This document shows, one piece after another, positions 1 through 64,000 of a DNA stretch of 64,000 bases (positions are counted from its first letter, which is position 1; every line of letters begins with the position of its first letter). The position numbers and the translations under genes were made by a program. The notes beneath the pieces were generated by a model, which saw only the letters and a program-made list of their open reading frames with translations, searched no databases and had not been told where the DNA came from. The stretch lies in NCBI RefSeq assembly GCF_007970185.1, contig NZ_CP042431.1, positions 6,865,342-6,929,341 of the forward strand, read 5' to 3'. The stretch comes from Pseudobacter ginsenosidimutans. GTDB lineage: Bacteria > Bacteroidota > Bacteroidia > Chitinophagales > Chitinophagaceae.

Positions 1-3000
1 TATTGTCCGGACAATGCAATGCTGAAAAGCTCCTGTGTTTGTATAGAAACACGACAGGCTTTCATTCTGAGTTTCTTCACCAACTGTTCATTGAGCGTAT
101 ATTGCAATGAAAGATTCTGACAGCTCACATAGAATGCCTTTACATATTGTCCGTCTGACTCCGAAAAAAGAGCGCCCGATGGAGAGGACATGGTCATCAG
201 CCTGGGATAGGCTGCGATATCACCCGGCTTTTTCCAAACCTGCTCATACACCGATACCGGCATGTTATTTAACCTGCCTAAAGTGAGGAATGACCAAACC
301 GGATTTCTCACCATCGCTTTGTTGTAGGTGAACAGTACATTCAAAGACCATGATTTGTACCTCAGGTCAGAAGAAAAACCACCGTAATACTCGGGCGTAA
401 GGTCTAACCAATACCTGTCATCAAACATCGATCCCGGCGGAAGTGCACGGTCAACATTTATTGCACCATCATGATTCCGGTCCTGATACGACATATCACC
501 TGTAAGCGGGTCTACGCCCGTATAATGTAACAGTGGCATGATGGTAAGGGGACGGCCAATCTGGTAAAGCGCTCTGTAGGGAGAACTTTCGAAATTGGGA
601 TAGGCCACAAGTTTATTCCGGTTCAGTGAAACATTGAAACTGCCCGACCAGTTTATAGTTGATGTATTGAGGAGCCTGGCATTGAGTTGTACTTCCCATC
701 CTGCATTCTGCACCAATGCCGGCGAATTGGCCGTTACCTTATCGAATCCGGTGATCCAGGGAATTGGGAACTGGACCAGCTGGTTGTCCATACGATCCCG
801 ATAGTAAGTAATATTCAAATTCAGTTGCTGATCTTTGAAGAATCCCAGTTCCAGCGTTGCAGAAAGTTTTTTTGCTTCCTGCCACTGGAATAATGGATTC
901 ATTGCATAGAGATTTTTCAGTGGTGTTATTCCTCCATAGGAATACAAGGCAGGAGTTCCGGGATTCCACTGGGAAATATATTGGTAATCGCCTACACCGT
1001 CGCTGCCCACTACTCCATAACTACCACGCAGTTTTACAAAACTGACCGATGCAGGTATTGCAGATTTGAACCATTGCTCATCTGAAACGATCCAGGCTGC
1101 TCCTACCGATCCGAAATTGCCATATCTTTTACCGGGACCGAACCTGGAAGAACCATCCCTTCGGGCATTCAGGTTGATAACATATTTATTGGCGATGGTA
1201 TAATTAAGGATGCCAAAAATTCCGGCGAATTTTTGCTCCGCGCGTTTATTATCGCCCCTCAATGATGCTGCGGCGCTCATCAAATTAAGCAGATCATCAT
1301 TCGTATACCCGGTACCGTAAGTAGCATTACTGATAGCCATTGCGTATTTGATGGAGCCTCCCATTTTCACATCGATGGTTCCAGGGCCTAAATGGTTTAC
1401 ATAATTCAATACCGGTTCAATGGTGGAGCCTCTTCCTTCTGAAAAGGTGAAACCTGCACTGCCCTTGGGTGCGTTCAGGGGATTCTGGGAAGACATGGGC
1501 ATTTGATTATTGGCCTGACCATGAAACTCATTATAGCTAAGGAGGGTATTCAGGTTCAGTCCTTTCAGGATATTATATCTTATGGAGAGATTGATATTCG
1601 AACTGGAAGATCTGCTTTCGTAAGATGTTTCCAGTGATCCGAACGGAAACGGGATCTTGGTAAATCGTGGATCCTGTCCATCCAACCAGCCCGACCAGTT
1701 CAGTTTTCCTGCTTCATTGTAGACGGGTGGTGCATTAGGGGGCAGCATGATATCTGCCGGTATCGTTCTGGGGTTAGCATTGGAATTGCTCCAACCCGCT
1801 ATCAGGGAAATCGTCAGTTTTTTGTTCTGGCTATTATAGGAGGTAGATGTATTCAGCATTAGTCTTTGAGTGGCCCCGGAAACCGTGGAGATATCCGTTA
1901 CTCTTCCGTAGCCGGCACTTGCCCTGAAGTTGAATTGCTGATTCCCCCCTGACATGGAAATATCGTAATCCGTTCTTGCTCCTGTTTTTCCAAACAATTC
2001 TTTCTGCCAGTCTACATTTCGGGTAGTATCCCAAAGAAACAGATCAGGAGCAGTAATGGGAGTTGGGGTTACGCCGTCGTTCTTGAATGCCTGCCGGCGC
2101 ATTTCCAGGTATTCAGGTGTGCTCAGGTAGTCGATCCGGTTCATCGCCCTGGTAAATCCCCCTCTAACGGATAGGGATACCTGTAGCGGGCCCGATTTTC
2201 CGGATTTGGTTTTGATCAGTATTGCTCCATTGGCGCCCTGTGCTCCGTAGATGGCAATCGCGTCTGCATCTTTCAATACTTCGATGCTTTCGATATCCAT
2301 AGGATTGATACTGAAAAGGGGACTCAGTCCTCTTGTTGGCGTGTTTGTCCAGAGCGGATCAGCCTGATCATAACCCTGGTTGCCCATCAGGTAGCTCCCG
2401 CTAGCATTGATCACGGAAAGCGGCGCCCCGTCGATAACATATAAGGGTTCTGAATTGACGCTATTGTTCAGATTCAATTGCCCCCTCAACAGCACTTTTA
2501 CCGGACTGCTGGCATACCCTGTAGTTTGTGCAACCATCAGGCCCGGAACTTTCCCTGACAATGCAAGTATTGGATTCATTACAGGCTGCCGTTGAATTTC
2601 TTCTCCTGTTACTTTCACAATATCACCGGTAGCGAGTCTTTTGCTGGTTTTTCCATAGGCAGTGTAGACGATTTCATCCAGCTGATTGCGGCTGAGTTTC
2701 AGCCTGACCGGCAAATAATGGCTCGTATCCTTCACTGTATGGGTAAATGTTTCGAAACCGATATAACTGACCACTAAAATATCTCCCAGGTTAACAGACA
2801 GGTTGATACTCCCCATTTCATTGGTCAATCCTGCAAACTTTGTAGTTCTGTTGGTTACCGATGCACGGAAGAGAGGGCCACCTTCCTGATCAGTAACCCT
2901 GATCATGATAGACCGGGGAAGCAATATTCTTTCTTCATCAACAAATCTCTTCTCAGTTCTTACAACAATTGTTTTGTTCTTGATTTCATAAGCGATATTC

Positions 3001-3329
3001 TGTTCTTTCATCACTGCATCCAGGAATGTTTTCAATGGCATATCTTTCACCGATAAAGAAACCGGCTTCGCTTCAGCCAAAACATTTTTATCGCTATAAA
3101 AAATAAAATAACCGGTTTGTTTTTCCACAGCAGTCAACGCTTCTTTCAATGAAACGTTCTTACCAGAGAAACTAACTGTTTGCGACAAAGTTTTCGCAGC
3201 CAGCTGCAAACAAACTACAGTCATTAAAAAACAGGCCATTCTCATAATTCGCAGTATTTGTTCTGGTATCCATGGAACAGGCGGTAATGCATAGCGCCGG
3301 CCCTGGCTATTATTAGCCATTTTTTGCAT
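1..3329 (-). CDS. SusC/RagA-type TonB-dependent outer-membrane receptor with STN domain (3' end cut by window edge)
   Basis: The minus-strand frame is open from an ATG at 3329 to base 1, about 1,109 codons. The start MQKM was chosen because two other SusC genes here also begin with MQK. A ~30-residue leader precedes a hydrophobic signal segment ending near LAAKTLSQ. An STN (secretin/TonB N-terminal) domain follows, with the KQTGYFIFY core, then a carboxypeptidase-regulatory-like beta domain (residues ~130-220), a plug with the VLKDADAIAIYGAQGANG motif, and a long barrel with typical SusC signatures such as RRDGSSRFGPG. The last visible residues (LFSIALSGQ) correspond to the usual C-terminal LFTI..YSGYDPE region, so probably only a few tens of residues are missing. 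By family, it binds and imports large ligands with a SusD partner and signals to FecR through STN. The SusD partner is presumably left of the window. Confidence 0.93.
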   Translation of the reverse strand, partial: MQKMANNSQGRRYALPPVPWIPEQILRIMRMACFLMTVVCLQLAAKTLSQTVSFSGKNVSLKEALTAVEKQTGYFIFYSDKNVLAEAKPVSLSVKDMPLKTFLDAVMKEQNIAYEIKNKTIVVRTEKRFVDEERILLPRSIMIRVTDQEGGPLFRASVTNRTTKFAGLTNEMGSINLSVNLGDILVVSYIGFETFTHTVKDTSHYLPVRLKLSRNQLDEIVYTAYGKTSKRLATGDIVKVTGEEIQRQPVMNPILALSGKVPGLMVAQTTGYASSPVKVLLRGQLNLNNSVNSEPLYVIDGAPLSVINASGSYLMGNQGYDQADPLWTNTPTRGLSPLFSINPMDIESIEVLKDADAIAIYGAQGANGAILIKTKSGKSGPLQVSLSVRGGFTRAMNRIDYLSTPEYLEMRRQAFKNDGVTPTPITAPDLFLWDTTRNVDWQKELFGKTGARTDYDISMSGGNQQFNFRASAGYGRVTDISTVSGATQRLMLNTSTSYNSQNKKLTISLIAGWSNSNANPRTIPADIMLPPNAPPVYNEAGKLNWSGWLDGQDPRFTKIPFPFGSLETSYESRSSSSNINLSIRYNILKGLNLNTLLSYNEFHGQANNQMPMSSQNPLNAPKGSAGFTFSEGRGSTIEPVLNYVNHLGPGTIDVKMGGSIKYAMAISNATYGTGYTNDDLLNLMSAAASLRGDNKRAEQKFAGIFGILNYTIANKYVINLNARRDGSSRFGPGKRYGNFGSVGAAWIVSDEQWFKSAIPASVSFVKLRGSYGVVGSDGVGDYQYISQWNPGTPALYSYGGITPLKNLYAMNPLFQWQEAKKLSATLELGFFKDQQLNLNITYYRDRMDNQLVQFPIPWITGFDKVTANSPALVQNAGWEVQLNARLLNTSTINWSGSFNVSLNRNKLVAYPNFESSPYRALYQIGRPLTIMPLLHYTGVDPLTGDMSYQDRNHDGAINVDRALPPGSMFDDRYWLDLTPEYYGGFSSDLRYKSWSLNVLFTYNKAMVRNPVWSFLTLGRLNNMPVSVYEQVWKKPGDIAAYPRLMTMSSPSGALFSESDGQYVKAFYVSCQNLSLQYTLNEQLVKKLRMKACRVSIQTQELFSIALSGQ

Positions 3330-3392
3330 ACATTGCAGTGTTTGGTTGTAAAAAATCGTTACGAAGCGAGTTTTAAATCAATTAAACATCAG

Positions 3393-3416
3393 CCGGAAGT
3401 GTACCACCACTTCCGG
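3393..3416 (-). promoter_or_regulatory. Hairpin in the fecR-susC intergenic region / susC 5' leader
   Basis: A perfect inverted repeat has 9-bp arms (CCGGAAGTG / CACTTCCGG) and a 6-nt loop. It lies 63 nt upstream of the SusC ATG at 3329. In the gene sense an A-rich run precedes the hairpin and no T-run follows, so it is not a classical terminator for fecR. Read on the plus strand it has the hairpin-plus-T-tract shape. The same arrangement occurs before three other SusC genes in this window (18612-18662, 24975-24998, 49464-49487). Confidence 0.6.
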
Positions 3417-3457
3417 TTTTGTTTTGTTGAACATACTATCAGGAATTCATGGCTATA

Positions 3458-4552
3458 TTATTTTGTGATGATAATTTTTCGATCGTCTTCGATGGTAAAT
3501 TGAAGGTCTGTTCCAGCGAGAGTTTTTAATAATTCATCAAGGGATAAGTTGCGGCTGATCTTGCCGCTGAAGGGAATATCAGGAATGCCATTTTTATAAA
3601 CGACTTCGATATCATACCAGCGTTCCAGTTGTCGCATGGCTTCCTGTAAGGTAAGGTTGTCAAAATTAAAAGCGCCGTTTTTCCAGGCAAGGTCCTGTTC
3701 CAGGTTGGCAGCAATAATTCCTTTGTTGGTATATGCCTGTCCTGGTTTCAACAGCGTGTTATTTACTTTAATGGAGCCTTCTATCAAAGAGACTTTAAGA
3801 GTAGGCTCATCATTGTATATGTTGATATTGAAAGTTGTGCCCAATACTTCTGTTTCCTGTCCGCCACCAGACACTTTAAAAGGTTTCTTTACATCTTTTG
3901 CCACTTCAAAATACACTTCACCGGTTACCTCTACCCTTCTTTCTTCTCCATCAAAAACAACAGGATATTTTATGGAGGAGGCTGCATTCAGCAGTGCTTT
4001 CGATCCATCGGGCAAGATCAACTGATACTGGCCTCCACGTGGTGTTTGAAGTTCATTATAACCTTTAGCTACTGGTTCTTTCTTTGAAGTCATATCCAGC
4101 ACGGTACTATCCAGCTCTATTTTTTTCCCATCTGCCAAAATCCAGATTGCTTTATTGCTGCCGGGAGAAAAATCCTGAGCTTTTGGTTGATGTACAATTT
4201 GTGGTGATGACGCTGTTTGGTTACTGAAGTAGAAAACGCCCAATCCAATTGCAAAAACAATAGCGGCAGCCACCCAGCCCCATCTGCGCATAAAATGAAC
4301 ACGATGAACAGGAATGGTATGGCTATCAGCCCCTTTATCCATGGCAAGAATAGCATCAACCCGTGCAGGGTTGTGCATGAAAAGCACTTCATTACCAGCA
4401 CGGCTTTCGATCAAATCAGCAAGGGTCTTTTTAATAGCTTCGGCGCTTTCAGGATCCTTCATGAGTTCTGATAAATACAATTCATCCTGCTCAGTGAGCT
4501 GACCTTCCGTAAATCGCTTCAATAAACCTGGTATCGATGTGTTTTGTTCCAT
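3458..4552 (-). CDS. FecR-family anti-sigma factor
   Basis: This 364-residue protein has a cytoplasmic N-terminal helical region, one membrane segment at about residues 90-110 (WVAAAIVFAIGLGVFYF), a periplasmic FecR domain with the conserved TPRGGQYQLILPDG, LNAASSIKYP and VTGEVYFEV motifs, and a C-terminal DUF4974-type domain (MRQLERWYDIEVVY...). By family, the N-terminus holds or activates the ECF sigma factor and the periplasmic part reads the STN domain of the cognate SusC. It lies 55 bp downstream of the sigma gene and 128 bp upstream of the SusC gene, the standard sigma-FecR-SusC order. Confidence 0.95.
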   Translation of the reverse strand: MEQNTSIPGLLKRFTEGQLTEQDELYLSELMKDPESAEAIKKTLADLIESRAGNEVLFMHNPARVDAILAMDKGADSHTIPVHRVHFMRRWGWVAAAIVFAIGLGVFYFSNQTASSPQIVHQPKAQDFSPGSNKAIWILADGKKIELDSTVLDMTSKKEPVAKGYNELQTPRGGQYQLILPDGSKALLNAASSIKYPVVFDGEERRVEVTGEVYFEVAKDVKKPFKVSGGGQETEVLGTTFNINIYNDEPTLKVSLIEGSIKVNNTLLKPGQAYTNKGIIAANLEQDLAWKNGAFNFDNLTLQEAMRQLERWYDIEVVYKNGIPDIPFSGKISRNLSLDELLKTLAGTDLQFTIEDDRKIIITK

Positions 4553-4607
4553 GTTCCGTATATATAACTGCTACCAGCAAGGAAATGCCTATTGGAAATG
4601 AAATATT

Positions 4608-5201
4608 TTAGAAAAAAAACAAAATCAGCCACACAGGAAGATAATAACCTGCTTTTTCTATGGCTTCACGGATGGTTTTGATGGCCTGGTACAATGTGTT
4701 GTTGACGGTACTGACTGAAATGTGCAGCGCTTTAGCGATATCGGCGGGTTTCAGGCCCTGCTCCCGGTTCATAGTATAAATGCGGCTTCGCTGGGCAGGC
4801 ATCTCCCGGATGGTTTGCTGTACGATGCGGGTAATGGTCTGAAAAGACAGATCAGTTGCTACTTCTGTAGCGACGGTCAACTCCAGTGAAGCTTTATCTT
4901 GCTCTACCCGCTTTCTGATCATCCTGCTCTTCAGCCAACTGAATGCGCAATTACCCGCCATTCGATAAATATAAGCGCGGGGATGCTCAAGCGTACTGAT
5001 ATGTTCCCTGTTCAGCCATAAGCGTAACATGGTTTCCTGTACAATATCTTCCGCTATGTGATTGGATTTGGTAAGCTCTGTCAAATAGGGCATCAATAAG
5101 TCCTCATATGTATGGTAGATCTGCCGGAAAGCAGCCTCATCGCCCGCAGCAATACGCAGGAGTAACTCCCTTTCTTCATACGGTGGATTGCCGGGCGACA
5201 T
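4608..5201 (-). CDS. ECF RNA polymerase sigma factor (FecI-like)
   Basis: This 197-residue protein has a sigma-2 region with the DIVQETMLRLW motif (residues ~53-63) and a C-terminal sigma-4 helix-turn-helix (LKPADIAKALHISVSTVNNTLYQAIKTIRE). It ends in a hydrophobic tail (YLPVWLILFFF), which is common in Bacteroidota FecI-like factors. It has an ATG start, unlike the other three fecR-paired sigma genes in this window. It should direct transcription of the downstream SusC/SusD operon when released by the adjacent FecR. Confidence 0.95.
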   Translation of the reverse strand: MSPGNPPYEERELLLRIAAGDEAAFRQIYHTYEDLLMPYLTELTKSNHIAEDIVQETMLRLWLNREHISTLEHPRAYIYRMAGNCAFSWLKSRMIRKRVEQDKASLELTVATEVATDLSFQTITRIVQQTIREMPAQRSRIYTMNREQGLKPADIAKALHISVSTVNNTLYQAIKTIREAIEKAGYYLPVWLILFFF

Positions 5202-5501
5202 ACAATTTAGATAGTTTGGTAGTGATTTGGACTACGTTCATTGAATACCAGCGCAAACTATCGTAAAAATTGTATTTGAGGAAAAATTATTGGGAGGAGG
5301 AAGACCCGGCCGGATGATTGCTGCCCGGTTCAAAACGCACCCACTGATCATCGATAATAAATTCTGTAAGAAACACCCTGCGTAACAAAATATGTTATTA
5401 AGCCAGGATAAAGAACTTGCCACTACCAAAAGGGAAATACAGGGTAAATCCGGAAATTATTGGTTAAATTGGGATATGCCCTTTATTCTAAAAAATCTAA
5501 C
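5202..5501. other. Divergent intergenic region between ECF sigma and lipocalin-like lipoprotein genes
   Basis: These 300 bases separate the minus-strand sigma gene from the plus-strand lipoprotein gene and must hold both promoters. On the minus strand, TAGTTTGC at 5253-5261 resembles a Bacteroidota -7 element (TAnnTTTG, imperfect) and a similar motif sits before the sigma gene at 20601-20609. I see no convincing ORF or strong hairpin here. Confidence 0.35.
5253..5261 (-). promoter_or_regulatory. Candidate -7 promoter element of the ECF sigma gene
   Basis: The minus-strand sequence ATAGTTTGC is centred about 55 nt before the sigma start codon. It partly matches the Bacteroidota housekeeping -7 box TAnnTTTG and shares TAGTTTGC with the region before the sigma gene at 19984-20574. 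A -33 element was not confidently identified. Confidence 0.25.
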
Positions 5502-5945
5502 ATGAAAAAGCACAGGCCAGCACTGAAGCTTATCCTCGTTTTTGTGGCGATCTTATCGGTATTCGCAGGTTGTAAAAAAGACAAGAACGACAATGCCAAT
5601 AATGCCTTGATTGGCAAGTACAAACTAGTCAACTTTACAAGCAAATCAGGTGAAGTTGTAACTCCTGTATACGACCAGCTACATGAATGCACTCGTGATC
5701 AAACGATTGAACTGACGGCAGACGAACTAATTGCCATTACATTTACAAAAGAAATTTGCGAGGGTACAGAACCTGCAACCGGCGCCTGGTACCTTAATGA
5801 AAATAAACTCACAATCATTGCTGGCGGCATTCAATTAAATGAATACAAAATCATTAAGAACGAAGGTTCAGAATTGGTACTCGAACTAACGGTTCCTGAC
5901 GGTGATAAATCAGTAATCAATACTGTCACTTTTGCCAGACTGTAG
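5502..5945 (+). CDS. Small lipocalin-like lipoprotein
   Basis: The chosen ATG at 5502 gives 147 residues beginning MKKHRPALKLILVF with a lipobox ending VFAGC, i.e. a lipoprotein signal peptide with acylated Cys. An ATG 14 codons upstream would place charged residues before the signal peptide and is less likely. The mature part begins with a GKYKLVNF strand and continues with short beta segments such as GAWYLNENKLTII and LVLELTVPDG, the pattern of small Bacteroidota lipocalin-like proteins. No catalytic motif is visible; ligand and role are unknown. It stands alone on the plus strand, convergent with the MutS-like gene at 6064-7386, with a shared terminator between them. Confidence 0.8.
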   Translation: MKKHRPALKLILVFVAILSVFAGCKKDKNDNANNALIGKYKLVNFTSKSGEVVTPVYDQLHECTRDQTIELTADELIAITFTKEICEGTEPATGAWYLNENKLTIIAGGIQLNEYKIIKNEGSELVLELTVPDGDKSVINTVTFARL

Positions 5946-6002
5946 AATAAAAAAGGAAAAAAGTCTAAAAGTTTTGAGACAGTTTTCGCTGATTACTGAT
6001 AT

Positions 6003-6038
6003 AAAAAAGCCTGCAATGATTGATTTTGCAGACTTTCT
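6003..6038. terminator. Bidirectional intrinsic terminator
   Basis: The plus strand reads A6-GCCTGCAA-loop-TTGCAGAC-TTTCT. On the minus strand the stem (one G-T wobble) is followed by TTTTTTAT. It sits between the convergent lipoprotein gene ending at 5945 and the MutS-like gene ending at 6064, so it can end both transcripts. It is better as a minus-strand terminator for the nine-gene block. Confidence 0.75.
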
Positions 6039-6063
6039 ATAGACTAATTGATCACCAGACAAT

Positions 6064-7386
6064 TCAGGAGGTACTTCTGAGCATTTCGAGTATTCCTTCG
6101 TTCTTTATGATCATCATGCCTTGTCTGTCTTCGGTAATGCCTTCCTCGAGCAAATAGGTATAGCGTGGCCTGACGCCATCCATGATGGTAGGCATGAACC
6201 TGAATTGGATATTCTCTGTTTCTTTCAATGCTTCGCCTACTTCGATGATATGGGTACTCACAATGAAAAGGCAATTATGGTATTCAGCAAAGGCTTCCGT
6301 TACTGCCAGGGTTCCATCATAAGCATCTTTCACATTGGTGCCTTTGAACAGTTCATCAAACATCAATAGTAATCTTTTGCCACTGGCGGCCGCATCGGCT
6401 GCTTGTTTTACGCGCACTACTTCTGCATAGAAATGGCTGTAACCAAGACCGATATTGTCAGCTACGTTAATAGAGGAAAACATCCCTTCACGCACGGAAA
6501 ATTCAAACTGCTTTGCTGCTACCGGAAACCCCATATGCGCGAGGTAGATGCCAATGCCGATTGATTTCATCAGGGTGGACTTCCCCGCCATGTTTGCGCC
6601 GGTGAGAAAGATCACATTGGTATTCTCATGCATCAGGATATCATTTCCGATTGCTTTATCAATGCAGGGGTGCGCCAGTTTGGATGCCTGTAAAATATTC
6701 ATCTCAGCCGGCAAAGCCTTTGCATAGGTGAATCCCTTCTTACGAGCAACATTACTAACGGCAATGTACAGGTCCAGTTCGTAAATGAATTGCAGAAGGC
6801 CTTCCATCTCTTCCGGCAAACGACTTTTCAGCAAGTGGTCATATTGAGCAAGAATGCCTACCGGCAGGTCTTGGTAGATATCGGTATTGCGCAATTTTTC
6901 CAGCTGTTTGTCAGAAAGCAACTGTAGCAGCTGATTGACGCGGCTATCCAATGGGCTCTTTAATTGTTGCAACAATTCCAGCATGCCGTGGCAACGGTTC
7001 AGCGTAACGATGGTAGCCTGCAGCCCCTGCACATATTTCTTGTACCGCTCATCGCGTGTGAGCTTGCTGAGTAGTTTCTGGATGATCATGCTGCTGGCGG
7101 TGGCGAAAGCATTTTTTCCGGTGCCTGCATCCAGGTATTCCCGCATGATGTTCAGTTGCTGCACATCGAAGGAAAAGCTCAGGTTCGATTGCTGAAAGAA
7201 ACTGAAAACCTTACTGCGCTGGTTAATACTTCCTGCGTCCAACAGAGGATTCCGGAACATATTGCCCAGCAGCTGTTCTCCTCCCCGGGTCTTGACTTCA
7301 TTGAACAGATGGTATACCGATCCCTGCCTGAATTTTCCCAGCAGGTTCAGTTCATCCACCGTTTGTTTATCTGTATTGAATTGCAT
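6064..7386 (-). CDS. MutS-like ATPase A, left arm (MutS core and ATPase domains only)
   Basis: This 440-residue protein starts in a MutS core/lever-like region (TRGGEQLLGNMFRNPLL...INQRSKV, residues ~33-60) and ends in a MutS ATPase domain. Visible motifs are Walker A GANMAGKST (~263-271), the MutS-type NIGLGYSHFYAE segment (~311-322), Walker B LLLMFDE (~339-345) followed by LFKGTN, and STHIIEVGE (~377-385). The N-terminal mismatch-recognition and connector domains of MutS are absent, as are the Smr and KOW domains of MutS2. A direct mismatch-repair role is therefore unlikely. It is the last gene of the block, 126 bp after its paralog B, with a GC-rich palindromic element between. By inference A and B form a heterodimer, as MutS-family ATPases dimerise. 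Confidence 0.88.
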   Translation of the reverse strand: MQFNTDKQTVDELNLLGKFRQGSVYHLFNEVKTRGGEQLLGNMFRNPLLDAGSINQRSKVFSFFQQSNLSFSFDVQQLNIMREYLDAGTGKNAFATASSMIIQKLLSKLTRDERYKKYVQGLQATIVTLNRCHGMLELLQQLKSPLDSRVNQLLQLLSDKQLEKLRNTDIYQDLPVGILAQYDHLLKSRLPEEMEGLLQFIYELDLYIAVSNVARKKGFTYAKALPAEMNILQASKLAHPCIDKAIGNDILMHENTNVIFLTGANMAGKSTLMKSIGIGIYLAHMGFPVAAKQFEFSVREGMFSSINVADNIGLGYSHFYAEVVRVKQAADAAASGKRLLLMFDELFKGTNVKDAYDGTLAVTEAFAEYHNCLFIVSTHIIEVGEALKETENIQFRFMPTIMDGVRPRYTYLLEEGITEDRQGMMIIKNEGILEMLRSTS

Positions 7387-7404
7387 TATTGTAGTATTTA
7401 ATCA

Positions 7405-7500
7405 GCGTGTGCCCAGTCGCTTGACTCCCGGCGAGTGACTTTTGTTAGTTCGCCTCCGGCGACAAAATAGTGGTCACTCGCCGGAGGCGAGCGACTGCGG
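7405..7500. repeat. GC-rich multi-hairpin palindromic element between MutS-like genes (left arm copy)
   Basis: Outer arms at 7415-7439 and 7473-7496 are near reverse complements (AGTCGC...GGCGAGTGAC versus GTCACTCGCC...GCGACT). The right arm is itself foldable (CTCGCCGGAGGCGAG), and a third copy of the core, TTCGCCTCCGGCGAC, lies between them at 7449-7463. Flanks (GCGTGTGCCC on one side, GCGGCACTCCG on the other) are shared with the second copy at 36781-36903. It may be an RNA structure that separates or stabilises the two MutS-like cistrons, or a REP-like element. Confidence 0.7.
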
Positions 7501-7512
7501 CACTCCGACAAT

Positions 7513-8817
7513 TTATTGAACTGCCCGCTTGCGGCCATTCTTCAATGTTTCCAGAATGCCTTCATTACGAATGATGATCATGCCGTGACGATCAGCAGTA
7601 ATGCCGCGCTCTAACGTATAGGTATATTCGGGTACATTGCCATTCATTCGGGTAGGCAGGAATTGGAATCCAATATTGGGAACCTGCTGCAAGCGTTCTC
7701 CCGCTTCCACAATATGTGAAGAGATGATGAACATGCTGTTCCTCTTTGCTGCAAAGGCAATTGTGATCTCCACTGTAGCTTCATGCGCATCTTTCACATT
7801 GGTGCCCCGGAACATTTCATCAAAAATGATGAAGAGGGATTTGTTGGCCTGAAGCTCTGCCGCCACTTTCTTCACCCGCAATACCTCTGCATAAAAATGG
7901 CTGGCGCCGATACCGAGATTGTCCGGCAAATTGATGGTAGTATAAATGCCATCCAATACAGAGAATTCCATTTCCTCTGCCGCCACCGGAAAGCCAATAT
8001 GCGCCACATATACCGCTGTGCTCACAGAGCGCAGGAAGGTTGATTTTCCCGCCATATTCGCACCAGTAAGAAAGACCGCATTTTGTTTGGGACTCATGCC
8101 AAAATCATTGCTCACGGGTTTTGCCAGCTCCGGGTGATAAACACCCTTAAGCCGAAGAATGCTCTTGCCTTTCTCTAACGCCCTGGGAAATACGAAATTC
8201 TTATCACGCGCTACTTTGGCAACTGACAGGTACACATCCAACTGATATATCTGCGCCAGCAATTGTTCAATTTTATTTCTTTCCCGATGCCGGAACAGGA
8301 GATCGTAAGCTGTGATGGCTGCATAGCTCAATTTTGCTTTGCCCTGTTCACGCATTACCGGTTCAAAAGCAGGGTCAAGGAGTAGGGAGGCAATCACCTC
8401 CCTTTCCTTTGACCAGGACTCCATGGCTATGATTTCCTTCTTTTCAATGAATGCTTTGATCTGTTGAACCAGTGTGATCAGCGCCGTTACACCATGGCTG
8501 ATCTCTTTTTCACTGAGCACTGAATGTTGCATTCCCTGCTTTTTTTGTTCATCAGCTGCTATCAGGTATTTTTCCGCCATATCGAATAAGGCTCCTTCAA
8601 AAGGGAACTGCATATCCATGCCTGAGAAATATTTGATGATATTGCTTCTCCGGTTGATCTCCTGCTGATCACTCAATGGTTTGGTGAACATTTCCTTCAA
8701 CACAGTTTCTGCGCCGCGGGTATTTGAATAATTGTAGAGATCGAATAAACCTTGACTGTCTCGCTTGCCGAAGATCCGCAGATCTTCGATCGTTTGTTCA
8801 TCCGTTAACAGGTACAT
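7513..8817 (-). CDS. MutS-like ATPase B, left arm
   Basis: This 434-residue protein has the same architecture as its neighbour A. A core/lever-like start (TRGAETVLKEMFTKPLSDQQEINRR) is followed by helices and the ATPase domain with Walker A GANMAGKST (~252-260), LGIGASHFYAE (~301-311), Walker B LFIIFDE (~328-334) plus MFRGTN, and SSHIVEAGE. Mismatch-binding and Smr domains are missing. It begins 11 bp after the ABC permease gene, so it is almost certainly co-translated with the transporter. A and B are clearly related but distinct, as expected for an obligate heterodimer (inference). The right-arm counterpart at 35469-36773 has the same length and is mostly identical by eye. Confidence 0.88.
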   Translation of the reverse strand: MYLLTDEQTIEDLRIFGKRDSQGLFDLYNYSNTRGAETVLKEMFTKPLSDQQEINRRSNIIKYFSGMDMQFPFEGALFDMAEKYLIAADEQKKQGMQHSVLSEKEISHGVTALITLVQQIKAFIEKKEIIAMESWSKEREVIASLLLDPAFEPVMREQGKAKLSYAAITAYDLLFRHRERNKIEQLLAQIYQLDVYLSVAKVARDKNFVFPRALEKGKSILRLKGVYHPELAKPVSNDFGMSPKQNAVFLTGANMAGKSTFLRSVSTAVYVAHIGFPVAAEEMEFSVLDGIYTTINLPDNLGIGASHFYAEVLRVKKVAAELQANKSLFIIFDEMFRGTNVKDAHEATVEITIAFAAKRNSMFIISSHIVEAGERLQQVPNIGFQFLPTRMNGNVPEYTYTLERGITADRHGMIIIRNEGILETLKNGRKRAVQ

Positions 8818-8828
8818 GATATAATGGA

Positions 8829-11171
8829 TTATTGTCGTTTACGTCTGAGAAGGATTACGGAACCGAGGACCAATACAGCGGCGGGCAGGATCCATAAGAG
8901 AATGATCTTTTGTATCTGAGCGGCTCTTAGGCTAATGATCAGTAATGTATCGGTAGCCGGAATAATCTCGAGTGTGATAGGAAAGGATTCATAATTCAGC
9001 CAGCTCAGATAATTATTTCCAAACCCATGCGTGCCACCTCTCAGGCTCGACATAAAATCAGCATCCCCCACGATAGTAATTCTTTGTTCTTTTTTTTCGT
9101 ACTGCCTGCTTAAGGCCAGGGCTACAGTAAAAGAATCTGATTTATAATCCCCTTCACTGGCAACAAATACCGGGGCTGCTGAGTCGGTCACCAAACGCCC
9201 TGCTTTTGCCCAGACCAATCCTTTTGGACCAGTTACCATCAACCGGGAAACGGTAAAGCTACTGTCAACAAACGAAAGGGCCGTAGCGCCGGGATGAAGT
9301 GCTTTAACCGAATCACCCTTCTGGAAAAACGTTCTGATTCCCTGGCTGAAACTTTTGTTTTCCTTCAGAAGCCAGGAATGGTCCATGGTTAAATAAGGAG
9401 TTATTTTGTCCGGTGTCTCATTCTTTGAAATTTGTACGAGGGTACCTGGCATCAATGATACGCCTACTTGCTTTACCAGCGGGTTCAGTACATATTGTTT
9501 ACCGGGTTCACCCAATATCAATAGATTCCCTCCGGTATTGATAAATTGCTTTAACCGCTCAGTCACCGTATCATTAAGCACCACTTTGGGATCAGCCAAC
9601 ACAAGTGCGCTGGCATCAGCCGGTATGTTTTGAAAATTCAGGTTCAGACTGTCGAATTCGAAGCCGTGATTGATCAGTGCCATTCTGCTCAATTTTTTGA
9701 TTGAATAGCCAAAGAATTCCCGTTCTCCTGTTTTGTATATGTCGCGCTCCAGGTTGCCGGTAGTAGCATAAATTTTTGGAATGGTATCATTCGATAGTCT
9801 TTTCAACGCGGCAGCAACATGATCCTGCCCGGGCCAGTAGTTTGGGTCCTCATAATTCCGCAAAAAGATTGTCTTCCCTTTGTACTTTAATTGCATCACT
9901 GCCCTTAACATTTCCGGTTGTAAGTCGATCTTTTTTCTGATCTCTTTTGGAGGAAGATACCTGTTGATATTGGTTTCAAACATTTTGGCATATTCCCTGG
10001 CAATTGAATCAAGGCTCATTCCCGGCATTCGTTTATAAATACCATTATCCCCATCCATCACATCATAATACAAAACATAATTGAATTTGATATTGGGTTT
10101 AAAGCGAACATACTGGTCCCAAAAATTCCAGATATAGTCGTTGCGTTTGTCCGGACGTGTTCTTCTAAAACCCATGCCCGGATCCAGCAGATTGGTATAC
10201 AATGTAACTTCCAGGGGTTCATCCTGCATGTTTTTCAGGATGCTCTGTGTTTTCTCAGCAATCGTATTTGCCTGGTCCCTGGTGCCATCCCAATATCCGA
10301 TATATCCAGGTCTGGAAGTGAGATAACCTGCTACCATAACCGAAAGGAAGACTGTCAGGTAACGGACTGCTTTCTTACCTCTCGATACCAGTTCTCTTCC
10401 ATGCAGTAAACTCAGGTAGCTGAATGTAACAAACATATAGGTGATAAGCGCATAGTACATAACATCCCTGGTGGTGATCAGTCCTTTCAACATCCGGTAA
10501 GCTCTACCCTCGATACTCAGGAACCAGGTGAGGTCACGCACAAAATCATATTCCTGCCACAATCCCCCAATTCTTTGCAACACAAACAACAGGATAAAAG
10601 TGGCAATAGCTGCAACGATCTGGTAGTTGGTGATACTGCTCATGAACATGCCTATAGCCGTATAGGCACAAACAACCAGGTAAAAAGCAATGATCCCTGC
10701 GCATAGATGTCCAACATCAATATTTTTGATACTGAAAGCGCCGATGATCATGAATCCTGCCATGATCGACATCAACAAGAGATTGTAACCCATTATTGCC
10801 AGGTACTTTCCCCATACGATCTGACTGAGCTTTACCGGGGAGGAATAGAGCAGTTTCACCGTTCCGTTATTAAATTCCCGGTTGATCAATCCCATTGTCA
10901 ACAGGGGAATAAACAGGTAGAGATTGTTGAATATATTTCCAATAAAACCTTGCTGTCCCTGCCCCATGAAGATCGATTTGGTAAGGGACCCAAACCCTTT
11001 GAACGAAGGGTTGGTCCGCATGAATGAGTCTTGAAAATTGGCCATCATCTCAAGCGATCCCGTATAGAAGACTGCACAAATGACCACGAAAATCAGGGTT
11101 AGAAACCAGGCCACCGGCGAGAAAAATAAATTCCAGAGCTCTGTTCTGGCAATCTTAAATATCATTTTCAT
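8829..11171 (-). CDS. Fused GldF/GldG-like ABC transporter permease with auxiliary periplasmic domain
   Basis: This is a 780-residue protein. The N-terminal ~260 residues are an ABC-2-type permease: several hydrophobic segments beginning with FFSPVAWFLTLIFVVICAVF, and the motif GLINREFNNGTVKLLYSSPVK typical of GldF-like permeases. From about residue 270, after another membrane segment, comes a large soluble region resembling GldG / ABC-auxiliary domains (LEVTLYTNLLDPG, YATTGNLERDIYKTGEREF, ALVLADPKVVLNDTVTERLKQFINTGGNLLILGEPG). A C-terminal membrane helix (IILLWILPAAVLVLGSVILL) and RRKRQ end the protein. In Flavobacterium GldF and GldG are separate gliding/secretion proteins; here they are one chain. 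It follows the ABC ATPase gene by 18 bp. The right-arm copy carries a frameshift, so this is the intact copy. Confidence 0.9.
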   Translation of the reverse strand: MKMIFKIARTELWNLFFSPVAWFLTLIFVVICAVFYTGSLEMMANFQDSFMRTNPSFKGFGSLTKSIFMGQGQQGFIGNIFNNLYLFIPLLTMGLINREFNNGTVKLLYSSPVKLSQIVWGKYLAIMGYNLLLMSIMAGFMIIGAFSIKNIDVGHLCAGIIAFYLVVCAYTAIGMFMSSITNYQIVAAIATFILLFVLQRIGGLWQEYDFVRDLTWFLSIEGRAYRMLKGLITTRDVMYYALITYMFVTFSYLSLLHGRELVSRGKKAVRYLTVFLSVMVAGYLTSRPGYIGYWDGTRDQANTIAEKTQSILKNMQDEPLEVTLYTNLLDPGMGFRRTRPDKRNDYIWNFWDQYVRFKPNIKFNYVLYYDVMDGDNGIYKRMPGMSLDSIAREYAKMFETNINRYLPPKEIRKKIDLQPEMLRAVMQLKYKGKTIFLRNYEDPNYWPGQDHVAAALKRLSNDTIPKIYATTGNLERDIYKTGEREFFGYSIKKLSRMALINHGFEFDSLNLNFQNIPADASALVLADPKVVLNDTVTERLKQFINTGGNLLILGEPGKQYVLNPLVKQVGVSLMPGTLVQISKNETPDKITPYLTMDHSWLLKENKSFSQGIRTFFQKGDSVKALHPGATALSFVDSSFTVSRLMVTGPKGLVWAKAGRLVTDSAAPVFVASEGDYKSDSFTVALALSRQYEKKEQRITIVGDADFMSSLRGGTHGFGNNYLSWLNYESFPITLEIIPATDTLLIISLRAAQIQKIILLWILPAAVLVLGSVILLRRKRQ

Positions 11172-11189
11172 CCGTATTTATTTTAATTC

Positions 11190-12110
11190 TTATTGAATGG
11201 TTTGGGTGGATAATTGTTTGAAGATGTCATCGAGCTGACCTTTTTCAAGATTCACTTCACGGATGCGCCAGTCTCTTTGCACACCAGCCACTATGATCCT
11301 TTCAGTGATGTCTTCTTCTCCATCGAAAAAAATACGGGCTTGTTTATCGGTAAGATATTCAGCCCTGGTAATGCCCTGCACCTGCTGCAATTCAATTACA
11401 GGCGGAGGATTGGCAAATCGTACCAATACACTTTGAGGCTGCATATAATTATTGAAAGCATCCATCGAATCGGAAAATATTATCCTCCCCGATTCGATCA
11501 TGATCACTTCCCTGCAGAGCAGATGGATCTCAGAGAGGATATGAGAAGAAAGCAATACCGTTCTTTCCCGGGCAATCTCCCTGATCAGTTTGCGTGCTTC
11601 GATCAGTTGATTGGGATCGAGACCATTGGTAGGTTCATCCATCACCACGAGCTTTGGCTTATGGATAATGGCCTGGGATATACCTACCCGTTGCCGGTAA
11701 CCGCCTGACAAATTCCTGATCACCCTTTTGCTGAAATGTGTGATACCGGTCTTTTCTTTTGCCTCTGCTACGGCAGCTTTTACTTTGCGGCTTTCTATTT
11801 TCCGTAACTCAGCAGTATAAGTCAGGTATTCATCCACGGTGAGGTCCAGGTATACCGGAGGGTTTTGAGGAAGGAAGCCAATAGACTGCTTGGCGAGTTC
11901 AGGTTGCTTCCTGATATCGGCACCGTTGATGAATACATTGCCTTCGGTTTGGTTAAGTGCACCACAAATGATATTCATGGTGGTGGACTTGCCTGCACCA
12001 TTGGAACCAAGCAGGCCAATGATCCCGTTATCCGCGATCTCTATATTGATATCGCGAATGGCCCAGTTGGCGCCGTAACGGTGAGAAAGGTTTTCTGTTT
12101 TTAAAATCAT
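11190..12110 (-). CDS. ABC transporter ATP-binding protein (GldA-like), left arm
   Basis: The ATG at 12110 gives 306 residues beginning MILKTENLSHRYG, the same length and start as the right-arm copy; the upstream in-frame extension has no conserved counterpart. Motifs are Walker A GSNGAGKST (~35-43), Q-loop near Q82, signature LSGGYRQ (~134-140), Walker B LVVMDEP (~154-160) and switch His in LLSSH (~190). After the nucleotide-binding domain there is a ~90-residue C-terminal domain, as in GldA-type ATPases. It should energise the adjacent fused permease. Confidence 0.93.
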   Translation of the reverse strand: MILKTENLSHRYGANWAIRDINIEIADNGIIGLLGSNGAGKSTTMNIICGALNQTEGNVFINGADIRKQPELAKQSIGFLPQNPPVYLDLTVDEYLTYTAELRKIESRKVKAAVAEAKEKTGITHFSKRVIRNLSGGYRQRVGISQAIIHKPKLVVMDEPTNGLDPNQLIEARKLIREIARERTVLLSSHILSEIHLLCREVIMIESGRIIFSDSMDAFNNYMQPQSVLVRFANPPPVIELQQVQGITRAEYLTDKQARIFFDGEEDITERIIVAGVQRDWRIREVNLEKGQLDDIFKQLSTQTIQ

Positions 12111-12193
12111 GCATCTGTATTTATAAATTTTTGTGGAAGAGGCATAACCCGGCCTGGTCAATACAGTTTCCTGTTTTGAACCGGGGTGATCTT

Positions 12194-12217
12194 ACAGCTG
12201 GTCCGAAGACCAGTTGT
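12194..12217 (-). other. UUCG-loop hairpin between lipoprotein and ABC ATPase genes
   Basis: On the minus strand the sequence is ACAACTGGTC-TTCG-GACCAGCTGT, a 10-bp stem with one G-T wobble capped by a very stable cUUCGg tetraloop. No T-run follows, so full termination is not expected. It lies in the 140-bp gap where the right arm instead carries an additional ECF sigma gene, and may separate expression of the outer-membrane and transporter halves of the operon. Confidence 0.55.
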
Positions 12218-12250
12218 TGTTCTAATCGATTTAGAAAAAATGTTGAGGGC

Positions 12251-13225
12251 TTATCCGGGTAACCGGAATCCCGCATTCAGGGCAATATCCCTGATGGCAT
12301 TGAATTTTTTCAGTATAAGCGTTTTGCCTGCATTAATGCTTTCGAATTCCTGTGGCGTATAATAAAAAGCTGCTGTGAGAAAAGCCCTGAGATCTTCCGA
12401 TTCTCCCGGAGGAGCTACCGGGTCTGGCATGCCCATCCAGATGGCAAATGCATTTTTGAAATACTTCATGAATCCCAGGTTTTGAGCAGGAGGAACCGTA
12501 TAGATTCCGAGGAGAACGAATGGAGTACCAGAGTAAATATCTGTGGAAGTCATTGCTTTGGCAGCAGTTCTCGAGATGCTGAAAAAGTCCCTGCTTAGAT
12601 GCTGGTAGGCATCCCTTTTCAGCCGTCTTTCTGCCAGTCCGGCAAGCAGCGATGATAAATACATTCTTTGCTCGTCTGCATTCATCGCCTCCACATCTTT
12701 TACGGAAATAGCCACGGTATTGAACCCATGAAAGGACGTCCAGCCATCAGCTATATCAATGTTCTGTTCCGGGTGGAGGGTCCAGATAGAATCAACAAAG
12801 AAGAGGCTTGGGATCTGAAAATTTTCGGGTAATCCGGGAAGGAATTCCTGTTTCAGCAAATGCAGTAATGCCGGAATTCTGCTCTTGTTTGAAACAGGTT
12901 TGAAATTAATGCTCTGTTTGCTGTAAAAGGTATAGGATAAAGACAGCGTTATATAGGTATACTTCGGTTGTCCTTCGTTGTTACCAACATGTTTCCGGTG
13001 AATGGTGTCATTGCAGAAACCGGCAATGCCGGTGGCATTATAGAATTCATAGATTGCATGATCTACCGGATCATTGGGATTGTCTTTTACAACGAAATAG
13101 TTTTCGTCCTCATCGCTGGGAACAAGTGCATTTTCTTTGCGGCAACTTACAACGGAAAGCAATAATGCAATCAGACAGCAGGTGATCGTTGACGTTGGTA
13201 GTATTCGTGGCAATAATTGTTTCAT
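12251..13225 (-). CDS. Lipoprotein resembling the SusCD-linked zinc metallopeptidase-like family, active site apparently lost (left arm)
   Basis: This 324-residue protein has a lipoprotein signal (LLLSVVSC, Cys28). Layout and spacing recall the putative zinc-binding metallopeptidase lipoproteins that follow SusC-SusD pairs in Bacteroidota: an IYEFYNATGI segment (~58-67), a central helical region, DFFSIS (~213-218), an EDLRAFLTA helix (~277-285) and a final GKTLILKKFNAIRDIALNAGF helix. Where that family has HExxH, this protein reads SSLLAGLAERRL (~191-202), so it would be a pseudo-enzyme. The assignment is from pattern recall only. It begins 34 bp after the SusD stop and may act as a surface lipoprotein of the SusCD complex. 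Confidence 0.6.
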   Translation of the reverse strand: MKQLLPRILPTSTITCCLIALLLSVVSCRKENALVPSDEDENYFVVKDNPNDPVDHAIYEFYNATGIAGFCNDTIHRKHVGNNEGQPKYTYITLSLSYTFYSKQSINFKPVSNKSRIPALLHLLKQEFLPGLPENFQIPSLFFVDSIWTLHPEQNIDIADGWTSFHGFNTVAISVKDVEAMNADEQRMYLSSLLAGLAERRLKRDAYQHLSRDFFSISRTAAKAMTSTDIYSGTPFVLLGIYTVPPAQNLGFMKYFKNAFAIWMGMPDPVAPPGESEDLRAFLTAAFYYTPQEFESINAGKTLILKKFNAIRDIALNAGFRLPG

Positions 13226-13259
13226 GATACTGTGGAGTTAGGATGAATGATGGAATGGG

Positions 13260-14771
13260 TTATTGCTTACGGGGGCGTGCAGGTCTTGGTTCATTGGTAA
13301 GCGATCCCTGATTGAATTCGATCTCATCTTTGGGAATGGGTACAATATAGGCTGCAGCGTCCTGCTCATAAGGCCCCAGTTCATAATATCCGTAGTCTAC
13401 ATGCGCACTACCTGAAAACGTGTAAGTGCGGTGCCTGATCGATTTGCTGAACGGATATTTCGAGTTTACTCCATAGCGACGCAGATCGAACCACCGATGT
13501 GTTTCAAAACAAAGTTCCTTTCTCCGTTCACCCCTGATCTCGTTCATAAGCACTGCCCCTTCTGAAGTCACAGGTGTAAGTGCATCTGGTTTGAAGCGTC
13601 TCTTTCTCAATTCTTGTAATGCGATCCGGGCTTCTTCAAACTGTCCGAGTGCGGCAAGCGCTTCGGCTTTGTTCAGGTAAACCTCGGAAAGACGAACAAG
13701 GTACATGGCAGAAACATCGTCGTTGGTACCGTTCAGATCTTTTCTCTTTTTTCCCAGTTTCAGGTAACCTTTGCTGGTTTGAATAAAGAATACCTGACGG
13801 CGAAGGTCCTCCTGAGCATAGATGCCTGCAAGATCATCCGATATTCTGTAGAAGCCATTTGCCGGAGCGTCCTGGCTTATATTCATGAGAACAGGGAATG
13901 GATCTTTTCCCATCGTAAATACAACTTCATCAGCATTCCGGATGAGAAAATTGTTTCCCGCGATATGATTGTTGAGGTCAACCAACCGGTATTTATTGTT
14001 GCTGATCACTTTGCCGGCATACAATACTGCTTGCTCATAGTTCTCCATGAAGAGATACACCCTGCTCAGCAAAGCCTGTACAGCTGCCTGATTGGGGCGG
14101 ATGGTAGAAGTGGTATTGGCGCCTGACAACTCCTGCTCAGCCAGCAGCAGGTCAGCAACAATCTGATCATATACCTGCTGAACGCTGCTGCGGGAAGCGA
14201 ATTGATCCTTAATAGCAGGGTCTGTTTTTAAAGGAACGCCAAAATCATTGGCTGCCGTCGATGGCTTATATGGCTTTCCATAAGTATTCACCAGGATAAA
14301 ATAATAGAAGGCCCGAAGAAAGTGGGCTTCCCCGGAAATCCTGTTCAATGCAGTAGCAGGTTCTCCCTTTTCTCTTAAGTCGGGGATAAGGTGAAGAATT
14401 GTATTGATACGCACGATCCAGGCATATAGTCCCGCAAAAATGCTATTACTATTTATCGGATTCCCTTCGTTATCTATTGCCGGATCAGGCTGCCAGTAAT
14501 AATATCCGGTATTCATGGTCCGCAGGCCATCGTAGGTGACATTTTCGGGCTTTCCTAATTCCACATCATCATCCATGGTAAACCACATGTCAGGAATAGA
14601 ATTGTCTAACTTGTTGTATACTTCTCCAACCAGTAGCTCATCGAGATCGGCAGTTGTTTCAATGAAACTTTTATTCTGGGAATAGGAAGCAAGGAATTTT
14701 TTGCAGGATATGCCACTGATGGATAGTATGCAAAACAAGGAAACAAGTATGTTGTTGGTAGTTGAATGCAT
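13260..14771 (-). CDS. SusD/RagB-family surface lipoprotein, left arm
   Basis: The ATG at 14771 gives 503 residues beginning MHSTTNNILVSLFC with lipobox ISGISC, then KKFLASYSQ. It is the same length as the right-arm SusD. Family features include the NRISGEAHFLRAFYYFILVNTYGKPY segment (SusD N-terminal TPR-like region), VQALLSRVYLFMENYEQAV, YLNKAEALAALGQFEEA, and a C-terminal EIRGERRKELCFETHRWFDLRRYG. SusD proteins bind ligand at the cell surface and act as a lid on SusC. The start lies 10 bp after the SusC stop, so the two are co-transcribed. Confidence 0.95.
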   Translation of the reverse strand: MHSTTNNILVSLFCILSISGISCKKFLASYSQNKSFIETTADLDELLVGEVYNKLDNSIPDMWFTMDDDVELGKPENVTYDGLRTMNTGYYYWQPDPAIDNEGNPINSNSIFAGLYAWIVRINTILHLIPDLREKGEPATALNRISGEAHFLRAFYYFILVNTYGKPYKPSTAANDFGVPLKTDPAIKDQFASRSSVQQVYDQIVADLLLAEQELSGANTTSTIRPNQAAVQALLSRVYLFMENYEQAVLYAGKVISNNKYRLVDLNNHIAGNNFLIRNADEVVFTMGKDPFPVLMNISQDAPANGFYRISDDLAGIYAQEDLRRQVFFIQTSKGYLKLGKKRKDLNGTNDDVSAMYLVRLSEVYLNKAEALAALGQFEEARIALQELRKRRFKPDALTPVTSEGAVLMNEIRGERRKELCFETHRWFDLRRYGVNSKYPFSKSIRHRTYTFSGSAHVDYGYYELGPYEQDAAAYIVPIPKDEIEFNQGSLTNEPRPARPRKQ

Positions 14772-14781
14772 GGTCTTGTTT

Positions 14782-17700
14782 TTAGAAACTAAGATTGAAG
14801 TTGAGCGCATACACTGGTCTGATTGAAAGGTTAATATTGGGCGCAGATCCGGATTGTGATGGATCCTGACCACGCAGCGCTTTGTTGGCAATGGTAAAGA
14901 GATTGGAACCTGTCAGTTGAACGGTAGCGCCTTTGATATGCCATTGACTGCAGATTTCACGCGGGAGCATATAACCTAAGGATATGTACTGCAGTTTCAG
15001 GTAGTCTCCTTTCACTACCCGCAGATCGGAGAAATCGTACATCTGGTAATAATCGTTGGCAAAAGACATGTTGAGTAATGTGGGACTGTTTCTCCACCAG
15101 GGAAACACTGCGTCTCCTGAGATTGCCGGAATAGTGGTAGTCTTTTCATCTCCCGGGGTACGCCATCTGTTTACGAATTCTTTACGCAGGTTTTGTTGGG
15201 AGCTGGGCCGGTATGTTCCATAATTACCTGATGCGATCTGCATCAAACGGACTTTATTGCCGAGACTATAGGTGAGGGTAAAACTGAGCGACCAATTTCT
15301 GTAAAGGAAGGTATTGGTTAGCCCTCCCTGTAATACTGGTTCCCTTCTACCAGACTCAACCATCACTACATTGAAGAGTTGTTCTTTTGTTAACTTATTG
15401 TACTCAGAAGCAAGTGTTGCTGCATTTTCAGGTTCTGCTCCATAAAATACAGGAAAACCACGGGTAGGATCCAGCGTTTTAAAACGATAAGAATAGAATG
15501 TGTTCACCGATTTTCCATTGACGGGCACTTTGCCATTCAGGAAATCTGTATAGGTGAGGGCAGCGAGGTCAACCAGCACATTGCGGGTTTGGAGATTGTT
15601 GTTGATAAGCCTGTTGAATACCTGTCCGAGCTGCGGATCGAACCGCCATAAGAGTCCATTTTTATTTTCTGTTCCTTTATTGTTGATGATTCTGAAATGA
15701 AGGCCGATTTCCACGCCCTGGTTCTCAACAGTCCCTCCATTTACCACGTAGGTAGTTAACCCATTTACAGCTGATACTTTTTTATTCAAAAAGGCATTGT
15801 TGGTTTTGCTGTAGAAATACCCCAGGGAGCCGCTGATCCTTCCGCTCAATACCGAGAATTCGATACTCCCATTGTAGTCATGCTTTTTTTCCCAGCTGAG
15901 GTCCGGGTTGGGAAATGAAACCATGCCAGCGCTAAAGGAACCATAATAACTATCGAGTGCCCCCTTTTTGATCACCGCATTAGGCGATTGCCCTGGTAAC
16001 ATATTCCCTTGAGTTCCGTAAGAGAATCTCAGTGCCGCAAAGTCTACCCAGGATAGATTTCGTAGCAGGTCTTCCTGCATATTCCATCTGCCGGATAATG
16101 CCCAGGTGGGCAGGAATTTCTCATTGCTCCTGGACCCGAAAGCATTCGAATACTCCTGACTGGTAGTAGCAGTGATCACATAACGTTCATTGAATACCCA
16201 GGTGGAAGTCAGAAAGGTTCTTATGGAGTTCTGAAGATCTGCTGTGATAGTGCCCGATGCATTGTTTCGCAGCCAGTTCCTGTAAGTGATATATTTGGCC
16301 AGATCGATATCCGCAAAACTCATTCCGCGGTTTGGATAATATCCTCTTCTGATATGATCATATGAATTGTTCCGGTTGGAGATCAATTCAGCTCCGATAG
16401 CGGATGTTAATTGATGTTTTTTTTGACGGTCGAGAAATTTGCTGATATCCAGGCGGCCATTGATGGTGTAATTCTGTCTCCTGACTGTTTGCTGACGGAG
16501 CTCGCCACCAAAAGGTATCAAATCCCGGTTTGGCTCAAAAATATTTGTAAGGATATTGTAAGAAGGATTTCTGATCTGTGCTACCCATTCCGTATTTTCT
16601 TCAAACCAGATTTGGTGATCGGCATTTCCACCTGTGTAAGCCAGCGTTGAATTGAATTGAATACCCTTTGAAATTTCAAATCCAAGATTAGCGCCTGCAG
16701 TATATTCACTGTTCTCTATCGTTTCTCCGGTATGATTTATTTCGTTGATTATATTCATTGTTTTTGAATCATAGAAAGACGTAGTGAAGGTATTGGAGCT
16801 GATGGTAGAGTAGTAATACAATGAACCATCTTCGTTGTACAATGGAATGGCGCGGCTGGTTCCGTAAGCATAATTGAGCAAGCCGATTTCCTGTGGTGTG
16901 TACCTTCGTTTCCCCTGGTTCAACTGCACAAAAAGCTCAGCTTTAAATTTTTTGTAATTCAGAAGCAGGTTCAAAGATCCAGTCAGGCGTTTATTGTTTT
17001 CCTTTTTGATCACTCCGGGTTCTGTATTGTATCCTACTGATGCGCGATAAGATGCCGAAGCGCTACCTCCGGATATACTGAGGGTGTGATTGGTAGCCAA
17101 TACGTCTTGCATCGTGTTTCCCAGCCAGTCGGTGTTGACAGTTTCCGCTTTGTCGACCCTTTGTTTGAAGGTATTATAATCTATGACTCCATCGTAATAT
17201 TCAAGAATAGCTTTTTCATAAGCTTCCAGGCCGCTGCCACGTAAAGTCATTTTTTTCTGGATCATTTCGCGGGAAAGCTCCACGCGCTCGCGGGAATCCA
17301 TCATATAGATCGATCTGTCTGTGTAACGGGGCCTTCGAGTGAAGCTTCCTGTTACATTGTAGTTAATGGTTGGCGGTCCGGGCTTTCCTCTCTTGGTAGT
17401 GATCACGATCACGCCATTGGCAGCCCTTACGCCATATAACGCCGCAGCTGTTGCATCTTTCAATACATCGATCTGCTCGATGTCGTAAGGATTTAAACCG
17501 GAAATGGCATTGCCCAGTAGATTTACGAAATCCGGATCATTGATTCTGTCAGCAGGTATAGGGATTGGATTGGTGCGGATGATTCCATCCACCACCCAAA
17601 GCGGTTCGCGCGAACCAAGTATTGTGGAAGTTCCTCTGATACGTAATTTGGGGGCAGCGCCCGATTGCCCGGAATTCTGCATGAAAGTAAGTCCGGGTAC

Positions 17701-18555
17701 CCGACCTTCCAGCATCTTATCAACCGTGTTCAGTCCGGGTTGCATCACTGAATCCATTCTTAAGGAAGTAACAGAACCCGTCAGGTATTTTTGTTTGATC
17801 TTTTGATAACCGTTGTAGATCACAGCTTCATCCAGCACTTCATTGGAGCGGGCCATTTTGATGACCACATTTTGTGATTCGGGAAATACCAGCTGGCTGA
17901 ACTTTTCATCAATGTCCCGCTGGCGTGATCGCTCAACAGTCACTACCCGGAACTTTTCGCCATTGAGCCGCAGGGCAATGGGCGTGAAACCAACAGCAGT
18001 TATGTCCAGTATTTCATCTTCATTCACCTCCAGTGCAAACTGCCCGTTGGCGCCGGAAGTAGTGCCACGTTTGGTTCCCCTGATGCGTATGCTCACATTG
18101 GAAATGGCCTGGTTGTCTGCATCCACAATTCGACCGCTCACAGGAGGGGCATCTTTGTAAACGGTAGCAGGCCGGTAAGAAAGAACAACTGTTTTTTCTT
18201 CGATGGCAAAGCTCACAGGCTGGTTGCTGAATACCAGTTGCAGCAGTTCCTGCAAAGGCATATTGTACACCGAGAGTGTAACAGGTTTTGTATTATCCAG
18301 TATCTCCTGATTGTAGAAGACCAAATAACCTGTTTGTTCTTTGATGGCAGTGAATACATTCTTCAGTGGAATGTCTTTTCCGGAGATCGTCACTTTCTGT
18401 GCAGTCCCTGATGCATGCACCTGTAAGAAAACGATGGTCAAAAGCAGGGCGGTTAGTTTCATAACCAGCAGAATTTTGGTGAAGGGGCTTCGTCTTCCCC
18501 GCTGGCAATTAGGCACAAGCGGGTTTGAACCTGACCCGGAAGCAGTTTTTTGCAT
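14782..18555 (-). CDS. SusC-type TonB-dependent receptor with STN domain, left arm
   Basis: The ATG at 18555 (MQKTASGSG) gives 1,257 residues, close to the 1,260 of the right-arm copy. A ~31-residue leader precedes the signal segment MKLTALLLTIVFLQVHASG. An STN domain (EQTGYLVFYNQEIL) follows, then a regulatory-like beta domain (VSGRIVDADNQAISNVSIRIRGT), a TonB-box-like stretch near VLDEAVIYNGYQ, a plug (VLKDATAAALYGVRAANGVIVITT) and the barrel. The plug is almost identical to the right-arm SusC while the STN domain is only about half identical by eye, matching the divergence of the cognate FecR proteins. It imports an unknown ligand and signals to the FecR at 18769-19956. Confidence 0.95.
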   Translation of the reverse strand: MQKTASGSGSNPLVPNCQRGRRSPFTKILLVMKLTALLLTIVFLQVHASGTAQKVTISGKDIPLKNVFTAIKEQTGYLVFYNQEILDNTKPVTLSVYNMPLQELLQLVFSNQPVSFAIEEKTVVLSYRPATVYKDAPPVSGRIVDADNQAISNVSIRIRGTKRGTTSGANGQFALEVNEDEILDITAVGFTPIALRLNGEKFRVVTVERSRQRDIDEKFSQLVFPESQNVVIKMARSNEVLDEAVIYNGYQKIKQKYLTGSVTSLRMDSVMQPGLNTVDKMLEGRVPGLTFMQNSGQSGAAPKLRIRGTSTILGSREPLWVVDGIIRTNPIPIPADRINDPDFVNLLGNAISGLNPYDIEQIDVLKDATAAALYGVRAANGVIVITTKRGKPGPPTINYNVTGSFTRRPRYTDRSIYMMDSRERVELSREMIQKKMTLRGSGLEAYEKAILEYYDGVIDYNTFKQRVDKAETVNTDWLGNTMQDVLATNHTLSISGGSASASYRASVGYNTEPGVIKKENNKRLTGSLNLLLNYKKFKAELFVQLNQGKRRYTPQEIGLLNYAYGTSRAIPLYNEDGSLYYYSTISSNTFTTSFYDSKTMNIINEINHTGETIENSEYTAGANLGFEISKGIQFNSTLAYTGGNADHQIWFEENTEWVAQIRNPSYNILTNIFEPNRDLIPFGGELRQQTVRRQNYTINGRLDISKFLDRQKKHQLTSAIGAELISNRNNSYDHIRRGYYPNRGMSFADIDLAKYITYRNWLRNNASGTITADLQNSIRTFLTSTWVFNERYVITATTSQEYSNAFGSRSNEKFLPTWALSGRWNMQEDLLRNLSWVDFAALRFSYGTQGNMLPGQSPNAVIKKGALDSYYGSFSAGMVSFPNPDLSWEKKHDYNGSIEFSVLSGRISGSLGYFYSKTNNAFLNKKVSAVNGLTTYVVNGGTVENQGVEIGLHFRIINNKGTENKNGLLWRFDPQLGQVFNRLINNNLQTRNVLVDLAALTYTDFLNGKVPVNGKSVNTFYSYRFKTLDPTRGFPVFYGAEPENAATLASEYNKLTKEQLFNVVMVESGRREPVLQGGLTNTFLYRNWSLSFTLTYSLGNKVRLMQIASGNYGTYRPSSQQNLRKEFVNRWRTPGDEKTTTIPAISGDAVFPWWRNSPTLLNMSFANDYYQMYDFSDLRVVKGDYLKLQYISLGYMLPREICSQWHIKGATVQLTGSNLFTIANKALRGQDPSQSGSAPNINLSIRPVYALNFNLSF

Positions 18556-18611
18556 ACCTTTGGGTAAGTTTTGGTGGTGAACTAATAGTAGGACTAATCG
18601 CCTCGTTAGCG

Positions 18612-18662
18612 CCAATAAAACTGCTGCCGGGAGTGGAACAAACACTTCCGGCTTTTTATTGG
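18612..18662 (-). promoter_or_regulatory. Two-tier hairpin in susC 5' leader (left arm)
   Basis: The inner stem is CCGGGAGTG / CACTTCCGG (18627-18635 with 18643-18651, 7-nt loop). An outer stem CCAATAAAA / TTTTATTGG (18612-18620 with 18654-18662) encloses it. The inner stem lies 71 nt before the SusC ATG at 18555. It is the same position and core as the leader hairpins at 3393, 24975 and 49464. Confidence 0.6.
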
Positions 18663-18768
18663 CCTGGTGAAAACAAAGGAAGGTTAATGGTAGCCGGAAT
18701 TGCACCAGCATTCATGGAAGGATAGGTCTGCTATGGTTATTATCTGAACGTACAATTGTTGATGCTCC

Positions 18769-19956
18769 CTACTTTGGAAGCACGATAAGCTTTCTGCCCT
18801 CCAAACGGTAACGAATACCCGATTGTTCGAGCACATTCAATACGCCTTTGAGCGACATACTCCTGGAGAGCTCTCCGCCAAACCGGAGGGCCGGTCTTTC
18901 ATTCTCATACACCACTTCTATATCATACCAGCGTTCCAGTTGCTTCATCACTTCTTCCAGCGGAGTGCCTTCAAATTTGAAAAGTCCACGCTGCCAGGCC
19001 ATCACTTTGGGGATATCCGCATTGCTGATCACCCGAACCATATCTGTCACCTGCGCCTGCTGACCAGGTTTGATCACAACACCATTTACTTTCACACTGC
19101 CATTGATCAGAGTTGTGTTGAGGCTTTTATCGTTATCATAGGCGCTGATATTGAAATCAGTGCCGAGCACTTCTATTGCTGCTTTGTTACGTGCATTCAC
19201 AATGAATGGCTGTTTCGCGTTCTGCTTCACCTCAAAATAGGCTTCTCCATCAAGCTCCACTTTCCGGTGTTTACCATTGAAGACAGTGGGATAACGAATG
19301 GAGCTGGCTGCATTGAGCCACACGCGGGTACCATCGGGAAGTGTGATCTCAAACTGTCTTCCCCTTGGCGTGGTCATGGTATTGTATGCTGTTGCTGCCT
19401 TGCTTTCTGTTACAGGATCATAGGTGAGCCGGCCATTCTGCATCGTCACTTCCGATCCGTTCTGTTCAGTCAGCCTGCCATTACCGATGCTGTCGAGCAC
19501 AATCTGTGAGCCATCTGCCAAAGTGAGGATGGCGCCTGATTTGCCCGGCACAATCAATGTATCTTTCATTGACGACACAACCTGCCGGGTTGCTGGCTCC
19601 TGATGACGGCCCAGCCATACATAGGTTCCGATGCCCAGCAATACAACGGCCGCAGCAGCATACCTTATGAAGCCCCTTCTGAGGAATGGGATCTGTGGAG
19701 GAGCTGATACCGGCAATGGAGCTGCCAGCTCAGGTATCTGATCCTGTATTTTAGCATAAATAGACTCCCCTGCCCCGGCTATAACTGCCAGTTCCCTCGC
19801 AATCACTGCGGGATCATCCAGTCTCTGCACCATTTCCCGGTTTTCACCGGATTCAGCCAGCCATTGCTCCAGCAGCACTGTTTCTTCAGCGTTCAAAGGC
19901 TCGTGCAGGCGTTTCTTTAATAGTGAAACTATTGTATTGTATTGTGCAGCATTCAT
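18769..19956 (-). CDS. FecR-family anti-sigma factor, left arm
   Basis: This 395-residue protein has a soluble N-terminus (~1-90), one membrane segment (YAAAAVVLLGIGTYVWLG, ~95-113), a FecR domain with TPRGRQFEITLPDGTRVWLNAASSIRYP split by family-typical strands, DGEAYFEV, and a C-terminal DUF4974-type domain (MKQLERWYDIEVVY ... LSRSMSLKGVLNVLEQSGI). It follows its sigma gene by 27 bp. It is clearly divergent from the right-arm FecR (388 residues), more so than the structural genes downstream, so the two arms are probably controlled independently. Confidence 0.95.
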   Translation of the reverse strand: MNAAQYNTIVSLLKKRLHEPLNAEETVLLEQWLAESGENREMVQRLDDPAVIARELAVIAGAGESIYAKIQDQIPELAAPLPVSAPPQIPFLRRGFIRYAAAAVVLLGIGTYVWLGRHQEPATRQVVSSMKDTLIVPGKSGAILTLADGSQIVLDSIGNGRLTEQNGSEVTMQNGRLTYDPVTESKAATAYNTMTTPRGRQFEITLPDGTRVWLNAASSIRYPTVFNGKHRKVELDGEAYFEVKQNAKQPFIVNARNKAAIEVLGTDFNISAYDNDKSLNTTLINGSVKVNGVVIKPGQQAQVTDMVRVISNADIPKVMAWQRGLFKFEGTPLEEVMKQLERWYDIEVVYENERPALRFGGELSRSMSLKGVLNVLEQSGIRYRLEGRKLIVLPK

Positions 19957-19983
19957 GATTGTAAATAGAAAACGACTGAAGGA

Positions 19984-20574
19984 TTATTTTGTATTGATGA
20001 AAACCAGAAAAAAAGAAAAAAGATTTTCCTTTTTTATGATCTCCATTCGCAGGGTCTTGAGAGAACGGGCCAGGTGGTCCCGTACAGACTGATTATTGAT
20101 GCCCAGCTTTTGCGCGATCTCTTCATTGCTGAAGCCCCCGAGATACCTGAGCTTGAAGATCTCTTTTCCCCGGGGTGGTAATTGTTCAATCTGGTGGTAT
20201 ATCTCCTGCAGGAGCTCTGCATACATATCGGCTACAGAAAATTCCTCCTGCGGATAGCTAATGGCGGCCACTTCGCTTTCTTTCCGGCTTTTTACCTGCT
20301 GGTGCTTAAGCAGATCGAGTGTTGCATTCCTGGTAGTACGCCTGAGCCAGGCAGCCGTTTCAGGCAAAGAAGTGAATTGGTGACGGGATTTCCAGAATTT
20401 GACAAAAGTATCGGCCACGATATCTTCAGCTTCACTTTTGCTGTTGAGCATTTTATAGGAAAGATGGAAAAGCCCGGGAAACATTCTATTATAAAAAACC
20501 GCGAAAGCTTGCTTATCAGCATTCGCGATCAAAGGGAGTAATTCCTCTTCATTGTATGGTAGGGACCCTGGCAA
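19984..20574 (-). CDS. ECF RNA polymerase sigma factor (FecI-like), left arm, TTG start
   Basis: This 196-residue protein has sigma-2 motifs SEAEDIVADTFVKFWK and WLRRTTRNATLDLLKH, and a sigma-4 helix-turn-helix (FSNEEIAQKLGINNQSVRDHLARSLKTLR). The reading frame has a stop (TAA) five codons before the TTG at 20574, and no ATG or GTG precedes the sigma-2 region. TTG is therefore the probable start. It differs strongly from the right-arm sigma (23123-23710). It should drive the left-arm block when triggered via SusC and FecR. Confidence 0.9.
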   Translation of the reverse strand: MPGSLPYNEEELLPLIANADKQAFAVFYNRMFPGLFHLSYKMLNSKSEAEDIVADTFVKFWKSRHQFTSLPETAAWLRRTTRNATLDLLKHQQVKSRKESEVAAISYPQEEFSVADMYAELLQEIYHQIEQLPPRGKEIFKLRYLGGFSNEEIAQKLGINNQSVRDHLARSLKTLRMEIIKKENLFSFFLVFINTK

Positions 20575-20600
20575 CCGGGGGGTAGATTATAATAGTGCCC

Positions 20601-20609
20601 GCAAACTAA
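20601..20609 (-). promoter_or_regulatory. Candidate -7 promoter element of the left-arm sigma gene
   Basis: The minus-strand sequence TTAGTTTGC starts about 35 nt before the TTG start codon and matches the Bacteroidota -7 consensus TAnnTTTG except at the second base. The upstream region is rich in T-runs typical of such promoters. Related sequences occur at 5253-5261 and 51434-51443. Confidence 0.3.
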
Positions 20610-20704
20610 GAAAAAATGCTACATGAGCCTAGAAGTGAAAAAAACTAAAGTTGTGGGTTAAAAAATAAGGGCGGCTGCAATTGTTGAAAAAAATCCATCT
20701 CCGA

Positions 20705-21508
20705 TCATATTTCGGAACTGGTTAACCCAAACTTTTTTTTGAACGTAAAATAAAAATGAGATAAATTCTCAAACCCCAGATCGAGATAAAAATCCGCTGG
20801 TTTTTCCTTTTTTTGTTTGATGCGATACATTGCTTCATCCAGGCGTCTTTCTCTCAGCCATTGTTTCGGTGTGGTGTTGAATGTTTTGGCAAAATCTCGT
20901 TTAAAGCCAGAAACACTTCTTCCCGTAAGTTTCGCGAATGCTTCCACCGAAACATTAAACATATAATTTTGATTCATAAAATCATCCAAATCTATTTTGT
21001 AAGGTTCGGAAAAATCGAATAATACGTTTTTTAGATCAGGGTTGCTTTGAAGTATTAATTCAATCGCTTCCATGATTTTTAAGTTTGCCAATTTGGGCGT
21101 GGCTTCTTTCGTTCTATTGATATATGGACCAAGCGAAAGAAAATAAGCGTTGAGGAACTCATCTGGCTCAAAGAACAGTTTTTGTTTGTTCTTATTTCTG
21201 TTTTCCACGATTATTTTATTCTGCAAAGCATACTGGCGAAGGGTTTCACTGTCTAACGAAATCGAGATAAATTGATATTTCCCCGCTTTTCCGGGATATT
21301 TGACAGTTCGGATAAGTTGATTTTTTCTAACCAGGATAATTTGATTTTCGGAAATAACTGTATTGCCATCCGCATAAAAAGCGTGGGTTTCGCCCGACAT
21401 TTGAAATCCCAAAAAATGCTCGGGTATAAATTCTTCATCTCCTCTGTATTTTTCAAATGCACAGGAATACACCAATTTATCGAATATGATTTCGCTACTT
21501 TCTGCCAT
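20705..21508 (-). CDS. AraC-family transcriptional regulator
   Basis: This 267-residue protein has an N-terminal cupin-like sensor region (beta-rich, ~1-140) and a C-terminal AraC DNA-binding domain (~165-267) with two helix-turn-helix units: FAKLTGRSVSGFKRDFAKTF and DFYLDLGFENLSHFYFTFKKKFGLTSSE. It ends right after the second unit. It is the last gene of a three-gene minus-strand cassette, 21 bp after the GlcG/HbpS-like gene. The probable role is regulation of the SDR-HbpS cassette (inference from position). Its base composition is visibly more AT-rich than the flanking arms. Confidence 0.88.
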   Translation of the reverse strand: MAESSEIIFDKLVYSCAFEKYRGDEEFIPEHFLGFQMSGETHAFYADGNTVISENQIILVRKNQLIRTVKYPGKAGKYQFISISLDSETLRQYALQNKIIVENRNKNKQKLFFEPDEFLNAYFLSLGPYINRTKEATPKLANLKIMEAIELILQSNPDLKNVLFDFSEPYKIDLDDFMNQNYMFNVSVEAFAKLTGRSVSGFKRDFAKTFNTTPKQWLRERRLDEAMYRIKQKKEKPADFYLDLGFENLSHFYFTFKKKFGLTSSEI

Positions 21509-21529
21509 ATTACAAATATCTAAAAAAAA

Positions 21530-21931
21530 TTAAGCAAATATCCTGGCCCCGGCTTCTGCAATTTCTTTATCCTGTTCAACACTTCCACCTGAAGAACCTA
21601 TCGCACCTATGATGTTTCCATTTGCATTTTTTATCACAGTACCTCCGGGAATAGTCAAAAGCCCACCGTTGGAATTAAGCATTCCGTAACCGTGAAAGCC
21701 CGCACCTGAAATGATCGTACCCATAATCTCGCTATTCACACCAAACATTACAGCTGTTTTTGCTTTCTTTACTGCAAAATCAATTACGCCATATACACTG
21801 TCTAATCTTGCAAATGCCATCAAATGTCCACCTGTATCAACTACAGCAATACTTACAGGAATGTTTAAGGATTTTGCTTTCTCTATCGAAGCATTCAATG
21901 CTTTAGATGCTTCATTGAAATTTATATTCAT
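21530..21931 (-). CDS. GlcG/HbpS-like small protein (heme-binding-protein family)
   Basis: The ATG at 21931 gives 133 residues beginning MNINFNEASKALNASIEKAK. The upstream ATG at 21967 lies inside a hairpin region and is less likely. The fold signature is that of the GlcG/HbpS family: IPVSIAVVDTGGHLMAFARLD, then VKKAKTAVMFG, then GGLLTIPGG and IGAIGSSGGSVEQDKEIAEAGA. Members range from heme-degrading-associated proteins to uncharacterised ones, and the sequence alone does not show heme ligation. The neighbouring SDR and AraC genes suggest a small-molecule oxidation or stress-response role. Confidence 0.85.
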   Translation of the reverse strand: MNINFNEASKALNASIEKAKSLNIPVSIAVVDTGGHLMAFARLDSVYGVIDFAVKKAKTAVMFGVNSEIMGTIISGAGFHGYGMLNSNGGLLTIPGGTVIKNANGNIIGAIGSSGGSVEQDKEIAEAGARIFA

Positions 21932-21959
21932 AATTGTTTTGCTTATTGTTGAATGAGTA

Positions 21960-21987
21960 GAAAGCACAGATTCCAGCCTGTGCTTTC
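21960..21987 (-). terminator. Perfect 10-bp hairpin between SDR and GlcG/HbpS-like genes
   Basis: On the minus strand GAAAGCACAG and CTGTGCTTTC flank an 8-nt loop, followed by TACTC. The stem ends with a short T-run, so it may be a weak or partial terminator, or an mRNA stability element that lowers expression of the two downstream genes relative to the SDR. Confidence 0.5.
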
Positions 21988-21998
21988 GTGGAGATGAT

Positions 21999-22790
21999 TT
22001 AACTTTTTACTGTCCAGGCTTCTGCCTGCAATTGTTTTATGAAGTCTTCTGTTTCTTTCGGATGCACGTTTCTGAAATTTGAATTATCATCCAACGCTAC
22101 ATTTACAATTGTCTCTGCCATTGATTGTGGGTCTAATTGGTTGTTCAGTGATTCCGCAGCACCGTCAAAAGCTGTTGGTGGCGTAAAGTTCTTTCCGGGG
22201 TTATACCAGCGGAAAATAGAGTCCACGCCACGGTCGTTGAATCCTGTACCAAAAACACCGGGATTACAGGTAGCGATTTTGATATTAAATTGTGCCAATT
22301 CAGTTTTCAAACCTTCGGCAATGGATTCCATAGCGTGTTTTGAAGCACAATAAGCCGCCACATAAGGAACCGTCCAAAGGCCACCCATTGAAGTAGTGAA
22401 CACTATTTTCGCTGATTTTTTCTGGCCTACCCATTTTTTGATAAAACCTTGTGATAATTGCAGTCCACCAAAAACATTCACGTCAAACATATAACGTATC
22501 AAATCTAAAGGTTGCTCAGCAATCGGACCACCTTCCATAATTCCTGCATTACTGATAAGAATATCGATATCGTATTTGCTGACGATGTATTCAATATCAC
22601 GGGAATCCGTTACATCCAATTTATCTGCCATTAATTCAATACCTGATTCTTTAGCCTCACGAATCAAATCACTCATTTGAGGATACACTTCGGCTGTTGC
22701 GATTACCTTGTAGCCTTTTTTCGCCAAATCGAATGCAGCAATTTTTCCAAAACCGCTTGCTGCTCCTGTAATCAAAATTGTTTTGCTCAT
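21999..22790 (-). CDS. Short-chain dehydrogenase/reductase (SDR)
   Basis: This 263-residue classical SDR has the nucleotide-binding TGAASGFG motif (residues 8-15), LDVTD (~58-62), SNAG (~84-87), a catalytic Ser in TTSMGG and the YxxxK pair in YCASKHAMESIAEGLK (~151-155). The substrate is unknown. It is the first gene of the SDR-HbpS-AraC cassette that sits between the two inverted arms. The ATG at 22790 has a clear non-coding region upstream. Confidence 0.92.
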   Translation of the reverse strand: MSKTILITGAASGFGKIAAFDLAKKGYKVIATAEVYPQMSDLIREAKESGIELMADKLDVTDSRDIEYIVSKYDIDILISNAGIMEGGPIAEQPLDLIRYMFDVNVFGGLQLSQGFIKKWVGQKKSAKIVFTTSMGGLWTVPYVAAYCASKHAMESIAEGLKTELAQFNIKIATCNPGVFGTGFNDRGVDSIFRWYNPGKNFTPPTAFDGAAESLNNQLDPQSMAETIVNVALDDNSNFRNVHPKETEDFIKQLQAEAWTVKS

Positions 22791-23122
22791 TATTGTATTG
22801 ATTTAAATGTTTAATACAAAGTTGAGCTAACTGGAATTGTTTTTTATTGCTGGTAAGTTCAAATATTTATTGGCAGAAAGGTCAGTTCATAATGATGAAC
22901 TTAATAGTTCAAATTGTTTTTTCAGGCAAACACTGGCACCACTGCCTGTCTTTCACTGTCAGCGGCGTTGCCGCACTGGAAAAAAGCGCCCCAATAATAA
23001 TTACCCTGTACCGCTCTTCATCTTTCCATTCTATCCATAATAACCTTAATTTTACCATCGTTACAATCAAACCCTATCCTACCCAACAATAAACTCTGAT
23101 TTGGCCCAAACTACCGCTTCTA
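22791..23122. promoter_or_regulatory. Divergent control region between SDR cassette and right-arm sigma gene
   Basis: These 332 bases without a credible gene must hold the SDR promoter (minus) and the right-arm sigma promoter (plus). A perfect palindrome GTTCAT-AATG-ATGAAC lies at 22885-22900, flanked by two direct copies of AGTTCAAAT at 22857-22865 and 22906-22914. This is a plausible operator for the AraC regulator or another dimeric repressor. The rest is AT-rich. Short ORFs here lack family features and look like chance. Confidence 0.5.
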
Positions 23123-23710
23123 TTGATTAGTGCAGCTTTTTATAATGATCCACAGTTTCCGGAGCGCTTTGCCCAGGGCGAAGAAAATGCATTCCGGCAG
23201 GTTTTTGACACCTATCTCAATCCCCTTTGTTTCTTTGCTCAGAAACTGATTGGCAGCCGCATGGAGGCTGAAGACATTGTAAGTATTGCTTACTACAAAC
23301 TCTGGCAAAGACATAAGGACTTTTCTACAGCTGCAGGGATCCGGTCCTTCCTCTACACTACCGTCCGGAACCAATGCCTGGATTACCTGAAACACCAGAA
23401 AGTAGTAGCAGCAGCGCATCTTCCCAATCCCCTTACTGATAGTGGGATTGAAGCAAAAATGTACCAGGGTGAATTACTCCAGCTGATATATATGGAGATC
23501 CATTCATTACCTGAACGTGCCAGGCAGATCCTGGAATGGAGCTTTATAGAGGAATTGTCCACCACCGAGATCTCAGTGAAAATGCAAATGACCGAATCCC
23601 ATGTACGCGTGGAGAAATCCCGCGCGCTGGTTCAGCTCCGGGCCGCTTTACGCAAAAAGGATTTGTGGGACTCCACTCTTCTGCTTGCCTTACTCTGGCA
23701 GTCGTCCTGA
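23123..23710 (+). CDS. ECF RNA polymerase sigma factor (FecI-like), right arm, TTG start
   Basis: This 195-residue protein has sigma-2 motifs (MEAEDIVSIAYYKLWQ, FLYTTVRNQCLDYLKHQKV) and a sigma-4 helix-turn-helix (LSTTEISVKMQMTESHVRVEKSRALVQLR). No ATG or GTG is in frame upstream; a TAA lies 11 codons before the TTG at 23123, which I take as start (an in-frame CTG is also possible). The tail WDSTLLLALLWQSS is hydrophobic. Similarity to the left-arm sigma is limited to conserved family positions, so the two arms should recognise different promoters or signals. Confidence 0.9.
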   Translation: MISAAFYNDPQFPERFAQGEENAFRQVFDTYLNPLCFFAQKLIGSRMEAEDIVSIAYYKLWQRHKDFSTAAGIRSFLYTTVRNQCLDYLKHQKVVAAAHLPNPLTDSGIEAKMYQGELLQLIYMEIHSLPERARQILEWSFIEELSTTEISVKMQMTESHVRVEKSRALVQLRAALRKKDLWDSTLLLALLWQSS

Positions 23711-23773
23711 TAAATATCTTAAAAAATTAATCGTTTTTCTGTAGCGAAAGAACGGGAAGATCGTTTTAGTGAT

Positions 23774-24940
23774 ATGCAGAACGATCTTGTATTCAGTGAT
23801 GAGCTATTGGCAGTACTATTCAAAAAGTGGTCAGACCAGCCGTTAACTCCAGCAGAGGAGCAATTGCTGGCCGGATGGCTGGCGGCTTCGCCATCCAACA
23901 ATAAAGCCATCGATGAAATACTGGATGAAAATTGGGTAAAAACAAACCTGAAAGGTTGGAATAATCCCAATGCAGAACAGATCTGGGACCGCTCCCGGGC
24001 TCAGGCCGCGGTGGTCACTCTCAACAACAGAAAAAGGCTCATTCCCTACTGGGTCCGTTTTGCCGCAGCGATGGTGCTGATTGCAACGGGTGCCTGGTTC
24101 TGGTGGCCGCAACCAAATGCAGATAAACAAGTGATCACCGAAGCGCAGCAAAGTGATACAAAAGATATTCCCCCGGGAACCCGGATAGCCACCCTGACCC
24201 TTTCAGACGGGTCCAGCATTTTGCTCGACAGCGTAACCAATGGCAAACTTGCCAGCCAGGGAAATACCGAGATCAGGAAAGATACTGCGGGACGTGTAAG
24301 CTATTCCGTTACGCACAATGGCAGGTCCACTGAAGACATCAGGTACAATACCATGTCTACGCCCAATGGAGGCCAATATCAACTTGTACTGCCTGACGGA
24401 ACCATAGTGTTCCTCAATGCAGCATCTTCTATCACCTACCCCGTTGCATTCACCACAAATACACGGACAGTTAAAATTACCGGGGAAGCCTATTTTGAAG
24501 TTGTCGCTGATGCCAGGCAACCTTTCATTGTGGAAACAAGCAAAGATAAAATAACGGTATTGGGTACCCGATTCAATATCAATGCCTATGCCGATGAAAA
24601 AGTGGTCAAATCCTCTCTCATGGAGGGATCTATCAAAGTGAATGACCGAATACTGAAGCCCGGCGAGGCTTATAGCAACGGGAAAGTATTTGCCACCAAT
24701 ACCGATCAGGACATAGCCTGGAAGAACGGCATTTTTGATTTCAACAATGTTTCCGTTCAGGATGCCATGCGGCAATTGAGCCGTTGGTACAATGTCCAGG
24801 TAGTTTATGACGAACCTGTTGATGAAACCTTTATTGGGAAGATCGGAAGAAACCTTACACTTAACCAGGTGCTGAAAACGATGGAAGGCGCCGGTGCTCA
24901 TTTCAGACTCGAAGGCAAAACCCTTCACGTTTCACGATAA
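23774..24940 (+). CDS. FecR-family anti-sigma factor, right arm
   Basis: This 388-residue protein has a soluble N-terminal region with LTPAEEQLLAGWL, a membrane segment (VRFAAAMVLIATGAWFWW, ~93-110), a FecR domain (TPNGGQYQLVLPDG, LNAASSITYPV, ITGEAYFEVV) and a C-terminal DUF4974-type domain (MRQLSRWYNVQVVY...). It is 63 bp after the sigma gene and 127 bp before SusC. It differs considerably from the left-arm FecR, especially before the FecR domain, in line with separate signal control. Confidence 0.95.
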   Translation: MQNDLVFSDELLAVLFKKWSDQPLTPAEEQLLAGWLAASPSNNKAIDEILDENWVKTNLKGWNNPNAEQIWDRSRAQAAVVTLNNRKRLIPYWVRFAAAMVLIATGAWFWWPQPNADKQVITEAQQSDTKDIPPGTRIATLTLSDGSSILLDSVTNGKLASQGNTEIRKDTAGRVSYSVTHNGRSTEDIRYNTMSTPNGGQYQLVLPDGTIVFLNAASSITYPVAFTTNTRTVKITGEAYFEVVADARQPFIVETSKDKITVLGTRFNINAYADEKVVKSSLMEGSIKVNDRILKPGEAYSNGKVFATNTDQDIAWKNGIFDFNNVSVQDAMRQLSRWYNVQVVYDEPVDETFIGKIGRNLTLNQVLKTMEGAGAHFRLEGKTLHVSR

Positions 24941-24974
24941 CCTTATCCTGCGATCATTACTATCCTGCAAAAAG

Positions 24975-24998
24975 AAAGGCAGTGGGGATACTGCCTTT
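24975..24998 (+). promoter_or_regulatory. Hairpin in susC 5' leader (right arm)
   Basis: Perfect 9-bp arms AAAGGCAGT / ACTGCCTTT enclose a 6-nt loop, preceded by an A-rich run. The hairpin ends 69 nt before the SusC ATG at 25068. Position, arm length and the GGCAGT core match the leader hairpins of the other SusC genes. Confidence 0.6.
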
Positions 24999-25067
24999 CA
25001 AGATTCCGGGATTGGTTCAAACTGCGTGTAACAATTTTTCTTCAAAACCCAAAACTGCAACTAAGTT

Positions 25068-28000
25068 ATGTGTTTTTATCGATCTGCCTCACCAGGGCGG
25101 CCTGGAGGCTTTTTAACCAAAATGCTCAGGGGTATGAAAATTACTGCCATTCTTTTACTGCTGGGTTGTTTGCAGGTAAGCGCCTCAGCTGTATCACAAA
25201 CGATCACTTATTCCGGAAAGGAAGCGAGTCTTGCCACCATTATTTCAGTGATTGAAAAACAAACGGGCTATTTGGTATTTGCCAGCAAAAAACAGATTGA
25301 GCAGGCAAAGCCTGTAACAATAGAAGCCAGGCAAATGCCCATGGAAGTTTTTCTGAAAAAAGTATTGGATGACGGCCCACTGGAATTTTCGATTGAAGGG
25401 AATACGATTTCCATCAAACTGAAAAAAGATCCTGCTCCGCCAAAGGAAAAATCCGCGCCACCTGTAAGTGGCCGTATCATAGATGCTAACAACCAGCCAC
25501 TCGCCGATGTGAGCATACGCATCAGGGGAACCCGGAAAGGCACTACCTCCGGTGCGGACGGGCAATTTTCCCTGGAAGTGAATGAGGGAGATGTACTGGA
25601 TATCTCCGCTGTCGGATTCCAGCCTATTGCCATGCGGCTTAATGGCGATCTGTTCCGTGTGGTGCCAGTTGATCGTCCGGCCCGCAATCAACAACCAGGT
25701 AGTGCAGAAGACAACAGTCAGTTACTGCGTGCCGGCAAACAAAATGTATCCATCAAATTGATACGCGCCAGCGCCGTGCTGGATGAAGCCGTGATCTACA
25801 ATGGCTACCAAAAGATCAAACAGAAATACCTGACGGGTTCCGTTACTTCCTTAAAAATGGATTCAGTGATGCAGCCAGGACTGAACACTGTTGATAAGAT
25901 GCTGGAAGGACGGGTACCCGGACTTACTTTCATGCAAAACTCAGGGCAATCGGGCGCTGCTCCCAAACTGCGCATCAGGGGCACTTCCACCATACTCGGA
26001 TCAAGGGAACCTCTCTGGGTGGTGGACGGGATCATCCGCACCAATCCTATTCCCATTCCTGCAGACAGGATCAATGATCCGGATTTCGTAAACTTACTGG
26101 GCAATGCCATTTCCGGATTGAATCCTTACGACATTGATCAGATCGATGTATTGAAAGATGCAACAGCAGCAGCATTGTATGGCGTAAGGGCCGCCAATGG
26201 CGTGATCGTGATCACCACCAAGAGAGGAAAGCCAGGACCGCCGACTGTCAACTATAATGTAACAGGAACCTTCACACGAAGACCCCGGTACTCAGACAGA
26301 TCGATATATATGATGGACTCCCGCGAGCGTGTGGATGTATCGAGGGAAATGATCGAAAAACAAATGCTCCTCCGGGGCAGTGGCATTGAAGCTTACGAGA
26401 AAGCCATCCTTGATTATTACGATGGCAACATAGATTATGCTACTTTCAAACAAAGGGTAGACAGGGCAGAAACAATCAACACAGACTGGATGGGCAATAC
26501 GATGCGGGATGTGTTTGCCAGCAATCACACGCTCAGTGTTTCCGGCGGAACCCATTCTGCTTCCTACCGTGCATCCATCGGCTATAATACCGAGCCGGGA
26601 GTGATCAAAAAAGAAAGTAATGATCGATATACCAGCTCCATGAACCTTCTGCTCAATTACAAAAAATTCAGAGCTGATCTTATTGTCCAGTTGAACCAGG
26701 GGAAACGCAGGTATACACCTCAGGAAATCGGCCTGCTCAATTATGCTTACGGAACCAGCCGCGCCATTCCATTGTACAACGAAGATGGTTCCTTGTATTA
26801 TTATTCAACGGTCGGATCCAATTTCTCGAATACCTTCTATGATTTCAAAACGATGAATATCATCAATGAAATGGATCATACCGGAGAAACAGTCAGGACC
26901 AATGAATATATTGCCAGTGCAAACCTGAGCTACGAAATTTCAAAAGGCATTCAATTCAATTCCACCCTGGCTTACACAGGTGGAAACGCCGATCATGAAA
27001 CCTGGTTTGAAGAAAAAACAGAATGGGCCGCAAAGATCAGGAATCCCTCTTACTCTCCCATTCAAGGTACTTTTCAGCCCAGACGGAACTTGCTCCCTTT
27101 CGGTGGCGAGCTTCGCCAGCAAACGGTAAGAAGACAAAACTATACGATCAATGGCCGGCTCGATATCAGCAAATTCCTCGACCGTCAAAAAAAACATCAA
27201 TTGACCTCGGCCATAGGAACAGAGCTGATCTCAAACCGGAACAATTCATTCGATCATATCAGCAGGGGATACTATCCGGACCGCGGGCAGAGCTTTGCCA
27301 ATATAGACCTGACTACCTATACCAGTTTTGCCACATGGCTGCAGCAAAATGGAGCCGGCATCATCAGGAACGAACTTCAAAATTCAATCAGGACATTTCT
27401 TACTTCCACCTACATATTCAATGAACGTTACGTAATTACTGCTACTACCAGCCAGGAGTACTCGAATGCTTTTGGCTCCAGGAGCAATGAAAAATTCCTG
27501 CCCACCTGGGCATTGTCCGGCAGATGGAATCTGCAGGAAGACCTCCTGCGAAAACTATCATGGGTAGACTTTGCGGCGCTGAAATTTTCATATGGAACAC
27601 AGGGGAATATGCTGCCCGGTCAATCTCCCAACGCAGTCATACAAAAGGGAACGCTCGACAGTTATTATGAAGCTTTTGGCTCCAGTATTGTTTCATTTTC
27701 CAATCCGGACCTAAGCTGGGAAAAGAAACTTGACTACAATGGCAATATCGAGTTTTCGATATTGCAAGGCAGGATCAGTGGCTCCCTCGGCTATTTCTAT
27801 AGCAAAACCAATAATGCCTTCCTGGAGAAAAAAGTTTCATTAATGAATGGGGTAAGGTCTTACGTGGTAAATGGTGGAACTGTGGAGAACCAGGGCGTGG
27901 AAATTGACCTGCATTTTAAAGTCATCAATAATAAGAGAACAGGGAATAAAAATGGATTCCTGTGGCGGTTCGATCCACAGCTTGGACAGGTGTTCAACCG

Positions 28001-28850
28001 GCTTATCAACAATAATCTGAAATCCCGGAATGTACTGGTTGACGAGGCTGCCCTCACTTATGCAAATTTCCTGAATGGCAGTGTGCCTATCAATGGAAAA
28101 GCTGTAAACACTTTCTATTCTTACCGTTTTAAAACACTGGACCCATCCTATGGTTTCCCTGTATTTTATGGCGCAGAAAATGAAAACGCGGCAGCGCTGC
28201 TTACCAAATACAATAAAATGACAAAGGATCAGGTCTACAATGCAGTAATGGTTGAATCAGGAAGAAGAGAACCAGTATTGCAGGGAGGGATCAGTAACAG
28301 TTTTGTGTACCGGAACTGGTCGCTCAGTTTTACACTCACCTATAGTCTTGGTAATAAAGTCCGTTTACTTCAGATCGCGTCGGGCAATTATGGAACATTC
28401 AGACCGAGCTCCCAACAAAATATTCGCAAAGAGTTCGTAAACAGATGGCGTTATCCGGGTGATGAGCAGTTCACCAATATCCCGGCCATCAATGGAGCAT
28501 CGTCCAACAACCAGCCATATCAATATGGCTGGTGGGGCAGCGGTTTACCTGTAAGGCTTAATACAATTTTTGCAACTGATTATTACCAGATGTACGATTT
28601 CTCCGATCTGCGTGTAGTAAAAGGAGACTACCTGAAACTTCAATACCTGTCATTAAGCTATATGCTACCGCGTGAAATATGCAGCCAATGGCATATCAAA
28701 GGCGCTACGGTACAACTGACAGGTTCCAACCTCTTTACTATCGCCAATAAAGCGCTGCACGGGCAGGATCCATCACAATCAGGATCTGCGCCCAATATCA
28801 ACCTTTCAATCAGGCCGGTATATGCTATCAACTTCAATCTTAATTTCTAA
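25068..28850 (+). CDS. SusC-type TonB-dependent receptor with STN domain, right arm
   Basis: This 1,260-residue protein starts with a leader MCFYRSASPGRPGG, then the signal segment MKITAILLLLGCLQVSASA. The STN domain (EKQTGYLVFASKKQIEQAKP) is followed by a regulatory-like beta domain (VSGRIIDANNQPLADVSIRIRGT), plug (VLKDATAAALYGVRAANGV) and barrel with RNWSLSFTLTYSLGNKVR near the end. From about residue 240 on, it is highly similar to the left-arm SusC, including long identical plug stretches, while STN and the linker differ. SusD follows after 10 bp. Ligand unknown; the conserved plug and barrel suggest that both arms handle the same or very similar ligands. Confidence 0.95.
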   Translation: MCFYRSASPGRPGGFLTKMLRGMKITAILLLLGCLQVSASAVSQTITYSGKEASLATIISVIEKQTGYLVFASKKQIEQAKPVTIEARQMPMEVFLKKVLDDGPLEFSIEGNTISIKLKKDPAPPKEKSAPPVSGRIIDANNQPLADVSIRIRGTRKGTTSGADGQFSLEVNEGDVLDISAVGFQPIAMRLNGDLFRVVPVDRPARNQQPGSAEDNSQLLRAGKQNVSIKLIRASAVLDEAVIYNGYQKIKQKYLTGSVTSLKMDSVMQPGLNTVDKMLEGRVPGLTFMQNSGQSGAAPKLRIRGTSTILGSREPLWVVDGIIRTNPIPIPADRINDPDFVNLLGNAISGLNPYDIDQIDVLKDATAAALYGVRAANGVIVITTKRGKPGPPTVNYNVTGTFTRRPRYSDRSIYMMDSRERVDVSREMIEKQMLLRGSGIEAYEKAILDYYDGNIDYATFKQRVDRAETINTDWMGNTMRDVFASNHTLSVSGGTHSASYRASIGYNTEPGVIKKESNDRYTSSMNLLLNYKKFRADLIVQLNQGKRRYTPQEIGLLNYAYGTSRAIPLYNEDGSLYYYSTVGSNFSNTFYDFKTMNIINEMDHTGETVRTNEYIASANLSYEISKGIQFNSTLAYTGGNADHETWFEEKTEWAAKIRNPSYSPIQGTFQPRRNLLPFGGELRQQTVRRQNYTINGRLDISKFLDRQKKHQLTSAIGTELISNRNNSFDHISRGYYPDRGQSFANIDLTTYTSFATWLQQNGAGIIRNELQNSIRTFLTSTYIFNERYVITATTSQEYSNAFGSRSNEKFLPTWALSGRWNLQEDLLRKLSWVDFAALKFSYGTQGNMLPGQSPNAVIQKGTLDSYYEAFGSSIVSFSNPDLSWEKKLDYNGNIEFSILQGRISGSLGYFYSKTNNAFLEKKVSLMNGVRSYVVNGGTVENQGVEIDLHFKVINNKRTGNKNGFLWRFDPQLGQVFNRLINNNLKSRNVLVDEAALTYANFLNGSVPINGKAVNTFYSYRFKTLDPSYGFPVFYGAENENAAALLTKYNKMTKDQVYNAVMVESGRREPVLQGGISNSFVYRNWSLSFTLTYSLGNKVRLLQIASGNYGTFRPSSQQNIRKEFVNRWRYPGDEQFTNIPAINGASSNNQPYQYGWWGSGLPVRLNTIFATDYYQMYDFSDLRVVKGDYLKLQYLSLSYMLPREICSQWHIKGATVQLTGSNLFTIANKALHGQDPSQSGSAPNINLSIRPVYAINFNLNF

Positions 28851-28860
28851 AAACAAGATC

Positions 28861-30372
28861 ATGTATTCAACCAACAGCAGGATACTTACTTACGTGATTT
28901 GCATATTATCCATCAGTGGCATATCCTGCAAAAAATTCCTGGCTTCTTATTCCCAGAACAACAGCTTTATTGAAACAACAAACGATCTTGACGAACTACT
29001 GGTGGGTGAAGTATATTTCAAGCTCGGCTATGCCCTGCCTGAAATGTTCTTTACAATGGATGATGATGTAGAAATGGGAAAGCCCGGAAGTAATAATGCC
29101 AATGGCCTGCAGGGTAAAGGGACCGGATTTTATTATTGGCTGGCAAACCCCGCCATGGATAACGATGGCACCATTACAACCACTGATTATTTTTATAGCG
29201 ATCCATATCGAAAAATCGCCAGTATCAATCTGATCCTTCATTCTGTATCAGTATTGAGAGATAAGGGGGAACCCGCTGTCGAGTTGAACAGGATATCAGG
29301 GGAAGCTCATTTCCTGCGGGCCTTCTATTACTTCATCATGATGAATATTTATGGAAAGCCTTATAAGCCATCTACTGCGGCCACTGATTTTGGTATTCCA
29401 TTGAAAACAGACCCTGCCATTAAAGACCAGTTTGCTTCCCGCAGCAGCGCCAAACAGGTATATGAACTGATCATTGCCGACCTGCTGGCTGCTGAACAGG
29501 AACTGTCCGGCGCCAATACATCTTCTACTATCCGCGTAAATCAGCCGGCTGTGCAGGCTTTGCTCAGCAGGGTATATCTCTTCATGGAAAACTATGAGAA
29601 GGCAATACTTTATGCTGATAAAGTGATCAGCAACAATCGATATCAAATTGTTAACCTGAACAATCATATTGCAGGAAACGATTTTCTCACACGAAATGCA
29701 AGCGAGGTAGTTTTTACCATGAGCAGAGATCCCTTTCCAACTGTCATGTTTCTGGGCACTGAGGCTCCTCCGGTAGCATTCTACAGGATCTCGGATGATC
29801 TCGCCGGCATTTATTCCCAAAACGACCTTCGCCGGGAAGTATTCTTTATCCCTACCAGTAAAGGATACCTGAAACTGGGGAAAAAGCGGAAAGCGATTAA
29901 CGGAACGAATGATGATGTTTCCGCCATATTCCTCGTTCGGCTATCCGAGATATACCTGAACAAAGCGGAAGCGCTTGCTGCGCTCGATCGCTTTGAGGAA
30001 GCACGAAATACATTACAGGAATTGAGAAAGAAACGATTCAAACCAGATGAGCTTACACCCGTTATTGCAGCAGGAGCAACCCTCATGAACGAGATCCGGG
30101 AAGAGCGGAGAAGGGAACTTTGTTTTGAAACACATCGCTGGTTCGATCTTCGCCGCTATGGTGTGAACACGAAATATCCGTACAGTAAATCGATCAGGCA
30201 TCGCACATATACTTTTACCGGTACTGATCATGTGGACTACGGATATTATGAACTGGGACCTTATCAACAGGATGCTGCTGCCTATATTGTACCCATTCCT
30301 CAGGATGAGATCGAGTTCAACAATGGGTTGCTTACTAACGAGCCAAGGCCCGATCGTCAGCGTAAGCAATAA
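28861..30372 (+). CDS. SusD/RagB-family surface lipoprotein, right arm
   Basis: The ATG at 28861 gives 503 residues, beginning MYSTNSRILTYVIC with lipobox ISGISC. Conserved SusD segments are RISGEAHFLRAFYYFIMMNIYGKPY, VQALLSRVYLFMENYEKAILYADKV, LSEIYLNKAEALAALDRFEEA and EIREERRRELCFETHRWFDLRRYG. The alternative upstream ATG at 28822 would overlap SusC and lacks a signal peptide at its start. It is the paralog of 13260-14771 and the surface ligand-binding partner of the preceding SusC. Confidence 0.95.
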   Translation: MYSTNSRILTYVICILSISGISCKKFLASYSQNNSFIETTNDLDELLVGEVYFKLGYALPEMFFTMDDDVEMGKPGSNNANGLQGKGTGFYYWLANPAMDNDGTITTTDYFYSDPYRKIASINLILHSVSVLRDKGEPAVELNRISGEAHFLRAFYYFIMMNIYGKPYKPSTAATDFGIPLKTDPAIKDQFASRSSAKQVYELIIADLLAAEQELSGANTSSTIRVNQPAVQALLSRVYLFMENYEKAILYADKVISNNRYQIVNLNNHIAGNDFLTRNASEVVFTMSRDPFPTVMFLGTEAPPVAFYRISDDLAGIYSQNDLRREVFFIPTSKGYLKLGKKRKAINGTNDDVSAIFLVRLSEIYLNKAEALAALDRFEEARNTLQELRKKRFKPDELTPVIAAGATLMNEIREERRRELCFETHRWFDLRRYGVNTKYPYSKSIRHRTYTFTGTDHVDYGYYELGPYQQDAAAYIVPIPQDEIEFNNGLLTNEPRPDRQRKQ

Positions 30373-30404
30373 AATTTCCATCATTCATCCCAACTCCTCA
30401 TAAC

Positions 30405-31376
30405 ATGAAACAATATACGCTGCAAATACCATCAACATTAATGGTCACCTGCTGCCTGATTGCATCATTGCTGTCTGTAGTAAGCTGTCGTAAAGAAAAT
30501 GCACTTACCGCCAGTGATCAGGACGAAAACTATTTCGTTGTAAAAGATAATCCCAATGATCCGGTTGATCACGCTATCTATGAATTTTATAACAGCACCG
30601 GCATTGCCAGTTTCTACAATGATACTATTCACAGGAAACGCATCAGCGACAGCGCAGGTCTGCCGCGGTATTCCTATATAAAGCTCTCTTTATCCTATAC
30701 CCTCTTCAGTAATCAATACATTTCTTTCAAGCCTGTTTCAAACAAAGGCAGGATTCCGCCTTTGCTGCATCTGCTGGAAGAGGAACTACTGCCTCGTTTG
30801 CCCAATGACCTGTTGGTACCAAGTTTCTTTCTGGTAGATTCCATTTGGACTAACCTCTCGGATCAGGTCATAGACCTGGCAGATGGCTGGACTGCATGGC
30901 ATGGGTTCAATACGGTAGCTATTTCAGTAAAAGATGTGGAAGCAATGCATGCAGATGAAAGAAGAATGTTTGCAGCATCGCTGCTTGCCGGGATAGCAGA
31001 AAAACGGCTGAGAAAAACAGCAAATGAGATCCTGAACAGGGATTTCTTCAGCATATCAAGAGTTGCTGCAAAAGCGTTTACACCGCTTGATATTTATTCA
31101 GGTAGTCCTTTTTTTATTCACGGGATCGATCCGCCAGCTAACACGGCCCTGGGATTTGTGCGATATTTCATAAATGGTTATGCGGTTATGCTGGGGCTGC
31201 CGAATCCCGTAGGCCCTCCCGGGGAAGCAGATGATCTCAGGGCTTTTCTCACTGCAGCATTTTATTATACGCCGGAACAATTCGCCGCTAACTATCCTGG
31301 TAGTGAGATCATGCTTAAAAAATTAAATATCATCAGGGAGATTGCCCCAAAAGCCGGATTCCGGCTCCCCGGTTAA
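30405..31376 (+). CDS. Metallopeptidase-like lipoprotein without recognisable HExxH, right arm
   Basis: This 323-residue paralog of 12251-13225 has lipobox LSVVSC and the same framework: IYEFYNSTGIASFYNDTI, DFFSIS, EADDLRAFLTA and a final MLKKLNIIREIAPKAGF helix. At the place where the zinc metallopeptidase-like SusCD lipoproteins carry HExxH, it reads AASLLAGIAEKRL. Both copies therefore lack the zinc-binding His pair, so the loss predates the duplication. A structural or ligand-binding role on the cell surface is more likely than catalysis. It begins 32 bp after SusD. Confidence 0.6.
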   Translation: MKQYTLQIPSTLMVTCCLIASLLSVVSCRKENALTASDQDENYFVVKDNPNDPVDHAIYEFYNSTGIASFYNDTIHRKRISDSAGLPRYSYIKLSLSYTLFSNQYISFKPVSNKGRIPPLLHLLEEELLPRLPNDLLVPSFFLVDSIWTNLSDQVIDLADGWTAWHGFNTVAISVKDVEAMHADERRMFAASLLAGIAEKRLRKTANEILNRDFFSISRVAAKAFTPLDIYSGSPFFIHGIDPPANTALGFVRYFINGYAVMLGLPNPVGPPGEADDLRAFLTAAFYYTPEQFAANYPGSEIMLKKLNIIREIAPKAGFRLPG

Positions 31377-31403
31377 TACAGTCAAAGCCTGAACAGATAC
31401 CAT

Positions 31404-32081
31404 ATGATAACGCTTCAAACCTGGCAAAAACTGGTAACGAAAGAGACTGAAGAAAACCAGTATACAAAGATAGTAAAGAACTGGACCCCTCATCTTCAGT
31501 ACACTGCCTGGCAGATCACAAAAAATAAACAGGTGGCGGAAGATATCGTGCAGGAAGCATTCCTTGTATTATGGAAGCAGCAGGCAAGGATCATCCCCGG
31601 AAACCCGGTAGGCTGGCTGATAAAAGTGGTCACTAATCTCTCAGCTAAATATGTAAAGCAAAAGAATATACAGATTCGCATACACAACATATTGAGAGAA
31701 GGGGAAACCACTTCGCACTTCGATGTGGAAGAGTACCTCCTCATAAAAGAGAAAAGAATTTTGTTGAATGAGACCTTTAAACAACTTCCTTCTCAACAGA
31801 AGATCGTATTACATCTCAGTAAGAATATAGGAATGCGAAGGGAGGAAATTGCCGCCTGCCTGCAGCTATCCCCCAATACAGTGAAAGTGCATTTACAACG
31901 CGCCATGCAATTCATGAAAGAACACCTGACCTGTATTGTTATCATTTCCATGCTTTTCGTTTGTAACAATATTTTTTCAAAAGGAAGTAATACAAAAGAT
32001 GAGCTCAGAGAATTATATATAACAAGCAGTGTATCGCTGAATGAAACTACACAGGTAACTACAATTTTACTCAAACAATAA
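31404..32081 (+). CDS. Additional ECF-type sigma factor with hydrophobic segment and C-terminal extension
   Basis: This 225-residue protein has sigma-2 (QVAEDIVQEAFLVLWKQQAR), sigma-2.4-like WLIKVVTNLSAKYVKQ, and a sigma-4 helix-turn-helix (MRREEIAACLQLSPNTVKVHLQRAMQFMKEHL). Directly after it comes a membrane-segment-like stretch (TCIVIISMLFVCNNIF, ~180-195) and a ~30-residue polar tail. No FecR gene follows; the next gene is the ABC ATPase. It sits 27 bp after the lipoprotein gene and has no counterpart in the left arm. Its target is unknown. It might give the transporter/MutS half of this arm its own promoter, or feed back on the operon (inference). Confidence 0.85.
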   Translation: MITLQTWQKLVTKETEENQYTKIVKNWTPHLQYTAWQITKNKQVAEDIVQEAFLVLWKQQARIIPGNPVGWLIKVVTNLSAKYVKQKNIQIRIHNILREGETTSHFDVEEYLLIKEKRILLNETFKQLPSQQKIVLHLSKNIGMRREEIAACLQLSPNTVKVHLQRAMQFMKEHLTCIVIISMLFVCNNIFSKGSNTKDELRELYITSSVSLNETTQVTTILLKQ

Positions 32082-32183
32082 TCAGTCAGTCACCAGACGG
32101 GCTTACAATGATCTATCAAAAAAATACTTGTATAGATCCGGCACTGCTATGCCCTTTCATTAAATATCAATAAATACAGATGC

Positions 32184-33104
32184 ATGATTCTAAAAACAGA
32201 AAAACTCTCCCACCGTTATGGCAATTCCTGGGCCATTCGCGATATTAATATGGAGATCGCCGATAATGGGATCATTGGTTTATTGGGTTCCAATGGAGCC
32301 GGTAAGTCCACTACTATGAATATCATTTGTGGTGCGCTCAACCAAACCGAAGGCAATGTATTCATCAATGGCGCCGATATCAGGAAGCAACCAGAGCTTG
32401 CCAAACAATTCATTGGATTCCTTCCGCAGAACCCGCCGGTATATCCCGATCTCACAGTGGATGAATACCTGACTTTTGCAGCCGAGTTACGGCAGGTGGA
32501 GAACCGCAAGGTAAAAGCTGCAGTTGCAGAAGCGAAAGAAAGAACGGGTATAACGCATTTCAGCAAAAGACTCATCAAAAATCTTTCTGGTGGCTATCGC
32601 CAGCGAGTGGGAATATCCCAGGCCATCATCCATAAACCCAAACTGGTGGTGATGGATGAACCTACCAATGGTCTCGATCCCAATCAACTGATCGAAGCCC
32701 GTAAACTGATCAGGGAGATCGCCCAGGAAAGAACAGTATTGCTTTCCTCGCATATCCTGTCTGAGATCCATTTGCTCTGCCGGGAAGTGATCATGATCGA
32801 AGCGGGCAGGATAATATTTTCCGATTCGATGGATGCTTTCAATAATTATATGCAGCCTCAAAGTGTATTGGTACGATTCGCCAATCCACCACCGGTAAAT
32901 GAATTGGAACAGATAAAAGGCATTAACAAAGCCGAATACCTGAGCGAAAGAGAGGCACGTATGTTTTTCGACGGAGAAGAAGACATCACCGAAAGGATCA
33001 TAGTAGCCGGTGTACAAAATGACTGGCGCATACGGGAAATAAATCTCGAAAAAGGTCAGCTCGACGATATCTTCAAACAACTATCCACCCAAACCATTCA
33101 ATAA
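32184..33104 (+). CDS. ABC transporter ATP-binding protein (GldA-like), right arm
   Basis: This 306-residue protein is nearly identical to the left-arm ATPase. Walker A GSNGAGKST, signature LSGGYRQRVG, Walker B LVVMDEPTNGLDPNQ and LLSSHILSE are all intact. The start MILKTEKLSHRYG is preceded in both arms by the same AAATACAGATGC sequence. The partner permease gene 11 bp downstream is frameshifted as sequenced, so this ATPase may work with the left-arm permease if the frameshift is real. Confidence 0.93.
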   Translation: MILKTEKLSHRYGNSWAIRDINMEIADNGIIGLLGSNGAGKSTTMNIICGALNQTEGNVFINGADIRKQPELAKQFIGFLPQNPPVYPDLTVDEYLTFAAELRQVENRKVKAAVAEAKERTGITHFSKRLIKNLSGGYRQRVGISQAIIHKPKLVVMDEPTNGLDPNQLIEARKLIREIAQERTVLLSSHILSEIHLLCREVIMIEAGRIIFSDSMDAFNNYMQPQSVLVRFANPPPVNELEQIKGINKAEYLSEREARMFFDGEEDITERIIVAGVQNDWRIREINLEKGQLDDIFKQLSTQTIQ

Positions 33105-33115
33105 AAAATATTCGG

Positions 33116-35457
33116 ATGAAAATGATCATCAAAATTGCCAGAACTGAACTCTGGAATTTATTTTTCTCACCGGTGGCCTGGTTCCTGACACTGATCTTCC
33201 TGGTCATTTGTGCTGTCTTCTACTCAACCAGCCTGGTACAGTTAGCAAATTTTCAAGACTCGTTGTTGCGGACCACCCCCTCTTTCGAGGGATTTGGATC
33301 ACTTACCAAATCCATCTTCATGGGTCAGCATAAGAATGGATTTGTGGGCAATATATTCAGTAATCTCTACCTGTTCATTCCTTTGCTGACAATGGGATTG
33401 ATCAACCGGGAGTTCAATAGCGGTACTGTGAAGCTGCTTTATTCTTCCCCTGTAAAACTCAATCAGATCGTATGGGGTAAATACCTGGCGGTGATGGCAT
33501 ACAATATGATGCTGATGTTTATCATGGCTCTTTTCATGATCATCGGTGCTTTCAGTATCAAGAATATCGATATCGGTCATTTGTTTGCAGGGATCATTGC
33601 TTTTTATCTGGTAGTATGTACTTATACGGCCATCGGCATGTTCATGAGCAGCATCACCAGCTATCAGATCGTTGCAGCCATCGCTACATTTATCCTGCTG
33701 TTTACGCTGCAAAGGATTGGAGGATTATGGCAGGAATATGATTTCATACGCGATCTTACCTGGTTCCTGAGTATCGAAGGCAGGGCTCAACGCATGCTGA
33801 GTGGCCTGGTCACCACCAGGGATATTATGTATTACGTGCTTGTTACGTATACCTTCGTTACGTTTAGTTACCTGAGTTTATTACATGGAAGAGAGCTGGT
33901 ATCAAAAACAAAAAAGGCAGGCAGATACCTGGCAGTATTCCTTTCGGTTATGGTAGTGGGTTATCTGACTTCAAGACCTGGATATATCGGTTACTGGGAT
34001 GGCACCAGGGAGCAGGCAAATACGATCACAGCAAAAACACAGAACATCCTGAAAAACATGCAGGATGAACCCCTGGAGGTTACCCTGTATACTAACCTGT
34101 TGGACTTAGGACCTGGCTTTATGAAAACCCGGCCAGGCCAGCGGAACAAGTATATCTGGAATTTCTGGACCAATATATCCGCTTCAAGCCCAATATCAAA
34201 TTCAATTATGAATTGTATTATGATGTGAAGGATGGAGATAGCGCCTACTTTAAACGAATGCCGGGCATGAGCCTGGATTCCATAGCCAGGGAAATAGCCA
34301 AGATGCAGGAAGCTGATTTTGACTGGTACCAAAATCCTGCAACAATCAGAAAAAAGATCAACCTGCAACCGGAAGACATGCATGCAGTGATGTTGTTGAA
34401 GTATAAAGGGAAGCAGATTTTTCTGCGTTTTTTTCCTGACCCTGTATTCTGGCCGTCCGAAAACCATGTGGCTGCCGCTCTCAAAAGATTATCCAATGAT
34501 ACCATTCCGAGAATATACGCTACTACCGGAAACCTCGAGCGCAGTATGGAGAAAACCGGAGAAAGGGAGTTCAATGTATATTCACTTATGAAGACGAGCA
34601 GAGCGGCACTCATCAATCACGGCTTTGAGTTTGATACCCTGAATCTTCAACAGCAGCAGATTCCGGCAGATATCACTACCCTTGTGCTGGCTGATCCCAA
34701 GGTAGTACTCAATGATACAGTGACAGCCCGTCTGAAACAATATATCAATACTGGCGGCAATTTGCTGGTATTGGGAGAACCAGGCAAACAGCATGTGCTG
34801 AACCCCCTGATGCAGAATGTTGGCATACAATTGATGCCCGGTACCCTTGTACAAATTTCAAAGAATGAAACGCCGGATAAAGTGACGCCATTTGTAACAA
34901 TGGACCACAGTTGGTTATTGAAGGAAAATAAACATTTCGGCGAAGATATCAGGGCGGTTTTTGAAGAGGGCGATTCAGTCAAAGTACTCCATCCCGGCGC
35001 CGCTCCCCTTTCCTTTTCAGATAGCAACTTTAAAGTTACCCGGCTGATGGTAACAGGCCCTAAAGGATATGTGTGGGCAAAAGCAGGGCAGTTGGTGACC
35101 GATTCAGCAGCACCTGTGATGGTTGCCGGCGAAGGAGATTACAAACAGGATTCCTTCAATGTAGCCCTGGCTTTAAACAGGCAGACAGGTAAAATAGAAC
35201 AAAGGATTGTGGTAGTGGGCGATGCTGATTTTTTATCGAGCATGAGATTCGGTTCGCATGAATTTGGCCGAAATTATCTGAGCTGGATGAATTATGAATC
35301 CTACCCTATCGCCATTGAGAATATTCCGGTTATTGATAGAATGCTTACCGTCAGCCTCAAAGCGGCCAAAACACAAAAGATCATTCTCGTCTGGATCTTA
35401 CCGGCAGCATTCCTCATCCTTGGTTCAGTCATCCTGCTCAGACGTAAACGACAATAA
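33116..35457 (+). pseudogene. Fused GldF/GldG-like ABC permease, right arm, broken by a single-base frameshift
   Basis: Two overlapping frames (33116-34228 and 34213-35457) together match the 780-residue left-arm permease end to end. The frame breaks at YIWNFW: the left arm continues DQYVRFKPN, and restoring one G at the GG of 34167-34168 (TTCTGGACC to TTCTGGGACC) restores DQYIRFKPN. The total length of 2,342 bases is exactly one short of the left-arm gene (2,343). Permease helices lie upstream and most of the GldG-like domain and final helix downstream of the break. Either a true recent mutation or a homopolymer sequencing error is possible. Confidence 0.9.
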
Positions 35458-35468
35458 TCCATTACAAC

Positions 35469-36773
35469 ATGTACCTGTTAACCGATGAACAAACAATCGA
35501 GGATCTGCGGATCTTCGGCAAGCGAGACAGCCAGGGATTGTTCGACCTCTACAATCATTCGCATACCCGCGGCGCAGAAGCAGTATTGAAAGAGATGTTC
35601 ACCAAACCTCTTAGTGATCAGCAGGAGATCAACCGCAGAAGCGATATCATCAAAAGTTTCTCGGGCATGAATATGCGCTTTCCTTTTGAAGGGGCCTTAT
35701 TCGATATGGCAGAGAAATATCTGCTGGCGGCCGATGAACAGAAAAAGCAGGGCACACAACAGGCCGTGTTGAGTGAAAAAGAGATCAGCAACGGAGTAAC
35801 GGCATTGATCACACTGGTGCAGCAGATCAAAACTTTCATAGAATCGAAGGAAGTTATAGCCATGGCATCCTATACAAAGGAAAGGGAGGCGATTGCCTCC
35901 CTCCTCCTCGACACTGCCTTTGAACCGGTAATGCGCGAACAGCAAAAAGCGAAACTGTCTTATGCGGCTATCACTGCCTATGATCTGCTCTTCCGCCATC
36001 GTGAACGAGACAAGATAGAAAGGCTGCTGGCGCAGATCTATCAGCTGGATGTATATCTCTCAGTAGCTAAAGTGGCGCGTGACAGGAAATTCGTATTTCC
36101 CAAAGCGTTAGAGAAAGGCAAAAGCATTCTCCGGCTCAAAGGTGTTTATCATCCCGAACTGGCAAAGCCGGTGAGCAATAACTTTTCAATGGATGCTTCA
36201 CATAACGTGGTGTTTCTCACAGGAGCCAATATGGCGGGAAAATCCACCTTTCTGCGATCCGTAAGCACAGCCGTGTATGTAGCCCATATTGGCTTTCCCG
36301 TGGCAGCGGAAGAAATGGAATTCTCTGTGCTCGATGGCATTTACACCACCATCAATCTGCCGGATAACCTGGGCATTGGCGCCAGCCATTTCTATGCAGA
36401 AGTGTTGCGTGTGAAGAAAGTGGCATCGGAACTGCAGGCCAACAAATCACTCTTCATCATCTTCGATGAAATGTTCCGCGGCACCAATGTGAAAGATGCG
36501 CATGAAGCTACCGTAGAGATCACCATCGCCTTTGCTGCAAAGAGGAATAGCATGTTCATCATCTCTTCTCATATTGTAGAGGCAGGTGAACGATTGCAGC
36601 AATCTCCCAGTATTGGGTTCCAGTTCCTGCCTACGCGCATGAACGGCAATGTACCCGAATATACCTATACGTTAGAGCCTGGAATTACGGCAGATCGCCA
36701 TGGTATGATCATCATACGCAATGAAGGCATCCTGGATACGCTGAAGCATGGCCGTAAACGCGCTGTACAATAA
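35469..36773 (+). CDS. MutS-like ATPase B, right arm
   Basis: This 434-residue protein, by eye about nine-tenths identical to the left-arm B protein, begins MYLLTDEQTIEDLRIFGKR as there. Walker A GANMAGKST, NLGIGASHFYAE, Walker B LFIIFDE plus MFRGTN and SSHIVEAGE are intact. N-terminal mismatch-recognition domains are absent. It starts 11 bp after the permease gene, the same spacing as in the left arm. The strict conservation of the ATPase motifs argues that ATP hydrolysis is needed in both copies. Confidence 0.88.
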   Translation: MYLLTDEQTIEDLRIFGKRDSQGLFDLYNHSHTRGAEAVLKEMFTKPLSDQQEINRRSDIIKSFSGMNMRFPFEGALFDMAEKYLLAADEQKKQGTQQAVLSEKEISNGVTALITLVQQIKTFIESKEVIAMASYTKEREAIASLLLDTAFEPVMREQQKAKLSYAAITAYDLLFRHRERDKIERLLAQIYQLDVYLSVAKVARDRKFVFPKALEKGKSILRLKGVYHPELAKPVSNNFSMDASHNVVFLTGANMAGKSTFLRSVSTAVYVAHIGFPVAAEEMEFSVLDGIYTTINLPDNLGIGASHFYAEVLRVKKVASELQANKSLFIIFDEMFRGTNVKDAHEATVEITIAFAAKRNSMFIISSHIVEAGERLQQSPSIGFQFLPTRMNGNVPEYTYTLEPGITADRHGMIIIRNEGILDTLKHGRKRAVQ

Positions 36774-36780
36774 AACATCG

Positions 36781-36903
36781 GAGTGCCGCCAGTCGCTCGC
36801 CTCCCGGCGAGTGACGACTATTTCGTCGTCTCCGGCGACACCCTGTTCGCCGGAGGCGAACCAATAAAAGTCACTCGCCGGAGGCGAGCGACTGGGCACA
36901 CGC
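36781..36903. repeat. GC-rich multi-hairpin palindromic element between MutS-like genes (right arm copy)
   Basis: Outer arms 36791-36815 and 36870-36893 are reverse complements apart from one extra C. Each arm contains its own short hairpin (CTCGCC-TCC-GGCGAG type). Between them lie a GACGAC/GTCGTC hairpin (36813-36830) and TTCGCCGGAGGCGAA (36846-36860). The unit GCCGGAGGCGA recurs. Outer arms and flanks match the left-arm copy at 7405-7500 while the central part varies, as expected for a selected structure or a mobile palindromic unit. Confidence 0.75.
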
Positions 36904-36921
36904 TGATTAAATTTTACAAAA

Positions 36922-38238
36922 ATGCAATTCAATACAGATAAACAAACGGTGGATGAGCTGAACCTGCTGGGAAAATTCAGGCAGGGATCGGTATACCATC
37001 TGTTCAATGAAGTCAAAACACGGGGAGGAGAACAATTGCTGGACCAGATGTTCCGCAATCCTTTGCTGGATGCAAACAGCATCAACCAGCGCAGCAGCAT
37101 ATTCCATTTCTTCCAGCAATCGAACCTGGGCTTTTCCTTCGATGTGCAACAACTCAATATCATGCGCGAATACCTGGATGGAGGCACCGGAAAGAATGCA
37201 TTAGCCACCGCCAGCAGCATGATCATCCAGAAACTGCTCAGCAAGCTCACCCGCGATGAACGGTACAAGAAATCAGTACAGGGGTTGCAGGCTACCATCG
37301 TTACGCTGAACCGCTCCCATGGCATGCTGGAACTGCTTCAACAATTAAAGAGCCCATTGGCTGAACGTGTCAATCAGCTGATCCACCTGCTTTCTGATAA
37401 ACAATTGGAGAAGCTGCGCAATACGGATATCTATGCAGAGCTCTCTGTTACTACCCTGTCCCAATACGATCATCTGCTGAAGAGCCGGTTCCCTGCTGAG
37501 ATGGAAAACCTACTGCAGTTCATCTATGAACTTGATCTATACATTGCCGTTGGTAATGTGGCGCGTAAGAAAGGCTTCACCTATGCGAAGGCATTAGCTC
37601 CGGAGATGAATGTTCTGAAAGCTTCTAATCTTGCGCATCCCTGCATCGATAAGGCCATTGGTAACAATGTATTCATGAGTGAAGATCAGAATGTGATCTT
37701 TCTCACCGGGGCGAACATGGCAGGGAAATCCACATTGATGAAATCCATCGGTATTGGTATCTACCTCGCGCATATGGGATTCCCGGTGGCTGCAAAGAAC
37801 TTTGAGTTTTCTGTGCGCGAAGGCATGTATTCATCTATCAACGTAGCGGACAATATCGGTCTTGGTTACAGCCATTTCTATGCAGAAGTAGTGCGCGTGA
37901 AGCAGGCTGCTGATGCAGCCGCCAGTGGCAAAAGATTATTATTGATGTTCGATGAATTGTTCAAAGGAACGAATGTGAAAGACGCTTACGATGGCACGCT
38001 GGCAGTAACGGAAGCTTTTGCCGAATACCAGGATTGCCTCTTCATCGTATCCACGCATATCATTGAAGTGGGTGAAGCATTGAAAGAAACGGACAATATA
38101 CAATTCAGGTTCATGCCCACTATCATGGATGGCGCCAGACCACGGTATACCTATATCCTCGAAGAAGGTATCACCGAAGACAGGCAGGGTATGATGATCA
38201 TCCGAAATGAAGGGATACTCGAAATGCTGAAAAGCTGA
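36922..38238 (+). CDS. MutS-like ATPase A, right arm
   Basis: This 438-residue paralog of 6064-7386 starts with the same MQFNTDKQTVDELNLLGKF. The core/lever-like region is followed by Walker A GANMAGKST, NIGLGYSHFYAE, Walker B LLLMFDE plus LFKGTN and STHIIEVGE. No mismatch-recognition, connector, Smr or KOW domain is present. It is the last gene of the right arm and is followed by a strong hairpin at 38260-38287. Confidence 0.88.
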   Translation: MQFNTDKQTVDELNLLGKFRQGSVYHLFNEVKTRGGEQLLDQMFRNPLLDANSINQRSSIFHFFQQSNLGFSFDVQQLNIMREYLDGGTGKNALATASSMIIQKLLSKLTRDERYKKSVQGLQATIVTLNRSHGMLELLQQLKSPLAERVNQLIHLLSDKQLEKLRNTDIYAELSVTTLSQYDHLLKSRFPAEMENLLQFIYELDLYIAVGNVARKKGFTYAKALAPEMNVLKASNLAHPCIDKAIGNNVFMSEDQNVIFLTGANMAGKSTLMKSIGIGIYLAHMGFPVAAKNFEFSVREGMYSSINVADNIGLGYSHFYAEVVRVKQAADAAASGKRLLLMFDELFKGTNVKDAYDGTLAVTEAFAEYQDCLFIVSTHIIEVGEALKETDNIQFRFMPTIMDGARPRYTYILEEGITEDRQGMMIIRNEGILEMLKS

Positions 38239-38259
38239 CCTACATTAATCGGATAATAG

Positions 38260-38287
38260 AAGGTCGGAGTGCCACCACTCCGACCTT
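38260..38287. terminator. Perfect 12-bp hairpin closing the right arm
   Basis: The arms AAGGTCGGAGTG and CACTCCGACCTT enclose a 4-nt loop, 22 nt after the MutS-like A stop codon. A proper T-run is missing (CGTTGGTC follows), so termination would rely on the stem or on Rho, or the element acts as a 3' stabiliser. It lies between convergent genes (GH2 ends at 38361 on the minus strand). Confidence 0.6.
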
Positions 38288-38360
38288 CGTTGGTCATCCT
38301 TAAATTATGAAGTAGTTTTCTGATTAACGGAGAACAAATTGCTGCTGGTCAGCTCCCTCC

Positions 38361-41012
38361 CTATTGCCCATCATGCCAGGTCTTTTCCCCTTTCAACATT
38401 TTTTCATAGTTCTCTTTTATTTCGCCATCTCCGGGTGATGCCGCTACTGCTTTTTTCTGCCATACCAACGCTTCCTCAGTCCTGCCCAGCTTATGCAAGA
38501 GATTGGCATACGTGTCCATGATATTCGCCTGTTTGAAAGGATCTTTTTCCAAACCGATCCCTTTCTTTGCCCAGACAAGCGCTTTTTCCAGTAGTCGCTT
38601 ATCACTGGTTTTTCCAAACAAAGCCCAGGCCCATTCATTGTACATACCGCTATGGTACAGGGAATCATAAATACTGGCAGCATCTGCGAGGTTCTTCGCC
38701 GCATTCGGCTTATCCTGTCCGATAGCATTCAAATAATAAATAACAGACAACCCGCGGATAAATTCTCCGTCCAGCGGTTTATGATTGCTGATAATTGCTT
38801 CTACTTTGCTCCAGTCAGGGTTTTCGCCCAATTGCAATTTGGCCTGCTCGCGGAAAATAATTTCCTGCAATTTGGTGGTGATCCTATTGCGCTCTCCTTC
38901 TTTGAGATACTCCTTCACCCATTGCATCAGCAGCGGATATCCCGGATCAGTACTGTTACCCGTTACTGTTTCGATGAACTGGATATTATGATCGATCATG
39001 GGCGCTTTCAATTGACGGATATATTCAGCAGAAAATTGAAAGAGGTTGGCACTGTCTTTATTCTTTATTGCCAGCAGGGTCAATGCGCGGAGGAAGGCAG
39101 AATCCTTTTTGCCGGATTGGTATTCTTTCAGGCGCGCTGCGTAATCCTTGTTCACAGAATCCGCCACTATAGCAGCAAATCCTTTGGTGATGCCGGCAAG
39201 GTTCCTGGTAGCGGGCCAAACCTTCGCATGGATTTCGCGGATCACGGAGACCGGTAATTTAATAATGGCCCTGTCGTAAGTGATGAGCCCGTTCTGTTCC
39301 GACTCCACATCGAAGGGTTGCGTGTAAATGGAAGCGCTCAATCCCTGGTTCTCGAGCAGTTTGAGGGAGTCCATCATCTGTCCATATTGTTTGCGGAGCA
39401 ATGGAGGCGTTACCACACCATCATAGCCCCATCCTGCCTGCAGGTCGTTCCACAAATGTCCTTCGATGGGCACACCAATACCACCGAACTCACCCAAAAC
39501 AGCGGCCTTTCCTTTCTCAAATGCGATATGCCCTGGATTCGGATATGCATGTACGTCAGTGATATCGGCATGGATCCATGCATCAGGAGAAGGACTGCGG
39601 AGTTGGTCATTCACATATAATTTCTCGCCCGAATGTCCATTGATGAGGCGGGTCGGGTCCAGCGCTTTGAGCCAGTTCGTTAATCTTGCCTGGTCGTATT
39701 GTCCCCATTTTTCATTGAACAGAACCCAGGTTGTAATGGAGGGATAGTTGTACAACTGCGCGATATTCTCTGCACATTCTTTTTCGAATTGCGCCCGGGC
39801 TTCAGGACTGTCATTTCCCGGATTCACCATATCCTGCCAAACCAGCATCCCGGCCTGATCGCAGTGATAATACCAGCGGGCCGGCTCCAGCTTGATATGC
39901 TTTCTGATGGTATTGAAGCCCATCGCTTTGGCAGCCAGGATATCAAACTTCAACGCTTCATCGGTGGGAGCAGTATACAAACCATCGGGCCAGAATCCCT
40001 GATCGAGCGTGCCCAGGTTGTAGTAATACCGGTTGTTCAGGAAAATGCGTGGTCTTCCTGCTGCATCTTGCTGAACAGAAATCTTGCGCATGCCAAAATA
40101 AGAGCGGATGTGATCGATCACCTTGCCATTCTTTGTAAGCGAAATGGTCAAATCATACAGAAAAGGATCATCCGGGCTCCAGCGCCTGGCGCCTGGTATG
40201 CGCAATTGCAGGGGCTGGCCATTTTTATCAGTTGCTTTGGTTACCGTTTTTCCGGACGACAAAACAATCGCCTCCACCTGGCATCCATCACAGTTACCCA
40301 CAACCGAAACATCCAGGTCCAGTACCTCTTTGTCGATATCGGGCTTCGTTTTTAAAGATGCAATGTATTGCGCGGGCAAGGTTTCCATCCATACCGTTTG
40401 CCAGATACCGCTGGAGGGCGTATACATGATACCCTGCGGAGCAAGCACCTGTTTGCCATGCGGGTTCGGGCCCAGGTCCGTTGGGTCCCATACACGAACG
40501 ATCAATTCATTGGCGCCCGGTTTGAGCGCATCGGTAATATCGATACTGAAAGCCTGGTAGCCACCGGTATGCCGGCCCAGTTCCTTTCCATTCACAAATA
40601 CCCTCGCATCATAATCCACTGCGCCGAAATGCAGGAGGGTACGCTGTTTGCCGCCAGCGGCCGTACTATTGAATTGCCTCCTGTACCAAAGGGCCTGATG
40701 CGCCTGCAATGGTTTCTTTACACCGGACAGGGCCGATTCTATAGGAAATGGAACCAGGATCTGATCCTTCCAGGTTGCGGGAACAGAAGCTTCCAGTGAT
40801 GTGATGGAATATTGCCAGAGCCCGTTCAGGTTGGTCCAGGAAGGACGCACCATTTGTGGCCTGGGGTATTCAGGAAGTACTTTCGCCGGCTGCACCTGTT
40901 TGGCCCATCTTGTGGTGATGGAGCCCGGCTGCATTGCCCAACCCTGCTGGCTCATCGCATAAAAAGGTTGCAATGCGCCCAACGCTAAAACATAAAAGAA
41001 CCGTTTCATCAT
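38361..41012 (-). CDS. Secreted glycoside hydrolase family 2 enzyme with TPR-like C-terminal tail
   Basis: This 883-residue protein has a signal peptide ending near YAMSQQ. It continues with the GH2 jelly-roll sugar-binding domain (NLNGLWQYSI ... FGAVDYDARVFVNGKELGRHTGGY), an Ig-like domain, and a TIM barrel with acid/base Glu in LFNEKWG (E434) and nucleophile Glu in LGEFGGIG (E508). After the barrel there are helical repeats and a TPR-like pair near the C-terminus (ANLLHKLGRTEEALVWQKKAVAASPGDGE), which is not usual for GH2. Substrate (beta-galactoside, -glucuronide, -mannoside or other) cannot be set from sequence. It follows the S9 peptidase gene by 46 bp and ends the operon that starts with the sigma gene at 50798-51394. 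Confidence 0.9.
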   Translation of the reverse strand: MMKRFFYVLALGALQPFYAMSQQGWAMQPGSITTRWAKQVQPAKVLPEYPRPQMVRPSWTNLNGLWQYSITSLEASVPATWKDQILVPFPIESALSGVKKPLQAHQALWYRRQFNSTAAGGKQRTLLHFGAVDYDARVFVNGKELGRHTGGYQAFSIDITDALKPGANELIVRVWDPTDLGPNPHGKQVLAPQGIMYTPSSGIWQTVWMETLPAQYIASLKTKPDIDKEVLDLDVSVVGNCDGCQVEAIVLSSGKTVTKATDKNGQPLQLRIPGARRWSPDDPFLYDLTISLTKNGKVIDHIRSYFGMRKISVQQDAAGRPRIFLNNRYYYNLGTLDQGFWPDGLYTAPTDEALKFDILAAKAMGFNTIRKHIKLEPARWYYHCDQAGMLVWQDMVNPGNDSPEARAQFEKECAENIAQLYNYPSITTWVLFNEKWGQYDQARLTNWLKALDPTRLINGHSGEKLYVNDQLRSPSPDAWIHADITDVHAYPNPGHIAFEKGKAAVLGEFGGIGVPIEGHLWNDLQAGWGYDGVVTPPLLRKQYGQMMDSLKLLENQGLSASIYTQPFDVESEQNGLITYDRAIIKLPVSVIREIHAKVWPATRNLAGITKGFAAIVADSVNKDYAARLKEYQSGKKDSAFLRALTLLAIKNKDSANLFQFSAEYIRQLKAPMIDHNIQFIETVTGNSTDPGYPLLMQWVKEYLKEGERNRITTKLQEIIFREQAKLQLGENPDWSKVEAIISNHKPLDGEFIRGLSVIYYLNAIGQDKPNAAKNLADAASIYDSLYHSGMYNEWAWALFGKTSDKRLLEKALVWAKKGIGLEKDPFKQANIMDTYANLLHKLGRTEEALVWQKKAVAASPGDGEIKENYEKMLKGEKTWHDGQ

Positions 41013-41058
41013 ATTGTTTTTTGAATGGTGTATGATTTATTGTAAAGAGATATGTGGC

Positions 41059-43757
41059 TTATGGTTTTGCACCGCTCTTATCCAATTGCAATCCGCTTTT
41101 GAAATTCCTGTCCTGGGGATTGACACCCTTCGTCATCCAGACGGGCGCAGGTTTTCCTTTCAAATAATGTTCAAAGAACTGGCGCTGGCGCAAAGCGGCA
41201 TCTTTACCGAGCTCATTGTGATCGGCAATAACATGACCATCCTTGTAAGCCAGGATCCATACGGGTTTCCGTAGTCTTCGCAATGCTGTGAACATCTCGA
41301 TATCCTGTCCGAATTTCACGTTCTCATCTTCATAGCCATGCATCAGCAGCAACGGAGTGGTGATCTTATCAGCGTAGAAGATGGGAGAGTTCTCGATATA
41401 GCCCTGCGGGTTAGACCAGGGGAGGTTACCAGGCCCCATATTGGCCTGACCTGTTTCATACCAGGTATAGAGCTCATGTTCTCCGAAAGCTGTTCCCCGA
41501 TGGCGCTCACGATATCACTCACAGCGGCAGAAGCCTGTGCCGCCGCGAACATCCTGGAATGCGCGATCAGCAGCAAGGTTTCATATCCTCCGAAACTATG
41601 TCCCTGTGCGCCAAATTTGGCAGAGTCCACCCAGGCAAACCGGCTGAGATAGCGAGCTGCCCCTTCCACCGAATTGATAACGGTCTCGGCTATTCGCCCT
41701 GGCTTATAGTGATTGATATCGGGTATGCATACCAGGTAGCCATTGCTGACATACCAGGGAATATCGATCTGGTTTGGTTCTACGCCAGCCCGGTGGTAGT
41801 CGTGCATTTCAGTATTCCTTGTCTGATAATATTGAAAGATGACCGGGTATTTTTTGGAGGGATCGAAGTTCTCCGGTTTGTACAGGTAGGCCAGACCGGT
41901 ATCACCATCATTTTTCCTGTAACGGATCATTTCAGAGCTCATCCAGTTGTATTCTTTTTCGGGATGAATGGTACTGATCTGTTGGAAGGAACGAAGGTCT
42001 GTGCTGACGAACAGGTTGATGGATTCACTGGCGGATTGCCGGGTTACAATGTAGATGGCTGCATTTTTGGCTTTGCGAAGCCTGGGTGGCTCATCGATCT
42101 TATGCCAGGAAAACATATAAGGTCCCATGATCTTCTTCACCGGATCGGAAAACTTATAGGCCCCCATGATCTTCTTCACCGGATCGCCACCACTCGGTTT
42201 CGTTTGCCAGAAACCGTTATCTCCTGTTCTTTCATTACGGGCACGGAGTATAATATCGCCGGTGGGCCATGTTGCGGCGGCATCACTCAATGCGGGCTGG
42301 AACATGATCCTGTTCCTTCGTCCGTACCCGTTGGTGATATTCACAGGAGCCTGCTTTCCCAGGGGATCCAATAACCAGCAATCGTATTTGTCCTGGATCA
42401 ACAGGCGCTCATCTGCTCCAAACCATCCATCGACGTTCAATTCCAATTTTATGACGGGCGATCCCTGGTTGATCAGGATCATATCCGGCTTCAGGTTCAG
42501 GCCGGCAGAAATATTCCGGGTAATACCTGTCGCGATCTCGTAGCAATAGAGGTCCTGATCGTCTTTGTTGACCCAGGTAATGAATTGTTCTCCTTTCGAA
42601 AGACTTGCATGCCAGAGCCTGGAGGAACGTGGCCGGAAAGTCTTCCTGCTCCCATCTTTGAGCGAGACCAACTGGTAAAGAGGCGCCTGCTCTTCGTTGA
42701 AATATTCTTCATCCTGTCTTATCAGGTCATTCGATTTTACGATCACATACTCATTTCCCAGGCTACCTGTGATCACCATGCTATCGTTCTCCACTTGTAT
42801 CATCCGGGCATTGGGCGCAGCCAGGTTGATCACAGCTTTGAACCGGCTAACACCCGGGAACCAGCGCTGGCTCCCATAGAGGTTTGGCTGGCGGTAATGC
42901 CATACTTCCACCTGATTGGTCAGCAGGTCTGGGTCCTTTGTTCCGGGAAGACTTTTTTTGAGCAGCTCGAAATAAAGGGAACGGCCATCAGGACTGAAAA
43001 CCATATCGCCATCATTGATGCTATGATCAGGGCTCATTCCTTCCATTGTATTCCTGGCTGCAATAGCAGCAGTGGTCATGGAAGGAGCAAAATGATATAC
43101 CAGGAAATCATTCCCTTCTTTGTGGATGAATGCAATGCGCTTACCATCCTTGCTGATGGTAAGGCGGATGATATCGCCATTGAAAATAGTCCTGCTTTCC
43201 TGCCTGGCGAGATCAAGCCAGATGAGCTCGCTGTTTTTTTGCATCACCAGCGCCGTTCCTCCGAAGGCAGGCTTACACTCTTTCACACCGGGATAGATTG
43301 CGTTGTAGCCTGTTTCCAGGTTCCTGACAATTACAGAATCGGATCTCCTGTACACCAGCCAATTGGTTTTGCCGGTCTGTTGCAGTTGGAAAGTCTTGCC
43401 GGGAGTGGCCAATATCAGCTTTCTCTTCGCCAGATCAAATACCAGGACGCTATCGCTGAACAGTTCAGCTACAAGATAGCGGCTGTCTTCCGAGAAGCGG
43501 GCATCTGATCGGTTACTGATCCGGGTTATCTCCTCTCCTTTTGTGGTAGCCAGCACGCCAAGATAGCTGGAACGTTCGCGGCAATGTATATCGTAGCTCA
43601 GGTAGCGGCCGTCGTTCGACAAATGGTAGTCATGGTGCAACCAGCTCCAGTTCAAATAACTGGTATCTGTCAGGATCTTTTTCTGCGCCCGCAACGTGGA
43701 ATGGCAAAGGCATAGGATGGCCAGCAAGGGCATAGCCCCTGCAAATGATCTCATCAT
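41059..43757 (-). pseudogene. S9-family (prolyl oligopeptidase-like) secreted peptidase, frameshifted
   Basis: The main frame 41343-43757 encodes a signal peptide, a beta-propeller-like N-terminal part and the catalytic Ser region (GAQGHSFGGYET). It then breaks. The frame 41059-41439 carries the rest with Asp (HGYEDENV) and His (KDGHVI) of the triad. Inserting one base at the four-C run 41495-41498 (plus strand) joins them as ...GTAFGEHELYTWYETGQ, giving about 899 residues, like its paralogs (906 and 933). The shifted product loses the catalytic Asp and His. The gene also has an in-frame 13-codon tandem duplication (see 42124-42186). Either decaying or a sequencing error; the duplication favours relaxed selection. 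Confidence 0.88.
42124..42186 (-). repeat. In-frame 39-bp tandem duplication inside the S9 peptidase gene
   Basis: The 24-base sequence beginning CCCATGATCTTCTTCACCGG occurs at 42124-42147 and again at 42163-42186, a period of 39 bases or 13 codons. The protein reads DPVKKIMGAYKFS-DPVKKIMGPYMFS, where paralogs have a single EKKIMDDHAWYF-type segment. It is a local slippage-type duplication. Confidence 0.85.
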
Positions 43758-43780
43758 GGTTGATTTTTTAGCTTATGGTT

Positions 43781-44500
43781 TTATTGATATACTGTGGTGA
43801 CCTGCAGTTCCGGCCAATCGTTCTTCAGGCCGCGCAGGCAGATATTTGTATTGGTGAATGGAACAACGGTGAATGGATAACTGAGAACGATCTCCCCCGT
43901 GCTTTTATCTACCATTTCAAAAACGTAGGAACGCTGTCCTGTTCTGGCATTGTACAATTTGAATGGCGATGCCTGCAGGTAAGGCAGATCAGCTACTTCA
44001 CTACCAACAGGCTGGCCACTGATATTGACACTGATAGCAGGCAGGTTACGAACGAGGTTCACAAAGCGGATACCTGTGCTGCTGTCTGCCGGGCGCTGCG
44101 GTTGATCGTGCAGGTAAAGATACCCGGGCATTTCCGGCGTGCCGGTCACCATCAGGTTATGCCGCTGCCCGGGTACGGAACTGATCGTTTGGCTGAAAAA
44201 AGGTTTGGTGGAATCATTTCTATAATACACCTGCACCAGGGCAGGTTTTTTGCCGGAGATCCCAAAATACCAGAGACCTGTGATATTATAACCATCATCA
44301 CTGAAGAAATGAACCGGCTGTTTTCTGTTGAAGGATGTCCGGTTATCACCAGCCACTACAAGCAGGTCGGAAAAACTCGTGGCCATCGCATTGAGCACCG
44401 TGAAAGGGACCGTATAAGTGGTGGTGTCTGTTTTATCTTTATAACATCCTGCCAGCAACGTCATTACGAGCAGGCAGGCAATCGGAGCAAATGATCTCAT
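43781..44500 (-). CDS. DUF4397-like lipoprotein
   Basis: The ATG at 44500 gives 239 residues with signal MRSFAPIACLLVMTLLAGC (lipobox LLAGC). The reading frame extends further upstream into SusD, but only this start gives a lipoprotein signal. The later part, IRFVNLVRNLPAISVNISGQPVGSEVADLPYLQASPFKLYNARTG, has the alternating beta pattern of DUF4397 proteins, which are surface lipoproteins of unknown function often linked to SusCD loci. It sits 29 bp after the SusD stop and 23 bp before the S9 gene. Confidence 0.75.
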   Translation of the reverse strand: MRSFAPIACLLVMTLLAGCYKDKTDTTTYTVPFTVLNAMATSFSDLLVVAGDNRTSFNRKQPVHFFSDDGYNITGLWYFGISGKKPALVQVYYRNDSTKPFFSQTISSVPGQRHNLMVTGTPEMPGYLYLHDQPQRPADSSTGIRFVNLVRNLPAISVNISGQPVGSEVADLPYLQASPFKLYNARTGQRSYVFEMVDKSTGEIVLSYPFTVVPFTNTNICLRGLKNDWPELQVTTVYQ

Positions 44501-44529
44501 ACAATTTTTTTTGAAGGAGAAGAATTCGG

Positions 44530-45966
44530 TTAGGGAACCTCGTAATATCCGGGATTCTGATGTCCGCGCAGCGAAGGATTGTAGGTGAATTCGCCGGGCG
44601 GAATCGGCATCAGTTCTTTGTAGGGAAGCCATACGCCCCCTTTGAGCGGCGTTACGATCCTCATGCGGGCCTGCAGCCTGCCGGTCCTTTTGAGGTCAAG
44701 CCAGCGATGCCCGCATTCGGAAGACAGCTCGATCCTTCTTTCCCGTAAGATAGCATCGATCAGTTCCTCTTTCGTACTGGCAGGCGTGTTGCCCAGGCCG
44801 GCCCGGAGGCGGATCCTGTTCAGGTCTTCAGCGGCGCTGCCCGGCCCGGTGAGCTTTCCCAATTGCGCCCTGGCTTCTGCACGGATCAGGAATTGTTCTG
44901 CCAGGCGCATTAAAATGAGATACTCTTTGCTTTCCTGTACGCCGAAGCCTTGCTTGTATTTGTAAAAACATTTTTTCGTTGCAGTGAAATCCATCGTCCA
45001 GTGCACCCGGCGCTGGTCGCCCGGTTCAAAACTTTGATACAGGTCTTCACTTACATAATAACGGGGATCCTCACCCGGTCTGGGCAGCATGTACCGGGCT
45101 TCCAGTGTATTTACACCATCAGGTTCCAGTTGATTGGTTTGTATCTGCCAGATAGCTTCATGGCTTTCTTTGAGGAATATTGCATCGAGGTTGTTGACCA
45201 GTTCATATTGTGGATCATTTATCAGCAGACTGGCGGCAGCTTCAGCTTCCGCCCATTTTTGCCTGTACAGGTAAACCCTTGCCAGGAGCGCATTGGCGGC
45301 TCCCTTGTTTGGCCTCAGCCTGGTGGCGGCATTGGTGAAGAGATCCTTTGCGAGATAACGGTTATCGAGATTTTGCTGTGCAAACCGAAGGTCCTCTTCT
45401 ATCTGATCGTACACTTTATCGACGGCCGTTCTGGGGAGCTTACTATTGACATTGAAATCCGTACTGAGGGCTAGCGGAACATCCCCGTAAAAGCTGAGCA
45501 GGTGTAAATACAGGAATGCCCTGGTGAAGCGGGCCTCTCCTTCGAGTATCGCTTTGGCCCTGGCAGGCAGGCTGGTGGATTTGCGCACGCCTTCGATCAC
45601 ACTGTTCACTCCAAACATATGGGTACGGTAAATGGGCCTCCAGGTATCCCATGAATGGTCCGTGTCTATATTGTTCGCGTATAAGCGGTCACCCTGCTCA
45701 TTCTTCAACTTGAATTCATCACATAACAATGCCGGCGCAATCGAGACTCCTGCAGGGCCACAGAATTCGGAAATCATGTTCACATAAACGCCCGTCATGG
45801 CGGATACCGCCGTAGAGGTAGTGGCAAATACGGTTTCCGAAGGATTCCTGTCGATGGGCAGGTCAACTTCTATCAGTTTCTTGCAACCTGTTATTCCCAG
45901 GCAGCAAAGCAGCAGCAGGGAAAATGCCTGCCAGTATTTTGTTATCGGGTATTGCTTGTACTTCAT
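44530..45966 (-). CDS. SusD/RagB-family surface lipoprotein
   Basis: This 478-residue protein has a lipoprotein signal (LLLCCLGITGC). SusD hallmarks are ILEGEARFTRAFLYLHLLSFYGDVPL, ANALLARVYLYRQKWAEAEAAASLL, AEQFLIRAEARAQLGKL and ILRERRIELSSECGHRWLDLKRTG. It starts 11 bp after the SusC stop. It is the surface ligand-binding partner for SusC 45978-49400 and is related in layout to the SusD at 59991-61409. Confidence 0.95.
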   Translation of the reverse strand: MKYKQYPITKYWQAFSLLLLCCLGITGCKKLIEVDLPIDRNPSETVFATTSTAVSAMTGVYVNMISEFCGPAGVSIAPALLCDEFKLKNEQGDRLYANNIDTDHSWDTWRPIYRTHMFGVNSVIEGVRKSTSLPARAKAILEGEARFTRAFLYLHLLSFYGDVPLALSTDFNVNSKLPRTAVDKVYDQIEEDLRFAQQNLDNRYLAKDLFTNAATRLRPNKGAANALLARVYLYRQKWAEAEAAASLLINDPQYELVNNLDAIFLKESHEAIWQIQTNQLEPDGVNTLEARYMLPRPGEDPRYYVSEDLYQSFEPGDQRRVHWTMDFTATKKCFYKYKQGFGVQESKEYLILMRLAEQFLIRAEARAQLGKLTGPGSAAEDLNRIRLRAGLGNTPASTKEELIDAILRERRIELSSECGHRWLDLKRTGRLQARMRIVTPLKGGVWLPYKELMPIPPGEFTYNPSLRGHQNPGYYEVP

Positions 45967-45977
45967 GTTGCTTCTGT

Positions 45978-48900
45978 TTAAAAACCGACCTGGATGCCGG
46001 CAGTGAATGTTTTCATTAATGGCGTGATACCGGATTGTTGTATTTCCGGATCCAGTCCATCATATCCCGTGATCGTAAGCAGGTTCTGACCAGTAGCAAA
46101 TAGCTGGCAACTGGCCACCTGCAGCTTCTTTGCCCAGGTTTCGGGAATGGACCAGGACAAGGAGATATTACGCAGACGGATAAACGAAGCATCCACATAG
46201 GCCAGGTCCGACCTGGATGCTTTGATGTAACCCGCTTCTATCGGTCCATTCAGGTAGTAAGGATATAATTTCTGGAAGGAAGCGGATTGCCCGGGCTCTT
46301 TCCAGTAATCGAGCCTGCCCACCGGCATATTGCCGAACACGAAACCGGGTTCGCTGACGAATCCGCCGGGAGTGCCTACCAGGAATGCTTCATTGAAGAG
46401 ATAATTCAGTCCCCATTGTTTGGTCAACTGCACCATACAGTCCAGGGAAAAACTCCCCCAGCGGATATTGCTGGTCAGTCCTACCGTACGTGGCCTGATA
46501 TCCAGTAACAGTTCATCCCAGTTTTCATTGTATTGATAAGCGGTGGTATTGCCATCCAGGTCCGTGAACTGATAAAGCCCGCTGGCCGGATTGATCCCTT
46601 TCGACTGGTACAACAATGCAAAACCGGTAAAAGGCTTACCCACCGTTACGTGACGGCTCAGGCCATAGTTGTTGAAACCCGGGTCGGGAATGGACAGGAG
46701 CTTGTTGTTCTGTATTCCATAATTGGCAGAGATGGTCCAACTGAATTTCTTTTCATCGAAGATCTTCGCGGTGAGTATAAATTCCCAGCCGCTGTTCTGG
46801 ATGCGCCCACTCATATTACGCATGATCGAATAGGCGCCACCGGTAGCAGGTAATGGATAATCGCCCAACTGATCTCCTGCCCTGTTCCTCCACCAGGAGG
46901 TGGTGGCCAGCAGGCGGTCGTTGAAGAATCCCAGTTCGAGGCCCAACTCGAGTTTATGAACCGATTCCCAGTGAAAATCGGGATTGGCCGCTCCGAGGGT
47001 ACGGAGGATGGTCATGTCGTGGAAAGAAATTCTCGGCATACTCTCGTACAGTTCCAGGTAGCGATAATCGCCGGTTCCATCCTGGCCGCTGGTGCCGATG
47101 CTGCCTCGCAGCTTTCCGAAGCTCAGGAAAGGCAAATGCTCCCGGGCAACAAATTCATTGGAGAAGATCCAGGCTCCGCCCACCGACCAGAAATTGCCGA
47201 ACTGGTTCCCTGGTCCAAAACGGCTGCTACCATCCCTGCGCCCTGTGAGATTGAGGATATACCTGTTATTGTAATTGTAGGTGATCCTGCCGAAGGCCGC
47301 AGCATATTTGTACTGGTTGCTCGTATTGTCGGCGCCTACCTGCGGCGCAGCTCCCAGGTCTTTCAGCAGCGCATCGCTGGTATAACCGAAAGCGCCGAAA
47401 GATTCGCTCAAACTGCTTTGCCCCTGCACGGAAGCGCCAGCCAGCAGGTCCAGGTTCCCCCCAAAGAGATCCGTTCTCCAGGTCAATTGCGGATCCACCG
47501 TATATGAACGGCTGACATTATTGGAAAAGAAGGATTGTCCTGTTGCATTCAACTGCGAAGGATCGATAGCGCTCATGGGGCTGATAAATAAATTTCGGGT
47601 AGTGATCTGTGAGTAACCGATACTGGCGCTGGCCACCAGGTCTTTCAAGAGCTCGTAACTGAAATTCGCGCTGGCCCGGATATTATCGGACCTCACAGTT
47701 GTTTTTCTTTCCAGCAGTGCGAAAGGATTCTCCCAGGATGCCTGGCCCGTAGGTGAAGCCGGATTGGCCTCCCAGTTCAACGTGCCGCCTTCGTGGTAGA
47801 TGGCCGGGGCATTGGGCGCAAGCCGCAATGCCAGCCTGGAAAAATCTTCGTTGGGCGACAAAGAATTGTTGATCGTATACGAAGTATTGATTCCCATTCG
47901 TAACCTGCCATTGGGCGATTTTCCATTGATGCTCAGCAGGGCGCTGCCCGTCTCGTATTTATTTTCACCAGGAAAAATATAGCGTTGTTTGTTGTAGGTG
48001 CCACTGATCAGGTATTGTACTGTGGAGCTTCCGCCGGAAAGAGAGGCATTGGCATTGAGATAGGGTGTGGAATTGCCCAGCAATACATCCTGCCAGTCGG
48101 TTTCCCGGTTGGGGTCCCAAAGCGTAAGATCGTAGTTCGAACTGTTCTTGTCGGCCGTATTCAGGTCGGGCACTTCCATATTGTTCATGATATAGGCCTG
48201 CCGGCGCATGTTCAGGTATTGCTCCGTATTGAGCAGGGTCAACCTGTTGCTTCTTCGGCTATTGCCCATCGTTATACCGGCAGAGAACCGTGCATCTCCC
48301 GCTTTTCCTTTTTTGGTGGTCACCAGTATCACGCCATTACCGCCGCGGGAGCCGTAGATGGAAGTGGCATCCGCATCTGTCAGCACATCGATCTGCTCGA
48401 TGTCTGAAGGATTGATGAAGCTGAGGGCGGAGATCTTCGCGCCTACACTTCCGAATGAAGTGAATTGTGAACCAGACAATGTATTCTGAAAGGGAACACC
48501 ATCCACGATGATCAGTGGCTCAGAACGCAGGGATTGTGCACTAAGACTGTTCTGTCCTCTCAGCTGAATGGTGACCGGTGCATTGGGTAAACCTGATGCC
48601 GGGCTGATGATCAGATTGGGCACCCGTCCGGATAATGCCAGTATCGGATTGCTGACCGGCTGCCGGGCAATATCCGCCCCCTTCACGGTAAGGATATTGC
48701 CGGTGGCGATCCGCCGGCTGGTGGTGCCATAAGCCTGCACCTGCACCACATCCAGCGGCGAGCGCGATACCTGCATAATGGCAACGAGCAATTTTCCCTG
48801 CACCGGCAAAACTTTGTTTTCAAATCCTATGAAGGATACAACCAATACATCGCCATGGTCGGCTTCAATTTCAAACTGCCCTTTAGGATCTGTTTGTACA

Positions 48901-49400
48901 GTTTTTTTTGTTCGCTTATTCATGACTGTTGCACCAGCAAGTGCATTGCCGGTGGAGTCCTGCACTAATCCGTGGACCGGCTCGCGCTCCTCCACCGGCG
49001 GAGATGGTTTTTCCATTAGTCCATTTTCATGGGTCGGTTTCTCAGACAAAAAGATCGTCTTGCCCTCGATCACATACCGGAATGGTTGTTCTTTCAACAC
49101 CATATCCAGCAGTTCGGCCACGGCCATTTCATACACGGTCAGCGAGATGGTCCTCTTGTTGCTATCCAGCATGGAATTGGTCATTACCCGGTAGCCGGTT
49201 TGCTGCCTGATGGCCGTAAAGATTTGTTTGAGTGTAAGGTCCTTACCGGAGAGCGTAACGGTTTGGGCATTGCCTCCGGCATAGCAGTGAACGAAAGTAA
49301 CGGTCAGCAAAATGATCAGAAGTTTCATAACCTTCAGCGTTTTGGTCAGGCCACGGCACCCCCATGGGCCAGCCGTTGGCCAATAGCAGTTTTTTTGCAT
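45978..49400 (-). CDS. SusC-type TonB-dependent receptor with STN domain (peptidase/GH2 locus 1)
   Basis: The ATG at 49400 (MQKNCYWPTAGPWG) gives 1,140 residues; an in-frame ATG nine codons upstream is less likely given the MQK start shared with other SusC genes here. The signal segment MKLLIILLTVTFVHCYAGG is followed by STN (RQQTGYRVMTNSML), a regulatory-like beta domain (VHGLVQDSTGNALAGATV), plug (VLTDADATSIYGSRGGNGVILVTT) and barrel (RRDGSSRFGPGNQFGNFWSVGGAW). It ends FTAGIQVGF. It signals through the FecR at 49532-50704 and imports products released by the downstream peptidase and GH2 enzymes (inference). Confidence 0.95.
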   Translation of the reverse strand: MQKNCYWPTAGPWGCRGLTKTLKVMKLLIILLTVTFVHCYAGGNAQTVTLSGKDLTLKQIFTAIRQQTGYRVMTNSMLDSNKRTISLTVYEMAVAELLDMVLKEQPFRYVIEGKTIFLSEKPTHENGLMEKPSPPVEEREPVHGLVQDSTGNALAGATVMNKRTKKTVQTDPKGQFEIEADHGDVLVVSFIGFENKVLPVQGKLLVAIMQVSRSPLDVVQVQAYGTTSRRIATGNILTVKGADIARQPVSNPILALSGRVPNLIISPASGLPNAPVTIQLRGQNSLSAQSLRSEPLIIVDGVPFQNTLSGSQFTSFGSVGAKISALSFINPSDIEQIDVLTDADATSIYGSRGGNGVILVTTKKGKAGDARFSAGITMGNSRRSNRLTLLNTEQYLNMRRQAYIMNNMEVPDLNTADKNSSNYDLTLWDPNRETDWQDVLLGNSTPYLNANASLSGGSSTVQYLISGTYNKQRYIFPGENKYETGSALLSINGKSPNGRLRMGINTSYTINNSLSPNEDFSRLALRLAPNAPAIYHEGGTLNWEANPASPTGQASWENPFALLERKTTVRSDNIRASANFSYELLKDLVASASIGYSQITTRNLFISPMSAIDPSQLNATGQSFFSNNVSRSYTVDPQLTWRTDLFGGNLDLLAGASVQGQSSLSESFGAFGYTSDALLKDLGAAPQVGADNTSNQYKYAAAFGRITYNYNNRYILNLTGRRDGSSRFGPGNQFGNFWSVGGAWIFSNEFVAREHLPFLSFGKLRGSIGTSGQDGTGDYRYLELYESMPRISFHDMTILRTLGAANPDFHWESVHKLELGLELGFFNDRLLATTSWWRNRAGDQLGDYPLPATGGAYSIMRNMSGRIQNSGWEFILTAKIFDEKKFSWTISANYGIQNNKLLSIPDPGFNNYGLSRHVTVGKPFTGFALLYQSKGINPASGLYQFTDLDGNTTAYQYNENWDELLLDIRPRTVGLTSNIRWGSFSLDCMVQLTKQWGLNYLFNEAFLVGTPGGFVSEPGFVFGNMPVGRLDYWKEPGQSASFQKLYPYYLNGPIEAGYIKASRSDLAYVDASFIRLRNISLSWSIPETWAKKLQVASCQLFATGQNLLTITGYDGLDPEIQQSGITPLMKTFTAGIQVGF

Positions 49401-49463
49401 AAATTGCAAGCAGTTTGGAGTTGACAAAATGGATTCGCGTCTGTTGAATCAACCCGGAATTGG

Positions 49464-49487
49464 CCGGTAGTGTTAGCGCACTGCCGG
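49464..49487 (-). promoter_or_regulatory. Hairpin in susC 5' leader (locus 1)
   Basis: The arms CCGGTAGTG / CACTGCCGG (one T-G wobble) enclose a 6-nt loop, 63 nt before the SusC ATG at 49400. In the gene sense it is preceded by an A-run. It is the fourth instance of the fecR-susC junction hairpin in this window. Confidence 0.6.
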
Positions 49488-49531
49488 TTCGTTTTTTTAT
49501 GGGAGATCCGGTAGGATGAGGTGAAATGGGG

Positions 49532-50704
49532 TTATGGTAAAATGATCAATTGCTTTCCTTCTAATTTGTACTGTAAGCCTAGTTCCTTCAAACCGCGGAG
49601 CAATCCCTGCAGGGTCACATCCCGTGTCATCTCTCCATGCAGGTCGATATCGGGTACGCCATTCGGGTACACCACCCCGATATCGTACCAGCGTTCCAAT
49701 TGCCGCATGATCTCCTGCAGTGTTACTCCTTCAAAATTGAACCAGCCATTCTTCCAGGCCATCACTTTATCGGTATCAGTGCTCAACACTTCAATTTTAC
49801 CGGCCTTTATTCTGGCTTGCTTACCGGGTGTCAATATTGCCGGACTTGCACCAGCCATCACTTTTACTTTTCCTTCTATCAAAGTGGTATTGATGGACTG
49901 CTCATTGGAATAAGCATTCACATTGAAACTGGTGCCCAGTACCTGCACCTGCACCGATTCACTGACGCGGACTGAGAAAGGTTTTGTAGCCAGTTCCGCC
50001 ACTTCAAAATACACTTCGCCTGTTATGGCTACCTCTCTTTTTTCACCTATGAACGCTGTTGGATACCGGATGGAGCTGGCAGCGTTCAACCAGGCTTTCG
50101 TTCCATCGGGTAAAACCACCGTGAACAGCCGTCCCCTGGGTGTAGTGAGTGTATTGAAAGTGGTGGCGCTTTGCGCTTTGTTTTCGTATTGCAACTGGTG
50201 ATGTTGCAACTGCAGTTCGGTTCCCGCCTCTACTGCCACCACACCATTTTGCAAAGAATCGAGTACCAGTTGACGTCCATCTCCCAGGGTCAGGATGGCT
50301 CCGTTACTTCCGGGCGCTATCGCTTCTGTACCCGCCACCACGGGCGGCTTGCTATCATGATCCGTTCCGGAGCGGGTCCAGAAGAAATACAGACAGGAAC
50401 CGATCAGCACAACAATGGAGGCGGCCGCCCACCAGGTCCGGTGAAGGGGGACGCGACGAACGGGAACCGCCCGCCTGGTCACCTGAAGTACTTCGGCGGC
50501 AGCCGCCGGCCAGTCAATTTGCGAAGAAGATATGCCTGCAGTTCCGGATCTCAACAAATCCGAGTGAAAACGGGTGATCATTGCCGTTATACTTCCATCC
50601 TCATCGGAACGGATCAAACCGAGCAGCTCGTCCAGTTCGGCACGGGTTGCCGTCCGTTGTTGTACCTGCTCCAGTAAATATTTTATTCGATATGATTCCT
50701 CCAT
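49532..50704 (-). CDS. FecR-family anti-sigma factor
   Basis: This 390-residue protein has a cytoplasmic part (~1-95), a membrane segment (WWAAASIVVLIGSCLYFFW, ~97-115), a FecR domain (TPRGRLFTVVLPDG, LNAASSIRYPTAF, ITGEVYFEVAE) and a C-terminal DUF4974-type domain (MRQLERWYDIGVVYPNG). It is 93 bp downstream of the sigma gene and 131 bp upstream of SusC. Confidence 0.95.
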   Translation of the reverse strand: MEESYRIKYLLEQVQQRTATRAELDELLGLIRSDEDGSITAMITRFHSDLLRSGTAGISSSQIDWPAAAAEVLQVTRRAVPVRRVPLHRTWWAAASIVVLIGSCLYFFWTRSGTDHDSKPPVVAGTEAIAPGSNGAILTLGDGRQLVLDSLQNGVVAVEAGTELQLQHHQLQYENKAQSATTFNTLTTPRGRLFTVVLPDGTKAWLNAASSIRYPTAFIGEKREVAITGEVYFEVAELATKPFSVRVSESVQVQVLGTSFNVNAYSNEQSINTTLIEGKVKVMAGASPAILTPGKQARIKAGKIEVLSTDTDKVMAWKNGWFNFEGVTLQEIMRQLERWYDIGVVYPNGVPDIDLHGEMTRDVTLQGLLRGLKELGLQYKLEGKQLIILP

Positions 50705-50797
50705 AGTTCGCCTGATTAATGCCAGGATAACAGGATATTAATACCCTGGTAGAATGAAGTCTCCCGAAAAGACCAAAAGTGGACAAGGTTGGGGAAA

Positions 50798-51394
50798 TTA
50801 TTTTTCGAGCCACCAGACCAGCAGGAATAGCGGCAGGGAAATGCCACGTTCTGCCAGGTATGCTTTTATTTGCTGTGCAGAGCGGTAGAGCGATTTCTTT
50901 ACGCCATCCACAGAGATGCCCGCCTCCGCTGCGATCTCCTGGATCTTGCTGCCAGTTTCTTTGAGATGGAAGATCCGCCGGGCCTGCGGAGAAAGGGTTG
51001 CAATGGCTTGCTGCAGGATCAGGGCCGTTTCCTCGAATGAAAACCATGCTTCCGGATCTTCCCATCCGGAGGCTTCCTGCTCCCCGATGGCCGATTGCTG
51101 GTGGCGGTCACGGACCACTTGCTTCCTCACCCAGCTATAGGAACGATTGTACACCATTTTGAAGATCCAGTTATCCGGTTCTCTCACTTCCGGCAAACGT
51201 TCGCGGTTGATCCAGAGTTGTAAAAAAACTTCCTGTACAATATCTTTCAGCATGGCTTCGGTGCCGGTGATTTGAATGATGACCGGACTGATACGCGGAA
51301 CATAGCGAAGGAAAAGTTCTTCAAAGGCGGATTCATCTCCTTGTGCGATCCTTTGAAAAAGTATGTTGTCTGTATGGGAGCCGTTGCTGGTCAA
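50798..51394 (-). CDS. ECF RNA polymerase sigma factor (FecI-like), TTG start
   Basis: This 198-residue protein has sigma-2 (AMLKDIVQEVFLQLWINRERL, WIFKMVYNRSYSWVRKQ), a sigma-4 helix-turn-helix (KIQEIAAEAGISVDGVKKSLYRSAQQIKAYL) and a hydrophobic end (LPLFLLVWWLEK). The frame upstream runs to a TAA with no ATG or GTG, and the protein must start before the sigma-2 region, so TTG at 51394 is the probable start. It controls the SusC-SusD-lipoprotein-S9-GH2 operon downstream. Confidence 0.9.
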   Translation of the reverse strand: MTSNGSHTDNILFQRIAQGDESAFEELFLRYVPRISPVIIQITGTEAMLKDIVQEVFLQLWINRERLPEVREPDNWIFKMVYNRSYSWVRKQVVRDRHQQSAIGEQEASGWEDPEAWFSFEETALILQQAIATLSPQARRIFHLKETGSKIQEIAAEAGISVDGVKKSLYRSAQQIKAYLAERGISLPLFLLVWWLEK

Positions 51395-51433
51395 TTCCTG
51401 TTGTTTTGTCGCTGGGTATTTTTCACTGAGGCT

Positions 51434-51443
51434 GTAAACTTAA
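51434..51443 (-). promoter_or_regulatory. Candidate -7 promoter element of sigma gene 50798-51394
   Basis: The minus-strand sequence TTAAGTTTAC contains TAAGTTTA, one base from the Bacteroidota -7 consensus TAnnTTTG. It lies about 40 nt before the TTG start. Related motifs occur before two other sigma genes. Confidence 0.25.
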
Positions 51444-51472
51444 TGGAAAAATCCGGGAAAATAACAGAAACG

Positions 51473-51498
51473 AAAAAGCCAGCCCGGAGTGGGCTGGC
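51473..51498 (-). terminator. Intrinsic terminator after the second GH2 operon
   Basis: On the minus strand GCCAGCCC-loop-GGGCTGGC (8-bp perfect stem, 5-nt loop) is followed by TTTTTCGTTT. It lies 94 bp after the stop of the GH2 gene 51592-54282 and before the next sigma gene, so it separates the two peptidase/glycosidase loci. Confidence 0.85.
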
Positions 51499-51591
51499 GA
51501 TGTTCTTCAGGCTATATAATTGCTGCTCGTGTATGGCAATGACAAGCGGCCCCTCCATCCAAACGGGTGATGTCAGGGCCTTTGTCAGTAC

Positions 51592-54282
51592 TTATTTTGA
51601 TTCGTCTCCAGGCTGCGGCCAGGTAGGTTGTCCCGCCTTCATTTTTGCAAATGCTTTCTGCAGGTCTTCATTGCCCGGGTCATAAGCCAGGGCCTTTTCT
51701 TCATACTTCAATGCCTCTTCTTTTTTGCCGAGCTTGTACAAAAGATTAGCATGTGTATCCAGTAATAATGCATCTTCTTCCAGCATCAAGGCATGAGCCG
51801 TCATCTTCACTACTTCTTCCAGGAAAGCAGGATTGGTGGATTGCTCAAATACAGACCAGCCAAGGCTATTGAGCAATCCTGCACCGATCCATTTCCGGTT
51901 GCTACCGAATTGTTTGAACCAGGGGATCAGGTTTTGCTCATAGGCTTCCCAATCTTTATTGTTCACAGACCAAAGCACACGGCTCTGCCATACGATCTCC
52001 TGCCCTAACCGTCCATATTTCTTCACTGCATTTTTTTCGATGCTGGCCCAGTCGGGACGAGTACCAGTGCTTCCGTTCTCCGGATTCTTGCAGGCGCTTC
52101 CACCGGGCAGGTAAGGTTTGATCTCGTCATTCTCTATCGCGTAAGTGATCCTGGCTTCAGCTTCATCTTTACCGAGGACAGCATTCACTTTTGCAATATT
52201 GTTGTAAAGGATCGGGAAGCCCGCATCGCTGGCGCTGTAAGTGAAGTTCTTGATGAATTGCAGGTTGCGTTCCTGGAAAGGATCCTTCATTTGCCTGATA
52301 TAATCGTTCGCTGCTTTGGTCCGCATCTCTTTGTCTTTTTCCAACCTGGCCCTCACCGTTAGTTGACGAAGGAATGACGGATCTCTTTTTCCTTTTTCAT
52401 AAGCGGCCACTAAATCCTTGTAACCGGTAGTTCCGGTATCCACCATTTTGGCTTTGATATGAGCGGTGAGCCCTGCATAATTCCTGGTGGTGGGCCAAAG
52501 CTTCTGATGAATGGCGCGCAATTCCGAAAAAGGTATTTTGATCATCTCCCGGTCATAGGTCATGATACCATTCTGTTCGGATTCAACGTCGAAGGGTTGG
52601 GTATAGATGGAAGCGCTCAATCCACGTTTTTCCTGCTGCACAAGAGAGTCCGTCATCAGGGCATATCTTTTCTTCATTTCACCTGCACTCACAGTGCCAC
52701 CGTATCCCCAGCCGGAAGCGATATCATCCCACTGATGATCCGGCACCTGAACGCCAATACCTCCGAACTCTCCCAGCACCATCACCTTGCCCGGCATTTT
52801 TGCAGGGAGGGTTGGCGGCGGATAGGAATGCACATCGGTCATATCACTGTTCACCGATTTGTTGATGATCTCCCGGCTGGCATGATCGGGTAAATTTCCA
52901 TCCACAATGGCGGCGCCGGAATGACCATTCACCAGCCTGGTAGGATCGGTGGTCTTGATCCATTGGGTGATCCTTGCCTGATCATATTCTCCCCAGCTTT
53001 CATTGAAAGCCACCCAGGTGGTGATACTGGGATAGTTGTACAATTGTTCCAGGATCTCGGCACTCTCTTTTTCAAACTGGGCTTTGGCTTCCTTGCTTAC
53101 GGGCTTGCCGAATTTCACACTGGGATGCACCATATCCTGCCATACCAGCATACCTAATTTATCGGCATGATAATACCACCTGGCAGGTTCCACTTTGATA
53201 TGCTTGCGAATGGTGTTGAAGCCCATGGCCTTGATGGCCTCGATATCGAAACGCAAGGCTTCATCAGTAGGTGCAGTATACAAACCATCAGGCCAGAAGC
53301 CCTGATCGAGTGTACCGAGATTATAGGTATACTTGTTATTGAGGAAGATGCGATCGATACCCTTTTCATCTTTTTTGATCTCCACTTTCCGCATCCCGAA
53401 ATAACTCTTCACCTGGTCTTTGCCCAGGGTGATAGCCAGGTCGTAGAGATAAGGATCATCGGGGGTCCAGAGCCTGGGATTGGCTACAGGAATGGCAATG
53501 GGTGTATTGGCCTTTCCTTTCACTGTTTGTCCGGCAGCCTGCACAGTGATGGCTGCATCGCTTGCAGCCTGTACTATAACGGTTACGGTTGAGCGATCTA
53601 CATCGGGCGTGATCCTGATCCCCCCGATATGATCTGCCGGCACTGTTTCCAGCCAGGCCGTTTGCCAGATGCCGCTGCTGGGCGTGTACCAGATGGCGCC
53701 GGGGGACAGTGTTTGTTTGCCCCTGGGCCCAATGCCTTTCTCCAGTGGATTGGATACTTTCACTACCAACTCGTTGCTGCCTTTTTTGAGCAGGCTGGTA
53801 ATATCCAGGCTGAACGCGGTATAGGAGCCGGTATGATAGCCTGCTTCCTGCCCGTTCACATACACGGTGGCTTCCCATCCCACAGCACCGAAATTGAGCA
53901 GCACACGCTCTCCTTCCTGCACTGTTGGCTGGCTGAAATTCCTGCGATACCAAAGCAGTTGCTCGGGTTGAAGCGCTTTTTTGACGCCTGAAAGGGCTGA
54001 CTCGAGCGGATAAGGCACCAGTATCTTTCCCTCATAACTGTTAGCAGTAGCCGCATCATTATCTGTAATGGCATAATCCCAAAGACCATTCAGGTTGGTC
54101 CAGTTCTTTCTTTGCAACTGGGGACGCGGATATTCTTTCAACGCATTGGAAGGACTAACGGTATTGGTCCAGCGCGTTTGAATGGCGCCGGGCTGCACCT
54201 GGTAACCGGTTCCCTGTTGCGCACAGCCTGTGAAGGCAGCATGGCCCAGTAATAGCCATGCCATGATCCATTGTTTTTTCAT
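51592..54282 (-). CDS. GH2-family glycosidase lipoprotein with TPR-like C-terminal tail
   Basis: This 896-residue paralog of 38361-41012 has a lipoprotein-type signal (AWLLLGHAAFTGC, Cys20), so it is probably anchored at the surface rather than secreted free. The sugar-binding jelly roll (NLNGLWDYAI ... YVNGQEAGYHTGSY) is followed by an Ig-like domain and a TIM barrel with acid/base Glu in AFNESWG (E428) and nucleophile in LGEFGGIG (E505). The C-terminus has a TPR-like unit (HANLLYKLGKKEEALKYEEKALAYDPGNE). It begins 11 bp after the S9 peptidase gene. The substrate is not deducible. Confidence 0.9.
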   Translation of the reverse strand: MKKQWIMAWLLLGHAAFTGCAQQGTGYQVQPGAIQTRWTNTVSPSNALKEYPRPQLQRKNWTNLNGLWDYAITDNDAATANSYEGKILVPYPLESALSGVKKALQPEQLLWYRRNFSQPTVQEGERVLLNFGAVGWEATVYVNGQEAGYHTGSYTAFSLDITSLLKKGSNELVVKVSNPLEKGIGPRGKQTLSPGAIWYTPSSGIWQTAWLETVPADHIGGIRITPDVDRSTVTVIVQAASDAAITVQAAGQTVKGKANTPIAIPVANPRLWTPDDPYLYDLAITLGKDQVKSYFGMRKVEIKKDEKGIDRIFLNNKYTYNLGTLDQGFWPDGLYTAPTDEALRFDIEAIKAMGFNTIRKHIKVEPARWYYHADKLGMLVWQDMVHPSVKFGKPVSKEAKAQFEKESAEILEQLYNYPSITTWVAFNESWGEYDQARITQWIKTTDPTRLVNGHSGAAIVDGNLPDHASREIINKSVNSDMTDVHSYPPPTLPAKMPGKVMVLGEFGGIGVQVPDHQWDDIASGWGYGGTVSAGEMKKRYALMTDSLVQQEKRGLSASIYTQPFDVESEQNGIMTYDREMIKIPFSELRAIHQKLWPTTRNYAGLTAHIKAKMVDTGTTGYKDLVAAYEKGKRDPSFLRQLTVRARLEKDKEMRTKAANDYIRQMKDPFQERNLQFIKNFTYSASDAGFPILYNNIAKVNAVLGKDEAEARITYAIENDEIKPYLPGGSACKNPENGSTGTRPDWASIEKNAVKKYGRLGQEIVWQSRVLWSVNNKDWEAYEQNLIPWFKQFGSNRKWIGAGLLNSLGWSVFEQSTNPAFLEEVVKMTAHALMLEEDALLLDTHANLLYKLGKKEEALKYEEKALAYDPGNEDLQKAFAKMKAGQPTWPQPGDESK

Positions 54283-54293
54283 TTGTGTATTTT

Positions 54294-57095
54294 TTATTTG
54301 CGTTTTGAATTGTCTCTGTCTTTGCCGGCCCGCTGTGCGAGGGCATTGCAGATGGTACAGGAAGCAGAACAGTTGCCGCCTGTATCGGTCTTGAATCCGG
54401 TATCGATCCCTTTCAGCTTCGCGGGAATTCCCTGGGTCATCCAGGCAGGTGCAGGTTTGCCTTTGAGGTAATGATCGAAGAACTGCTCCATGCGAATGGT
54501 AAAGTCCAGCTGGTTGGGTCTTTCACGCAGGTCGTGATCTTCATTATCATATTCCAGCATCCACCCGGTTTTACCTGCGCGGCGCATGGCGAGATAAAGC
54601 TCCACGGCCTGGGGAAACAGGATCGCACCATCGCCCCGGTTATGGCAGATCAGCAATGGCGTGGTCATCCTGCCCACATGGAATACGGGAGAGTTCTCGA
54701 TGAATACTTCCGGCCGCTCCCAGGGAAACACAGCCAGGTTGCGCTGCCCCACATCGGCGCTGCTCTGATTGTTGGTGCCGCCGGGCCGGATGCTTCCGTA
54801 TTCACTGATGATATCGGTAGGCCCGGCCATCTCGCAGGCGGCTTTGAAAATAGTGGTGCCGGTGGCGATCACATTGGTTGCATAGCCTCCAAAGCTCTGT
54901 CCCTGCGCACCCATGCGGGATATATCCACATAAGGAAAAGTGGACAGTTTTTTTGCAGCAGTGTTCACTGCATCTACAATGCTTTGATACGTTTTGCCGG
55001 TCTTGTAATAGAAGTCCGGCTCAAACACCAGGTAACCCCTGCTCACGAACCAGGGAATATTCACGTTATGCCACGACAGCTCCGGTACGCGAAAAACATT
55101 CAGGCATTCGCTGCGGCGCTCATAGTAATTGAAGATGACCGGGTATTTTTTGGAAGGATCGAAATCCTGTGGTTTGTGCAGGATGCCCTCCACGGGAAGT
55201 CCATCTGGTAACGTCCAGGTAACCAGTTCAGCCTTCACCATATTGTATCCTGCAGGTGCGCTGAACCGGCTCACCTGCTGAAAGGATTTGAAATCCGAAG
55301 TACAGAAAAGATTAGCCGGTTCACCGGAGCTCATGCGTCTCACCAGGAAGCGCTGCGCTTTCTTTGCTTTCACGGGCCTGCAGGAAGTGGCGTCCACGCC
55401 GCTGTTCTCAGGAACGATGGGCGCAGTAGGCATGAAATACCAGGCATGATCGTCCATTATTTTCTTTTCCGGATTGCCCTGCACATTGGGCCTGATAGCC
55501 CAGAACCCGTTCTGCTTGGTCCTCCTGTTGAAAGCATAGGCCAGCCAATGCCCGCCCAGGGTCATCAGTTCATTGTCTTCTGTTTTCAGCAGGCGGAAGC
55601 GGATATCATTCGCTTTACCATATCCGTTAGTTATGTTCACCGGGCTGTATTTGCCAAGGGGATCCAGTTGCCAGATATCGTCACAGCTATACACGAGTAA
55701 AGCCTCGTCGTTCTTCATCCAGGAAGCGATCCCGTACGCTGCCTTGTCTCTCAGCTTATCCGCTTCTCCCCTTCCCGACAATACCAATGGCTCCTCCACC
55801 TGTGCAGAGATCAGCCTTGTCTGGCCTGTGCTCAGCTCATAACTGCAATAGCTTCTCTGGTGATAATCGTACCATATTATGAAACGTCCGCCCGGTGAAA
55901 AGCTAAGCTCGAAAGCCGGATAGCGCAAAGCGCATAGCTCTTTCCGGTAGCCATTGGTCATATCGAGCAGTACACTCCTTTTTATCTGCTTATTCCAATA
56001 GAACTCTCCCTGATTGATCACCGAAGACAGAATGATGTAACGCCCTTTATTGACCTCACCAAATTCGATCCGGTATTGTTCATCTTCCAGTTGCAATACC
56101 TTTTTTGTAGCAGGAAATACAACTGCAGTAAAATTATTAACGGGTTCATGCTGGGCAGGCAGCAGCACACTGTCTTTGTACGACCAGATATTTACTGCTT
56201 TTGAAATGATATCTCCTGCTGCCGGTGAATTTGCATTTTTGTATTGTAATGAAAAGAAGATGCCGCTGTCATCTTCAGTGAACCCCGGCATCATTGATCC
56301 ACCTATCCGCATATTGGCCGGGAAGCCATCACTATTGGAAGCGCAGGCTATCTGTGGCGCCGAACCCGCAACAGTGGCGTATTTCAGCACTTGTTCTTCC
56401 TGCGGACCGGAGAGATAACAAAACGTATCTCCCTTACCGGAAAAAGCAAGCATGCTTACACTTCCGGGCTCGGCCATTCTCCGCTCTGCGCCATCCAGCA
56501 GGTTGATCAGCAACAAGCCCTCCGCATCCTTCACTACCAGGTAAGATGCCTGGCTGTTCACCCAGTATTGTTCAACCCCGGTATAACGTTGTTCCTTACG
56601 CGTTTTCAGGTTCATCAACTTCATTACATTTTCCTGCTTGCCGGACCTGCACAACAGGAAACTGTTCTTTTCATTTTCAGCAAGGGACCATGACCTCACA
56701 TCTTGCAGGTATTCAACCGTGTTGGTTGCGAGGCGTACCATTGCCAGGCTATCGCCGCCGGCAGAGTCCATGAAAAACCGGCTGTCTCCGGTAAAATGGG
56801 GATTATTGCCCAGGAACTCCCATTGGCGGCCGGTTTTGAGATCAGAGAGCACTGTCCAATCTCTCCGATCCCGGGACCTTGTGCAGGACCAGGCGCAGTA
56901 TTGTCCGTTATTACTGATCACGCCCGCCTGGCCGCTCATATCCTTGTAAGAGTGCCATCGGTCTACAGCTTCCAGATCGATGGGCTTTTTTTGTGCGAAG
57001 AGGTACTGGCTGCCTGCCAGCGCCAATAGGGTTAGCAGGTATTTGATCCGGTCGTATAGGCTATCCCGTGAGCGGATCATCCTGGTTGGTTTCAT
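54294..57095 (-). CDS. S9-family (prolyl oligopeptidase-like) secreted peptidase with Cys-rich tail
   Basis: This 933-residue protein has an N-terminal signal peptide (YLLTLLALAGSQYLFAQ), a long beta-propeller-like region and a C-terminal alpha/beta-hydrolase domain with nucleophile Ser in GAQGQSFGGYAT, Asp in HNRGDGAI and His in DNEDHDL. After the family's usual end (KGKPAPAWMTQGIP) there is an extra ~40 residues with a CSASCTIC cluster and a basic end (RKDxxx-type KDRDNSKRK), absent from both paralogs. It is 24 bp after the sister S9 gene 57120-59840 and 11 bp before GH2. It probably degrades peptides or glycopeptides in the periplasm or outside. Confidence 0.88.
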   Translation of the reverse strand: MKPTRMIRSRDSLYDRIKYLLTLLALAGSQYLFAQKKPIDLEAVDRWHSYKDMSGQAGVISNNGQYCAWSCTRSRDRRDWTVLSDLKTGRQWEFLGNNPHFTGDSRFFMDSAGGDSLAMVRLATNTVEYLQDVRSWSLAENEKNSFLLCRSGKQENVMKLMNLKTRKEQRYTGVEQYWVNSQASYLVVKDAEGLLLINLLDGAERRMAEPGSVSMLAFSGKGDTFCYLSGPQEEQVLKYATVAGSAPQIACASNSDGFPANMRIGGSMMPGFTEDDSGIFFSLQYKNANSPAAGDIISKAVNIWSYKDSVLLPAQHEPVNNFTAVVFPATKKVLQLEDEQYRIEFGEVNKGRYIILSSVINQGEFYWNKQIKRSVLLDMTNGYRKELCALRYPAFELSFSPGGRFIIWYDYHQRSYCSYELSTGQTRLISAQVEEPLVLSGRGEADKLRDKAAYGIASWMKNDEALLVYSCDDIWQLDPLGKYSPVNITNGYGKANDIRFRLLKTEDNELMTLGGHWLAYAFNRRTKQNGFWAIRPNVQGNPEKKIMDDHAWYFMPTAPIVPENSGVDATSCRPVKAKKAQRFLVRRMSSGEPANLFCTSDFKSFQQVSRFSAPAGYNMVKAELVTWTLPDGLPVEGILHKPQDFDPSKKYPVIFNYYERRSECLNVFRVPELSWHNVNIPWFVSRGYLVFEPDFYYKTGKTYQSIVDAVNTAAKKLSTFPYVDISRMGAQGQSFGGYATNVIATGTTIFKAACEMAGPTDIISEYGSIRPGGTNNQSSADVGQRNLAVFPWERPEVFIENSPVFHVGRMTTPLLICHNRGDGAILFPQAVELYLAMRRAGKTGWMLEYDNEDHDLRERPNQLDFTIRMEQFFDHYLKGKPAPAWMTQGIPAKLKGIDTGFKTDTGGNCSASCTICNALAQRAGKDRDNSKRK

Positions 57096-57119
57096 GGTGT
57101 ATTATTTTTATTGAGTTTG

Positions 57120-59840
57120 TCAGGGTTGTTTAGAAAGATCCGCTTCCAATGCAAGTCCGGATACCCATCCTTTCTCTTTTGCCGGAATGCCTCTCGTCAT
57201 CCAGACGGGTGGCGGAGCACCTTTCAGGTAATGGTCAAAGAACTGTTGCATGCGGATGGTATAATCCAGCTTGTTCATGGAGTCTTCCACGGAATGACCT
57301 TCCTCATCATATTCCAGCATCCATACGGGTTTCCCGATCCTTCTCATGCCCAGGTACATTTCGATGGCATGAGAAAAATTAACAGCCCCATCGTCTTTGT
57401 TGTGCATGATCAGCAAGGGCGTTGTCATTTTACCGATATGGAAAACGGGAGAATTGGCAACAAAAACTTCCGGCTTCTCCCAGGGAAATACCGCCAGGTT
57501 ACGTTGATCGATATCCGAAGCCCGCTGGTTGTTCATGCCACCAGGGCGGAGGCTGCCGTATTCCGAGATCACGTTGGAATAACCTGATCCCTCGCAGGCA
57601 GCTTTGAAATAATGACAGCCGGTTGCTATGATATTGGTCTCATAGCCACCATGACTATGGCCCTGAACGCCCATCCTGGCCGTATCCACAAAAGGGATCT
57701 TTGCCAGTTGACGCACCGCCCCATCGATGGAGACCAGCACACTCTCCGATGTTTTGCCGGTGGTGAAATAAAAATCCGGTTCAAATACGAGATAGCCCCT
57801 GCTCAGGTACCAGGGTATATTCAATGGAGCCCGCGATACTTCAGGGAACCTGTAAGCATTCTTTACTTCGCTATGCCGTTCATAGTAAGTGAAAATGACC
57901 GGGTATTTTTGGGTGGAATCGAAGTGCACCGGTGTATGCAGCACACCATCGCAAATGGAACCGTCCGGAAGCGGGTAAGATACCAGCCGGGTATTGGAAC
58001 CATCATAGCGGCCTGTTGCGCCTCCGTTGCTGACCTGGCTGATGGGCGTGAAATTCCTGAAATCGCGGGTGGCAAAAATATTGGGTTCTTCGCTGCTGCT
58101 CATCCTTCTGACCATATAGAGCTCCGCCTGCTTTGCGCGAACAGGCTTGAATTTGTCGGGCTCGGCGATATGCCCGCTATTGTTGGCTATTCTTGGTTGA
58201 AAATACCAGGCATGATCATCCATCACCAGCTTTTCCTGGCTGCCGGCCTTGCCGGGCCTCACTGCCCAGAAGCCGTTCTGTTTGGTGATCTCGCTGAAAG
58301 CGTAGAGCAACACACGATTATTGCCAAACCTTTGTACAGCATGGCTTTCATCGAAGTATTCGGCATCCAGCACCCGGAAACGGACCTGGTTGTTGTTTCC
58401 ATAACCACCGGTCAGGTTCAGGGGGGCTTGCTTACCGGAAAGACCGATCTGCCAGAGATCATAACGGGCCTGTATCAACGCATTTTCATTATCCAGCCAG
58501 GATACAGGGCCAAGGCCATAATGCCAATGGATACTCTTTGCCGGGCTGCCTCTCCAGAGGTAACCGGAAAACGCATCTTTCACTCCAGCTGTGATCGCCC
58601 GGCGAACGCCTGTTTCGATATGATAACAGTTATATTGTTGACTCACGGCATCGAACCAAACCAGTTTGTCTTCCGATGGAGAGAAGGAGAATTCATTGTA
58701 TGCCCAGAGTGCGGGATCATTCCCTTCATACAATACTGTTTCCTTTCCGCTTTCCAACCATAGCAGCGATACTTTCTGGGTCTCACCGTTCCAATAGAGC
58801 TCGCCTTGCGAAACAGGCCGGTTACACACCAATACCAGCTTATTCCCCTTACCGCTGAAATTCAGGATACGGTTCTCATCTTCCAGCTGTATGATCTTTC
58901 CGCTGGCAATATGCAATGAGGCCGCATACATCCTGGTGAATTCTTCATCCTTTCTGTGCAGTTGACTGGGCTGCACTTCGGTGTCGCGATAACTCCAGAC
59001 ATTCACCTTGTCGGTGATCACATCTTTACCGGGCTGCAGTACCGGCCTTTCCTTTCCGAGATAGAAAAAAAGCGAACTGCCATCAGGCGTAAAACTGATT
59101 TGCCCTTCCCTTACATGAAATTCTTTTTTCACACCGGGAGCGCCTTCTTCAGCAAACCGGCGCAGGGATGATTGCCCCCATTGCGCATAGAACAGTCGGC
59201 AACCAGTGTCAGCCCTCGTGATCAGCGCAAGCTGCCGGCCAGTTCTATCGAAAGACAAATCGGCAACGGTTCCCTCTACGGGCAACCGGTATTCTCGCTG
59301 GCTGCCTGGTTCAACCCAGAGTATCTCATTCTTACGTATAAGCACAACCGTTTTTCCCTGCGGATCAAAAAGGCAACGGCTCACTTCATCATAGCTCTTT
59401 TCTTTCCCGGTGAACAGATCTCTCAGTATCAATTTACCGGCATCCAAACGGGTGTATGCCATCCACTGTCCGTTGCCGTTCTCCGGCAGCAATCCGTTGC
59501 CTGCACCGGCAATGGAATCTGTTTTCCTGGTTTTGAGATCTATGACCACCAGCTTGCGCTGGTCTGCAAAGACGAATTTGCCGCTGTTGGCTGAAAAGCA
59601 GTCCGGTTGGATAGTGCCGGGGAATTTCACAGACCATGAACGGTCTGTAGCCTGCAACTGAACCGAATCGGGGGATCGTTTGGAGCCAGTTGTATAGGCG
59701 ATGTATTTTCCATCGGCGCTCAGGGCAGTCTCCCGCAGGAACACCCACTGTTCGGGAATATCTTTATCCACCGGTTTTTGTTGTGCGGCGGCAGTCATCA
59801 CCAGGCATAGCATGCCCGGCAGGAATAAGGAACCTTGCAT
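57120..59840 (-). CDS. S9-family (prolyl oligopeptidase-like) secreted peptidase
   Basis: This 906-residue protein has a short signal peptide (LFLPGMLCLVMTAAAQQ), a beta-propeller-like N-terminal part (repeated strands such as DRSWSVKFPGTIQPDCFSAN, LSFDRTGRQLALITR) and a hydrolase domain with Ser in GVQGHSHGGYET, Asp in HNKDDGAV and His in DEEGHSV. It is the closest relative of the gene at 54294-57095 and of the frameshifted 41059-43757 gene. It lies 150 bp downstream of SusD in the same operon. The triad is complete, so the enzyme should be active. Confidence 0.9.
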   Translation of the reverse strand: MQGSLFLPGMLCLVMTAAAQQKPVDKDIPEQWVFLRETALSADGKYIAYTTGSKRSPDSVQLQATDRSWSVKFPGTIQPDCFSANSGKFVFADQRKLVVIDLKTRKTDSIAGAGNGLLPENGNGQWMAYTRLDAGKLILRDLFTGKEKSYDEVSRCLFDPQGKTVVLIRKNEILWVEPGSQREYRLPVEGTVADLSFDRTGRQLALITRADTGCRLFYAQWGQSSLRRFAEEGAPGVKKEFHVREGQISFTPDGSSLFFYLGKERPVLQPGKDVITDKVNVWSYRDTEVQPSQLHRKDEEFTRMYAASLHIASGKIIQLEDENRILNFSGKGNKLVLVCNRPVSQGELYWNGETQKVSLLWLESGKETVLYEGNDPALWAYNEFSFSPSEDKLVWFDAVSQQYNCYHIETGVRRAITAGVKDAFSGYLWRGSPAKSIHWHYGLGPVSWLDNENALIQARYDLWQIGLSGKQAPLNLTGGYGNNNQVRFRVLDAEYFDESHAVQRFGNNRVLLYAFSEITKQNGFWAVRPGKAGSQEKLVMDDHAWYFQPRIANNSGHIAEPDKFKPVRAKQAELYMVRRMSSSEEPNIFATRDFRNFTPISQVSNGGATGRYDGSNTRLVSYPLPDGSICDGVLHTPVHFDSTQKYPVIFTYYERHSEVKNAYRFPEVSRAPLNIPWYLSRGYLVFEPDFYFTTGKTSESVLVSIDGAVRQLAKIPFVDTARMGVQGHSHGGYETNIIATGCHYFKAACEGSGYSNVISEYGSLRPGGMNNQRASDIDQRNLAVFPWEKPEVFVANSPVFHIGKMTTPLLIMHNKDDGAVNFSHAIEMYLGMRRIGKPVWMLEYDEEGHSVEDSMNKLDYTIRMQQFFDHYLKGAPPPVWMTRGIPAKEKGWVSGLALEADLSKQP

Positions 59841-59884
59841 AAATTGGCTTTATCGTGAAGAAAAATTATTGAAGCGGCCCATTG

Positions 59885-59903
59885 ACTGGCAGGGCATGCC
59901 AGT
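59885..59903. other. Hairpin in the SusD-S9 intergenic region
   Basis: The arms ACTGGCA / TGCCAGT (7 bp) enclose a 5-nt loop. It lies in the 150-bp gap between the SusD gene (59991-61409) and the first S9 gene, the longest gap in this operon. No T-run follows on the minus strand, so it is more likely an mRNA processing or stability element than a terminator. Confidence 0.4.
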
Positions 59904-59990
59904 GGCAGCACCGGTTCCTGCCGGCTGTTACCAGGCATTCACCGGCCTCACCCGGACCAGTTGAGCAAAGAGGGGTTTTAATGAACGATA

Positions 59991-61409
59991 TTACGGGGAT
60001 GGATAACCGGTATTCTGTTTCAATTGACCGTTTGCACTCAGATCGGCATAAGGAATGGCAAATACCGCCTTGTTGACATTCCAGCTCGTGCCTTTCACCG
60101 GAGCGGCCTGGTTCATCACTTCATCGATAAGGCCGAGGCGTTTCAGATCGAACCAACGATGTCCCCATTCGCTGAAAAGCTCGGTCCTTCTTTCTTTGAG
60201 CAGGGCCGCTGCAAAGGCAGTGGGATCGGTCAGATCGAGATCATCCAGTCCGGCGCGCCCGCGAACGGCATTGAGGCTTTCCAGCGCATGGGTGAAATCG
60301 CCACGGGCAGCCAGTGCTTCGGCTTGTATGAGATATTGTTCCGACAGGCGCAGCATCACCAGGTATTCCTTCGATGGAGCATTCACAGCATACTGTTTGT
60401 ATTTGTAAGGGAAGCGGTCAGCTACGGTGTCGATCCCTTCTCCTACCCAGTAGGTACGGCGAAGATCTCCGGACTCGAAACTGTTCAGCAGTGCATCACT
60501 CAACCATACCCTGCCGGCGATATGACTGGTAGCGCCATCCCAGTAATAGCCCAGAAAAGTGATGGCATCCTTTACATGGGGTTGATTGGACCTGGGATCG
60601 GTGGGTTGCAACTGCAGGATGGCTTCCCTGCTTTCTTTCAGGAATACCGAATCCAGCTCAGCATGCAGTTTGTATTGCTGCGTGCGGGCAATCACTTCAG
60701 CGGATTCTTTTTCCGCGTCTGCATATTTTTTCTGGTAGAGATACACGCGGGCCAGCAGGGCGGCTGCAGCCGATTTGTTGGGCCTGGATCTTTCATTGGT
60801 TTTTGTTTTGGCATCCCAGGAAAGGTATTGGTCATCCAGGTCGGCTTTTGCTTCCAGGAGATCTTTGGTCACCTGGTCATACACTTTTGCCACCGGCGTC
60901 CTGGGTAATTGTGCATTCTCGAAATACCTGCTATGTGTGATCAGGGGCACATCGCCATACAAATTCACCAGGTAGAAATAACACCAGGCGCGCAGGAATT
61001 TACATTCGGCTGTCAATTCTTTTTTGACGTTGGCAGTCAGCATCACACTGGTGGCCTCCTGTAATTTCTCGATGGTATTGCTGGTGATGTAAATGGTTTT
61101 GTAGAGATCAGTCCAGAACTGATCTCCCAGCGCATTGTTCAGAAAGAAATCATCTTTCACCGGGTACTTGAATTCATCGGCGCTCAATCCGCAATTCCTG
61201 GAAATAGAGCCGTCCCCCTGCATAAAACCAGCATTGGCCAACTGAACATAGATCCCGGCCATCACGGAAGCGGCAGATTCGTTGCTGCCGAAAGCATCGC
61301 TGGCCACAATCTGGTTTGGAGGGTTCTCCACTTCCAAAAACTTTTTGCAGGAAGTGATGCCGGCAAGAGCAATAATGGCCAGCATCGGTATATATCTGTA
61401 TCTTTTCAT
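59991..61409 (-). CDS. SusD/RagB-family surface lipoprotein (locus 2)
   Basis: This 472-residue protein has a lipoprotein signal MKRYRYIPMLAIIALAGITSC. SusD features are ELTAECKFLRAWCYFYLVNLYGDVPLI, AAALLARVYLYQKKYADAEKESAEVI, SEQYLIQAEALAARGDFTHALESLNAVRGRAGL split over helices, and LLKERRTELFSEWGHRWFDLKRLG. It is the partner of the SusC gene starting beyond the right edge, 40 bp upstream. Confidence 0.95.
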   Translation of the reverse strand: MKRYRYIPMLAIIALAGITSCKKFLEVENPPNQIVASDAFGSNESAASVMAGIYVQLANAGFMQGDGSISRNCGLSADEFKYPVKDDFFLNNALGDQFWTDLYKTIYITSNTIEKLQEATSVMLTANVKKELTAECKFLRAWCYFYLVNLYGDVPLITHSRYFENAQLPRTPVAKVYDQVTKDLLEAKADLDDQYLSWDAKTKTNERSRPNKSAAAALLARVYLYQKKYADAEKESAEVIARTQQYKLHAELDSVFLKESREAILQLQPTDPRSNQPHVKDAITFLGYYWDGATSHIAGRVWLSDALLNSFESGDLRRTYWVGEGIDTVADRFPYKYKQYAVNAPSKEYLVMLRLSEQYLIQAEALAARGDFTHALESLNAVRGRAGLDDLDLTDPTAFAAALLKERRTELFSEWGHRWFDLKRLGLIDEVMNQAAPVKGTSWNVNKAVFAIPYADLSANGQLKQNTGYPSP

Positions 61410-61449
61410 TTCTTTTCGTTTAGTTGTTCCTGTTATACAATCTATTTTT

Positions 61450-64000
61450 CTAAAGAGATAACTGGATGCCTCCTGTATAGATCCTGAGTGGCGGCAGGTT
61501 ATTATAGCTCAGGGTTTCGGGATCCGAGCCTTTGTATTGAGTAATGGTAAAAGCATTATGCACCTGTATATAGAGGCGGCATCTTTTGAGCCAGACCTTA
61601 TTGGTCCAGTTGTCCGGCAGTTCCCATGACAATGAGATATTCTTACAACGGATATAGGAGGCATCTGTATAAGCGCCATCGCTGTTGAAGAAAATAGAGT
61701 TATCATAGTTCAGGCTCCCGTTCTGGCTGTATCGCGGACGTTTGGCGATATCACCGGGCTTGTGCCAACGGTCTTCCGCCAGGTAGGTCCATTGATTGAA
61801 TATTCCGCCGGGACTATAAGCAGGATCGCCCATCGAAGCATCAGGTCCTTTTTGTTTGGTGTACTGGAAGAAAACAGAGGCGGTGAATCTTTTATAGGTG
61901 AAGGTATTTTCCAATCCTCCGAAGAAACGTGGCGCCAGATCGATGGCAACGGCCCTTGGATCCACAGCCCCATCAGCATAAACAGGTTTGCCTTCGGCAT
62001 CGGCAAACAGGAACCTGCCCTGTGCAGGATCCACACCGAGGTAATGACTCAGGTAAACGATGGAAAGCGATTTGCCCACCATTTGCTGGAACCTGCTGTC
62101 GGTACCGGTATATTCCAACAAGCGGTTCTGCTGGAATGAAATATTGAAGGTGGATCTCCAGTTGAAATCTTTGGAGTGTACATTATCCGTTGAGAGCATG
62201 ATCTCCAGTCCTTTGTTCTGGATGGTGGCAGGGATATTGCCAGACACTGTTGTAGCGCCCACCATGCCGGGCAGTGTAAGGCTCTGCAATTGGTTGGATG
62301 ATTTGTTGATATAATGACTGAAATTTACAAGCAGACGGTCTTTGAAGAAACCCGCTTCCAGTCCGAACTCCAGCTTGGTGGTCTTCTCCCATTCATAATT
62401 GGGATTGAAGAGACTCACTTGTGCCAGACCGATAGCCCCCTGGTATATCGACCCTCCGCCATTCCAGCTATCGATGATCTGATAGCGGTCGAGGTAACCA
62501 TAATCTCCTATCTGATCATTTCCGGTAATACCGTAGCTGGCGCGCAGCTTGCCATAGCTAAGCACCGGCAGTGCATCCCTGATGGCTCTCTCTTCCGAAA
62601 AGATCCAGCCGGCGCCCGCTGCCCAGAAATTGGAGAATTTGCGATCATCCCCGAAACGGCTGCTGCCATCCCTTCTGAGAGAGATATTCAAAAGATACTT
62701 ACCAGCCAGTTCATAGTTGATCTTGCTGAAAGCGGCAGTGTACCTGTATTCGGAACTGCTGCCATACACCGAGGATACGCCCCCGGAAAGGTTTCTTATC
62801 ATCAGGTCACTGGTGATATTGTGAATACCTGTATGCTGGGCGCTTTGCTTTAGAACCTGGAACGAAGACCCGAGCAGGAACAGCAATTTGCCATTCCCTA
62901 TTTGTTTGGTATAGCTCAGTTGTGGCTCTACGATCCAGGAATCACCGATACCATTGCCATAGGAAGCATCCGCGGAATGAGGGCCATCGGCAGGGTCCCA
63001 AATATATGAGTACACAAATACGGAAGGCGTACTGGTTTGCTTGTTATATCCCATGGTTGTCTTCACTACCAGGCCCGGCAGTATCGTATAGTTGAGATCG
63101 AGGCTGGCCACCAGGTTATTGGACCTGGCAGGGTTCTCCCTTCCACCGATCATCTGTGCGTATTGATGCGGAGAACGGGTAGTGGTCCTGCCCGTGATGG
63201 GGTTCGGTGCAAAATTCAAAGTGCCATCCGGGTTCAGGAAAGGAGGGAAATTTGGCGGTGTGCGCATAGCTATCATCGTTAGATCCAGGTTTGGCAGGTT
63301 CTGATCGATGAAATTGTAACTGCCAGACAAAGAAGTCCTGAATTTCTTATTCAGGCTCACCCCGCTCAAAGCAAAACGGATCGTAGCATTCTGCTGGTAA
63401 TGATTGCCGGGGAAGGAAGTAGTTTGCCTGTTGTAAGTGGCGCCCAGTAAGTATTGCACTTGTTCATTGCCTCCTGAAATGGAGAGACTGGCATTGGTGG
63501 TACTGGCATTGTTGCCGATGGCAATTTTCTTCAGGTCCATCTGGTAAGCAGTATCCCAAAACACCAGGTCCGGTGCATTGTCGATAGTAGGTTTGATATT
63601 TGCAGCAGGTGCAGCCATCGAATCCTGGTAGAAAGCTTCCCTGCGCATCGCAAGATATTGGCTGTTATTCATCAGCCTGATCTTCTTCAATGGGATGGAT
63701 TGAACACCGTGATACACGTTCAGATCCACCCTCATATCGCCCGCCTTCGCTTTTTTAGTGGTGATCAGCACCACTCCATTGGCTCCCCTGGACCCATAAA
63801 TGGCCGTTGCGTCTGCATCTTTCAAAACAGAGATACTTTCAATGTCAGCAGGATTAATAAAATTAAGCGCAGAAGCTCCCTGCTGTGCGCCATAACCAAC
63901 AGTGTTCACCACGTTCTGCGAATAAGGAACGCCATCTACGATGAACAGTGGGTTTGAACCGGCTGTGAGGCTATTGAGGCCGCGGATATTCACTTTCACT
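61450..64000 (-). CDS. SusC-type TonB-dependent receptor, 5' end beyond the window (locus 2)
   Basis: The reading frame is open from the window edge to the stop at 61450, about 850 codons. The first visible residues (VNIRGLNSLTAGSNPLFIVDGVPY) are the middle of the plug, so the start, signal peptide, any STN domain and the first part of the plug lie to the right. The GTG at 63999 is internal, not a start. Also visible are VLKDADATAIYGSRGANGVVLITT, RRDGSSRFGDDRKFSNFWAAGAGW and the C-terminal LRIYTGGIQLSL. Whether a FecR/sigma pair controls it cannot be seen. Confidence 0.93.
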   Translation of the reverse strand, partial: VKVNIRGLNSLTAGSNPLFIVDGVPYSQNVVNTVGYGAQQGASALNFINPADIESISVLKDADATAIYGSRGANGVVLITTKKAKAGDMRVDLNVYHGVQSIPLKKIRLMNNSQYLAMRREAFYQDSMAAPAANIKPTIDNAPDLVFWDTAYQMDLKKIAIGNNASTTNASLSISGGNEQVQYLLGATYNRQTTSFPGNHYQQNATIRFALSGVSLNKKFRTSLSGSYNFIDQNLPNLDLTMIAMRTPPNFPPFLNPDGTLNFAPNPITGRTTTRSPHQYAQMIGGRENPARSNNLVASLDLNYTILPGLVVKTTMGYNKQTSTPSVFVYSYIWDPADGPHSADASYGNGIGDSWIVEPQLSYTKQIGNGKLLFLLGSSFQVLKQSAQHTGIHNITSDLMIRNLSGGVSSVYGSSSEYRYTAAFSKINYELAGKYLLNISLRRDGSSRFGDDRKFSNFWAAGAGWIFSEERAIRDALPVLSYGKLRASYGITGNDQIGDYGYLDRYQIIDSWNGGGSIYQGAIGLAQVSLFNPNYEWEKTTKLEFGLEAGFFKDRLLVNFSHYINKSSNQLQSLTLPGMVGATTVSGNIPATIQNKGLEIMLSTDNVHSKDFNWRSTFNISFQQNRLLEYTGTDSRFQQMVGKSLSIVYLSHYLGVDPAQGRFLFADAEGKPVYADGAVDPRAVAIDLAPRFFGGLENTFTYKRFTASVFFQYTKQKGPDASMGDPAYSPGGIFNQWTYLAEDRWHKPGDIAKRPRYSQNGSLNYDNSIFFNSDGAYTDASYIRCKNISLSWELPDNWTNKVWLKRCRLYIQVHNAFTITQYKGSDPETLSYNNLPPLRIYTGGIQLSL

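What the first reader, a model, noticed from the sequence alone, without database searches (positions are those of the whole stretch)
6064..20574. Candidate undescribed system: SusCD outer-membrane pair, peptidase-like lipoprotein, GldA/F/G-like ABC transporter and two MutS-domain ATPases in one regulated operon
The genes are tightly spaced (10-18 bp at many junctions) and the whole set is kept in both arms, so they probably work together. MutS-domain ATPases without mismatch-recognition domains, co-transcribed with a transporter and surface receptor, do not fit DNA repair. A plausible model is import through SusCD, transport across the inner membrane by the fused permease, and use of the MutS-like heterodimer as a cytoplasmic switch or on incoming nucleic acid or another polymer. 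The function is inference.
Basis: partly seen in the sequence, partly recalled or inferred. Interest (0 to 1): 0.85.

Follow-up and report, generated by a model that had tools for sequence, protein, structure and literature searches.

The report
Nutrient-receptor operons carrying paired MutS-like ATPases
One bacterium carries dozens of copies of an unusual operon in which a surface nutrient receptor and a membrane transporter are, in nearly every copy, joined by a pair of proteins related to the DNA-repair protein MutS that lack its DNA-gripping parts, which suggests that MutS-type machines were recruited for transport work.

Summary
The genome has 117 MutS_V matches: 56 tandem pairs plus 5 singles. 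All 56 pairs lie with SusC-SusD, GldA and a fused GldF-GldG: 55 in the order SusC-SusD-[lipoprotein]-GldA-GldFG-MutSB-MutSA, one permuted. The order recurs in nine other genera of the family and in Pedobacter, Mucilaginibacter and Sphingobacterium. Three operons have the SusCD-ABC part without MutS; three Odoribacteraceae loci have a MutS gene without either in the stretch held.

Both MutS proteins keep Walker A; Pfam finds only domains III and V, while the genome's own MutS1 also matches II and IV. A and B fall in two sister clades and are fused into one ORF in 23 loci, with no fusion to other operon genes.

Receptor modules (29-30% identity) have been exchanged over inner modules (41-64%). 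Best reading: exchangeable receptors, probably for peptides, feed a common ABC/MutS-heterodimer engine. Ligand, direction and MutS target are inferred. My paper searches returned no description.

The parts
19984..20574 (-). ECF sigma-70 factor, left arm
   Evidence: TIGR02985 127.4 bits, cut-off 126.4; Sigma70_r2/r4
18769..19956 (-). FecR-type anti-sigma factor with one hydrophobic segment, left arm
   Evidence: PF04773, PF16344; hydropathy
14782..18711 (-). SusC/RagA TonB-linked outer-membrane receptor with STN domain, left arm
   Evidence: TIGR04056 506.5 bits above cut-off; STN, Plug
13260..14891 (-). SusD/RagB lipoprotein, left arm (listed start probably too early, overlaps SusC)
   Evidence: PF07980, PF14322
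12251..13225 (-). type-b accessory lipoprotein; no HExxH, no family match
   Evidence: AF2 model mean pLDDT 78.8
11190..12161 (-). GldA-like ABC ATPase, left arm
   Evidence: TIGR03522 269.9 bits, below cut-off 402.6
8829..11171 (-). fused GldF-like ABC-2 permease + GldG-like ABC_transp_aux domain, left arm
   Evidence: PF12679, PF09822; 5 hydrophobic segments
7513..8817 (-). MutS-like ATPase B (domains III + V only), left arm
   Evidence: PF00488 90.5 bits, PF05192 33.7 bits; Walker A intact
6064..7386 (-). MutS-like ATPase A (domains III + V only), left arm
   Evidence: PF00488 87.8 bits, PF05192 37.9 bits; Walker A intact
23123..23710 (+). ECF sigma factor, right arm (32% identical to left)
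23774..24940 (+). FecR, right arm (40% identical to left)
25068..28850 (+). SusC, right arm (78% identical)
28822..30372 (+). SusD, right arm (75% identical)
30405..31376 (+). type-b accessory lipoprotein, right arm (67% identical)
31404..32081 (+). second sigma-like gene with a C-terminal hydrophobic segment, right arm only; 9 operons of the genome have one
   Evidence: PF08281, PF04542; hydropathy; 9 operons
32184..33104 (+). GldA-like ABC ATPase, right arm (91% identical)
33116..35457 (+). GldFG, right arm, present as two overlapping ORFs (370 and 414 aa)
35469..36773 (+). MutS-like ATPase B, right arm (91% identical)
36922..38238 (+). MutS-like ATPase A, right arm (90% identical)

Best explanation
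It is a modular TonB-dependent uptake system present in 56 copies with MutS and 3 without. Shown from sequence: the operons couple (i) a sigma/FecR pair, (ii) an exchangeable surface cassette SusC-SusD-[lipoprotein], and (iii) a conserved inner engine made of a GldA/GldF-GldG-type ABC transporter and a pair of MutS-like ATPases in which no known DNA-contacting MutS domain is found. Inferred mechanism: a ligand (most likely a peptide, a different one for each receptor) is caught by SusD, pulled through SusC by TonB, and signals through the STN domain and FecR to switch on its own operon. The ABC part handles the ligand or its product at the inner membrane. The B-A MutS-like heterodimer, an ATP-driven switch without its clamp, works in the cytoplasm on that transporter or its cargo, not on DNA. 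My rough step odds: conserved unit 0.97; B-A heterodimer 0.85; not a DNA mismatch function 0.85; peptide-like ligand 0.5; MutS acts on the ABC transporter or its cargo 0.4.
Against: The window's own operons encode no peptidase. ABC-2 permeases are usually exporters (recalled), so 'import' through GldFG is unproven and export is as possible. Three SusCD-ABC operons do without MutS, so MutS is not needed for the ABC part to exist. Three Odoribacteraceae loci have a fused MutS with no ABC or SusCD in the 9.9, 4.1 and 1.8 kb held upstream, and L183 has ABC + MutS without SusCD. L080 has SusCD and MutS but a redoxin in place of the ABC genes. Some copies look decayed: in the permuted operon SusC is in two pieces and SusD in three, and MutS frames are split or short in L015, L037, L041 and L046 and one is not called in L023. 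SusC/SusD distances are high, which by itself lowers their correlations. Support for clade A is only 68. Co-transcription and interaction are untested.
Confidence: 0.5

Rival explanations
1. Export or self-protection: the GldA/GldFG transporter expels or extracts a harmful ligand (such as an antimicrobial peptide) that the receptor lets in, and the MutS pair powers or gates this defence.
For: ABC-2 permease match; after GldA the best NCBIfam matches of the ABC ATPase are DrrA (186.6 bits) and lantibiotic protection (172.7 bits), both below cut-off. Many paralogues with diverged receptors fit an arms race.
Against: I noticed no toxin, immunity or biosynthesis gene among the families matched. 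PADLOC gives only weak P-loop matches for MutSB (best E 0.0028) and ABC-ATPase-type matches for GldA (best mad3, E 1.8e-25).
Confidence: 0.2
2. MutS-like pair acts on translation or another cytosolic complex, as MutS2 splits stalled ribosomes or KamC is named as a reactivase, and is co-regulated with uptake because the ligand causes that stress.
For: MutS2 uses its ABC ATPase to split collided ribosomes (PMC10897456, abstract and passages). The NCBIfam KamC model scores 100-103 bits on both proteins, about as high as TIGR01070 mutS1.
Against: KamC score is far below its 300-bit cut-off; no KOW or SMR domain matched; the cited paper says that MutS2 has a clamp, which was not found here; the tie to the ABC genes has no explanation.
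Confidence: 0.12
3. DNA role: uptake of nucleic acid through SusCD, or MutS-like control of recombination among the many homologous receptor cassettes.
For: MutS ancestry; receptor cassettes appear to have been exchanged between operons.
Against: Domains I, II and IV not found; no nuclease or DNA-uptake family among those matched in the operons; strongly diverged receptors do not fit one shared polymer such as DNA; a recombination factor would not need a copy in each operon.
Confidence: 0.08
4. Passenger: MutS genes are incidental neighbours spread by duplication of a large segment.
For: Loci are paralogous, so copies are not independent; three SusCD-ABC operons lack MutS.
Against: The MutS module stays while the receptor module is swapped; association kept down to 36-39% identity for A/B in the genome, in permuted order, and across Chitinophagaceae and Sphingobacteriaceae records (family names recalled).
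Confidence: 0.03

Closest known systems
SusCD / RagAB TonB-dependent uptake loci
   Same: sigma/FecR, SusC with STN and plug, SusD, accessory lipoproteins; RagAB is implicated in protein uptake (PMC11817032, abstract)
   Different: ABC transporter and MutS-like pair in the same operon; no carbohydrate-active enzyme matched in the window operon; 56 copies over one shared type of inner engine
GldA-GldF-GldG gliding/T9SS ABC transporter
   Same: ATPase nearest GldA, permease nearest GldF, ABC_transp_aux domain as in GldG; GldG with GldA and GldF is described as a likely ABC transporter required for gliding (PMC5682007, passages)
   Different: F and G fused; all three NCBIfam scores below cut-off; the genome keeps a separate gldF-gldG locus (L208)
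MutS1 / MSH2 and MutS2
   Different: no domain I, II, IV, KOW or SMR match; about 435 aa; a pair of sister clades; located in transport operons
KamC, MutS-like lysine 5,6-aminomutase reactivase (NCBIfam NF052383)
   Same: another short MutS-like ATPase named for a non-DNA role
   Different: score 100-103 against a 300-bit cut-off; I noticed no aminomutase gene
Substrate import-associated zinc metallohydrolase lipoprotein (TIGR04549 / Peptidase_Mx1)
   Same: lipoprotein after SusD; one relative matches weakly
   Different: HExxH absent in 36 of 36 called; two other lipoprotein types (DUF4397; DUF4843 + PKD_2) fill the same slot

Membership tests
SusCD/RagAB TonB-dependent uptake system | adjacent SusC (TIGR04056) and SusD (PF07980/PF14322) genes | tested here: met
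SusCD/RagAB TonB-dependent uptake system | uptake of a ligand across the outer membrane | not testable with these tools
   needs experiment
Polysaccharide utilisation locus | carbohydrate-active enzymes in the operon | tested here: not met
   none among Pfam matches of the nine left-arm proteins; genes beyond the arms were not searched
DNA mismatch repair MutS | domain III + V ATPase core | tested here: met
   (MutSB domain III 33.7 against cut-off 34.1)
DNA mismatch repair MutS | domains I, II and IV (mismatch recognition, connector, clamp) | tested here: not met
   no match in the window proteins at E<=0.001 or in two fused relatives at E<=1, while the genome's MutS1 matches II and IV (domain I lies outside the stretch of MutS1 held)
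DNA mismatch repair MutS | mismatch binding | not testable with these tools
   -
MutS2 | clamp, KOW and SMR domains | tested here: not met
   no such Pfam match; proteins end shortly after domain V
KamC reactivase | NF052383 score above 300 | tested here: not met
   100.1 and 103.3 bits
GldA-GldF-GldG | equivalog scores TIGR03522, TIGR03518, TIGR03521 | tested here: not met
   269.9 of 402.6, 67.3 of 288.5, 16.1 of 389.85
GldA-GldF-GldG | role in gliding/T9SS | not tested
   -
Zinc metallohydrolase lipoprotein TIGR04549 | HExxH motif and score above cut-off | tested here: not met
   0 of 36 with HExxH; no match for the window protein, 23.0 of 75 for L068
Known anti-phage system | specific PADLOC match for the MutS, GldFG or lipoprotein genes | tested here: not met
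   MutSA, GldFG and lipoprotein none at E<=0.01; MutSB best E 0.0028 to a P-loop region

The most novel reading that the evidence does not exclude
A MutS-family heterodimer has been converted from a DNA clamp into the ATP-driven cytoplasmic module of a transport system: the B-A pair binds the GldA/GldFG transporter (or its cargo) and gates it, and this common engine is plugged under dozens of exchangeable peptide receptors, giving one bacterium a large repertoire of separately regulated uptake channels with one kind of motor.
Probability: 0.3. Interest if true: 0.9.

Novelty: new variant of a known kind. Interest (0 to 1): 0.75.

Why it matters
MutS proteins are textbook DNA-repair machines. 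Here 56 pairs of MutS-like units in one genome, without the known DNA-contacting domains, are tied to membrane transport. If the tie is mechanical, a new use of the MutS ATPase fold is found, and the inner-membrane step of SusCD systems becomes testable. The paralogous operons also give a natural experiment on receptor swapping over a conserved engine. Annotation that calls such genes mismatch-repair proteins would mislead counts of repair genes in these bacteria.

Tried and rejected
Catalytic zinc peptidase for the lipoprotein: no HExxH in 36 of 36 called; the AF2 model gave 0 Foldseek matches at E<=0.001, best 0.13, several of the top ones zinc metalloproteases; a profile search of PDB sequences gave only chance-level matches.

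DNA-uptake reading: looked for DNA-contacting MutS domains and for nuclease or uptake families among the matches, noticed none. Isoelectric points of A and B (7.07 and 7.45; N-terminal halves 8.35 and 6.62) were not informative.

Fusions of MutS with GldA, GldFG or other operon genes, as direct evidence of contact: none among ORFs of 600 aa or more in the annotated loci (L009-L204); only B-A fusions.

MutS remnants after the three MutS-less ABC operons: only two matches, E 0.005 and 0.0074, both to the GldA-like frames.

Literature searches that ran. No listing shows a paper on the SusCD-ABC-MutS set; the one hit for mutS + Chitinophagaceae + paralogs is unrelated (passages). The held library lacks most subscription papers, so absence is weak.

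Multi-genome searches score only the best few candidates per genome, so copy numbers there are lower bounds; in the genus search all candidates were scored. My gene calls are simple ORF calls and some genes come out in pieces. In the correlation test 113 of 148 distinct operons had all six genes called whole (39 from the genome); 38 operons of the genome entered the tree test; 22 pairs, drawn at random, entered the A/B tree.
Full report
OBSERVATION. The nine genes at 6064-20574 (-) are present as described: ECF sigma, FecR, SusC, SusD, a lipoprotein, a GldA-like ABC ATPase, a fused GldF/GldG-like permease and two MutS-like proteins. A second set lies at 23123-38238 (+). Between the arms MutSA, MutSB and GldA are 90-91% identical, SusC 78%, SusD 75%, lipoprotein 67%, FecR 40%, sigma 32%, so the regulators do not seem to come from the same copy event. 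The right-arm GldFG is in two ORFs, and a second sigma-like gene with a C-terminal hydrophobic segment sits there.

SCALE. The window lies in a 7.80-Mb single-contig genome with 117 MutS_V matches: 56 tandem same-strand pairs and 5 singles. I fetched 60 stretches of about 20 kb, covering all 56 pairs and 4 of the 5 singles, and annotated them with profiles built from the genome's own families. In 55 of 56 pairs the order is SusC-SusD-[lipoprotein]-GldA-GldFG (one or two)-MutSB-MutSA. Sigma, FecR and SusC are called together in 49 of the 60 stretches; several others begin inside FecR. In L018 and L032 no intact SusD was called, and in L023 the MutSB frame is not called. The 56th (L012 with L189) is permuted: MutSB-MutSA-sigma-FecR-SusC-SusD-DUF4843-PKD-GldA-GldFG, with SusC in two pieces and SusD in three. 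Conversely, of 87 ABC_transp_aux matches 82 lie within 6 kb of a pair (zone 9.7% of the genome), one is in the permuted operon, one is the ordinary gldG beside a separate gldF (L208), and three belong to SusCD-GldA-GldFG operons without MutS (L205-L207; in L207 the GldA frame was left out by the gene caller and found). I called 54 SusD genes in these operons; the genome has 150 SusD_RagB matches.

DISTRIBUTION. In one search the listed matches to the MutSA profile split cleanly: 464 bits or more in the system, 325 or less for a single-copy relative. By that line 26 of 294 genomes of the family carry it: 6 of 6 of the own genus and 20 in nine other genera. Copy number varies sharply inside the genus: 117, 55, 39, 26, 12 and 9 MutS_V matches (one genome 88% complete). 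In wider samples 3 of 395 (phylum) and 3 of 395 (class) genomes pass E<=1e-105; both counts include the window's own genome, includes one other member of the family, and includes a lone gene that is not a pair (G979). A scan of named genomes found it in records named Pseudoflavitalea, Pseudobacter, Chitinophaga, Niabella, Pedobacter, Mucilaginibacter, Sphingobacterium, Longitalea, Puia, Flavitalea, Sediminibacterium and Odoribacteraceae. Equal contig lengths suggest that the window's genus is Pseudobacter/Pseudoflavitalea.

LINKAGE ELSEWHERE. Of 40 loci from the 20 other-genus genomes, 35 have SusC and/or SusD plus ABC genes upstream in the same order (30 complete, 3 without SusC called in range, 2 with one gene not called). 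L085 is of the permuted type (its continuation L191 shows GldA-GldFG); in L083 the pair stands beside a SusCD-ABC set on the opposite strand; L097 is cut by the contig end; L091 has a partial GldFG and then other genes; L080 has SusCD and a double redoxin but no ABC gene. Of 80 named-genome loci, 68 are canonical (65 complete, 2 without SusC called, L140 without GldA called); 5 are permuted with SusCD downstream, their stretches ending before the ABC genes; L118, L153 and L161 are cut by contig ends; L183 has ABC but no SusCD; L176, L181 and L188 (Odoribacteraceae) have a fused MutS with neither in 9.9, 4.1 and 1.8 kb upstream. Three loci are in both sets. L080, L183, L176, L181 and L188 count against strict dependence.

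MODULARITY. In 39 operons of the genome with all six genes whole, mean identity is SusC 0.29, SusD 0.30, GldFG 0.41, MutSB 0.57, MutSA 0.58, GldA 0.64. Distance matrices correlate most within SusC-SusD (0.94), MutSA-MutSB (0.93) and GldA-GldFG (0.87), then MutS-GldA (0.83-0.84) and MutS-GldFG (0.71), and least across to SusC (0.44-0.51). Four states of the lipoprotein slot (none; DUF4397; type b; DUF4843+PKD_2) change 3 times, the minimum, on the SusC and SusD trees, but 10-13 times on the single MutS and ABC gene trees (38 operons). So the receptor cassette including its lipoprotein travels as one piece and has been exchanged over the inner engine. Partial correlations agree: MutS-ABC given SusCD 0.75, MutS-SusCD given ABC 0.22. 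High SusC/SusD divergence lowers their correlations by itself.

LIGAND LEADS. Contiguous genes in other members, and in a few operons of this genome (for example L014, L055, L057), include M16 peptidases (23), DUF4369-redoxins (21) and S41 peptidases (16) (counts are proteins per similarity cluster; identity of one example each). A POT peptide transporter stands beside the lone fused MutS of L176. RagAB, a SusCD relative, is implicated in protein uptake (PMC11817032 abstract). This points to peptides but does not show it.

MECHANISM. Shown: unit, order, pairing, missing domains, modular exchange. Inferred: TonB uptake, ligand signalling through STN-FecR-sigma, peptide ligand, and action of the MutS heterodimer on the ABC transporter or its cargo. 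MutS-family ATPases are known to act outside DNA repair: MutS2 splits collided ribosomes (PMC10897456, abstract and passages). Direction of transport is open: ABC-2 permeases are mostly exporters (recalled), and an export/self-protection reading is the main rival.

NOVELTY. The searches for this set returned no paper on it in the held open-access library. SusCD systems and MutS ATPases are known kinds; their regular combination through an ABC transporter is a new variant with a surprising component.

Noticed in passing
window 33116-35457: GldFG of the right arm is split into two overlapping ORFs (370 and 414 aa); L030 and L049 of the same genome also show split GldFG. Decay, frameshift or sequencing error cannot be told apart.
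   Followed up: partly
window 31404-32081 and 9 operons of the genome: A second sigma-70-like gene with a C-terminal hydrophobic segment sits between the lipoprotein and GldA, in 8 type-b operons and L037; a membrane-tethered sigma would be unusual.
   Followed up: partly
window 18769-20574 versus 23123-24940: The two arms share about 90% identical MutS and GldA genes but distant regulators (sigma 32%, FecR 40%), so regulators may have been swapped between copies.
   Followed up: partly
L192 3528-4868 (G979): A lone MutS III+V gene, outside the A/B pair clades, lies among what read by eye as arginine-biosynthesis genes.
   Followed up: partly
L056 14244-16028; L019 3453-4766: Two single MutS-like genes of the genome: one 594 aa with hydrophobic segments near the N-terminus, one 437 aa beside a dihydroorotase-like gene (by eye). 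A gene scoring like the second type is found in most genomes of the family.
   Followed up: partly
genus-level copy numbers: MutS_V matches range from 9 to 117 among six genomes of one genus, a very fast expansion or loss.
   Followed up: no
window 38361-64000: Beyond the right arm, two further SusC/SusD sets on the minus strand lie among large secreted-enzyme-like genes that resemble each other by eye (38361-41012 and 51592-54282; 41343-43757, 54294-57095 and 57120-59840). No families were searched.
   Followed up: no
L058 3498-4010 (genome 6849789-6850262): A 170-aa MutSA fragment stands alone about 4 kb from an intact pair, a possible remnant of a lost operon copy.
   Followed up: no
L166, L172, L173, L177, L179, L184 (Pedobacter) and L167: A fatty-acid-hydroxylase-like gene (one member identified, L166) follows the M16 peptidase and an extra GldFG in Pedobacter copies.
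   Followed up: no
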